DNA of 40,842 nt from Rhodospirillaceae bacterium (lineage in GTDB: Bacteria > Pseudomonadota > Alphaproteobacteria > MPNO01 > UBA830), in contig NZGJ01000011.1 in the NCBI GenBank assembly GCA_002689465.1, forward strand, positions 15,997-56,838. Direction: 5' to 3'. The notes under the pieces were generated by a model, which made no database searches, was not told the DNA's origin, and saw only the letters and a program-made list of their open reading frames with translations. Made by a program: the position numbers and the translations under genes. Below are positions 1 to 40,842 of this stretch, piece by piece (the stretch's first letter is position 1; every line of letters begins with the position of its first letter).

Positions 1-573
1 GGCCGGGCTAAAGTTTTGCTCGGGAGCTGCCTTTTTCTTGCAGCCCGTTTCCGACAGCGGGCTTAGCCCTTTACCCGCCGGATAACTGCTAGGGCCTTGG
101 GCTTTTTTAGCCGTGCAATTGGACACGTATCCTTTGATGCTTGGATATTTTTCTGAAGCGATCGTGCCGAACTCAGGCACCGTTTTGTCAATGATGCTGT
201 CCTGCACCTTGTCGGCATTTCATCTCAAGAAGCGAGAAACCGATAATCCTCAAAGAGATGATTTTAGCGCCGAGCTTCTAGATGTTACTAATCGTCAACG
301 CTCGCTAATGAAGCTGTTCGCTCGGATCTAACTGCCGACCACTCTCTGTCTATTTGCATCCGCCCAGATTTCTGCATTTTCCCTAAGGTAAAAATTCTCA
401 AAAATGAGAAGGTGGTATTCTTGGCGGAACTGAATTTTCCAACCGGCACGAGTTTTTTGAAAGTTATCATCACAATCTCTGCTGTGTTGTGCCGTAGATG
501 CGCCAAGCCCAGAAATCGGGGCTGTCGGGGGGTCTTTGAGCCAGAGTGAGCAGCTAATATGTCTGCGGAAAGA
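1..573. other. Region without a confident gene
   Basis: I see no convincing protein or RNA gene here. A 72-codon plus-strand frame starting with GTG at 113 and two minus-strand frames crossing the tRNA at 574-649 match no family I recognise and have no good ribosome binding site. AT content is higher than in the neighbouring genes. The first 110 bases hold possible terminator structures, listed separately. Confidence 0.5.
42..108 (+). terminator. Possible terminator of a gene left of the window
   Basis: Two hairpins are visible. AGCCCG (42-47) pairs with CGGGCT (58-63) across a 10-base loop. AGCCC (65-69) can pair with GGGCT (99-103), directly followed by a run of six T (103-108). The second loop is long, so this is only a weak candidate for a rho-independent terminator of a plus-strand gene that ended before the window. 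Confidence 0.3.
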
Positions 574-649
574 TGGTGCCGCCTGGGTGACTTGAACACC
601 CGACCCCCGCATTACGAATGCGATGCTCTACCAGCTGAGCTAAGGCGGC
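574..649 (-). tRNA. tRNA-Thr (anticodon CGT)
   Basis: Read on the minus strand, the 76 bases fold as a full cloverleaf. The acceptor stem GCCGCCT pairs with AGGCGGC, the D arm is GCTC/GAGC, and the anticodon stem TCGCA/TGCGG closes the loop TTCGTAA with anticodon CGT. The T arm GGGTG/CACCC closes TTCAAGT. The gene encodes its own 3' ACCA end. Anticodon CGT reads the threonine codon ACG. A consensus TATAAT lies just upstream. Confidence 0.95.
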
Positions 650-662
650 CCCGATATTCCAA

Positions 663-668
663 ATTATA
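663..668 (-). promoter_or_regulatory. Probable -10 box of the tRNA-Thr gene
   Basis: A perfect TATAAT is read on the minus strand here, 14 bases upstream of the mature tRNA 5' end, which would place the start point about 7 bases before it. No good -35 hexamer is seen at 17-18 bases. Confidence 0.5.
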
Positions 669-726
669 ATTTCCAGATCGAGAAATAACTCCTAATGCGT
701 CCACAAACAAGAGCATAAGCAAGACG

Positions 727-740
727 GCCCCAACAGGGGC
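727..740 (-). terminator. Possible terminator of the haem operon
   Basis: Directly after the hemY stop on the minus strand, GCCCC and GGGGC form a 5-bp stem with a TGTT loop. The sequence after it is only weakly T-rich, so termination here is plausible but not certain. Confidence 0.4.
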
Positions 741-743
741 AAT

Positions 744-2228
744 TTAAGCTGGTGAAGAAGTATCTTTGCTGTCTCCGCCATCGGGCCCCGTATTGCCATC
801 CGGCGTTATATCGGCGGGCGATTCTGGCGGGATTCTATTTTCTAGCACAAGTGCGTCGTCTTCCGGGGCGAGCACCGTCACAGTGTCAGTTTGCGCACCA
901 CCTGAGTCCAAAAGACGCGCGCCTAGCATCGGTGCGCGGCTTTGTGGCCCCCAAGCCAAGGTGCCCAATGCTTGGCAATTCCCGCACACTGGCGTCCAGT
1001 CGCCCCATGCAGCGCCACAATCGTCGCAAACCCAAGCGGGGTCAGGTGGCGCGTTAGCGGCGCGCAAAAGCCATGTGCGGACTGCATCCGGATTTTCACC
1101 TGAGCGTTCTTCCAGGTCAGTCATCATCCGACAGATCCGCGCTGACGGATTGTCGCCGCCCGCTTTTTCAAGATGATTGCGCGCTTCACCCCAGAGCTCA
1201 GCGGCGAGGGCTGCTTCCGCTAACGCAACATGGCTTTCCACATGCTGGGCGTTAAGGGATAAGAGGTGCTCAAAGCGTTTCACCTGTTTCAGCTTGTCGC
1301 TACCAGTCTTTTCAAGTTCGCCGTATAGGCGGGCCAGCTCTGGATGCGGCTTGCGTTCCCAGGCCTCCTGAATAATTCGTGTCGCACGGCGCGGTCTTTC
1401 CGAGCGGATCATTAGGTCCGCCGTGCGCAATATAGCCGGCAGGAAACCCGGCACTAGTGTATTGGCTTGTTGGGCGAATTTGAGCGCTTGGGTCAGATCG
1501 CCGCCTGCTTCCGATTCGGCGCTGCAGCCGAGCAGTACAGTCGCCCGGCGGTGCCTCGTCGCATCGGTGGGCACTGCGCGTTGTTTGATCGCTTTTTCCA
1601 GCGTCTCAAGGGCGGCGCGCCAGCGTCCCTCCGCAATCTGCAGATCGAACATGGTTGTCAGAACCCAGGGTGTTTTTGGCTGTAGTTGATAGACCCGTTC
1701 GGCATATTCCAGCTCGCCGCGCCGGTCGTTGTTCTTTTGTGATTGGATCAACAATCCACGAAGACCGAGAAAGGCGGTTTCGGGTCGTTCCAGCATACCC
1801 TTGAAATAGCGGGTAGCGGCCTCCTCATCGCCATTTAGTTGCGCTGCCTGCGCCGACAGTAGCATCGTCAGCGGCGGATCCTCCAGCAGCACGCCGGCGC
1901 GCCGCGCCTGGCGGTTGGCTTCATCGGGGTCGCCTGAGGCGACCGCGACCATGCCCTGGGTCAGTGCGCGATAGCCACGCTCGCGCCTTGATATCCGCAG
2001 GCTTTCGCGAATGCGGTCTGGCACATGTCCGACTGCGCGGAAAAAGCCGATCACGATAAGCGCGCTGATCAATGCTACAGTGGTTGAGAGAACAAAACGC
2101 CCGACCGACATTTCAATAAGCCACCCTTGCCATTCGATCGATACTATCCCCGGGCGTTCGCTGAACCAGATAGCCGCTGCGACGACAATGGCCAGCGCCG
2201 CGATGGTGGTCACGGTAAACCGAATCAT
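744..2228 (-). CDS. hemY: HemY-like TPR membrane protein
   Basis: This is the HemY N-terminal-domain protein found at the end of proteobacterial haem operons. It is an inner-membrane, TPR-containing protein thought to help late haem synthesis, and it is not the unrelated protoporphyrinogen oxidase also called HemY. The 494-residue product starts at MIRFTV. Two hydrophobic segments lie at about residues 5-22 and 45-65, followed by helical TPR-like repeats. Near the C-terminus is a zinc-ribbon-like pattern, CDDC then CGNC, followed by a proline- and acid-rich tail. The start chosen overlaps the stop of the upstream gene as ATGA (2225-2228); a start 32 codons earlier would lie inside that gene. 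It is the last gene of hemC-hemD/mic60-hemY, and translational coupling is likely. Confidence 0.9.
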   Translation of the reverse strand: MIRFTVTTIAALAIVVAAAIWFSERPGIVSIEWQGWLIEMSVGRFVLSTTVALISALIVIGFFRAVGHVPDRIRESLRISRRERGYRALTQGMVAVASGDPDEANRQARRAGVLLEDPPLTMLLSAQAAQLNGDEEAATRYFKGMLERPETAFLGLRGLLIQSQKNNDRRGELEYAERVYQLQPKTPWVLTTMFDLQIAEGRWRAALETLEKAIKQRAVPTDATRHRRATVLLGCSAESEAGGDLTQALKFAQQANTLVPGFLPAILRTADLMIRSERPRRATRIIQEAWERKPHPELARLYGELEKTGSDKLKQVKRFEHLLSLNAQHVESHVALAEAALAAELWGEARNHLEKAGGDNPSARICRMMTDLEERSGENPDAVRTWLLRAANAPPDPAWVCDDCGAAWGDWTPVCGNCQALGTLAWGPQSRAPMLGARLLDSGGAQTDTVTVLAPEDDALVLENRIPPESPADITPDGNTGPDGGDSKDTSSPA

Positions 2229-4474
2229 GAACGGTCTCCCGCGACAGCGACGTTCAGGATGATTTTGTCCAGCGCTCGTCGGGTGCGGTCTACGGCCAGC
2301 CGGTTCCTGGCCAAATTGAGCCAATCTGCCGCCGCTGTGGCACCCGGTCCGGTCAGAGTCGAGAGCTCGGTGACCGCCGCAGTGAGGTCTCCGCCGCGGG
2401 CGGCCATTTCGGCACGGGCGACAATGGCATCGGCGCCTCGTCCTTTGCCGTCGATCCGGCGAATTGTCACCAAGTTGGCGAGTTTTGAAATCGACCTATC
2501 GATCCAGTCATTGCTCTTCGGCTGTCTGGTTGCTGCGACGACAGCTGCAACTGTGGCGGGCAGATGTCCTAACAGGTCGTTTTGCGTAGCAACTCCTGAG
2601 GACGCAAGAGGCTCTATCGGGCCAAGGATTGCGGCCACCGCCGGCGCCTCCCCGGCCGTCTCTTTAAGCCCCCGTATTTCTGTCGAGAAGGACGCATTGC
2701 CTGCGAGCGCATCGCGTAGTTTCTGTGCTGCAACTACGATAGCGCCGGGTTTTCCAGCCAGTAAAGCTGCCTTGCGCGCCTCATCTAGCTTATTTTCGAG
2801 CACCGAGATTTTGCCGTTGGCTTCATCGACGGTCGCGGTAAGCTTGGCCGCGGTATCGGCGCGCGTTGCCGCAAGTGTTTCCGCCTTCTGCTGTGCCGCC
2901 TCGGCCTCGGTCCGCGCTTCTGTTTCCTCTGTCAGAAATTTATTAAGCAAGGCGACCCGGCCTCTGAGCGCAGCGTTCTCGCCCGCTGCTGCGGCCCCTC
3001 CGGTATTTTTGGCGCGCATCTCGGCAAGTGCCTCTTCACCCTTGGCAATCAGGGCCGCCCCGTCGTCAGCCCGCTTTTTCATCTCCGCGATTCGTCTCCG
3101 TACCGCCGCGATCTTGGCATCCTTCGCCTGCAGCTTTGCCGACATTTCGGCAACCCGGTCGGCGAGAGCATTATTGTTTCGCTGCAAAGATTCTGAGAAT
3201 CCAGCCGTGCCTGCAAGATGATCTTGTACCGCTGGGGGCAGGTGGTTGCGCCATGAAGGAAGCGCCGAATAGCCAACCCCAAGTACCACGATCACTGCAA
3301 CAAGCGTCACCAATACCGTTCCGATCCATGACCGGGATGGGTTCCCGATGGGTGGCACTGCCGCGGCGACCTGCAGTTCAGTTGTGTCTAGTTCATTTTC
3401 CGCATCGGCTGCTGCTTGCGGTAAGGTGGATGACGGCACCGATGACCGTTCAGTTGGTTTGTCGGCTGAGGAAATGGCCGGCGGTTCCACAGGGGCACGG
3501 TAGGGTGCGGGTTGAATCATGGCACTCTCGCCCGGCCTTCCAGCATCCTCTTCTTTAGCAGTGCTTTGTAAAAACGGCTCCCCGGTCTTATCCAATCGGT
3601 CGAAATCAAGGGATTTGTGGACTTCGAGAGGGTTAGCGAAAGCGGTCGAGCTGTCCGGCCTGGTGTCCCGGGGCTCGGGGGTTGATTCTGAATTGTAAGT
3701 GCCGGCCACCGGCGTGAAGGTCGTAACCGGCGGTGAGCCGGTGGCCTCGAGTTTCGAAATGACCGATAACAGCGCCTCCGTGGTTGGCAGTTGTGCGGTG
3801 ATGGTTTTGCCCCAGCTCAAACCGGCTATTTCTGACGCCACAGCCTCCGATAGGCTGATTGCAGTCAGGCTATTGCATGTTTGCGCAAGCCTCTCTTGTT
3901 CTACAAGCTTGGAAAAAATGCGGCCGGTGCGTGGCGAGAAGAAAAGCACGTAATCAAGTTTGCGGTCGCGAAGGGCTGACGTGGTCTCGTCATCAAGCAC
4001 TTCTTTGGCCTTTGCTTCGTAAAGTGCTCGGCGCAGGCTCTTGAAACCCGCTTTATTCAGGGTGTCGGTAAGGTCTCCGGCGACGTTCGCGCCCGCAGGA
4101 TGAAATAGAAGTCCGTCTGCTGGGTCCAAGCGGTCGATGACTAGCCGGGCGAGGTCCTTGCTGTCGCCCCGCGCGCTCTTGATGTCTACAAAACCGTTGT
4201 CTCGCGCAAGGTCTGCCGTCGAGTCACCTACTGTCAAAATGGCGATATCGCGCCGTGCTGAAAGACGCGAAAATGCGCGCACCCCGTTTCTACTGGTGAA
4301 AAGAATTGCCTGCGCCAAAGAAACTTCGTTTTCTATATTGGCTTGAGCGTATTCGATCCGCATCAATGGCGCCACAACGGCCTCTATGCCAAGCCGTGCC
4401 AATGCGGTGGCGGCATCCTCAGCATCTTCTTGCGGACGGGTAATAAGCGCGCGTTTGGTCTCTCGCTCAGTCAT
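2225..4474 (-). CDS. hemD: HemD (uroporphyrinogen-III synthase) fused to Mic60/mitofilin
   Basis: One 749-residue frame carries two proteins usually encoded separately. Residues 1 to about 240 (start MTERETKRAL) resemble uroporphyrinogen-III synthase, which closes hydroxymethylbilane into uroporphyrinogen III. A low-complexity proline/serine/acid linker follows to about 380. A single membrane segment spans about 383-405, then comes a long alanine/glutamate/lysine-rich coiled coil (about 420-620) and a C-terminal mitofilin-type domain. The latter half matches alphaproteobacterial Mic60 (COG4223), which shapes intracytoplasmic membranes and is normally a separate gene beside hemY. The start overlaps hemC by 8 bases. 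An internal ATG at 3520 (residue 319), with a GAGAG upstream, could also give a separate Mic60 product. No frameshift is seen. Confidence 0.85.
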   Translation of the reverse strand: MTERETKRALITRPQEDAEDAATALARLGIEAVVAPLMRIEYAQANIENEVSLAQAILFTSRNGVRAFSRLSARRDIAILTVGDSTADLARDNGFVDIKSARGDSKDLARLVIDRLDPADGLLFHPAGANVAGDLTDTLNKAGFKSLRRALYEAKAKEVLDDETTSALRDRKLDYVLFFSPRTGRIFSKLVEQERLAQTCNSLTAISLSEAVASEIAGLSWGKTITAQLPTTEALLSVISKLEATGSPPVTTFTPVAGTYNSESTPEPRDTRPDSSTAFANPLEVHKSLDFDRLDKTGEPFLQSTAKEEDAGRPGESAMIQPAPYRAPVEPPAISSADKPTERSSVPSSTLPQAAADAENELDTTELQVAAAVPPIGNPSRSWIGTVLVTLVAVIVVLGVGYSALPSWRNHLPPAVQDHLAGTAGFSESLQRNNNALADRVAEMSAKLQAKDAKIAAVRRRIAEMKKRADDGAALIAKGEEALAEMRAKNTGGAAAAGENAALRGRVALLNKFLTEETEARTEAEAAQQKAETLAATRADTAAKLTATVDEANGKISVLENKLDEARKAALLAGKPGAIVVAAQKLRDALAGNASFSTEIRGLKETAGEAPAVAAILGPIEPLASSGVATQNDLLGHLPATVAAVVAATRQPKSNDWIDRSISKLANLVTIRRIDGKGRGADAIVARAEMAARGGDLTAAVTELSTLTGPGATAAADWLNLARNRLAVDRTRRALDKIILNVAVAGDRS

Positions 4475-5408
4475 TGGCCACTTTATCGAAAAACCCCGGC
4501 CCCGCCCTCCGGCGAAGTTCAACCGCTGCATCTTCGCCCATCCGGGCCCCGTCCGACACCCCACCCCGGCGCTCTGTCTCGATCAGCTCGCCCCCGTCAG
4601 GGCGAACGATCGCGGTCCGCAAATACATATCGTTACCGTCTATCTCTGCCAGAGCCGCGATCGGGGTGCGGCAGGAACCGTCCAGACCTGCCAACAACGC
4701 CCGCTCTGCCGCCGAGCTTAAGACGGCCTGCGCATCGTTTAGGGGCGCAAGCAGGTCGGCGATGCGGCCGTCGTCCATTCGCCGTTCTATGCCGACAACG
4801 CCCTGGCAGACCGCTGGTAGCATTTCCTCGATCGCTATCGGTTGTGCACCGACATCGTCCCGCCTCAGCCGGTTTAGCCCGGCGACGGCCAAAAATGTTG
4901 CGTCGACCTCACCTGCCGATACCTTATTGAGCCTCGTGTCGACATTACCGCGCAGCGGCACAACCTTGACATCCGGCCGCTGGTGCAGGAGCAGCGCCTT
5001 TCGACGAAGCGACGCCGTGCCCACCGTAATACCCGACGCGAGGTCGGCGATCGTCTCCGCCCCGGGTGCGATCAGGGCGTCGCGCGGGTCCGCACGCGGC
5101 AGCAGGCAGTCTATGGTCAACCCGTCGGGAAACCAGGTTGGCACGTCTTTCATAGAATGGACCGCGATATCGATTGCGCCGTCTAGCATCGCCTCTTCAA
5201 TTTCCTTTGTGAAAAGCCCTTTGCCGCCGACGTTGGATAACGTGCCCTGCTGGAGGCGGTCGCCTGATGTTCGGATGACTTCGATCTCGACTGAATCCTC
5301 GGCTGCAAGCTCGGGATGCGCTTCACCTAGCCGGCGGCGCACCTCGTTGGCCTGCCAGAGGGCAAGCAGGCTGCCGCGGGTACCTATACGAACGGTCGAA
5401 TGGGTCAT
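4467..5408 (-). CDS. hemC: Porphobilinogen deaminase (hydroxymethylbilane synthase)
   Basis: The enzyme joins four porphobilinogen units into hydroxymethylbilane in the cytoplasm, supplying the HemD domain encoded next. The 313-residue protein has the family's usual length. Visible motifs are the N-terminal RIGTRGSLLALWQA, HSMKDVP with the catalytic Asp at about residue 88, TASLRRKALL, LRGNVDTRL, and DGSCRTPIA, whose Cys246 carries the dipyrromethane cofactor. It is the first gene of the minus-strand haem operon and diverges from tsaD across 168 bases. A GAGG about 13 bases upstream is a weak ribosome site. Confidence 0.97.
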   Translation of the reverse strand: MTHSTVRIGTRGSLLALWQANEVRRRLGEAHPELAAEDSVEIEVIRTSGDRLQQGTLSNVGGKGLFTKEIEEAMLDGAIDIAVHSMKDVPTWFPDGLTIDCLLPRADPRDALIAPGAETIADLASGITVGTASLRRKALLLHQRPDVKVVPLRGNVDTRLNKVSAGEVDATFLAVAGLNRLRRDDVGAQPIAIEEMLPAVCQGVVGIERRMDDGRIADLLAPLNDAQAVLSSAAERALLAGLDGSCRTPIAALAEIDGNDMYLRTAIVRPDGGELIETERRGGVSDGARMGEDAAVELRRRAGPGFFDKVAND

Positions 5409-5576
5409 ATGAAAGAAAGTACCTCAATAAGAAACGATTCGCTGCAGAATTCTCCGAAGATTCTGTCCCCGTAGTTGCCATTAGATTTCCTGATAGGTCG
5501 TTCCACAGGCGTGGAAATCCGGGCACCGCTGAGGTAGGCTCGAGGACCGCAGTAAATTGAATACGTAGAAATATCG

Positions 5577-6617
5577 ATGATCGTCTTGGGGATTGAGACA
5601 AGCTGTGACGAAACGGCGGCGGCAATCGTTGCCGACAACCGCAGTATTCTGGGGAACGTTATCTATTCCCAGCTTGACGAACATAGGGTTTTTGGCGGGG
5701 TTGTGCCCGAAATCGCCGCCCGCGCACATCTTGATATTCTAGAAGACGTAATCCGCCGCACACTAGCTGAAGCGGGAACGGATGTCGGCGATCTTGACGG
5801 GATTGCGGCCACCGCTGGGCCCGGTCTGATCGGCGGCGTAATCGTTGGCGCCATGACGGCGAAGGCAATGGCGGCAACACGGAACCTGCCGTTTGTCGCC
5901 GTCAACCATCTTGAGGGCCACGCGCTGACGGCGCGGCTGACGGACGACGTGGCGTTTCCCTATCTGATGTTGCTGGTCTCCGGCGGGCATTGCCAGTTTC
6001 TCGCCGTCACCGCGCCGGGCCGGTACGAGCTCATGGGCGGAACCGTGGACGACGCGGTGGGCGAGGCTTTCGACAAATCCGCGAAGATGATGGGGCTCGG
6101 TTTTCCGGGCGGGCCCGCGGTGGAGACCGCTGCCCGGTTGGGGGACGCTAAACGGTTTTCCTTCCCGCGTCCGATGAAAGGGCGGCCCGGTTGCGACATG
6201 TCGTTTTCCGGCCTCAAGACCTCGGTGCGCCAGGCGATACTTGATCTACCGGGCGACAGCCTGTCCGAAGCGGATGCCGCAGATATCGCCGCCTCTTTTC
6301 AGGCCGCCGTGGCGGACGTGCTGGCGGACAGATGTGTCCACGCGATTGCCGCATTCGACGAAAAATACCCTGGCGGGAAAACCTTTGTGATTGCCGGCGG
6401 TGTCGCCGCAAATTCGGCGCTGCGGGAAAAACTGACGAGCCTGTGCGCCTTGCTTGGGTTTCGCTGTGTCGCCCCACCACCGGCCTTGTGTACCGATAAC
6501 GGTGCGATGATTGCTTGGGCCGGGATAGAGCGGCTAAGGCTCGGCTTGACCGACGGGCTGGATTTTGCCCCTCGGCCACGCTGGCCGCTGGCGGAACTGC
6601 AAGGCGTGTCTACTTAA
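5577..6617 (+). CDS. tsaD: tRNA threonylcarbamoyladenosine synthase subunit TsaD
   Basis: TsaD transfers the threonylcarbamoyl group from TC-AMP to A37 of ANN-decoding tRNAs, working with TsaB and TsaE, which are not in this window. The 346-residue product begins [16 protein letters not shown]. It has the metal-binding HLEGH (His111, His115), the VSGGHCQ glycine-rich loop and the late [13 protein letters not shown] motif typical of the Kae1/TsaD ASKHA fold. Length is normal. Its divergent placement from hemC is common in alphaproteobacteria. In those genomes gpsA often follows closely; here about 2.8 kb of other sequence separates them. The stop overlaps the end of the convergent pseudogene by two bases. 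Confidence 0.97.
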
Positions 6618-7347
6618 CGCGCCGAACCGGCGCAGCGGAATCCGACAATGTTGGGGCCGATATCAGCCGAGTTGCTGTGTTTGTCGGCCGCGCGGAGGCA
6701 ACAAAGTTTGTTGGCGCAGCCGCCACCCTTGTTGAAGACCCAGCACGACTGGTTCGGAGAGCGGCTCGTCGTCTATTCCCACACATCGTCTGCCATGTTG
6801 TGACTCCCAAAGGCCGGGAGGGCCGCCGGACATGATCCAACCCGGGCGGTTGTTTAGAGAACATCGGTTTGATCCGGTCTGAAGCAATCGTTGGTGTCGT
6901 AATTCGCGCTGCGCGTGGACACCCTTCCCCTCCACGGGGACGCCTCCTTTCCTGGGGCGAAACGCCCGCCATTAGTGCCTAGAAGGACGCATTTTTCGTC
7001 TGCCTCCGTCGGTAGGTGTTGGTCCCTCCAATCGCGGTAGGCGGCCGCATCAAGTCGGCGACGGATCGCAATTTGTCGGCCCAGACGTATCCGGTGCCAT
7101 TGGAATACGAATATGTCATATGACCGGTGGCTTTCATTTGTGCTTAAAACTAGGCATCGGTGATCTCAAACTAGTCGATTTTGAAGCTCTGGACGCTGAC
7201 CGAGCGTGCTTTCTCGTTCCCATCGTCGCCGGCGTCGCACATCAGGAGTGTGCCGCCGGGTGTAGCAACAGGAACGTTGGCAGCGGGCAGGCCCGCAAGA
7301 AGCATCGCGAGCACCGTAAATACCCGCCGAAAAATATGCGACATCAT
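6614..7347 (-). pseudogene. Decayed formylglycine-generating-enzyme (SUMF1-family) gene
   Basis: Read on the minus strand, the region is a broken member of the FGE-sulfatase/SUMF1 fold family. A signal-peptide-like start (MMSHIFRRVFTVLAMLLAG) is followed by EKARSVSVQSFKID, FEITDA and KATGH, which align with the usual N-terminal block of the family. NTYR and TEADE correspond to TYRLPTEAE, with the two halves in different frames near 7010 and the LP codons missing. Then come SPWRG, SANYDT, LPAFGSHNMADDVWE (compare PNAFGLYDMAGNVWEW) and a final NIVGFRCAG. In-frame stops lie at 7171-7173, 7150-7152, 7144-7146, 6854-6856 and 6773-6775; the last replaces the second Trp of VWEW. The assignment rests on motif order read by eye; a substrate cannot be inferred. 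Confidence 0.8.
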
Positions 7348-7421
7348 ATGTCCGTGCGCTTTTGCATTTGCCCGGATCATCGTACATTGTCTACTTCAAA
7401 CCTATCCATGGGAGTCGTACC

Positions 7422-7913
7422 ATGACTGGCACAGAAGAATACCGCGGACATGCGGTTGTGATGCAACCCGGCCACGGGCCGAGCTTTTGGCAGCCGATGC
7501 CGGCTAACGGTCACGCTGACCCGATGCTTACGCCCACCAATACGAAGTTCAAGGACGTGTCGATGGGCTATCAGACCATCGGGGTGGGCGGCTATGTGCG
7601 CGAGCACTCGCACCCCGATCAGGTCGAAATGCAGATCTGTTTCAAGGGTAAGGGTCATGTTATAATTGATGGCGAACGTCACGATATCGTGCCGGGCTCA
7701 TCGGCGTTTCTCGGCTATGACGTCAAACACGCGATCTATAACGACGGCGACGATGAACTAGTGATGTTGTGGGTGATCACGCCGGCCGGCTTGGAAGAAT
7801 TTTTTGAGACCATCGGGCGGGCTCGCCGGCCCGGCGAGCCCTCACCTGAGCCGTTCGCGCGCCCCGCCGACGTTGTCGAAATAGAACGCGCCATGGGCAT
7901 GAACGACACCTGA
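7422..7913 (+). CDS. Cupin-domain protein
   Basis: This 163-residue single-domain cupin keeps the metal-binding pattern of motif 1, with His62, His64 and Glu69 in GYVREHSHPDQVE, and motif 2, PGSSAFLGYDVKHAIYN with His103. Such small cupins may bind a divalent metal and act as dioxygenases, isomerases or simple binding proteins, and the sequence does not tell which. The ATG at 7422 is preceded by GGGAG at a suitable distance; an in-frame start 20 codons earlier has no ribosome site. It lies 31 bases before the alpha/beta hydrolase and is probably co-transcribed with it. Confidence 0.85.
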   Translation: MTGTEEYRGHAVVMQPGHGPSFWQPMPANGHADPMLTPTNTKFKDVSMGYQTIGVGGYVREHSHPDQVEMQICFKGKGHVIIDGERHDIVPGSSAFLGYDVKHAIYNDGDDELVMLWVITPAGLEEFFETIGRARRPGEPSPEPFARPADVVEIERAMGMNDT

Positions 7914-7944
7914 TCCTGACCCATTAGAAAGACGGAGGCAAAAA

Positions 7945-8742
7945 GTGCCTAAAGTCGATATCGGCGACGCAGAGATTTTCTACGATGAATCCGGGTCCGG
8001 CGATCCGGTGATGTTCGTGCCGGGCCTCGGCGGCGGCGGTGCGGTCTGGGCGCAGCAGGTGCCTGCGTTCTCCGACCGCTACCGCACCATTGTCCACGAC
8101 CATCGTGGCTGCGGACAGAGTACCTATTCGCAGATTCACTATTCGGTTGATCAGATGGCGGGGGATGCTATTCGCCTGATGGACACCCTCGGCATCGAAC
8201 GGGCTCACTGGGTCGGTCATTCGACCGGTGGCGCGATGGGCCAGATTGTTGCACAGGACTACCCTGACCGGCTGGCGTCACTGGTTCTCAGTGCCACATG
8301 GCCGGGTCAAGATTCCTATTTCAACCGGGCGTTCGCAGCGCGAAAGTCAGTTTTGTTAGCTTCCGGCGTAGCGGAATATGCGCGTCACTCGATCTTGACA
8401 CTGTTGCCGCCGTGGTACATTGCAGAGAACCCGGACCGGATCGATGAATTCGAAGGTTATCTCGCCTGCGTAGACCAGCCCGTCGAAATCATGGAGAGCC
8501 GCATCGACGCGATCTGCGCATTCGACCGGCGCAACCGCATTGGCGATATCCGCGTTCCGGTCCTGGTGATCGTCGCTGAGGACGACATGGTTACGCCGCG
8601 ATATCTGTCTGACGAGCTGGCTCAGAATGTACCGGGGGCGGAATACGTGGTTGTTCCGACCGGTGGTCACTTTGTCATTCATGTCGAAACCGAAGCGTAT
8701 AACAGCGTCGTTCGCGATTTCATCGACAGGCAGACGTTGTAA
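7945..8742 (+). CDS. Alpha/beta-hydrolase (enol-lactonase-like)
   Basis: This is a 265-residue alpha/beta-hydrolase. The catalytic triad can be read as Ser93 in the elbow GHSTGG, Asp213/214 in VIVAEDDMV and His242 in TGGHFV; the oxyanion loop is VPGLGGGGAVW. Overall pattern resembles 3-oxoadipate enol-lactonase (PcaD) and related esterases, but no beta-ketoadipate genes are nearby, so the substrate is unknown. The start is GTG with a strong GGAGG six to ten bases upstream (about 7934). It follows the cupin gene and precedes an oxygenase gene by 18 bases, suggesting one small-molecule operon. Confidence 0.88.
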   Translation: MPKVDIGDAEIFYDESGSGDPVMFVPGLGGGGAVWAQQVPAFSDRYRTIVHDHRGCGQSTYSQIHYSVDQMAGDAIRLMDTLGIERAHWVGHSTGGAMGQIVAQDYPDRLASLVLSATWPGQDSYFNRAFAARKSVLLASGVAEYARHSILTLLPPWYIAENPDRIDEFEGYLACVDQPVEIMESRIDAICAFDRRNRIGDIRVPVLVIVAEDDMVTPRYLSDELAQNVPGAEYVVVPTGGHFVIHVETEAYNSVVRDFIDRQTL

Positions 8743-8760
8743 AATGAACGGCAACTCAAA

Positions 8761-9429
8761 ATGAATGAAAGTGAAGCCAGCGCAAAGATCAGAGGGATCT
8801 TTCCGACACCGGTTGTCGAGTGTGTGATACCAAACTCGGCGGGGCTAAATTTTGAGCTGAAACAGCTAATTCTTGAACGTGAAAAATCGGATAAAGGCAC
8901 ACAGCACAGTAATCTTGGCGGCTGGCAGTCGGACTGGGAGTTCGAGAGCTGGGGCGCCGCGCCGGTCAAAACACTACTTGACGCCGCGCGCGGGATGGCG
9001 ACCCAGATCACGTGTGACCGGGCGGGCCGCCCGGTGCCTGTCAACTGGGTCACTAACTCTTGGGCAAATGTGAACCGGGACGGAAATGGCAACGAGTTTC
9101 ACACCCATCCCGGTGCCTACTGGTCGGCGAGCTATTATGTTGACGATGGGGGTATCGGAGATGATCCGCCGCTTGGCGGCGAGTTTGAAATCCAGGATCC
9201 ACGCGGTGTGGCACCTGCCATGCTGGCGCCCAATCTCGCCGTTGCGATGCCGGGCGGCCAGTCGATAGGCGCTAGCGAACTGGTGCGCCCGCGAGCCGGG
9301 TTGATGTTGATCTTTCCATCTTGGCTATCGCACGGGGTAAGGCCTTATCGCGGTGGCGGGGTGCGTATATCGGTAGGGATGAATCTGACGCCCGCGCCCC
9401 AACCCCAGACCGGCCCGACCGCTGCATGA
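8761..9429 (+). CDS. Putative 2OG-Fe(II) oxygenase (TIGR02466-type)
   Basis: The 222-residue protein resembles the bacterial putative 2OG-Fe(II) oxygenase family TIGR02466. It opens with IFPTPV, carries the conserved WQSD, and has NEFHTHPGAYWSASYYV with His114 and His116 as candidate iron ligands. His191 in SWLSHGV is the distal ligand, and Arg202 could bind 2-oxoglutarate. The substrate of this family is not known to me. Its stop overlaps the gpsA start (ATGA at 9426-9429), so the two are translationally coupled although no shared function is obvious. Confidence 0.85.
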   Translation: MNESEASAKIRGIFPTPVVECVIPNSAGLNFELKQLILEREKSDKGTQHSNLGGWQSDWEFESWGAAPVKTLLDAARGMATQITCDRAGRPVPVNWVTNSWANVNRDGNGNEFHTHPGAYWSASYYVDDGGIGDDPPLGGEFEIQDPRGVAPAMLAPNLAVAMPGGQSIGASELVRPRAGLMLIFPSWLSHGVRPYRGGGVRISVGMNLTPAPQPQTGPTAA

Positions 9430-10412
9430 TCTCGATTGTTGGGGCTGGCGCTTGGGGAACTGCGCTGGCGTTAGCCGGCGGCCGCGCCGGCAATCAAGTT
9501 ACCCTTTGGGCCTATGAGTGCGAAGTTGTTACGGCGATAAACGACGGGCACGAAAATACGATCTATCTGCCGGGGGTTACTCTCGATCCCGTCATCCGTG
9601 CCACAGATGACATGGCACAGGCCGCGCGGGGGGACGTCCTGCTGCTGGCGGTACCGGCGCAACACCTTCGCGATACAATCGCCCCTCTCATCGGAAAGCT
9701 GGCGCCGGCAACACCGCTGGTCGTCTGCGCCAAAGGGATCGAGCAGGAAACACTCGCATTGATGAGCGAGGCGCTCGATGCGACCTTCCCGCAGCACCCC
9801 GTGTTCATTCTGTCCGGGCCCACCTTCGCGGCCGACGTGGCTGCCGGGCTGCCGACAGCGGTCACGCTTGCGGGTGCGGACCTGAACGCTGCACAGCAGA
9901 TTGCCAACCGGTTAAGTTCCGACCGGTTCCGGCCCTATTCCGGCGATGATATCATCGGTGCCCAGATCGGCGGCGCGGTCAAGAACGTACTTGGCATCGC
10001 TTGTGGTATTGCCGAGGGGCGCGGCTTTGGCGACAACGCGAGGGCCGCACTGATTACTCGCGGGCTTGCCGAATTGAATCGGCTGTGTTTGGCCAAGGGT
10101 GGCAAGGCTGAGACCATGATGGGGCTGTCGGGACTGGGCGACCTAGTGTTGACTTGCACCAGCACGCAGTCTCGTAATTATTCGTTGGGCTTCGCCCTTG
10201 GCGCAGGCCGGACGTTGGCGGAAATTCTGGACGAACGGAATTCGGTTGCGGAAGGGGTCTTCACTGCCAGTGCCGCTGTCGCGCTAGCGAAAAAGCTCGG
10301 TATTGAGATGCCGATTGCCAGCGCGGTCGATGCGGTGATCAATCGCGATGCGGATATAGATATAGTTATCGAAGCGTTGCTGTCGCGTCCGCTGCGAGCT
10401 GAGGCAGATTAA
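9426..10412 (+). CDS. gpsA: NAD(P)+-dependent glycerol-3-phosphate dehydrogenase
   Basis: GpsA reduces dihydroxyacetone phosphate to sn-glycerol-3-phosphate for phospholipid synthesis in the cytoplasm. The 328-residue protein starts at MISIVGAGAWGTALA, the Rossmann nucleotide-binding loop. Further motifs are LSGPTFA, the catalytic VKNVLGIACG (Lys186), GFGDNARAALITRG and MGLSGLGDLVLTC. An in-frame start 35 codons earlier would lie wholly inside the upstream gene, and the ATG chosen begins directly at the conserved motif. In many alphaproteobacteria this gene follows tsaD; here the accessory genes separate them. Confidence 0.96.
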   Translation: MISIVGAGAWGTALALAGGRAGNQVTLWAYECEVVTAINDGHENTIYLPGVTLDPVIRATDDMAQAARGDVLLLAVPAQHLRDTIAPLIGKLAPATPLVVCAKGIEQETLALMSEALDATFPQHPVFILSGPTFAADVAAGLPTAVTLAGADLNAAQQIANRLSSDRFRPYSGDDIIGAQIGGAVKNVLGIACGIAEGRGFGDNARAALITRGLAELNRLCLAKGGKAETMMGLSGLGDLVLTCTSTQSRNYSLGFALGAGRTLAEILDERNSVAEGVFTASAAVALAKKLGIEMPIASAVDAVINRDADIDIVIEALLSRPLRAEAD

Positions 10413-10423
10413 GGAGAGGGGTG

Positions 10424-11287
10424 ATGTTGCGGCATCCGATTACAGAAGATGATGTTCGGGCTTACGAGCGTGATGGCGTGGTCTGCATTCGTGGGCAGTT
10501 TGATGCGGGCTTGGTGAAAAAGGCTCGGAAGATCTGTGTCGAACATTCGACCGGGACGGCGCCGACCCTCGTCGCGGCGGACGATGCTGATGGCGGCCCG
10601 GGCCGGACGATTGTCAGCAGCCATATGGCACGCACCAGACCTGGGTTTATGGGACTGGTGCTGCGATCCCCCGCTGCAGAAATCGCCGCGCGGTTGATGG
10701 TCGTTCCGGAGGTCCGCTATTTCTACGATCAGCTTTTCATCAAGGAGCCGGGAACCCAAGCTCCGACCGACTGGCATCACGATCTTCCGTTCTGGCCGTT
10801 CAAAGGCAATCATATCGCCTCGGTTTGGATTGCGCTGACACCGGTCAATCAGGAAAATAGCGGGTTAGTTTATGTTGCCGGTTCTCACAAATGGAACACG
10901 CTCTACCGGCCAGACCCCGCGCCGCCGAGAGAGAATTTTCTGAAAGGCGACTCCGCAAATTTGCCGCCCTGCCCGGCCTTTCACAAGGAATTCAACAACC
11001 CCGAATACCGGTTTCTCAGCTGGGATATGGAATCGGGGGATTGCCTAGTTCATCATCCGTTGACCGTGCACGGGGCGGGACCGAGCGCGTCGCTGGAACA
11101 ACGCCGGGTAGCGCTGTCGATCCGCTATTTCGGCGGTGATGCAAAGTGGGCGGCGCCGCAGACGGCATTTACGGTACCGGGGACGGAAAAGGCGGCGGCT
11201 GCGGGCCTGGTGCCTGGGGAATTCCCCTCTAATGAGGATATATTTCCAGTGATCTGGCGCGACAACGAGGCCGCAGGCACGGGCTGA
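10424..11287 (+). CDS. Phytanoyl-CoA dioxygenase (PhyH) family protein
   Basis: This 287-residue protein belongs to the PhyH group of Fe(II)/2-oxoglutarate oxygenases. The iron ligands can be read as His118 and Asp120 or their neighbours in TDWHHD, and His216 in LTVHG; an Arg about 14 residues later would bind 2-oxoglutarate. GLVYVAGSHKW is also typical. The family hydroxylates many lipids and small molecules, and the substrate cannot be read. A strong AAGGAGAGGG lies at 10411-10420. ATG 10424 is at better spacing than the adjacent GTG at 10421. It starts 11 bases after gpsA and is the second oxygenase in this cluster. Confidence 0.88.
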   Translation: MLRHPITEDDVRAYERDGVVCIRGQFDAGLVKKARKICVEHSTGTAPTLVAADDADGGPGRTIVSSHMARTRPGFMGLVLRSPAAEIAARLMVVPEVRYFYDQLFIKEPGTQAPTDWHHDLPFWPFKGNHIASVWIALTPVNQENSGLVYVAGSHKWNTLYRPDPAPPRENFLKGDSANLPPCPAFHKEFNNPEYRFLSWDMESGDCLVHHPLTVHGAGPSASLEQRRVALSIRYFGGDAKWAAPQTAFTVPGTEKAAAAGLVPGEFPSNEDIFPVIWRDNEAAGTG

Positions 11288-11359
11288 TAAACGCCAGGCC
11301 GTTTCCTTTCAGGCCTTGCTGATGTATTCACGAATGCATTGTGACGAGGGATAAGGCTG

Positions 11360-11773
11360 ATGCAGTACTGGCTTTTCAAATCCGAACCTGGCGAGTGGTC
11401 GTGGGACGACCAGGTAAAAAAAGGCGTCGAACACTGGGACGGCGTCCGCAACTACCAAGCAAATAACAATATGAAGGCGATGAAGAGGGGCGATAAGGGC
11501 TTCTTCTATCATTCGGTCAACGAAAAGCAGATCGTTGGGATCGTCGAGGTGGTGAACGAACACTACCCCGACCATACCGATGAGTCGGGACGGTTTGGGA
11601 TGGTCGATGTAAAAGCGGTCAAGCCTGTAAATACCCCGGTGAAGCTTGCCGATGTGAAGGCGGAACCGAAACTTGCCGATTTTGCGTTGGTCAAACAGTC
11701 GCGCCTGTCGGTCGTGCCGGTCGGCAAGGCGGAATGGAAACTTCTTTGCAAGATGTGCGGCGTCAAACCCTGA
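11360..11773 (+). CDS. EVE-domain protein
   Basis: The 137-residue protein is a single EVE domain, the PUA-like fold of the thymocyte nuclear protein 1 type. It starts MQYWLFKSEPGEWSWDD and has the WDGVRNYQANNNMKAM and GFFYHS motifs, which form the pocket that in studied members binds modified bases. A cellular role is not settled in bacteria. It is a usual neighbour of gpsA and acs in alphaproteobacteria. It is followed 15 bases later by a Rieske protein gene. Confidence 0.92.
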   Translation: MQYWLFKSEPGEWSWDDQVKKGVEHWDGVRNYQANNNMKAMKRGDKGFFYHSVNEKQIVGIVEVVNEHYPDHTDESGRFGMVDVKAVKPVNTPVKLADVKAEPKLADFALVKQSRLSVVPVGKAEWKLLCKMCGVKP

Positions 11774-11788
11774 ACCGGCGGGATTGAA

Positions 11789-12127
11789 GTGCGGATGATC
11801 GAGCCAATATATCTGTGCCGCTTGGATGATCTCGCTGATCCTGGGAGCAAAGGGTTCGAGGGCATTGACGGGCAGAAACCGTTTTTTTTGGTTCGCCGCG
11901 GCGCCGAGGTTTTCGGTTACCAGAATTTCTGCCCTCATTATGGCGCGCCGCTCGACTGGAAGCCGGATGCGTTCCTGTCCTACGAAAAAGACCATATCCT
12001 GTGTTCGATGCATTCGGCGCTGTTCAATATCGACGACGGGATTTGTGTCGACGGCCCCTGTCCCGGTCAGGGGCTGGAACCGGTGTTGTTGGCGATCGAG
12101 GACGGCAGGATATTTCTCGCGGAATGA
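11789..12127 (+). CDS. Rieske [2Fe-2S] ferredoxin-like protein
   Basis: This 112-residue soluble Rieske protein has the cluster ligands Cys48-Pro-His50 in NFCPHYGAPL and Cys72-Ser-Met-His75 in ILCSMHS. It resembles the small ferredoxin components of oxygenases and the assimilatory nitrite reductase small subunit. No membrane anchor is seen. The GTG start at 11789 lies 5 bases after GGCGGGA; an ATG two codons later is the alternative. Its partner oxygenase or reductase is not adjacent, unless it serves the oxygenases upstream, which normally need no ferredoxin. Confidence 0.88.
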   Translation: MRMIEPIYLCRLDDLADPGSKGFEGIDGQKPFFLVRRGAEVFGYQNFCPHYGAPLDWKPDAFLSYEKDHILCSMHSALFNIDDGICVDGPCPGQGLEPVLLAIEDGRIFLAE

Positions 12128-12237
12128 GGCGCGGGTGATTGCAGCACCCGCCTCACCTGCCTTGCCCGTGATGCTATAAATAACGATAATTCAGTGCAAT
12201 GGCGCGTAAACAGGCCGGTCACTTTAGGGAGAACACT

Positions 12238-14178
12238 ATGTCAGAACACGATCTTTTTCCGGTCCCCGCCTACTGGGCGCAGCGGGCCCTGGTCGACGAT
12301 GCGAAGTATAACGAGATGTATGCGCAGTCGGTCGAAGATCCCAAGGCGTTCTGGGGCGAGCACGGCAAGCGTATCGACTGGATCAAACCCTATACACAGG
12401 TAAAAGACGTTTCCTACGCGCATAAAGACGTCTATGTCCGCTGGTATCATGACGGCACTCTTAACGCGTCCGTCAATTGTCTCGACCGGCACCTGGAAAA
12501 GCGCGGCGACCAGACGGCGATCATCTGGGAAGGCGACGAGCCGTCGGACTCGAAAAATCTCACTTATCGCGAGCTGTATGAAGACGTTTGCAAATTCTCC
12601 AATGTGCTTAAAGCCAATGGGGCGGCGAGGGGCGACCGGGTTACGATATATTTGCCTATGATCCCGGAAATTGCCATCGCCGTGCTTGCCTGCGCGCGCA
12701 TCGGGGCGGTTCATTCTGTCATTTTCGGGGGATTTTCGCCGGATTCCATCGCCGGGCGCATTCACGATTCGGATTCGAACATTATCGTCACGTCTGATGA
12801 AGGCGTACGTGGCGGACGGCCGATACCGCTCAAGGCCAATGTTGACGAAGCGCTGACCAAATGCCCGACCATCGAAAAATGCATCGTCGTTAAGCGTACT
12901 GGCAACGATATCGCTTGGGTCGATGGCCGCGATGTCTGGTATCATGAAGCAATGGCTCATGCCGCGCCTGAGTGCGCGCCGGAGGAAATGAACGCCGAAG
13001 ACCCGCTGTTCATTCTCTATACGTCGGGCTCGACCGGCACACCGAAGGGCGTGCTGCACACGACCGGCGGCTACATGGTCTATGCGTCGATGACACATCA
13101 ATACGTATTCGATTATCACGACGGCGAGGTGTATTGGTGCACTGCCGATGTCGGCTGGATTACCGGCCACAGCTATATCGTTTATGGTCCTCTAGCTAAT
13201 GGGGCGACGACGTTGATCTTCGAGGGCGTACCGAACTATCCTGATTTTTCGCGCTTCTGGCAGGTCTGCGATAAACATGAGGTGAACATTTTCTACACTG
13301 CGCCGACGGCGATCCGGGCGCTGATGCGTGAAGGTAATGGCCCTGTCGATGCGACCAGCCGAAAATCGGTCCGCCTGCTCGGCTCGGTCGGCGAGCCGAT
13401 CAATCCTGAGGCCTGGCTCTGGTATCACAATGTGGTCGGCAATGGCGACTGCCCGATCGTCGATACTTGGTGGCAGACTGAGACCGGTGGAATCCTGATC
13501 ACGCCCTTGCCCGGCGCTACCGCGCTCAAACCAGGGTCCGCGACACGACCGTTCTTCGGCATTAAACCCGAAATCGTCGATGCGGACGGTAAAGTGCTCG
13601 AAGGCGCGACCGAAGGAAACCTAATCCTGACCGATTCGTGGCCGGGCCAGATGCGCACTGTGTACGGCGATCATGGCCGTTTCGAGCAGACCTATTTCTC
13701 GACCTATAAGGGCAAGTACTTCACCGGCGATGGCTGCCGCCGCGACGAGGACGGCTATTACTGGATTACCGGGCGGGTCGATGACGTCATCAATGTCTCG
13801 GGTCACCGGATGGGCACGGCGGAGGTCGAGAGCTCTCTGGTTGGTCATTTGGATGTCGCCGAGGCGGCGGTGGTCGGTTATCCACACGACATCAAGGGCC
13901 AAGGCATTTACGCATATGTCACCCTGATGGAAGGCCGGGAGCCGAGTGAGGAGCTACGCAAGGAACTGGTGCAGTGGGTGCGCAAGGATATCGGTCCAAT
14001 CGCGTCGCCCGACTTGGTCCAGTGGGCCCCCGGACTGCCGAAAACCCGCTCCGGTAAAATCATGCGCCGTATTCTGCGCAAGATAGCCGCTAACGAACAC
14101 GATAAGCTTGGCGACACGTCGACCCTCGCGGAACCTGCGGTGGTGGACGACCTGGTTAGCAATCGTCAGAACCGGTAG
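12238..14178 (+). CDS. acs: Acetyl-CoA synthetase
   Basis: Acs activates acetate to acetyl-AMP and then acetyl-CoA. The 646-residue protein has the normal length. Visible motifs are the P-loop [11 protein letters not shown] (261-271), WWQTETGG, the hinge-region [17 protein letters not shown], and the C-terminal TRSGKIMRR, whose Lys607 is the catalytic lysine and the usual regulatory acetylation site. ATG 12238 has AGGGAGAA upstream and fits the family start; an in-frame start 13 codons earlier has none. A TATAAA at 12175-12180 may be a -10 box in the 110-base gap before the gene. Confidence 0.96.
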
Positions 14179-14433
14179 ATGGGTAGAATGTGTTTTGAGG
14201 TTTTAAACGCTTGACGTTGGTGATCGTTTGATATCGCCGGGAAATTAGTAAATAAATATCGATTATAGATGGTGCAAATAAAAACATGTACCTGTCTGTC
14301 TGCAATAAAATATCTCAGGAAAGCCGACCAGTCGATTCGCTTCGGATTTCATAATATTTTCCTCCCAAGATTTTGAATTGCCTTCGAGAGGCTGGTTGAA
14401 AACAGTTTTTTATGAGCGGTTCCGGCAGGTTCT

Positions 14434-14595
14434 CTAGAAGTCTACGCAGCGCCCCGCTTTTTCCCAGTCACCGTAACGTGTGGGATCAGGGCCTTCGCGG
14501 CCGCCGATTTCCTTCGGCGCTCTTTTGCTGTCAGTTTTGGTGCCGGCGGGGCCAGGGGTGGCAGCATCTGACGCTGGGTTTTCGGCATCGGTCAC
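14434..14595 (-). CDS. SDHAF4-like protein (DUF1674)
   Basis: This small gene encodes about 53 residues ending KEIGGREGPDPTRYGDWEK and a terminal CVDF, the hallmark C-terminus of DUF1674, the bacterial counterpart of succinate dehydrogenase assembly factor 4. SDHAF4 binds the flavinylated SdhA subunit before it joins SdhB. The proposed GTG start at 14595 follows GGAAAG by nine bases. An ATG at 14625 in the same frame has no ribosome site, though a TATATAA lies upstream of it. In alphaproteobacteria this gene often sits near rsmB, as it does here. Confidence 0.88.
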   Translation of the reverse strand: MTDAENPASDAATPGPAGTKTDSKRAPKEIGGREGPDPTRYGDWEKAGRCVDF

Positions 14596-15093
14596 GGTGA
14601 ATAACTTTCCAGGTGTACACTTCATTTTACTTATATAGGGGGGGAGAACCGTTTTGCAATGCGGTGGCGCGGGCAAGGCTTTATTCGAAGGGGGTTAGCA
14701 CAACCTAGGTAACGTCTGCAACTGGGGGGTTTAACCCAATATGTCCGTTATAAAGGTCCCTATCTTGCTCGCCAGCACAACGGTGCTGTGTGGCACCGTT
14801 GAACATATCGCCCAAGGTGCATACGCTTGGCTTTCCAGAGCGCTAAGCAAGCCAGAGCGCGGTTTGCAGATGATCGGAAACATGGAAGCGGAAGACAATT
14901 CGCCATTAATACGGAGATATAACGTCAATTCTCTGTAAGCAATGTAGAGCGATAGGTTATTTTCGCACTACCCCAACATTCAAAACCGGATTGCCACGCT
15001 GCACGAACTGGCGGTGCGCCTGATGCCAGTCCTCGGGGGTAGGGGAAGCGTATAACGCATTGTGCGTTGCGTACTTTCGGGTATCTTCCGCCG
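14596..15093. other. Intergenic region with only weak reading frames
   Basis: This gap between the SDHAF4-like gene and rsmB holds no recognisable gene. A 65-codon plus-strand frame (14741-14938) with a GGGGGG 14 bases ahead matches nothing I know. On the minus strand an open frame ending at TAA 14957 contains PTPEDWHQAHRQFV and NPVLNVGVVRK. It looks protein-like but has no clear start and runs into the antisense of rsmB, so it may be a gene remnant. Promoters for the two flanking divergent genes must also lie here. Confidence 0.5.
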
Positions 15094-16437
15094 ATGAACA
15101 ATTCCTCCCAAACCCGGGCCGAACTCGGCACTATCGGTCTTTCAGCCCGCGAACGTGCCCATACCGTTCTTCACGAAGTGCTTGATCGCGGCCGGCCGCT
15201 CGACGAGGTGCTTGCCACTGACAAAAAGTTTGCCTGCCTGAATAACCGCGACCGCGCGTTTGCCCGCAACCTAGTGGCGACGACGCTGCGCCGTCTCGGC
15301 CAGATTGACGGGCTGATTGCCGACTGTCTTGATAAACCCTTACCACTCTCGGGGGCGGCAGCGCAAAATGCGCTCCGAATTGGCATCTGTCAGATACTAT
15401 TTCTCGATACACAGACGCACGCCGCAGTAGATACCGCTGTGGCACTTGCTGGCAAGCGCGGACCGGAGAAGTTCAAGGGGTTGGTCAATGCAATTCTGCG
15501 GCGCATCGTCCGCGCCGGGGCAGCTGATATTTTGGCCGCCTTTCCCAACGGGCTGAACGTGCCAGAATGGCTGTGGAAATCGTGGTTTGCGTCGTTCGGC
15601 GAGGACACCGCTGTAGCCATTGCCGCGCAGCACATTGAGATCCCACCCGTCGATTTGACTGTGCGTGGTACTATTGCTGACGTGAATGGATGGGCCGCAC
15701 TTCTGGGCGGTGAGCGCATAGGTGAGTCCAGCGTCCGGCTAACTGGCGCTGGTGATATTTCTTCGCTTGAAGGATTTAACGACGGTGCGTGGTGGGTCCA
15801 GGATGCTGCCGCTGCGCTGCCCGCACAGATATTGTTGAGCGCCGTTTCAGATGGGCGCGTCTGCGACTTGTGCGCGGCACCGGGCGGCAAGACGGCGCAA
15901 CTTTCTGCGGCCGGCCTAGATGTGACCGCGGTTGATGTGTCGGGTTCCAGGCTCGGCACGCTTCGTGAAAACCTTTCGCGGCTGAAGCTGCCTGCTAATG
16001 TTGTCGAAGCCGATCTGCTGTCGTGGAAACCACACATCATATTTGATGCAATCCTGTTGGATGCGCCTTGCTCGGCGACCGGCACTATCCGGCGGCACCC
16101 AGATATTCCCCATCTCAAGACTGCCGCCGATGTGACTCATCAGACCGACCTGCAGCGGAAATTTCTGGATCACACTGCGGGCATGGTCGGACCCGGCGGG
16201 GGGATTGTTTATAGTGTTTGCTCTCTCCAGGAATCCGAGGGCCCGGGTCAGATTGAGGCATTTCTGAGGCGCAACGGAGCGTTCAGGCTGGATCCGGTCG
16301 GGGCGGCCGAGGTGCCGGACTTTGATGCCTGTATTACACCAGCAGGTGCGATCCGTGTTACGCCGGCACACCTCGCCGGTAAAGGCGGTGCCGACGGGTT
16401 TTATATTGCCCGGCTGTGCAAAATTGCCGGGCCATGA
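15094..16437 (+). CDS. rsmB: 16S rRNA (cytosine967-C5)-methyltransferase RsmB
   Basis: RsmB methylates C5 of C967 in 16S rRNA using SAM. The 447-residue protein has the NusB-like RNA-binding N-terminal domain (about 20-150) and a Rossmann methyltransferase domain. That domain carries the SAM loop CDLCAAPGGKTAQLSA, the catalytic LLDAPCSATGTIRRHPD (Cys326) and YSVCSLQ (Cys376), giving the two-cysteine chemistry of the NOL1/NOP2/Sun family. An in-frame TTG nine codons earlier is less likely than the ATG at 15094. rpe follows 49 bases downstream, as in many alphaproteobacteria. Confidence 0.95.
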   Translation: MNNSSQTRAELGTIGLSARERAHTVLHEVLDRGRPLDEVLATDKKFACLNNRDRAFARNLVATTLRRLGQIDGLIADCLDKPLPLSGAAAQNALRIGICQILFLDTQTHAAVDTAVALAGKRGPEKFKGLVNAILRRIVRAGAADILAAFPNGLNVPEWLWKSWFASFGEDTAVAIAAQHIEIPPVDLTVRGTIADVNGWAALLGGERIGESSVRLTGAGDISSLEGFNDGAWWVQDAAAALPAQILLSAVSDGRVCDLCAAPGGKTAQLSAAGLDVTAVDVSGSRLGTLRENLSRLKLPANVVEADLLSWKPHIIFDAILLDAPCSATGTIRRHPDIPHLKTAADVTHQTDLQRKFLDHTAGMVGPGGGIVYSVCSLQESEGPGQIEAFLRRNGAFRLDPVGAAEVPDFDACITPAGAIRVTPAHLAGKGGADGFYIARLCKIAGP

Positions 16438-16486
16438 GATGCGCAGTTTGCTTGCCGCGACTCGCTCGAACTGATACCTAGACGCC

Positions 16487-17152
16487 GTGCAGAAACCGGT
16501 TAGAATCGCTCCTTCCATCCTCTCCGCAGACTTTGCGGCGCTGGGTGACGAAGTCCGCGCTATCACTCGCGCCGGGGCGGATTATATTCATGTCGATGTG
16601 ATGGATGGTCATTTCGTTCCCAACATCACGATCGGACCCGATGTCGTGAAGGCTTTACGTTCTGCCAGTAGGAAGCCGTTTGATGTCCATCTGATGATTT
16701 CGCCGGTAGACCCCTATATCGAAGCATTCGTGGGTGCTGGTTCGGACATCATAACAGTGCATGCCGAGGCCGGGCCTCATCTGCACCGGACTGTCCAGTT
16801 GATTAGATCCTTCGGCGTGAGGGCTGGTGTATCGCTGAACCCGTCGACCCCGGCATCGGCGGTTTACGAAGTATTGTCGGATATCGATCTCATCCTGGTA
16901 ATGAGCGTTAATCCGGGTTTTGGTGGTCAGAAGTTCATTCCCGACGTGCTCCGCAAGATCGAGACACTGCGCGAAGCGATTGACGCCTTGGGCCGCGATA
17001 TCGACCTGGAAGTCGATGGTGGAATCGATGACAAAACGGCGAAGTTGGCGATAGCGGCAGGCGCCGATGTCCTGGTTGCCGGCAGCGCGACCTTTAAAGG
17101 TGGCAAAAGCCGTTACGCGGCGAATATTCGTCGGCTTCGTGGCGCCAAATGA
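16487..17152 (+). CDS. rpe: Ribulose-phosphate 3-epimerase
   Basis: Rpe interconverts ribulose-5-phosphate and xylulose-5-phosphate in the pentose phosphate and Calvin cycles. The 221-residue TIM-barrel protein shows [11 protein letters not shown], the metal and catalytic [34 protein letters not shown] and the phosphate-binding [13 protein letters not shown]. The start is GTG. Its stop overlaps the start of the heparinase-like gene as ATGA (17149-17152). The rsmB-rpe-heparinase order is a known alphaproteobacterial arrangement. Confidence 0.96.
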
Positions 17153-18882
17153 CGGCCGCGCCGGAAGCTAAGATTATTGATAGGGACGAGCCACACAGCC
17201 ATACAAAACCGCCATCAACGCCGCAAAAGCCGCGGTACCGATCTAAGGCGTGCCGCGTGCGAGCCATAGATCTGTTTCGCCGATCTACCTATTGGGTCGC
17301 GCGGATATGGTTCCGTGGCGTTTTCTACAGGAACTCGCTTCGCGGCCGCCGCCCATCGGCATTGACGTTTATTCCCGAAGAAAACTGGCCGGGTAGCTCC
17401 GATCGCGGCATAGGCCTGGTCGAGGGGCGCTTCCGCTTTCTTAATCACACACTTAATGCCGAGGATGCGTTCACCGAGGCGCTTGAAGCAGGCCCGGCCT
17501 GGCAGGCCGAACTGCATGGTTTTGACTGGCTACGCGACATGCGTGCGGTCGGTACCGAAGCCGCGCGTATCCAGGCAAGAAACTGCGTTGCCAGTTGGAT
17601 ATCGGCGAACCCGAAATGGCACCCGCTGACCTGGCGCCCCGATGTGCTGTCAAGCCGGTTGTGTAATTGGCTGACCCACGCGGAATTTGTTTCAGTAGGG
17701 GCCGATGCGCCCTTCGCGTCGCTTTTTCTCGACAATATCGCGCGCCAAGTAAAACATCTGCGCAGGGTCGCGCGGTTTGTGCCCGACGGGATCGACCGCA
17801 TGCTGGTGACCAAAGCGAGGGTCTATGCTGCCTTGTGTCTGCCGGGTGGCGCACGCTATGCGCCGCGGCTGGTCAGGATCATTGCGGCAATGTGCGAAAG
17901 ACAGATCCTGCCCGACGGTGGGCATATTGAACGCAGCCCACGAGCCCAGATGGCGGCGCTGCGTCACCTGATCGATCTACGCTCGGTCTTGCAGGCATCG
18001 AACATTGATGTTCCCGAGGAGCTTCAGCGTTCAATCGACCGGGCGGCGCCGATGCTGCGGTTCTATCGTCACGGCGATGGCGGATTTGCGTTATTTAACG
18101 GTGCCAATGAGGGCGAAGCTTGGCTGGTTGATGTGGTTCTGACCAAGGCGGAGTCCCACGGCAAGCCATTGACATCCGCGCCCCATACCGGGTTCGAACG
18201 CTTTATGGCGAATCGCACGCTGGTTATCGCCGATTGCGGCGCGCCGTCAGTTGTAGGTAAAGGCGCGCATGCTGGTACCTTGAGTTTTGAGATGAGCGTC
18301 GGCAAGCAGCGCATCATCGTAAATTGCGGCGCCTATGCCGGGCGGGACGAGCGGTGGAAACTTGCTCAGCGGTCGACCGCGGCACATTCGACCATGATCG
18401 TAGACGACCGGAATTCGACTGGATTGCGCGATGACGGCTCGATCGGCAGTCTCCCCGAAAACGTGACCGCGGAGCGGCTCGAAGCCGATGGCAATACGTG
18501 GCTCGATCTCAGCCATGACGGATATCTGGCTCCCCTCGGGCTCATTCATCGCCGGCGTATTTACGTCAATGCGTCGGGGACCGAAGTGTGCGGCGAGGAT
18601 ACGCTCGAAGGTACGGGCGAACACCGCTTCGCGATTCGTTTCCATCTGCATCCGTCGGTGAAGGCATCGCTGGTAAAAGACGGGGCGTCGGTTCTTCTGC
18701 GGCTGCCGGACAAATCGGGGTGGCGGATGCGCTGTTCCGGCGGTGTCGCCAGCCTGCAGGAAAGTATCTATCTCGGTGACGGGCATGAATCCCGACGCTC
18801 CGAACAGATTGTCATTTCGGGCGGAAGCAGCCAGGGCGAGGCAAAGGTCAAATGGGCGCTGACACGGCTCAGCGACAGCTAG
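17149..18882 (+). CDS. Heparinase II/III family protein
   Basis: The 577-residue protein matches the alphaproteobacterial heparinase II/III-like proteins encoded after rpe. The N-terminal half is helical and probably forms an (alpha/alpha) toroid. The C-terminal half (about 350-577) is a beta-rich domain with [18 protein letters not shown] and [14 protein letters not shown], where His413 lies in the motif. Family members are polysaccharide lyases, but the housekeeping version in this gene order has no proven substrate that I know of. No signal peptide is evident, unlike secreted lyases. In many relatives purH follows; here a convergent sugar dehydrogenase gene does. Confidence 0.88.
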
Positions 18883-18940
18883 TCTTCAGCCCGGTTTAGT
18901 GATCCCGTGACGTGAAACCGATGACGAACCGATCACGCGA

Positions 18941-20224
18941 TCAGAGCTGCCAGCGGCGATAACCGGCCGGTAGTTCGAGATCGCGCCACATGCCTTTTAC
19001 GTCGGCAATGACACCGTCATCGGCGGCCAGTCTGGCGAAATCGGCTGCACCGTAATTGGCGTACACATCATGGGATACCGTGCCGACGACGCAGTCATAT
19101 CCTGATGCGCCGTCCAGCGTCTCCATCAGATCGACATTGTATTCGTGCTTTGCCTCCGCCGCATCGGCGAATGCATCGTGAACATCGACGCGAAAGCCGC
19201 AACCGATCAGCGCATTGATAATATCTATTACGCGAGAGTTGCGAAGGTCAGGCACGTTTTCCTTGAATGCCATCCCGAGGATCAGGACCCGCGCGCCGGC
19301 ACCCTTACCCTGCTGGCCGACGGCGGAAGCGATGCAGTCGGCAACATACGGCCCCATCGCATCATTGATGCGCCGGCCTGCGAGAACGATTTCCGGATGA
19401 TGCCCCACGGCGACAGCCGCATGGGCAAGGTAAAATGGATCGACGCCGATGCAGTGACCGCCGACCAAGCCAGGGCGGAAGTTCAAGAAGTTCCACTTGG
19501 TGCCTGCAGCTTCCAGCACGTCATGGATCGAGATACCCATCTTGTGAAAGATCGTCGTAACCTCGTTAACGAAGGCGATGTTGATATCGCGCTGGGCATT
19601 CTCGATTACCTTGGCGGCTTCGGCGGTTTTGATGTTGGCGGCGGGAAACACGCCTCCCGATGTGACTGCGCCGTACATTTCGCAGAGCGTTTCCGCGACG
19701 GCCGGGGTCTGGCCGGCAACAACCTTGGTGATCTTGTCGACGGTATGTTCCTGATCGCCCGGATTGATACGCTCCGGCGAATAGCCGAGGAAAAATTCTT
19801 CGCCGCATTTCAGGCCGGATGCTTCCGCCAGGATCGGTCCGCAGACGTCTTCGGTAACGCCCGGATAAACGGTGCTTTCATAGACGACGATCGCGCCCTT
19901 CGACATTACTTCGCCGACCATCTTGCTCGCGCCGCGGACGGCGCCGAGGTCGGGCTGGTTGTTGGCGCCTACCGGGGTCGGTACCGTAACGATGTATATG
20001 TCGGCACCCCGGATGTCGTCCGTGTCCGCGGCATAGACAAGCGTGCTTACCTTCAGCCGGTCGGGTTCGACTTCGCGCGTACGATCCTCGCCGCGTTCAA
20101 GTTCGGCCACACGCTCGCAATCTATATCAAAACCGATGACCGGATAGGTCCGCGCGATTGCGACCGCAAGGGGAAGGCCGACATAACCGAGCCCGACAAC
20201 AACTATTCTACTATTCTTGTCCAT
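18941..20224 (-). CDS. UDP-N-acetylhexosamine 6-dehydrogenase (TviB/WbpA type)
   Basis: This 427-residue nucleotide-sugar dehydrogenase oxidises a UDP-hexosamine at C6 to a uronic acid with two NAD+. The NAD loop is VVGLGYVGLPLAV (8-20). TVPTPVG, ESTVYPG and GYSPERINPG follow, and FRPGLVGGHCIGVDPFYL holds catalytic Cys258. These motifs favour the WbpA/TviB group acting on UDP-GlcNAc or UDP-GalNAc over UDP-glucose dehydrogenase, but the substrate is inferred. The ATG at 20224 begins at the conserved core. A TTGACA at 20275-20280 with a poor -10 (TACATG) near 20252-20257 suggests transcription from within the earlier possible start (20254), which favours 20224. It diverges from the glycan operon. 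Confidence 0.9.
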   Translation of the reverse strand: MDKNSRIVVVGLGYVGLPLAVAIARTYPVIGFDIDCERVAELERGEDRTREVEPDRLKVSTLVYAADTDDIRGADIYIVTVPTPVGANNQPDLGAVRGASKMVGEVMSKGAIVVYESTVYPGVTEDVCGPILAEASGLKCGEEFFLGYSPERINPGDQEHTVDKITKVVAGQTPAVAETLCEMYGAVTSGGVFPAANIKTAEAAKVIENAQRDINIAFVNEVTTIFHKMGISIHDVLEAAGTKWNFLNFRPGLVGGHCIGVDPFYLAHAAVAVGHHPEIVLAGRRINDAMGPYVADCIASAVGQQGKGAGARVLILGMAFKENVPDLRNSRVIDIINALIGCGFRVDVHDAFADAAEAKHEYNVDLMETLDGASGYDCVVGTVSHDVYANYGAADFARLAADDGVIADVKGMWRDLELPAGYRRWQL

Positions 20225-20274
20225 AGCAACCCGACCATTTAGGACCGGCGTCATGTACTTTGATTGGCGGGAAC

Positions 20275-20280
20275 TGTCAA
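20275..20280 (-). promoter_or_regulatory. Possible -35 box of the sugar dehydrogenase gene
   Basis: A perfect TTGACA reads on the minus strand. Seventeen bases further is TACATG, a poor -10 match. The nearest operator-like repeat begins 34 bases upstream. Confidence 0.35.
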
Positions 20281-20313
20281 CAAATGCGAGACCGAGATCA
20301 CTATTTGCAGCGA

Positions 20314-20326
20314 TTCACGCCATGAA
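20314..20326. promoter_or_regulatory. Operator-like inverted repeat 1
   Basis: TTCA (20314-20317) and TGAA (20323-20326) form an inverted repeat with a 5-base spacer CGCCA. Geometry and half-sites match repeat 2, whose centre lies 83 bases away, about eight helical turns. A winged-helix dimer could bind both. Confidence 0.45.
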
Positions 20327-20390
20327 CGCCTTATCCCGAATCAATTTATATGGCATGGTAATTCTGGAACGTGGGTGGTTGAATCGTTGC

Positions 20391-20420
20391 TTGACGTTCA
20401 CTTGATGAACGTCCTATTGT
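20391..20420 (+). promoter_or_regulatory. Putative promoter of the glycan operon
   Basis: TTGACG (20391-20396) and TATTGT (20415-20420) are separated by 18 bases, giving a plausible sigma-70 promoter about 85 bases before the regulator's ATG. Operator-like repeat 2 fills the spacer, so a bound repressor would block RNA polymerase. Confidence 0.5.
20393..20413. promoter_or_regulatory. Operator-like inverted repeat 2
   Basis: GACGTTCA (20393-20400) and TGAACGTC (20406-20413) are perfect 8-base inverted arms around CTTGA. A further TGAAC (20430-20434) and GTTCA (20442-20446) follow in the opposite arrangement. The site overlaps the putative -35/-10 spacer and lies just upstream of a winged-helix regulator gene, which suggests autoregulation. 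Confidence 0.55.
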
Positions 20421-20505
20421 TTCGCTTGGTGAACAAGGTGCGTTCAGAGTGTGCACGCTTGTTTGACGCAGCGCGGACTTGGACTTCTTGGCAGATACCG
20501 CAGAT

Positions 20506-21165
20506 ATGGCAAACGGCAGCGGCAAAATCAGAGAAAACAACGACCCTAACGCCATAACTCTTGGCCTCCTCAGTGCTATAGAGGAAGACGACCGCGCGAC
20601 TCAGCGGGCGATTTCGCAGGAACTCGGAATTGCGCTTGGACTGGCGAACGCCTACCTGAAGCGCTGCGTCAAGAAGGGCTTTGTTAAGGTCCAGCATATC
20701 CCCGCGAACCGCTATGCCTATTACCTTACCCCTCAGGGGTTTGCAGAGAAAAGCCGGCTTACCGCCGACTACCTGTCGATATCGTTCAATTTCTTCCGTT
20801 CATCCCGTGAACAATGCGCTGAGCTTTTTGCAATTTGTGACGAACGACGGTGGACGCGGGTGGCGCTTGCCGGGTGTGGCGATCTCGCCGAAATCTTCAC
20901 CCTGTGCCGCCGCGAGGATTCGGATGTCGAAATCGTTGGCATCATCGACACGTCGACCGGTGGCGACGCGCCCGAGAGATTTGCCGGTTTGCCAGTCGTT
21001 CGCCGTCTAACCGATTTGAAAAAGGTGAACGCGGTTGTTGTGACCGATATCCAGAACGGACAACGGGTCTTCGACGCCCTCAGCATGGCGATTCCGCCGG
21101 AGCGGGTTCTGACTGCCCCGATGCTCAAAGTGTCCCGCACGCCACCGGTATTGACCAATGACTGA
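20506..21165 (+). CDS. EPS-associated winged-helix regulator with Rossmann-like domain
   Basis: The 219-residue protein has a MarR-like winged helix at about residues 15-95 (ITLGLLSAIEEDDRATQRAI, LGLANAYLKRCVKKGFV), resembling the MarR-type regulators found beside exopolysaccharide loci (TIGR04176). A second domain (about 110-210) reads as a Rossmann-like beta-alpha fold: VALAGCGDLAEIF, VEIVGIIDTS, NAVVVTDIQNG. Such a pair recalls NAD-sensing regulators, but the ligand is unknown. The ATG at 20506 is preferred; an in-frame TTG lies at 20479. It opens the plus-strand glycan operon, overlaps the next gene by 8 bases and has palindromes in its promoter. Confidence 0.85.
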   Translation: MANGSGKIRENNDPNAITLGLLSAIEEDDRATQRAISQELGIALGLANAYLKRCVKKGFVKVQHIPANRYAYYLTPQGFAEKSRLTADYLSISFNFFRSSREQCAELFAICDERRWTRVALAGCGDLAEIFTLCRREDSDVEIVGIIDTSTGGDAPERFAGLPVVRRLTDLKKVNAVVVTDIQNGQRVFDALSMAIPPERVLTAPMLKVSRTPPVLTND

Positions 21166-21706
21166 ACCGGCCTTGGCATACCCCCTTCCGGAAGAAGTGT
21201 CGCCAACGCTCTGGTATGTCGCGAAGACGCACCCGAACGGAGAGCAGAAGGCATCGTTTCATCTTCAGCGCCAGGGATTTGACGTTTACCTGCCGCGCTA
21301 CCTGCGCCGGATCAGCCATGCGCGCCGGATCAGCTGGCAGCCGCGACCGCTTTTCCCGACCTATCTGTTTGTCGCCATGACCGGCGCCGACCAGCGATGG
21401 CGGGCGATAAACTCTACCATCGGTGTCGCTCATCTGATTTGTGACGAACGCGGGCCAGTACCGGTGCCGTCTGGAATCGTCGCGGCGCTGCAAAACGAAG
21501 AGGACGACCGCGGTCTGGTGATGACCGGTCGCAAAGTGCCGTTCGAAAAGGGCGCTGAAGTGCAGATCATGTCCGGTGCGTTCGCGGACCATATCGGCCG
21601 TTTTGAAGGCGCAACTGACGACGAGCGCGTTGTCATCCTGCTCAACCTTATGGGACGGCAGGTCAAGGCGAAAGTAAACCTGGACGTTATTAGCGCACGC
21701 GCGTGA
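21158..21706 (+). CDS. NusG/RfaH-like antitermination factor
   Basis: This 182-residue protein is a specialised NusG paralogue. The NGN domain (about 17-120) shows WYVAKTHPNGEQKASFHLQR, FDVYLPRYLRR and PLFPTYLFV, and a KOW-type segment follows (MSGAFADHIGRFEG). Housekeeping NusG normally sits beside rplK. A copy at the head of a long glycan operon acts in known cases, such as RfaH, by loading on the elongating polymerase and preventing early termination. An ops-like element occurs 65 bases after this gene. Its start overlaps the regulator's end. Confidence 0.88.
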   Translation: MTEPALAYPLPEEVSPTLWYVAKTHPNGEQKASFHLQRQGFDVYLPRYLRRISHARRISWQPRPLFPTYLFVAMTGADQRWRAINSTIGVAHLICDERGPVPVPSGIVAALQNEEDDRGLVMTGRKVPFEKGAEVQIMSGAFADHIGRFEGATDDERVVILLNLMGRQVKAKVNLDVISARA

Positions 21707-21771
21707 TGTCCGCGGTCCCGAATGGGGCTGATCGTAAATCGACCAGGCCGGGGAAAGCGATTCACCCGAAG

Positions 21772-21783
21772 TGCGGTAGCATG
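21772..21783 (+). promoter_or_regulatory. ops-like element
   Basis: TGCGGTAGCATG matches the enterobacterial RfaH recruitment element GGCGGTAGCGTG at 10 of 12 positions. It lies between the NusG/RfaH-like gene and legB, 49 bases before the legB start, the expected zone for recruiting such a factor. That an alphaproteobacterial paralogue would use this sequence is inference. Confidence 0.4.
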
Positions 21784-21832
21784 GGAAATCAAATTCAGTC
21801 ATTCGAAAAGTTAACTTGGCGGACGCAAACGC

Positions 21833-22852
21833 ATGAACGCTGAAACACATGTGAATCTGTCTGGTGCAAAGGTCGTGGTGACCGGCGCGGACGGGTTTAT
21901 CGGCTCGCATCTTGTGGAAGAACTGGTCCGCCGAGGTGCCGCGGTCCGGGCGCTGGCGCAGTACAATTCAATGGACAGCCATGGTTGGCTCGACGATCTG
22001 GCGCCGACGGTGCGGAGCGAACTGGAAATTATTCGCGGCGATCTGCGCGATCCGGCCCAGATGATTTCCCTGTGCGACAACCGGCAATTCGTCTTTCATT
22101 TGGCCGCGCTGATTTCAATTCCGTTCTCCTATGACGCGCCCTCCGCCTATATCCAGACCAACGTCCAGGGCACGGCGAATGTTCTTGATGCCGCGCTCAA
22201 AGGCGGGGCCGAAAAAATAGTTCATACATCGACCAGCGAAGTATATGGAACCGCGATCACAGCACCGATCACCGAGGATCACCCGCTGCAGGGACAGTCA
22301 CCCTATTCGGCGTCCAAAATCGGCGCCGACATGATGGCGACCGCGTTCCACGGGGCATTCGATTGTCCTGTTGCGACACTTCGTCCGTTCAATACCTATG
22401 GGCCGCGTCAGAGCGAACGCGCCGTCCTGCCGACGATCGTGCGTCAGGTCGTGGATGATGACTGTGCCGAAATTACTTTAGGGGATCTCAGCCCGAAGCG
22501 CGATTTTTGTTTTGTCGAAGATACCGTTGCGGCGTTTCTGGCCGTCGCCGGCACTGGACCAGAAGCCAATGGGACGGTTCTCAACGCCGGCACCGGCAGA
22601 ATGGTTACGATCGGGGACGCCGTGCAGGTGATCCGAGACATCACCGGAAGCGACAAGTCGGTCGCGGAGAACCAGCAGCGAAAGCGCCCGCCCAATAGCG
22701 AGGTCATGGCACTCCAGGCGGATTACACAAGGCTCAATGACATCACTGGATGGGAGCCGCGGTTCACGCTCGAAAAGGGGCTGACCCGCGTGGTCGACTG
22801 GTGGCGTGACCGCGGCGGAAACTGGCGCAGGGATGCCGGCTATATCTACTAG
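21833..22852 (+). CDS. legB: NAD-dependent nucleotide-sugar 4,6-dehydratase (LegB type)
   Basis: The 339-residue extended short-chain dehydrogenase probably converts GDP- (or UDP-) N-acetylglucosamine to the 4-keto-6-deoxy sugar, the first committed step to legionaminic acid. The nucleotide loop is VVVTGADGFIGSHLVE (14-29). The active site is STSEVYG with Tyr158 and Lys162 in SPYSASKIGADM, and RPFNTYGPRQS is a sugar-contacting motif. The overall pattern fits the LegB-like family (LLPSF_EDH). The GDP nucleotide is inferred from the CBS-nucleotidyltransferase downstream. It is the first biosynthetic gene after the antiterminator and is followed seven bases later by legC. Confidence 0.88.
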   Translation: MNAETHVNLSGAKVVVTGADGFIGSHLVEELVRRGAAVRALAQYNSMDSHGWLDDLAPTVRSELEIIRGDLRDPAQMISLCDNRQFVFHLAALISIPFSYDAPSAYIQTNVQGTANVLDAALKGGAEKIVHTSTSEVYGTAITAPITEDHPLQGQSPYSASKIGADMMATAFHGAFDCPVATLRPFNTYGPRQSERAVLPTIVRQVVDDDCAEITLGDLSPKRDFCFVEDTVAAFLAVAGTGPEANGTVLNAGTGRMVTIGDAVQVIRDITGSDKSVAENQQRKRPPNSEVMALQADYTRLNDITGWEPRFTLEKGLTRVVDWWRDRGGNWRRDAGYIY

Positions 22853-22859
22853 GGCAGAT

Positions 22860-24047
22860 ATGATGTCGCCCGCGGCGGCGATGCTTACGATCCTGCGGGA
22901 TGCACTGCCCTCGGGTGCGCCTTTGCATGCGCCGGTCTTCGAAGGCCGCGAATGGGAATATGTGAAGGATTGCCTCGACACCGGATGGGTGTCGACGGCG
23001 GGTGAATATGTCGACCGTTTTGAGCATCTGATCCGTGACCGGGTCGGGTCCAGCGATGCCATCGCGGCGGTCAACGGCACCGCAGCGCTGCATGTGCTGC
23101 TCGTCGCGATTGGTGTCGAAGCCGGCGACGAAGTGATCATACCCGCGCTGACGTTTGTTGCGACCGCCAACTCGGTCGCCCATGTCGGGGCGACGCCCCA
23201 TTTTGCCGATATCGAACGGACCACGCTGGGCCTCGATCCTGCCCGGCTCGATGCCTATCTCACCGCGGTGGGCGAGGTCCGTGGCGACGTGCTCTGCAAC
23301 AAAATGACCGGCGCGCCGATACGCGCGATTGTGGCGGTCCATGTATTCGGTCATCCCTGCGACATGGGCGGACTTGTTACGGTCGCCCGCAAATTCAACC
23401 TCGACCTGCTGGAAGATGCTGCCGAATCTCTGGGCTCTATCCACGGCGGCACGCCGACCGGCGCAATCGGGCGGGCTGGCATTCTGAGCTTCAACGGAAA
23501 CAAGACCATTACCACCGGTGGCGGCGGTGCGATCGTGACCAACGACACCGCTTTGGGAGATCGCATCCGGCATCTCGCAACGACGGCCAAGAAATCCCAC
23601 GCGTGGGCTTATGAACATGACGCCGTCGGATTCAATTGCCGGATGCCGAATATAAATGCTGCGCTGGGTTGCGCGCAGATTGAGCTGCTCGACCGGTTCG
23701 TCACGGAAAAACGCGGGCTCGCCGATTGGTATCGCGACCGACTTCAATCTGTCGGCGGGGCGGAGTTTGTGGATGAGGCGCCGGGCAACCACAGCAACTT
23801 CTGGCTCAATGCCGTGCTGCTGGACGATCAGGCCCAGCGCGATCAGCTACTGGAAGATGCCCATACCCACAATATCGGGCTGCGTCCCGCCTGGCGGCCG
23901 ATGCACTGGCTCCCGATGTATGCCGGTTGCCCGCGCAGCGATCTGTCCGTGACGGAAGATATCTGCGCTCGGCTGGTCAACCTGCCGAGCGGGGTAGGCA
24001 CCGCCCGTGAGATTGCGCAACAGATCTCCGGTGCCGCATCATCGTAA
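22860..24047 (+). CDS. legC: PLP-dependent sugar 4-aminotransferase (LegC type)
   Basis: This DegT/DnrJ/EryC1-type aminotransferase, 395 residues, would aminate the 4-keto product of LegB using glutamate. PLP contacts visible are NGTAALH, Asp186 in LLEDAAESLG and the Schiff-base Lys215 in SFNGNKTITTGGGGA. The sequence resembles the LegC-like family (LLPSF_NHT). ATG 22860 lies five bases after AGGG, seven bases beyond the legB stop, and starts the conserved region; a further ATG follows directly, and in-frame starts further upstream overlap legB. It ends inside the short region where legG must begin. Confidence 0.88.
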   Translation: MMSPAAAMLTILRDALPSGAPLHAPVFEGREWEYVKDCLDTGWVSTAGEYVDRFEHLIRDRVGSSDAIAAVNGTAALHVLLVAIGVEAGDEVIIPALTFVATANSVAHVGATPHFADIERTTLGLDPARLDAYLTAVGEVRGDVLCNKMTGAPIRAIVAVHVFGHPCDMGGLVTVARKFNLDLLEDAAESLGSIHGGTPTGAIGRAGILSFNGNKTITTGGGGAIVTNDTALGDRIRHLATTAKKSHAWAYEHDAVGFNCRMPNINAALGCAQIELLDRFVTEKRGLADWYRDRLQSVGGAEFVDEAPGNHSNFWLNAVLLDDQAQRDQLLEDAHTHNIGLRPAWRPMHWLPMYAGCPRSDLSVTEDICARLVNLPSGVGTAREIAQQISGAASS

Positions 24048-25204
24048 AAGTACTCGCTATTACCGGTTCACGCGCCGATTACGGTTTGCTTAGCGGCCCG
24101 CTGCGCGCAATTCGGGAAACCGACGGGCTGGATCTCCGCCTCGCGGTCACGGGCAGCCACCTCTCGGCCGAGGGCGAGACGTCGCGGCGGGAGATATTGG
24201 ATGACGGTTTTGAGATCGATGCCGAAATCGATCCGGAACTGTCGGGCGATTCACCGCGGCACATCGCCGAAGCCACCGGTCGAATCACGGCGGCGGCGGC
24301 GGCGGTCTTTGCCGACCAGGCCCCCGACATCGCGCTGGTTCTGGGTGACCGGTATGAGATGCTTGCGGTCGCCATATCGGCGGCGCTGATGGAAGTGTCG
24401 ATCGCGCATATCCATGGCGGCGAGGCTACGATGGGGGCCATCGACGACAGCCTGCGAAACGCGATCACCAAACTGGCAAGCCTTCATTTCGCCTGTGCTG
24501 AGCCTTATCGAAACCGGATTATCCAGATGGGCGAGCTACCTGAACGTGTGTTCAACGTCGGCGCGCCTGGGATCGAGAAACTGCTTAAAACGCCACGGGC
24601 CGAGCCGTCGGAAATCTGGAACCTTCTGGGCTGCGAACTGCCGGCACCGTTCGTTCTGGTGACCTATCATCCCGAAACCGCAGGCAGTCCCGACCCGGCG
24701 ACGGATGTGGCGGAACTGCTCGCCGCGCTGAAGGCGTCGCGTGCCGGCGGCATCCTGTTCACCGGCATCAACGAGGATGCACGGCACAATGAAGTGGCAG
24801 CGACGATTCAGTCTTTTGTCGCGGCGACACCCGGCCGCGCCGCCTATGTTGGCAATATGGGGCAGCGTCTGTACTGGACGGCAATGGCACATTGCGCGGC
24901 GGTGGTAGGCAATTCCTCCAGCGGCATTATCGAGGCGCCTTCGCTGGGGGTACCGACCGTTAATATCGGAACGCGACAGCAGGGTCGTCTGCGCGCTGGT
25001 TCCGTCATCGATTGCGTACCCGCCCGCGAAGAAATTCTGCGCGCGCTTGAACTGGCGTTTGATCGGGATTTGGCGCTGGACCGACAGACACCGTATGGCA
25101 GCGGGGAAACGTCTGCGCTGATCGCCCGAAGTCTCGCCGGTGCGGATATCGGTGCGCTTTCGAGCAAGCCGTTTTACGACCTCGTCGGCGGGCACGCAGC
25201 ATGA
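24041..25204 (+). CDS. legG: Sugar-nucleotide 2-epimerase, hydrolysing (LegG/NeuC type)
   Basis: LegG/NeuC enzymes remove the nucleotide and invert C2, giving 2,4-diacetamido-2,4,6-trideoxymannose in the legionaminate route. Motifs: SRADYG (10-15), LVLGDRYEMLA, IAHIHGGE, VTYHPET and GNSSSGIIEAPSLGVPTVNI. The conserved first strand, VKVLAITGSRADYGLL, is encoded from 24044, but between the in-frame stop at 24008-24010 and it there is no ATG, GTG, TTG or CTG. The start given assumes ATC at 24041 (ATC 24038 is equally possible). The first usual codon is TTG 24086, which would remove the essential N-terminal strand and SRADYG. A sequencing error is the alternative. Its stop overlaps the next start (ATGA). 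Confidence 0.85.
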   Translation: MVKVLAITGSRADYGLLSGPLRAIRETDGLDLRLAVTGSHLSAEGETSRREILDDGFEIDAEIDPELSGDSPRHIAEATGRITAAAAAVFADQAPDIALVLGDRYEMLAVAISAALMEVSIAHIHGGEATMGAIDDSLRNAITKLASLHFACAEPYRNRIIQMGELPERVFNVGAPGIEKLLKTPRAEPSEIWNLLGCELPAPFVLVTYHPETAGSPDPATDVAELLAALKASRAGGILFTGINEDARHNEVAATIQSFVAATPGRAAYVGNMGQRLYWTAMAHCAAVVGNSSSGIIEAPSLGVPTVNIGTRQQGRLRAGSVIDCVPAREEILRALELAFDRDLALDRQTPYGSGETSALIARSLAGADIGALSSKPFYDLVGGHAA

Positions 25205-26304
25205 ACGCCGCCGACCAACTATCCGCCGCGAAAGGTGTCTTCGTGATCGCGGAGGCCGGCGTGAATCACAACGGCGACCTTGAGCTTGCCCGGCGCCTGA
25301 TCGATGTTGCAGCCGATGCCGGAGCAGATGCCGTAAAGTTTCAGACTTTTAGCGCCGATATGCTTGCGACCCATGCGGCACCGATGGCCGACTATCAACG
25401 GGCGGCAATCGGCGACGGGCAGTCGCAACAGGAGATGCTTAGGGCATTAGAACTTGCGCCGGCGGCTCATGCCGCGCTCAAGGCCCACGCCAACCTCCGG
25501 GGCGTGGAATTCATCTCAACGCCCTTCGATCGCGCCAGCCTGAAATTCCTGGTCGAGGAGCTAAAGGTCACGACGCTCAAGATAGGATCGGGAGACGCCA
25601 CAGACGGGCCGCTGCTTCTCGATGCCGCTCGGTCGGGATGCCGGCTGATCGTATCGACGGGGATGTGCGACCTTGAAGAAGTCGCCGCCGCCATTGATCT
25701 GATTGCTTATGGGATGACGTCGGACCGGACGCCGTCAGGTTCCGCCGATTTCGCCGGGTACCGTACTCGCCCGGATGCACCGCGCGCCTTGGCCGAGAAA
25801 GTCACCTTGCTGCATTGCACCAGCTTGTATCCGGCGCCTGTGGATATGGCGAATCTACGTGCCATGAAGACGATGCGTCAGGCGTTCGGGCTGCCTGTCG
25901 GGTATAGTGATCATACCCTGGGCGGAACCGTCGCCCTTGCCGCGTCCGCTGCCGGCGCGGCGGTCATCGAAAAACATGTAACACTAGATTGTGCAATGCC
26001 AGGCCCCGATCACGCGGCGTCGATGGAGCCGGTGGCGTTTGCATCCCTGGTCGCCGATATCCGCACCATCGAAGCCGCGCTTGGGACAGCTTCTAAAGAA
26101 CCTGCCGAGGCGGAGTACGATATGCGGCGCATCGCCCGTAAAAGCCTGGTGGCAGCGCGCAATGTGGCTCAAGGAACATTGTTGGCGGCGGAAGATGTTT
26201 CGGCAAAACGCCCAGGTGGCGGGATAAGTCCGATGGCCTTCTGGGATGTAATCGACACGCCTGCAAAGCAGGATTGCGAACTCGACGAAAGGCTTTCCCG
26301 GTGA
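25201..26304 (+). CDS. legI: N,N'-diacetyllegionaminate synthase (NeuB/LegI family)
   Basis: This NeuB-family synthase condenses phosphoenolpyruvate with the hexosamine made upstream to form a nine-carbon nonulosonic acid. The 367-residue protein has a TIM barrel with IAEAGVNHNGDL (17-27), AVKFQTF, FISTPFD, KIGSGD, IVSTGM, LLHCTSLYP, GYSDHT and IEKHVTLD. A C-terminal antifreeze-like SAF domain runs from about 310. Assigning legionaminate over sialate or pseudaminate rests on the LegB/LegC neighbours and is not proven. It overlaps legG by 4 bases and the acetyltransferase start (TGATG). Confidence 0.88.
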   Translation: MNAADQLSAAKGVFVIAEAGVNHNGDLELARRLIDVAADAGADAVKFQTFSADMLATHAAPMADYQRAAIGDGQSQQEMLRALELAPAAHAALKAHANLRGVEFISTPFDRASLKFLVEELKVTTLKIGSGDATDGPLLLDAARSGCRLIVSTGMCDLEEVAAAIDLIAYGMTSDRTPSGSADFAGYRTRPDAPRALAEKVTLLHCTSLYPAPVDMANLRAMKTMRQAFGLPVGYSDHTLGGTVALAASAAGAAVIEKHVTLDCAMPGPDHAASMEPVAFASLVADIRTIEAALGTASKEPAEAEYDMRRIARKSLVAARNVAQGTLLAAEDVSAKRPGGGISPMAFWDVIDTPAKQDCELDERLSR

Positions 26305-26954
26305 TGTCGACCGAATGGCCTGAAGTCAGACCTGCATTGATTCTCGGTTCAGGGGGCCATGCGGCTGTTGTGTTGGCTGCGTTGCAGGCGGCGACTGCGG
26401 CGGTTGCAGGATTGTTGGATTCCGATCCTTTGCGGCACGGTGCCAAGGTTCTTGGTATTGATGTTTTGGGCGGTGATGAATTTGCTGAAAGCGGCAATCC
26501 ATCTGAGTTTGTGCTGGTCAACGGGATTGGTGGGGTCTCAAATACCGATCAGAGACGCGGCGTGTTTGAAAAATTTACGGCGCTTGGATTTCAGTTCCCG
26601 GCAATCGTACATCCCTCAGCCATCGGGGCGAACGTCGCCCAGCTCGGCAACGGTGTGCAGGTGATGGCGGGGGCCGTGCTCCAGCCGCACACCCGCATCG
26701 GGGATAATTCGGTTGTGAATACAGGTGCGCTTGTCGACCACGATTGCACGCTCGGAGATCACGTCCATATTGCGCCGGGCGTGACGCTGTCGGGCGGGGT
26801 ATCGGTCGGATCCAGGACGATGATCGGTGCCGGTGCGACGGTCATACAGAATGTTGTGGTCGGTGAAGGCGCATTTGTCGCCGCAGGGGCCACGGTGGTG
26901 TCAGATGTCGATGCAGGCACCCGCGTCGGCGGCACCCCGTCAAGGAAGTTTTGA
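26304..26954 (+). CDS. NeuD/PglD-type sugar O- or N-acetyltransferase
   Basis: The 216-residue protein has the PglD/NeuD layout. A small Rossmann-like N-terminal domain (ALILGSGGHAAVVLAAL, 11-27) precedes a left-handed beta-helix of hexapeptide repeats (about 100-216). His146 in ALVDHDCTLG is the expected catalytic base, and the C-terminus is VGGTPSRKF. It could be LegH, which N-acetylates the 4-amino group made by LegC, or a NeuD-like O-acetylase. No other acetyltransferase is seen in the window, which favours LegH. ATG 26304 shares its A with the legI stop. Confidence 0.8.
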   Translation: MSTEWPEVRPALILGSGGHAAVVLAALQAATAAVAGLLDSDPLRHGAKVLGIDVLGGDEFAESGNPSEFVLVNGIGGVSNTDQRRGVFEKFTALGFQFPAIVHPSAIGANVAQLGNGVQVMAGAVLQPHTRIGDNSVVNTGALVDHDCTLGDHVHIAPGVTLSGGVSVGSRTMIGAGATVIQNVVVGEGAFVAAGATVVSDVDAGTRVGGTPSRKF

Positions 26955-26958
26955 TCAG

Positions 26959-28017
26959 ATGAACTGGAAAGATGCCGTTGTGGCCGTGGACGCCAATATC
27001 CGTGATGCGATGGCGGCGATCGACAAGGCGTCGATTCAGATGTGCCTGATTCTCAATAACGACCAAACCCTTTTCGGTGCGGTAACCGACGGCGATATCC
27101 GCCGGGCAATATTGCGCGGCGCGTCGCTCGACACGCCGGCGGTACAGATTGTGAGCAAGGCGCCGTATACAGAACCGGCGACCACCAGCCGGGAAACGCT
27201 TGAACGGCATATGTGGACGCGGAAAATCCGCCAGATTCCACTTCTGGATGAATCGAACCGTGTTGTCGACGTGGCCTATATCGACAATCTGTCCAGTATT
27301 TCCGAGCGCCGCCCCAACGACGTGATCCTGATGGCGGGCGGTATGGGAAAACGACTAAGGCCGTTGACCGAGGATCTGCCCAAGCCAATGCTGAAGGTCG
27401 GCGAGAAACCGATCCTGGAAACGATTATCTCGCGGTTTGTCGATCAAGGGTTTCAGAGCTTCAAGATTTCACTGAACTACCACGGAGATATGATCCGCGA
27501 CTATTTCGGTGACGGTAAAAAGTTTGATGCCGAGATCGAGTACCTGGAAGAGACCACTGCGTTCGGAACCGCCGGCGCGATCAGTCTGCTGAAAGAACCT
27601 CCGACGTCACCCGTTATCGTGATGAACGGCGACGTGCTGACGCAGGTCGATTTCCATAGCCTTCTGGCCTATCATGAGGAACACGATACAGTGGCGACGA
27701 TGGCGCTGCGCGAGTTTGGAATGCAGGTGCCGTTCGGTGTGGTCGATGTCGAAAATCACCGGGTGACGGCAATACATGAAAAGCCGAACAAGCAGTTTCT
27801 GGTAAACGCCGGTATCTATGTATTGTCTCCGGAGGTGATCGGCCTTGTGCCGACCGATCGGCGAAGCGATATGACCGACCTGTTCCAGACGCTGATCGAT
27901 ACCGGTCAGAATGTCACCGCTTTTCCGATCCACGAATACTGGATGGACGTGGGCCGTAAAAACGATCTTGAGCAGGCCACGGAAGATTACGACGCAATCT
28001 TCGGGTTGCGGTCCTAG
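26959..28017 (+). CDS. CBS-domain nucleotidyltransferase (PtmE-like)
   Basis: The 352-residue protein joins a pair of CBS motifs (about 1-115) to a nucleotidyltransferase domain with ILMAGGMGKRLRPLTEDLPK and a following PMLKVGEKP. The layout is that of Campylobacter PtmE, which makes GDP-glucosamine from glucosamine-1-phosphate and so starts the GDP-based legionaminate route; CBS domains may sense nucleotides. I infer the same job here. No PtmF or PtmA homologue (hexosamine supply) is visible, so these may be served by GlmS/GlmM elsewhere. ATG 26959 is 4 bases after the previous stop; an upstream in-frame start overlaps it heavily. Confidence 0.82.
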   Translation: MNWKDAVVAVDANIRDAMAAIDKASIQMCLILNNDQTLFGAVTDGDIRRAILRGASLDTPAVQIVSKAPYTEPATTSRETLERHMWTRKIRQIPLLDESNRVVDVAYIDNLSSISERRPNDVILMAGGMGKRLRPLTEDLPKPMLKVGEKPILETIISRFVDQGFQSFKISLNYHGDMIRDYFGDGKKFDAEIEYLEETTAFGTAGAISLLKEPPTSPVIVMNGDVLTQVDFHSLLAYHEEHDTVATMALREFGMQVPFGVVDVENHRVTAIHEKPNKQFLVNAGIYVLSPEVIGLVPTDRRSDMTDLFQTLIDTGQNVTAFPIHEYWMDVGRKNDLEQATEDYDAIFGLRS

Positions 28018-28030
28018 TCCCGTCGGCGAT

Positions 28031-29314
28031 ATGCCCAAAAAAGCGATCATCTATTTTACGAACGTTCCGTTCAGTCGCCGGGATTACGAGCGCTATGGCA
28101 TTGAATGGTGGCTGAATGCCGGGTTTTCCGTCACCGTTCTGGACGTGGGATATTTCGCTCTTCCCGCCCGGGACCCCAAGTGGGACGACGCAATGTACCG
28201 GAACGACAGCTTCGATCTTTCGGTTCTCCGTCGGAAGTCCGAGCTGAAGCGGTATCGGGCGATGTTGGCGGACGCGTCGCTGATTGTGGATTTGACGACG
28301 GCGCATGGGCATTCGCGCTGGAATCTGCCGGTTTTGCGCGCGATTTCTAAGTCGAAAACGCCTTGCATTCTTCTCTCTGTCAACGCCTACCCCGGCTATG
28401 ATCTTCCGCTCGCACAGTCGCGAGACTTGGCTGGAAAGATCGACATATTCCTTGCACGCTTGAAGTCGGCTGACCCGCTTAATTCCATTATTGCGCGGCT
28501 TCCATGCCGCTGGCTCGGCATAGAACCGGCCAACGCCGTGGTGTATGGCGGTCGAAGGAGCCGCAGGCGGATTACGACGGTTACGACGGATACGCTGGAG
28601 ATATCCGGTCATCATATGGATTACGATATTTTTCTCGATCAGGATTCTGAAATCAGCCTCGACAATACTGCCGTTTTCATTGACCAGGACCTGAGTGGAC
28701 ATCGCGAATTTGTCAGCAATAAAGCGTTCCATCAGATGGATACAGAGCAGTACTACCGGCTGCTTCGGAAAACGCTGGAGCGGGTTGAAAAAATTACAGG
28801 GCTCGAAATTGTAATTGCAAAGCATCCTCATGCATTATCTGCTGATCCAGAACGCTTCCTGCCGAACTGGCGTATCGTTCAGGGCCGAACGCTGGAACTT
28901 ATTCGAAGATGTCGGTTGGTGATTGCCCATAATTCTGCGGCCATCGCGTCTGTGGTCCTTAATCGTAAGCCGCTTCTTCTTGTTTTCAGCAAAGACTATA
29001 TCGATTCGTCGCATTGGAACCCGGTGTCTCACTATCCGCTTGCCGATGCGCTAGAACGAAATTGTCTGTATCTCGAAGACATAGCGGCGACAGATGACGA
29101 TGAATTTATGGCTGACCTGACGGCGGGATTCGACCCTTATATTGAGGATTACATTTCAGTTGGTCCGTTGCATCGGGAAAAGTTGTGGCCAATCATCGGC
29201 CGTGCGCTCGACGAGCATAAAATCATCAGCGGGCTTTCAATCCCAGCAGAACAAAAACCTGTGGGAGCAACGCAATACCAACCGGGAACTGAAAGTTTAG
29301 GTGAGTTGAGATGA
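28031..29314 (+). CDS. Unrecognised surface-glycan protein, possible GT-B glycosyltransferase
   Basis: I do not recognise a named family for this 427-residue protein. It starts MPKKAIIYFTNVPFSRRDYE and appears to have a Rossmann-like N-terminal half. The C-terminal half has VIAKHPHAL, RTLELIRRCRLVIAHNSAA and NRKPLLLVFSKDY, the nucleotide-sugar-binding pattern of GT-B enzymes and capsule proteins. No membrane segment or signal is clear. It begins 13 bases after the PtmE-like gene and overlaps the amidotransferase start (ATGA at 29311-29314). It may transfer the nonulosonic acid. The chosen ATG removes an in-frame extension overlapping the previous gene. Confidence 0.7.
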   Translation: MPKKAIIYFTNVPFSRRDYERYGIEWWLNAGFSVTVLDVGYFALPARDPKWDDAMYRNDSFDLSVLRRKSELKRYRAMLADASLIVDLTTAHGHSRWNLPVLRAISKSKTPCILLSVNAYPGYDLPLAQSRDLAGKIDIFLARLKSADPLNSIIARLPCRWLGIEPANAVVYGGRRSRRRITTVTTDTLEISGHHMDYDIFLDQDSEISLDNTAVFIDQDLSGHREFVSNKAFHQMDTEQYYRLLRKTLERVEKITGLEIVIAKHPHALSADPERFLPNWRIVQGRTLELIRRCRLVIAHNSAAIASVVLNRKPLLLVFSKDYIDSSHWNPVSHYPLADALERNCLYLEDIAATDDDEFMADLTAGFDPYIEDYISVGPLHREKLWPIIGRALDEHKIISGLSIPAEQKPVGATQYQPGTESLGELR

Positions 29315-30570
29315 CGGAACAGGTTAAATACGGGCTGCCGGCGGAGGTTAGGTTCTGCAAGAAATGCGTGATGTCCAACCAGCGGCCGAATTCTACGTCC
29401 GAATTCACTCACAAGGCCGATTCTCTGAAGCAAACGATACGTATCGATGATGAAGGTGTCTGCGACGCCTGCCGTGTCGCTGAACAGAAGGACTCGGCGA
29501 TCGACTGGGACACGCGCGAAGCCGAATTGCGCGATCTTTGTGACCGCTTCCGGCGCAACGACGGCACGTATGACTGCGTGGTGCCTGGTTCGGGTGGCAA
29601 GGACAGTTTTTATGCTGCGCACAAGCTCAAGTACGAATACGACATGCATCCGCTCACTGTTACGTGGGCGCCCCATATTCATACCGATTGGGGATGGAAG
29701 AATTTTGAAGCTTGGATTCATGCTGGATTCGACAATCTGCTGATGACCCCCAACGGCCGTGTTCATCGGCTCCTGACACGGCTTGCGACGGAACGGCTGT
29801 TCCATCCGTTCCAGCCTTTCATCTTCGGTCAGAAATCCCTCGCCCCGAAAAAGTCAGCGCTGTATGGCATCCCATTGGTTTTTTACGGTGAAAATGAAGC
29901 CGAATACGGCAACCCTCAGGCCGATACGCAAAACGCCCGTCGGGATTGGAAGTATTTCACAGCGAATGACCGTAACGAGATCTATCTCGGTGGTACGTCC
30001 ATTGCCGAACTCGAAGAGGATTTCGGCATCCATTCTTCCGAACTGCAGCCCTACCTTCCAGCAAACCCCAATGAATTGGAGCGCGTGAAGACCGAAGTGC
30101 ATTACCTTGGTTATTATCTGAAATGGCATCCGCAGGGCGCTTATTACTATTCTCAAGAGCATGGCGGGTTTCAGGCAGCGCCGGAACGGACGCCCGGCAC
30201 ATATTCGAAATACAACGGAATCGACGACAAGATCGACGACTTTCATTACTACACGACCTTCACCAAATTCGGCATCGGTCGCGCCACATATGACGCGTCG
30301 CAGGAAATCCGGAACGGTGAAATCGACCGCGAAGAAGCCGTTGCACTTGTCCGGCGGTTCGACGGCGAATTCCCGGACAGATTTGCCGAGGAAATTTTTA
30401 AATATCTTTCCATCGGCGAGAAAGAATTCCCCGCCGCCTCAGCGGTCTTCGACCACCCCGGCATGGACCGGGATTATTTTGCCGAACTGGAAAACCGGTT
30501 CCGGTCGCCGCATCTGTGGAGACGAGTAAATGATGCCTGGACCCTGAAGCATGCTGTCTGGCACGACTGA
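29311..30570 (+). CDS. N-acetyl sugar amidotransferase (WbpG/PseA family)
   Basis: This 419-residue PP-loop ATP pyrophosphatase fits the N-acetyl sugar amidotransferase family (WbpG, PseA). It should adenylate an acetamido group and replace its oxygen with ammonia to give an acetamidino group. The PP-loop is GSGGKDS (93-99). Two cysteine pairs, CKKC (16-19) and CDAC (51-54), probably bind zinc. In Pseudomonas O-antigen loci the same enzyme works with HisF- and HisH-like partners, and those partners follow here. The likely substrate is a legionaminic-type sugar or its nucleotide, from context. Start overlaps the upstream stop. Confidence 0.87.
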   Translation: MTEQVKYGLPAEVRFCKKCVMSNQRPNSTSEFTHKADSLKQTIRIDDEGVCDACRVAEQKDSAIDWDTREAELRDLCDRFRRNDGTYDCVVPGSGGKDSFYAAHKLKYEYDMHPLTVTWAPHIHTDWGWKNFEAWIHAGFDNLLMTPNGRVHRLLTRLATERLFHPFQPFIFGQKSLAPKKSALYGIPLVFYGENEAEYGNPQADTQNARRDWKYFTANDRNEIYLGGTSIAELEEDFGIHSSELQPYLPANPNELERVKTEVHYLGYYLKWHPQGAYYYSQEHGGFQAAPERTPGTYSKYNGIDDKIDDFHYYTTFTKFGIGRATYDASQEIRNGEIDREEAVALVRRFDGEFPDRFAEEIFKYLSIGEKEFPAASAVFDHPGMDRDYFAELENRFRSPHLWRRVNDAWTLKHAVWHD

Positions 30571-30598
30571 AATCGAACCGGTAAGCTTGTCCGGCGCC

Positions 30599-31369
30599 AT
30601 GGAGACATCGACCAACGTGCGACTGATCGCGCGGCTTGATGTAAAGGGGCAGAACCTTATTAAGGGCGTTCATCTTGAAGGGCTGCGCAAGCTTGGTGAT
30701 CCACAGACGTTTGCTAAGCGATACTATGAAGCCGGCATTGACGAGTTGATCTATATGGATGTCGTCGCCAGCCTTTATGGCAGGAATAACCTGACCGACG
30801 TTGTGCGCCATACTGCTGAGAACGTGTTCATCCCGATTACGGTGGGTGGCGGCATTCGGAGCGTCGAAGATGCCCGCACGATGCTGCGATCTGGCGCAGA
30901 CAAAATCGCGATCAACACGGCGGCTACCGGAAATCCAGATCTGATCGATGCGCTGGCGGCGTCATTCGGCGCCCAATGCGTTGTCCTGTCCGTCGAAGCG
31001 ATACGGCAATCCGACGGGCACTGGGAGGCTCATACGGATAACGGTCGTGAAAAGACAGGGCGCGACGTCGTCGAATGGGTGCAGGAAGCCGTAAGCCGTG
31101 GTGTCGGCGAAATTCTACTGACATCTGTCGACCGAGAAGGCACTCAATCCGGCTGTGACATCGACCTCGCCCGCGCCATCACGGACGCTGTAGATGTTCC
31201 GGTGATTCTGTCCGGCGGTGTGGGTAATCCTGACCATCTTGTGAAGGCGGTTCGCGATGGCGGCGCGGATGCGGTCGCCGTTGCCCATGTTCTGCACTAC
31301 GACAAGTTTACCGTTCCGGCCCTTCGCCAAGCCGCGAACGCAAACGGTCTCCGGGTCCGCCCGACATGA
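30599..31369 (+). CDS. HisF-like cyclase subunit of sugar amidination
   Basis: The 256-residue TIM barrel is HisF-like: [10 protein letters not shown] with Asp14, [19 protein letters not shown] and [13 protein letters not shown]. No his genes are nearby. Its place between an N-acetyl sugar amidotransferase and a HisH-like glutaminase makes it the HisF2-type partner in acetamidino formation, probably channelling ammonia. At the position of the second catalytic Asp of true HisF (Asp130, in VAIDA) it reads VLSVEA, with Glu133, supporting a non-histidine role; this alignment is by eye. ATG 30599 starts just before the barrel, whereas an ATG at 30551 would overlap the upstream gene. Confidence 0.83.
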
Positions 31370-32013
31370 CGGGAAGACCGTCGGTGACGATTGTCGATTA
31401 CGGCAGGGGCAATCTGTTAAGTGTCGGCAGGGCGTTCGAACAGGCTGGCGCGGATGTTGTCATTACCGACGACGCCAGGGTGATTGCGGAGGCGGCGCGG
31501 GTTGTCGTCCCCGGGGTTGGCGCGTTTGGAGATGCGATGAATGAATTATCTGCCCGTGATCTGATTGAGCCGCTGAAATCCTATGCGGGTACAGGCCTTC
31601 CAATACTCGGGGTCTGCGTCGGCATGCAAATTCTATTCGATGGCGGAGAGGAATTCGGCGAAAATGCCGGTCTCGGACTGTTGCCGGGCAGCGTGACCCC
31701 TATTGCGGGGCGCAGCAAGATGCGTTTGAAAATTCCACATATTGGATGGGATCGATTAATTCCGGCCAGTAGTTGGGACGGAACAATCCTCGCAGGGCTG
31801 GGCGATGATCCATATTGCTACTTCGTCCATTCTTTCGCGGCAGTACCGGAGAACCCGAGTGATTTGCTGTCGCAATCCGTATATGGGGACATCACCTTGA
31901 CGGCGGCGGTGCGCCGCGGGAATGTCTGGGGGTGTCAGTTTCATCCCGAAAAAAGCGGTCCGGTCGGCCTTAAGATTATCTCCAATTTTCTGGAATTGAC
32001 GCGAGTATCATGA
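31366..32013 (+). CDS. HisH-like glutaminase subunit of sugar amidination
   Basis: This class-I glutamine amidotransferase, 215 residues, should release ammonia from glutamine for the HisF-like partner. The triad reads as Cys84 in GVCVGMQ, His193 and Glu195 in CQFHPEKSG, and the oxyanion loop is VPGVGAFGDAM. Although it looks like HisH, the neighbours show the sugar-amidination version. It overlaps both neighbours by 4 bases (ATGA at 31366 and 32010), so stoichiometric coupled translation is likely. Confidence 0.87.
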   Translation: MTGRPSVTIVDYGRGNLLSVGRAFEQAGADVVITDDARVIAEAARVVVPGVGAFGDAMNELSARDLIEPLKSYAGTGLPILGVCVGMQILFDGGEEFGENAGLGLLPGSVTPIAGRSKMRLKIPHIGWDRLIPASSWDGTILAGLGDDPYCYFVHSFAAVPENPSDLLSQSVYGDITLTAAVRRGNVWGCQFHPEKSGPVGLKIISNFLELTRVS

Positions 32014-32690
32014 TCACCGGACACAAAGTCGCCGCCGTGATTGTCGGCAGGGGCGGATCGAAGGGTCTGCCGGGTAAGAACCTCGCTGACCTGGGCGGCA
32101 AGCCGCTAGTCGCCTGGAGCGTTACTGCGGCGGCGGGCGCTCAATTTGTCGATGTGGTGGCGGTTAGTTCGGACGATCCCGACATCCTGAATGCGGCCCG
32201 GATGGCGGGCTGCGAACGCACGATCAGGCGTCCGGATGCATTGGCCAGCGATATCGCATCGGTCCATGACACACTGGTCCACGCGCTTGACGAGCTTGAT
32301 TGGACAGACGGTTTCGTCGTGCTATTGCAGACGACGTCGCCATTACGGATAGCGGCAGATATCGACGCCTGTATACAGAGTTGCGTCGACGCGGATGCGC
32401 CCAGCGCGGTTACGGTGTCGGCGGTCTCAAAACCGCCGCAATGGATGTTCAGACTCGATAGCGCCTGCAAAATGGAACGTCTTATAGAAGACGATAGCGC
32501 TTATCGGCGTCAGGATACGGAGCCGGTGTACGCCCTCAACGGCGCGGTCTATGTTGCGCGCACGGATTGGTATCGGCGGCACCGGAATTTCATCGACGAC
32601 CAGACCGTCGCGAGGATCATGCCGGCGGAGCGGTCGGTGGATATAGACACCGAGATGGACCTGACCCTCGCCCGGGCCTTGGTCGCCTGA
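32010..32690 (+). CDS. CMP-nonulosonate synthetase (LegF/NeuA family)
   Basis: This 226-residue cytidylyltransferase activates a nonulosonic acid with CTP. It has RGGSKGLPGKN (14-24), then VSSDDPDI, LQTTSPLR, and late Asp-rich IDTEMDL, as in NeuA, LegF and PseF. With legB, legC, legG and legI upstream, CMP-legionaminic acid synthetase (LegF) is the best guess, and the amidino-sugar may be its true substrate. It closes the overlapping block that begins at the glycosyltransferase-like gene, and is followed by a 53-base gap with a new ribosome site. Confidence 0.85.
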   Translation: MITGHKVAAVIVGRGGSKGLPGKNLADLGGKPLVAWSVTAAAGAQFVDVVAVSSDDPDILNAARMAGCERTIRRPDALASDIASVHDTLVHALDELDWTDGFVVLLQTTSPLRIAADIDACIQSCVDADAPSAVTVSAVSKPPQWMFRLDSACKMERLIEDDSAYRRQDTEPVYALNGAVYVARTDWYRRHRNFIDDQTVARIMPAERSVDIDTEMDLTLARALVA

Positions 32691-32743
32691 GACTGCACGG
32701 GACCCGTCCCGGTATGAATTTCTTAATTTAGGGAGAACTCACG

Positions 32744-32920
32744 ATGTCGGACATACTCAAAGGCAATTTCAAAACAAAAACTGTTGTTTCTGTATCTCAA
32801 GGTGACGATCCAGAACGGCTCGAAGACCGTTTTGAACGCGAGGCGCTAAAAAAGCTCGGTGGTTCGATAGCTTTCGTGCGCAAAAAAAAGGTCAAGTGGG
32901 CCGATAAGGTCGACGACTGA
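32744..32920 (+). CDS. Small protein of unknown function (58 residues)
   Basis: The reading frame starts MSDILKGNFKTKTVV and ends with a lysine-rich stretch, AFVRKKKVKWADKVDD. A very good AGGGAGAA lies nine bases before the ATG, and the frame fits the 273-base gap between the CMP-sugar synthetase and the Maf-like gene. It is charged, with no membrane segment. I do not recognise a family. It may be an accessory to the neighbouring Maf or radical SAM proteins, or a small acceptor or regulator, but there is no direct evidence. Confidence 0.65.
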   Translation: MSDILKGNFKTKTVVSVSQGDDPERLEDRFEREALKKLGGSIAFVRKKKVKWADKVDD

Positions 32921-32963
32921 TCCGGAAACGAACGGTCCATCGAAGGATAGCGCCTGAACAAAA

Positions 32964-33998
32964 ATGATCTACGAATCGGAAAAAAAGGGCGGACTTGCCC
33001 GCAAGTTGCTCGACCATATGGGGCAAATTACGCAGGACCGTCATGGCAATCTGGCGCGCGCCAATGCGCGGGCCAATTTGGCGCGCAAAGGCGCTGGCCA
33101 ATCCCTTGCGGCTCTTCGCGGGCAACCGGTCGGCGCTGGTGAACGAGCGCTGGTGATCGCCGCCGGTCCGTCGATCCGGCGGCAGGACACGTTGCGCAAA
33201 GTCGTCGAAAACGGCTTCGAAGGCGCGATTATCGCCACCGAATCGGCAATGCGTGGCTGCCTGCTTAACGGAATTATACCTGACCTTGTTGTCACGCTCG
33301 ATCCGCACGTGACGCGTATCGTCCGGTGGTTTGGCGACCCTGCGTTGTCTGAAAGCGCACTTGCCGATGACGACTATTTCCGCCGCCAGGAACAGGACGA
33401 GGCGTTTGCCAGCGAAATGCGGGCGAACGAGGAAATACTCAGACTGCTCGACGAACACGGCCGCGGTATTAAGATCGCGTTGGCGAGCTCCGCTTCGGAC
33501 GTCGTTGTTTCCCGCGTTATCGACTGCGGGATGGATATTTACTGGTGGAATCCGATGCTGGACGATCCCGACGAGCCGGAGAGCATTACAGCGGGCATGA
33601 TGGCGGAAAACGGCTGGCCCTGTGTCAATGCGGGTGGAAATGTCGGCACCGCGGCGTGGATGATGGCGACCGAGGTGCTGGAGAAACAGACGGTTGCGCT
33701 GACAGGAATGGATTTCGGGTATTACAGTGACACCGCGTATAAGAACACGCAGTATTACACCGAAGCTGTTGCGTTGGTCGGCGAGGACAATCTGGACAGT
33801 CTGTTCGTCCGTTTTGACAATCCGCATTACGATGCCTGGTTTTTTACCGATCCAGCCTATCTCTGGTATCGGGAGAGTTTTCTCGAGCTGGTAGCGGATT
33901 CCGACTCTAAGACGGTCAACTGCACCGAAGGCGGTGTACTGTTTGGCCCCGGCATCGACGTTTTTACCCTAAACGAATTTCTGACCGCGACACCGTGA
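32964..33998 (+). CDS. Maf/DUF115 family protein
   Basis: The 344-residue protein resembles the Maf (motility-associated factor) / DUF115 family, which has an MptE-like fold and is tied to transferring nonulosonic acids to flagellin. Typical parts are ERALVIAAGPSIRRQDTL, AIIATESAMRGCLLNGI, PDLVVTLDPH and the later GGNVGTAAWMMA and TGMDFGYYSD. It is shorter than full flagellar Maf proteins, which add flanking domains. No flagellar genes are in view, so flagellin as target is inference. The ATG start has no strong ribosome site. Confidence 0.8.
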   Translation: MIYESEKKGGLARKLLDHMGQITQDRHGNLARANARANLARKGAGQSLAALRGQPVGAGERALVIAAGPSIRRQDTLRKVVENGFEGAIIATESAMRGCLLNGIIPDLVVTLDPHVTRIVRWFGDPALSESALADDDYFRRQEQDEAFASEMRANEEILRLLDEHGRGIKIALASSASDVVVSRVIDCGMDIYWWNPMLDDPDEPESITAGMMAENGWPCVNAGGNVGTAAWMMATEVLEKQTVALTGMDFGYYSDTAYKNTQYYTEAVALVGEDNLDSLFVRFDNPHYDAWFFTDPAYLWYRESFLELVADSDSKTVNCTEGGVLFGPGIDVFTLNEFLTATP

Positions 33999-34024
33999 CG
34001 ACAGCCCTCACCAAAGGATAAGCT

Positions 34025-35596
34025 ATGGCTAAAGTGCTCTTAATAAATCCGATCGTTCGCGAAGAAGACGTCCCGCGACACGTACCGTATGGAATCGCTC
34101 TACTCGCTGCGATTGCGATGGATAACGACCATCAGGTCCAGGTCTATGACGCAAATGCCTGGCGTCTGGGAGACGACGTACTTGTGCAGGTGCTGCAGGC
34201 GGATGATTGGGACGTGATCGCGATGGGCGGCATTACCACCGCTTACGGATCTATAAAGGCAATCTGCAAGATCGCCGAGGAATGTTGCCCGGATGCGGTC
34301 ATCATGCTGGGTGGTGGCGTGCTGACGTCGCTACCCCGGGATATGATGACATTTTTGCCCCAGGTCGATGTCGGTGTCATCGGTGAGGCCTTTGTAACCT
34401 TTCCAGAATTGCTCGAGATGATAGACGGCGGCGAAACGGCCTGGGAGAAAATACCAGGCACGATTTCACGTAAAGACGACGGTGATTTCAAGCTTGGTCC
34501 CATGCGCACCCTGCTTGAAGATATCGACACTATTCCCTATCCGGCTTGGGACCTATTCCCTCTCGAAGAGGTTTATTTTAAGAACAGCGAGGTGTTGTTT
34601 TCCGAAGAAGGCATGCTCGCGTCTCGTCGTCTGGATATCAATGCGTCCTATGGGTGCAGTATGATCTGCCGGTATTGCTATCATCTCGGCATCGCCGGAG
34701 ATATGCGCTACGAGACAGATGAAGACGGTGTTGTCCAGATCAACTTCGATCAACCTGGTGCGTATTCGCGAGCCAGCCGGTACCACAGTCCCGAATATAT
34801 CGTCGGCATGGTCAAGCATTGCTACGATAAATATGGCATCAATTTCATCGGGTTCCTGGATGAAAACCTGATGACAATGGACCAGGCGTCCGGACGCACG
34901 TGGTTGAGTGAAATCTGCCGGTTGTGGCACGAGAACGGTCTCGCGCCGGAATACGAATATGATGAAAACGGCGACATGAAGAGCTGGACCGGCGTTCACT
35001 GGTCGGGCACCAGTCATGCCACATTGTGCAACCCTGAAATCCTCAAAACGATGCGGGCGGCGGGCTGCTCACATCTGGTCTATGGCTACGAATCGTTCGC
35101 GCCGCATGTTATGAAGCTGATTGGGAAGGGGGCCACGCCAAAGACAAATGTACGCAGCTTTTTCTGGACGCTGGATGCTGGCATTCGTCCGATACCCAAT
35201 CAGATTATCGGCTTTCCCAACGAGGATTTCGATGCCATTCGTATGAACATGGATGCGTGGGAAGAGCTCGGCATTGTGGTCAAGCCGCACTTCGCGACCC
35301 CGTATCCCGGATCGGAATGGTTCACGGTCAACCGAGATGACATCGCGGCGCAATACGGCGGCGATCTTGAAGCCTTCATCGAGGATCTCGGCGATGCCAG
35401 CAAAATTTCCGCGACAATCTGCAAGAACTTCAACGCGATCGAACTGTTGGGTCTTCGTGAAATGATGCTGACCGGCGATCGCCGCCAGATCGACCACTAC
35501 GAAGATATCTGGCGGCGCAATCACAACATACCTGACGGTTCCCCGTCGACGCTCTGGGAAACGGCGGAAACGAAAGCGGTCTTCGGCAGAAGCTGA
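34025..35596 (+). CDS. Cobalamin-type radical SAM enzyme
   Basis: This 523-residue protein has an N-terminal cobalamin-binding-like Rossmann domain (about 1-135), with MLGGGVLTSLP and VDVGVIGE motifs. A radical SAM core follows, its cluster cysteines Cys211, Cys215 and Cys218 in the CSMICRYC motif. The usual DxHxxG B12-ligand motif is not obvious, so the corrin may bind without a histidine ligand. Such enzymes often methylate unreactive carbons or rearrange rings. Its substrate is unknown, but placement between Maf-like and KdsB-like genes suggests a sugar. It begins 26 bases after the Maf-like gene. Confidence 0.85.
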   Translation: MAKVLLINPIVREEDVPRHVPYGIALLAAIAMDNDHQVQVYDANAWRLGDDVLVQVLQADDWDVIAMGGITTAYGSIKAICKIAEECCPDAVIMLGGGVLTSLPRDMMTFLPQVDVGVIGEAFVTFPELLEMIDGGETAWEKIPGTISRKDDGDFKLGPMRTLLEDIDTIPYPAWDLFPLEEVYFKNSEVLFSEEGMLASRRLDINASYGCSMICRYCYHLGIAGDMRYETDEDGVVQINFDQPGAYSRASRYHSPEYIVGMVKHCYDKYGINFIGFLDENLMTMDQASGRTWLSEICRLWHENGLAPEYEYDENGDMKSWTGVHWSGTSHATLCNPEILKTMRAAGCSHLVYGYESFAPHVMKLIGKGATPKTNVRSFFWTLDAGIRPIPNQIIGFPNEDFDAIRMNMDAWEELGIVVKPHFATPYPGSEWFTVNRDDIAAQYGGDLEAFIEDLGDASKISATICKNFNAIELLGLREMMLTGDRRQIDHYEDIWRRNHNIPDGSPSTLWETAETKAVFGRS

Positions 35597-35616
35597 TTTC
35601 TGCGGGGCTAAACGTC

Positions 35617-36366
35617 ATGAAAACAGTTGCTGTTATTCCGGCTCGCATGGGCTCATCGCGATTTCCGGGCAAACCGCTCGCGCCATTACATGGCCGGGCG
35701 ATGATCGAACATGTCTATAAAAGGACGGCCATGTGCCCGGATCTCGCGGATGTCGTTGTTGCAACTTGCGACACGGAAATCCGCGATGCCGTCGAAGCAT
35801 TTGGCGGTAAGGCGGTTATGACGGCCGATACGCATGAACGGGCCAGCGATCGGATGGCAGAAGCCGCGCAAAGCCTTGAGGGAGATATCTTCGTGCTTGT
35901 CCAGGGCGACGAGCCGATGACGTTTCCCGATATGATCACCGAAGCGGTTTCGCCTTTCTCGGCAGATCCCGGCGTTGCCTGTGTTAATCTGACCAAGCAA
36001 ATCCTCGATATAGACGAGTTCAAAAGCCCCAATACCATCAAAGTCGTCATCGGTACCGGCGAAGACGCGTTGTACATGTCGCGGTCGGAGATCCCGACGC
36101 TTGCCAATAGCAACTTCCGTGATATCGCGGCATTTAAACAGGTATGTATTATTCCGTTCCGGCGCGATGCTCTGGAGTGCTACACGGCGTTGTTCCCCAC
36201 ACCTGGCGAGATTGCCGAATCGATTGATATGTTGCGGTTTCTTGAGCACGGACTACCGGTTCGGATGGTCAAAACGGCATTCGATACCCATGCGGTGGAT
36301 ACTCAGGACGACCTCGATCACGTATCCGCCCTGATGGCGAATGATTCACTTATGAACAGGTACTGA
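35617..36366 (+). CDS. KdsB-like 3-deoxy-2-ulosonate cytidylyltransferase
   Basis: The 249-residue protein resembles CMP-Kdo synthetase: IPARMGSSRFPGKPLAPL (7-24), VVVATCD, QGDEP (96-100). The family's usual HxxGTDR region reads HERASDRMAE here, so Kdo itself may not be the substrate. This is a second CMP-sugar synthetase in the operon, beside the LegF-like one. It would activate a different 2-keto-3-deoxy sugar, possibly made or changed by the adjacent radical SAM and dehydrogenase enzymes. Genomes usually also carry a housekeeping kdsB; none is visible here. Confidence 0.8.
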   Translation: MKTVAVIPARMGSSRFPGKPLAPLHGRAMIEHVYKRTAMCPDLADVVVATCDTEIRDAVEAFGGKAVMTADTHERASDRMAEAAQSLEGDIFVLVQGDEPMTFPDMITEAVSPFSADPGVACVNLTKQILDIDEFKSPNTIKVVIGTGEDALYMSRSEIPTLANSNFRDIAAFKQVCIIPFRRDALECYTALFPTPGEIAESIDMLRFLEHGLPVRMVKTAFDTHAVDTQDDLDHVSALMANDSLMNRY

Positions 36367-36373
36367 ACCGGCG

Positions 36374-37315
36374 ATGACTTTCCGAGTGCTTATCTCCGCC
36401 CCATACTTTTTACCCGAAATCGACCGCTTTAAGACGTTCTTCGACGAAAACAATATCGAACCCGTCATTGCGCCCGTTGAAGAACGGCTCGAAGAAGCGG
36501 AACTACTGGAACTGATATCCGACATCGACGGCATAGTCTGCGGCGATGATCGGTTAACTGCCAGGGTTTTCGATGCAGCGCCGCGGCTGAAGGTCGTTTC
36601 CAAATGGGGAACCGGGATTGATTCCATCGACAGAGCCGCCGCCGCGGCGCGCAATATTGCCGTCTGCCGGACACCCGACGCTTTCACGGAGCCGGTTGCA
36701 GATACTGTGCTCGGGTATATTTTGTGCTTTGCCCGGAACCTGCCCTTCATGGATACAGCCATGAAACAGGGAACATGGAAAAAAATTCCCGGCCGTGCAA
36801 TGAACGAATCAATTGTCGGCGTGGTAGGGGTCGGCGCGATTGGCTGCGCCATTCTGCGCCGAGCCGCACCGTTCGGCCCCCGGTTGCTGGGATACGATCC
36901 CGCGGATATCGATCCTAAAACGATTGCGGAAGTTGGCGTAGAGATGACATCGCTCGAAGATCTGCTTGCCCGGTCGGATTTTGTCAGCATCAACTGCGAT
37001 CTAAATGGATCATCGTTTCACCTGATGAATGCCGAAACCTTTGCGCTGATGCAGTCCCACGCCATCATCGTCAACGCCGCCCGCGGCCCGGTGATCGACG
37101 AAAAAGACCTGATTTCCGCCCTTCAAAGCGGCGCGATCGCGGGTGCAGCCATGGACGTGTTCGAAGACGAACCGCTACCGGTTGATAGTCCGCTTCGTGC
37201 GATGGACAACGTGCTGATAGCCCCGCATAACAGCAATTCCAGTCGGATGGCCTGGGAGCGAGTCCATCTGAATACGCTGAACCAGTTGGTCTCGGAACTG
37301 GAAAAACGAGCGTAA
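36374..37315 (+). CDS. D-isomer-specific 2-hydroxyacid dehydrogenase
   Basis: This 313-residue NAD(P)-dependent enzyme of the phosphoglycerate dehydrogenase type has the nucleotide loop GVVGVGAIG (149-157) and the catalytic set Arg237 in NAARGPV, Glu266 in DVFEDEP and His285 in APHNSNS. It oxidises a D-2-hydroxyacid or reduces a 2-ketoacid. As an operon member beside a KdsB-like protein, it could act on an ulosonic acid or its precursor, but a serine-pathway-like substrate cannot be excluded. It follows the cytidylyltransferase by 7 bases. Confidence 0.85.
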   Translation: MTFRVLISAPYFLPEIDRFKTFFDENNIEPVIAPVEERLEEAELLELISDIDGIVCGDDRLTARVFDAAPRLKVVSKWGTGIDSIDRAAAAARNIAVCRTPDAFTEPVADTVLGYILCFARNLPFMDTAMKQGTWKKIPGRAMNESIVGVVGVGAIGCAILRRAAPFGPRLLGYDPADIDPKTIAEVGVEMTSLEDLLARSDFVSINCDLNGSSFHLMNAETFALMQSHAIIVNAARGPVIDEKDLISALQSGAIAGAAMDVFEDEPLPVDSPLRAMDNVLIAPHNSNSSRMAWERVHLNTLNQLVSELEKRA

Positions 37316-37330
37316 CGCGCCCGACTTAAC

Positions 37331-39244
37331 ATGGTCCAGACATCGATAATTGTACGAGCGTTCAACGAGGCAAAGCACCTGCCTGCTTTGTTTGATGGAA
37401 TAGATGCGCAGAGCTATCGTGACTTCGAGGTCATATTGGTCGATTCCGGATCCTATGACCGTACCCGCGAAATTGCGGAGGCGCGGGGCGCGCGGCTCGT
37501 GCGGATCAACAGCCAAGATTTTACGTTTGGGTATAGCCTGAATATCGGCATCGAAGCCGCAAAGGGCGAATATATGGTCATCGTTTCGGCACATACGGTG
37601 CCGGTAGACAATGAGTGGTTGGCCCGCATGATTGCGCCATTGCAGGATGACGGTGTTGTCATGAGCTATGGCCGTCAGATTGGTGTGGCTGAATCGAAGT
37701 TTTCCGAAGCGAACGATTTTGACAGGTTTTTCGGTCCGCGCGGGCGCGATGACACACCGCGAAATATCAAGGCCAACAACGCGAATTCTGCAATCCGAAA
37801 AACGGAATGGACGATGAAAAAATTTCATCCACTTCTGCCCGGACTCGAAGATGCAGACTGGGCATTGCACTGGTTGCGCTGCGACCGGCGGGTCGTGTAT
37901 TTGCCAGACGCAACGATCCGGCACATCCACGAGGAAACATGGCCGCAGATTCGGCGACGATTCTACCGCGAAGCGGTCGCCGCCCGACGGATCGGTCTAC
38001 TTGGCAGACGCCATATCCCGCGGGAAGTGTTGCGCGATTTTCGGCGGATATTCAAAGATGTGGCTCTCTGTTTCCGGCCGGCTGGGAATCCGGTGGCGAC
38101 ACGCCTGAATGTTGCCCGCCGTCTTGCCGACGTATTGATGTACCGGGCAAGCAAGACCGCCGGCATGATCCGGGGCCTTACTGACCGAAACCCCCTCGAT
38201 TCACGCGAGTCCGAGGAGGTTGTCTTCTTCAACCGCAGCAACCGTGCCGTCGTCATTCAGGGCCCGGGCCGGGCAAAGCTCGAAGTGCGCGACTTGCCAA
38301 GCCTAAAACCGGGCGACGTGCTAATACGGGTTGATCACGTCGCTGTCTGCGCTACGGACCTCGAAATACTCGATGGTGATCTTGGGTATTACAAGAACGG
38401 CATGGCTTCGTTTCCAATCGTCCCGGGGCATGAATTTTCCGGTCACATCGTCGCGACCGGCAGCAATGTCGATACGTTGGCGGAAGGTAATCCTGTGGTG
38501 GTCGAATGTATTCAGAGTTGCGGCGTTTGTGACGAATGCCGTGCCGGAAATCCGATCGGCTGTGATGAGCGGACGGAACTGGGAGTCATGCGGCGCGATG
38601 GAGCGTATGCTGAATATCTTACCGCGCCCGCCCGTTTTGCTCACCGAATTCCCGATGACCTGCCACTTGTTAAAGCAGCTTTGGCCGAACCGGTCGCGGT
38701 GATTCTGAAAGGACTCGGCCGGATCGATCCGTTTCTTTCGACGCGACCTGCGCCGCAGAAATATGCGGTTCTGGGCGCCGGCCCGTTGGGTCATATCTGC
38801 GCCAAAGTTCTTGCCCATCGGGGGCACAACGTAACTGCGTTCGATCGGAACCCGGAACGGTTGGCGTATTTCGACGGCACCGGAATAGAAACATCGCAAT
38901 CGCTCAAGGGGTTGAAGGATTTTGATGCGATCATCGAAATAACCGGTGATCCGGATGTACTTGATTCAGCGCTTCACGCCAGCCGCGCAAATGTCGTAAT
39001 TCTGCTGCTGGGTTTACCCTATGGCGAAAAGAATTTTTCATTCGAGGCAGTCGCAGCCCACGACAAGACCGTGATCGGATCAGTGGGTAGTACGGCGGCG
39101 GATTTCGACATCGCAATCGACCTATTGCCAAAGTTGAACCTCGATCGCCATCTTGAATGCCGGCTGCCGTTGGACTCATTCGAAGAAGCGTGGCGCAGAG
39201 CGCGACACGGCGAAGGGCTGAAAATCATCCTGGACGTTGCGTGA
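37331..39244 (+). CDS. Glycosyltransferase family 2 / zinc alcohol dehydrogenase fusion
   Basis: One 637-residue frame holds two enzymes. Residues 1 to about 290 are a GT2-like glycosyltransferase with SIIVRAFNEAKHLPALFDGI; where most GT2 enzymes have DxD it reads VSAHTVP. Residues about 300-637 are a medium-chain zinc alcohol dehydrogenase. Catalytic zinc ligands are Cys340 and His367/Glu368 in PGHEFSG, four structural-zinc cysteines (397, 400, 403, 411) lie in CGVCDECRAGNPIGC, and the NAD loop is VLGAGPLG (480-487). No stop or frameshift separates the halves. The GTGA at its end starts the next gene. It could oxidise a sugar and transfer it or a related sugar. Confidence 0.85.
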   Translation: MVQTSIIVRAFNEAKHLPALFDGIDAQSYRDFEVILVDSGSYDRTREIAEARGARLVRINSQDFTFGYSLNIGIEAAKGEYMVIVSAHTVPVDNEWLARMIAPLQDDGVVMSYGRQIGVAESKFSEANDFDRFFGPRGRDDTPRNIKANNANSAIRKTEWTMKKFHPLLPGLEDADWALHWLRCDRRVVYLPDATIRHIHEETWPQIRRRFYREAVAARRIGLLGRRHIPREVLRDFRRIFKDVALCFRPAGNPVATRLNVARRLADVLMYRASKTAGMIRGLTDRNPLDSRESEEVVFFNRSNRAVVIQGPGRAKLEVRDLPSLKPGDVLIRVDHVAVCATDLEILDGDLGYYKNGMASFPIVPGHEFSGHIVATGSNVDTLAEGNPVVVECIQSCGVCDECRAGNPIGCDERTELGVMRRDGAYAEYLTAPARFAHRIPDDLPLVKAALAEPVAVILKGLGRIDPFLSTRPAPQKYAVLGAGPLGHICAKVLAHRGHNVTAFDRNPERLAYFDGTGIETSQSLKGLKDFDAIIEITGDPDVLDSALHASRANVVILLLGLPYGEKNFSFEAVAAHDKTVIGSVGSTAADFDIAIDLLPKLNLDRHLECRLPLDSFEEAWRRARHGEGLKIILDVA

Positions 39245-40842
39245 CCTTTACCGTCCCGGCACCCTCGGCCGTGATGCTTGCGAAGCCGGGCCTCTTCAAT
39301 GTTGGCCGGATATTTTTTGCGGTGTGCAGTGGTCAACGGGTTTATCTTCTGGATACAAACACCCGCAGACCATATGAACGGGTTCTGTTCCCCGGTATGG
39401 TGGGAGTGCGCAAATTACTGCTGCGCTTCCAGAGCGTCCGCGATGCGAACGAACTGGATGAACGACTGGCCCAGACGAGAGACTATCGCGCGGTGTTGTT
39501 GCTAGCAGATATATTTGGCCAAATTGAAGATTGGCAGAACCGGCACTTTGGATTCAGCCGGATCGACAAAGATTTGCCGGCATTCGCGCAGAGCTATCGC
39601 GCGACAATCTGTTCAGAGATGGAGCACCGTCAATTCGAGATGTTCGCTGCCGAATGCATGGTTCGGCGGCACCCTGATGCTCGGCTGACGTTTTCGGGCA
39701 TTGACCAAAGCACTCGTGGCGCGATTGGTTCTCTCGAGGCCCTGAAGGATGTTCAACTGCCCCGGGCCGCTTTGCGCTTGGCGGGACTGACGAACCGTAT
39801 TCGAAATATCTTTGCCGGAATTGTCCTTATGGCGCTGTATTTCACGCGTATTCTTCTCTTGGTACGCCCGACCAAACCGGTAGCCGAAGACTGTTTTATG
39901 ATGGCGGACTACGTCAGTGATGAAGACGATAACAAATTCTACCAAGCGGCATGCGAATTCGGCACCGTTATTCTGGTGCCCAGAACGCCTACGACCGAAC
40001 TGCGCCGGTTGCCGGAGGGGTTCGTGCCGGTTTTGAGGCACCGGCGGGATGGCGTGGTCCCCGTCTCGCAACTGGGGGCGGTGGTGTTGCGGCGCCTGCG
40101 CGATTGTCTTTCGGTTTATCGTCATCTCGGCGGCCTCGAATTGCAGCAATTTGCTATGGCGCTTTCCTGGACGTTTAAGCTTGCCGAGTTCGAGGCATTT
40201 TTTCGCCTCGGGCGGCCAAAGGTCTTTTTCGCCCGCGATTGCTACAATCCCGATCACATTCTTCGACATCAGGTCCTGACCGGGATCGGTGCAGTCCATA
40301 TCGGTATGAACGTCGGGTACCCGTGTTATTCGATCTTGTTTCCGACAACACGCTATATCAGTTTCGATTGCTTTTTCGTCTATGGTACGGCGTTGTATAA
40401 AAAGCACTATGCCGAAACATGGCCGGCCGAGATGGAATTGATTTCGATCGGTCCTTTTCGCGTCGACGAAGCGCGGTTTACGGAAGCCCGGCAGGGTGCC
40501 GGCAATGGAGATATTGCAGTCTTTACAGGGCCGTTCATCCATGAGCCGGCGATGGTCCGATTTGTCCGGGAACTGGCCCTGAGCCTACCCGAGCGGCAAA
40601 TTCTCCTGCAGGTTAAAAAATTTTTCAGGAACCTAAAACCTGGCCGGGATTATGTAAGGGACTGTACCGACGGATTGCCCAACGTCATTCCCGTAAACGA
40701 CGATGTCTACGATATTTTGAAGCAGGTGACTTATTCGGTTACTGATCCTAGTTCTATAGTAGTGGAAGCAATGTCGCTCGGCAGGGTCAGTTTCCTCGCC
40801 GATCTATCGTCGTGGCAGCGGTCATGTTATTTTCGCGACTTC
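39241..40842 (+). CDS. Large unfinished glycan-locus protein, possible glycosyltransferase (partial)
   Basis: An open frame of 534 codons runs to the right edge with no stop; the protein is truncated by the window. It starts with GTG overlapping the previous stop, or possibly ATG at 39274. One membrane-like helix is seen near residue 200 (IFAGIVLMALYFTRILLLV). The C-terminal visible part has VIPVNDDVYDILKQVTYSVT and DPSSIVVEAMSLGRVSFLAD, which resemble the donor-binding end of GT-B glycosyltransferases and capsule polysaccharide proteins. I do not recognise a family. Translational coupling to the fusion gene supports a role in the same glycan. Confidence 0.75.
   Translation, partial: MTFTVPAPSAVMLAKPGLFNVGRIFFAVCSGQRVYLLDTNTRRPYERVLFPGMVGVRKLLLRFQSVRDANELDERLAQTRDYRAVLLLADIFGQIEDWQNRHFGFSRIDKDLPAFAQSYRATICSEMEHRQFEMFAAECMVRRHPDARLTFSGIDQSTRGAIGSLEALKDVQLPRAALRLAGLTNRIRNIFAGIVLMALYFTRILLLVRPTKPVAEDCFMMADYVSDEDDNKFYQAACEFGTVILVPRTPTTELRRLPEGFVPVLRHRRDGVVPVSQLGAVVLRRLRDCLSVYRHLGGLELQQFAMALSWTFKLAEFEAFFRLGRPKVFFARDCYNPDHILRHQVLTGIGAVHIGMNVGYPCYSILFPTTRYISFDCFFVYGTALYKKHYAETWPAEMELISIGPFRVDEARFTEARQGAGNGDIAVFTGPFIHEPAMVRFVRELALSLPERQILLQVKKFFRNLKPGRDYVRDCTDGLPNVIPVNDDVYDILKQVTYSVTDPSSIVVEAMSLGRVSFLADLSSWQRSCYFRDF

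Follow-up and report, generated by a model that had tools for sequence, protein, structure and literature searches.

A KdsB-like cytidylyltransferase for a probable non-Kdo ulosonic acid adjoins a nonulosonate gene cluster ending in a B12-binding radical SAM gene

The window, by which we mean the whole 40,842-nucleotide stretch of DNA analysed (a piece of a 1.34 Mb MAG, 67% complete), is likely to be a surface-glycan cluster composed of two sugar modules that are unrelated to each other. The first, module A (21833-35596), would make a legionaminic-type nonulosonic acid and ends in a gene for a B12-binding radical SAM enzyme. Module B (35617-39244) begins with a KdsB-like cytidylyltransferase (KB) and would supply a second activated sugar. 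As judged from its sequence, KB is not a housekeeping CMP-Kdo synthetase, and it very probably activates a non-Kdo CMP-linked ulosonic acid, the second in this cluster. The radical SAM gene belongs with the nonulosonate system and is not supported as the partner of KB, because nearly all its homologues lie in nonulosonate loci next to an MptE/Maf-like gene and very few occur with KB.

Coordinates of all features are collected in Table 1. Genes for the radical SAM enzyme, KB, a D-2-hydroxyacid dehydrogenase (2-HADH) and a glycosyltransferase-dehydrogenase fusion (GT2-MDR) appear in the ORF list of the window as four tightly packed frames. The Pfam domains of all four proteins exceed gathering cut-offs.

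Table 1. Features of the two modules, with positions in the window.
Feature	Position	Strand	Length (aa)	Basis
LegB-, LegC-, NeuC/LegG-, NeuB/LegI-, NeuD- and PtmE-like genes (legionaminic-type core)	21833-28017	+		NCBIfam, position, similarity
PtmG/WbpG-, HisF- and HisH-like genes (amidotransferase set)	29311-32013	+		Sequence and synteny
NeuA/PseF/LegF-type CMP-nonulosonate synthetase	32010-32690	+		PF02348; TIGR03584 125.7 bits, below the 205.7 cut-off
Small MptE/Maf-like protein	32964-33998	+		PF01973; near-constant neighbour of the radical SAM gene
B12-binding radical SAM enzyme	34025-35596	+	523	PF02310 and PF04055
KdsB-like cytidylyltransferase (KB)	35617-36366	+	249	PF02348 CTP_transf_3, E 2.1e-38
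D-2-hydroxyacid dehydrogenase (2-HADH), KB partner	36374-37315	+	313	PF02826 2-Hacid_dh_C / PF00389 2-Hacid_dh
GT2 glycosyltransferase fused to zinc-dependent medium-chain dehydrogenase (GT2-MDR)	37331-39244	+	637	PF00535 Glycos_transf_2, residues 5-126; PF08240 ADH_N / PF00107 ADH_zinc_N, residues 326-599

A legionaminic-type nonulosonate pathway is indicated in module A by LegC-, NeuB- and NeuC-type enzymes, all above their NCBIfam cut-offs (LegC TIGR04181, 497 bits; NeuB TIGR03569, 428; NeuC TIGR03568, 358), while the LegB-, NeuD- and PtmE-like genes were assigned by position and similarity. The amidotransferase set presumably serves an acetamidino-type modification. The other cytidylyltransferase (CTP_transf_3) gene of the window is of the NeuA/PseF/LegF type, which bears out the remark in a first-pass annotation that KB is a second CMP-sugar synthetase in a cluster already holding a LegF-like one. 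For the model of the small MptE/Maf-like protein, the best fold is Maf 5mu5 (query TM 0.52, 15% identity, about half its length), and the protein scores far below the cut-off of the FlagModPseD model.

The radical SAM protein was scanned against ~85,000 species genomes and 80 loci were kept. Going by the titles of their records, they span about nine phyla or groups (Proteobacteria, Nitrospinaceae, Nitrospirae, Myxococcales/Polyangia, Chloroflexi, Acidobacteria, Rokubacteria, Omnitrophota and Elusimicrobia). By counts that depend on locus length and take related species separately, an MptE/Maf-like gene is present in 77 of the 80 loci. Of the 74 loci with room upstream of the radical SAM gene, 70 have it as the immediately preceding gene in the same orientation, and in two further loci it is upstream and overlaps by a few bases. 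Cultured hosts of the two genes include Methylobacter tundripaludum SV96 (L112), Paramagnetospirillum caucaseum SO-1 (L061) and Colwellia chukchiensis (L117). A NeuB- or NeuA-type gene occurs in 71/80 loci (NeuA/LegF type in 67, NeuB type in 51), and at least one of the PtmG/WbpG-, HisF- and HisH-like genes in 31. KB at > 45% identity was found in two loci, L044 and L045; downstream stretches of more than 1.5 kb, offering room for a KB gene, exist in 71. The first-pass annotation had placed all four genes outside the legionaminic route. These counts contradict it for the radical SAM gene.

The radical SAM protein combines B12-binding and radical SAM domains with a CxxxCxxC motif (C211, C215, C218) that is invariant in 36/36 aligned homologues. 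The nearest folds to its predicted structure (mean pLDDT 89.2) are TsrM, AprD4 and OxsB, and its sequence profile matches AprD4, CysS and TokK. TsrM is a B12-dependent methylase, and AprD4 is a sugar diol dehydratase. With TsrM, CysS, TokK and AprD4 the protein shares B12-binding-type and radical SAM domains and the overall fold (query TM-score 0.55-0.64), but identity in the structural alignments is 13-18%. It reaches no NCBIfam equivalog cut-off. The structure and profile matches would be compatible with C-methylation, deoxygenation or another radical step. Searches of the open-access literature for legionaminic with radical SAM, for nonulosonic acid with radical SAM and cobalamin, and for DUF115 with radical SAM and glycosyltransferase found no paper.

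We infer that the radical SAM enzyme and the MptE/Maf-like protein are a dedicated pair modifying the nonulosonic acid or its glycan. It is rather unlikely that the pair acts instead on the carrier, whether protein or lipid. Maf proteins are described as flagellin glycosyltransferases that use nonulosonic acids (PMC11339370), and at least some radical SAM clusters probably serve flagellin glycosylation, since nine of the 80 loci have flagellin-like genes and eight encode an MptE/Maf-type protein of full length. However, nine loci are a small share of the sample, and where a separate full-length Maf-type gene is present, the transferase could be encoded there and not by the small pair.

The reciprocal survey covered 25 loci of KB relatives, close and distant. 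At a cut-off of E 1e-15 and 70 bits, no NeuB-, NeuC-, LegC-, LegF- or MptE-like gene was found in any of them; a looser cut-off disclosed one LegF-like match, in L166. One radical SAM match is present among the 25 loci, in L153. The proposal that the radical SAM enzyme is a partner of KB is therefore not supported from either side.

A different set of genes accompanies KB. In eight genomes of one family, KB at 57-62% identity is the only KdsB-type gene, and in all eight it lies near an HpcH/HpaI aldolase, a 2-HADH, an epimerase-type SDR and a HAD phosphatase. In more distant relatives the 2-HADH is accompanied by a Gfo/Idh enzyme, a GmhA-like isomerase and again an aldolase; two of these distant loci also have an inositol-phosphatase-type protein. 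A second KdsB-like gene of the window's genome (KB2) is surrounded by two Gfo/Idh enzymes, GmhA and a 2-HADH, an arrangement kept in two family members. A plasmid of Acuticoccus sp. I52.16.1 carries a similar aldolase, 2-HADH, HAD and SDR with a NeuA-like and without a KdsB-like gene. The attachment of two types of CMP transferase to the same partners argues that the aldolase/2-HADH/HAD/SDR set makes an acid destined for activation with CMP. The partner aldolase matches HpaI, GarL and rhamnonate aldolase models, all below cut-off; as a member of its family it would probably use pyruvate. Genes for an FkbM methyltransferase and an O-antigen-ligase-like protein adjoin the KB set of L151. The 6-phosphogluconolactonase that closes the L151 cluster was rejected as a module member, as it passes the pgl cut-off and is absent from the Acuticoccus set. 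No 2-HADH was seen beside the KdsB matches on E. coli and Streptomyces plasmids.

In the window this cassette is reduced to KB, 2-HADH and GT2-MDR, and the same composition is found in L045. Besides the window, the window-type cassette is known in L044 and L045, three loci in all, of which L044 is cut by a contig end. No relative of the aldolase was found at E 1e-15 in the window's genome, a result that is uninformative in a MAG 67% complete. Because the set is reduced and the aldolase relative was not found, we are less sure of how the KB substrate is made in the window than of the class to which it belongs. The dehydrogenases had been proposed as redox partners, and this holds for the 2-HADH, which travels with KB and recurs near KB-clade genes, but GT2-MDR was seen next to KB in no locus other than the window and L045. 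The fusion is no product of misassembly, since it is full-length at 58% identity in L045, which belongs to another family of the same order. Its MDR part is of the threonine/sorbitol-DH type, and C340, H367, E368, C397, C400, C403 and C411 are identical in the two proteins. On plasmids, no fusion covering at least 80% was found. The 2-HADH carries GVGAIG, ARGPVI, DVFEDEP and PH motifs. Its identification as the serine-pathway PGDH (SerA) was rejected, given a score of 204.9 against the equivalog cut-off of 454 bits, a length of 313 aa and a Pfam search that found no ACT domain.

This distribution also bears on the possibility that KB, 2-HADH and the MDR tailor legionaminic acid itself, with one nonulosonic acid served by two CMP enzymes. 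A precedent exists in EpaA, a cytidylyltransferase-reductase fusion, and EpaB, which make 8-epipseudaminic acid and likewise add an extra CTP_transf_3 protein and dehydrogenases to a nonulosonate pathway (PMC12053666); moreover, in L044 and L045 as in the window, a nonulosonate cluster precedes the KB module. We nevertheless consider such tailoring improbable. EpaA differs from KB in having a fused aldo-keto reductase domain and an N-terminus that models like LgaG (PMC12053666), while KB is KdsB-like and not NeuA-like. In addition, none of the 25 other KB-relative loci holds nonulosonate genes at the cut-off used, and KB is accompanied elsewhere by an aldolase and a phosphatase of its own.

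The reading of KB as the enzyme for a separate, non-Kdo acid is consistent with its position in the tree. The 32 alphaproteobacterial housekeeping KdsBs form one clade (support 100/100), which takes in copies from the window's own genus and family, and the window KB falls together with KB2 in a separate clade (99/98); bootstrap in this tree is not fully settled and some rows are long-branched. The phylogeny that had been proposed as a check thus puts KB outside the housekeeping clade, with a separate housekeeping copy in members of the same genus and family. As an illustration, the order relative G017 carries one each of housekeeping KdsB, KB and KB2. In the window's genome KdsA is present, and housekeeping KdsB and WaaA were not found; because the MAG is 67% complete, we read their absence as missing sequence.

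Changes at individual sites separate KB from KdsB further. KB has HERASDR where KdsB has HxSGTDR. Comparison with 32 housekeeping KdsBs, in which the position before the glycine is S in 31 and T in one and the glycine itself is kept in all 32, confirms the earlier remark that the usual HxxGTDR pattern is lacking. The CTP and Mg residues R10, R15, K19, Q98, D100 and D235 (E. coli numbering) are kept in KB. All 11 of the closest KB proteins show the replacements H181>Q, Y185>I/M, E210>D, Q211>M, S74>R and G75>A, at positions where KdsB shows little or no variation and KpsU-like proteins have the KdsB residue. Q175, I179, D204 and M205 are the KB residues at the four C-terminal positions. KB2 has another set at the sugar-side positions (V/I, F, D, S). 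We infer that the residues changed in KB touch the sugar, because in A. aeolicus KdsB Kdo binding and dimerisation are functions of the C-terminal domain, and CTP binds the N-terminal domain (PMC3149649). The sugar-side residues of KB are defined here by conservation and not by structure. General background on KdsB structures also enters into the reading that the changed residues contact the sugar.

The eight genomes in which KB is the only KdsB-type gene are listed as 99-100% complete. LpxC was undetected in all eight, and WaaA, as well as KdsA over its cut-off, was not found in any of the six tested. AmoA is present in three of four genomes tested, with three copies in two of them, and of nine lipid A genes only lpxK is reported in Nitrosomonas europaea (PMC3087551); on these grounds, the family is probably Nitrosomonadaceae. 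Since close KB relatives are retained in bacteria that lack the lipid A and Kdo genes tested, KB very probably serves a non-Kdo acid. The second ulosonic acid that the first-pass annotation had deduced from a second CMP-sugar synthetase is in this way supported, as a non-Kdo acid, by the tree, the sites and the genomes without Kdo genes.

The same three lines lead us to reject KB as a plain second CMP-Kdo synthetase, KpsU-like and providing Kdo for a group 2 type capsule, which we regard as very improbable. Its best PDB match is indeed K5 KpsU, it exceeds the cut-offs of two NCBIfam subfamily models named CMP-Kdo synthetase, KdsA is encoded in the window's genome, and KB resembles KdsB and KpsU in protein family, CTP and Mg residues and length. 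However, the equivalog cut-offs of kdsB are not reached (139.3 versus 155.2 for TIGR00466, 158.8 versus 281 for NF003948), and KpsU with its relatives keeps the H, Y, E, Q and S-G residues, none of which remain in KB. KB also differs from KdsB and KpsU in its partners, the 2-HADH and, in relatives, the HpcH/HpaI aldolase, and in persisting where LpxC, KdsA and WaaA were not found. There is as little chance that all four genes form one pathway in which KB acts on a carbon skeleton assembled by the radical SAM enzyme: in L044 and L045 as in the window they lie side by side in the same order, but a single block is rejected by the two reciprocal counts (KB in 2/80 radical SAM loci; an MptE-like partner in 0/25 and any radical SAM match in 1/25 KB-relative loci).

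The neighbourhood comparison thus split the supposed block into two modules, with the 2-HADH staying with KB. In view of the two reciprocal counts, the proximity of KB to the radical SAM gene in the window is most likely a result of cluster assembly. In the model that we prefer, the last two genes of module A, the MptE/Maf-like and radical SAM pair, would modify either the nonulosonic acid itself or the glycan that contains it, with C-methylation as the first choice of radical chemistry and deoxygenation as the second. In module B, KB would couple CTP to the anomeric hydroxyl of a non-Kdo 2-keto sugar acid. Judging by gene content, in its relatives an HpcH/HpaI-type aldol reaction probably builds the acid and the phosphatase releases it, with redox steps by 2-HADH and SDR or a Gfo/Idh enzyme. 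In the window, the redox steps would fall to 2-HADH and the MDR domain, and sugar transfer to the GT2 domain of the fusion. Such a route would resemble the KdsA-KdsC-KdsB and NeuB-NeuA routes in C-C joining, phosphatase and CMP transfer, but the HpcH/HpaI aldolase would replace their PEP-dependent synthase, and two dehydrogenases are added.

Since KB scores above subfamily models named CMP-Kdo synthetase, genes of its type may easily be annotated as kdsB, and Kdo inferred where possibly none is made; the residue signature and the gene set distinguish KB from KdsB. The radical SAM and MptE-like pair is a candidate B12 radical SAM system with no matching paper in the open-access literature searched. 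The reading of KB as acting on a non-Kdo acid would also account for the orphan kdsB-like gene of bacteria that lack lipid A genes. We propose, tentatively and at somewhat less than even odds, that KB-type genes mark a route to CMP-2-ulosonic acids through an HpcH/HpaI aldol step and 2-HADH, without a PEP-dependent synthase, which would give lipid A-less ammonia oxidisers a non-Kdo charged surface sugar, and that beside it a cobalamin radical enzyme may make carbon-modified nonulosonic acids in many phyla.

A second KdsB-like module is present in the same genome, downstream of the window's own KdsB-like cytidylyltransferase gene (KB), and is also kept in two members of the window's family, G004 and G005. 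Its KdsB-like protein, KB2, carries the motif HTRALDR; the other genes of the module encode two Gfo/Idh oxidoreductases, a second 2-hydroxyacid dehydrogenase and a GmhA-like isomerase. The cluster on L034, a stretch of this genome, includes two additional radical SAM proteins: one contains a SPASM domain, and the other matches the B12-binding domain weakly.

Heparinase II/III-like proteins flank the sugar cluster. The protein encoded immediately downstream of the gene fusing a GT2 glycosyltransferase to a medium-chain dehydrogenase (window 39157-40842) has no Pfam match; in locus L045, the same fusion is followed by a protein with a similar start.

Consecutive aldolase, NeuA-like, 2-hydroxyacid dehydrogenase, HAD and SDR genes were observed on a plasmid (L207) of Acuticoccus sp. 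I52.16.1, a marine strain in culture.

Coordinates of the described features
Feature	Location	Remark
KB2 module	L034:12088-19443 + L035:1133-2083	~20 kb downstream of KB
Two additional radical SAM proteins	L034:1038-2687; L034:9899-11128	
Heparinase II/III-like proteins	window 17149-18882; L035:2119-3816	
Aldolase to SDR row	L207:10687-15139	plasmid
Formyltransferase-like + PIG-L-like deacetylase genes	L097:7085-8646	

Flagellin-like genes lie near the pair of MptE-like and B12-binding radical SAM genes in nine loci (L078, L082, L086, L101, L106, L111, L112, L118 and L123), some of which also carry a full-length Maf-type protein of ~830 aa. In several loci with homologues of the radical SAM gene (L097, L080, L083, L108, L109 and L116), a formyltransferase-like gene adjoins one for a PIG-L-like deacetylase, a pairing that might indicate N-formylated nonulosonic acids.
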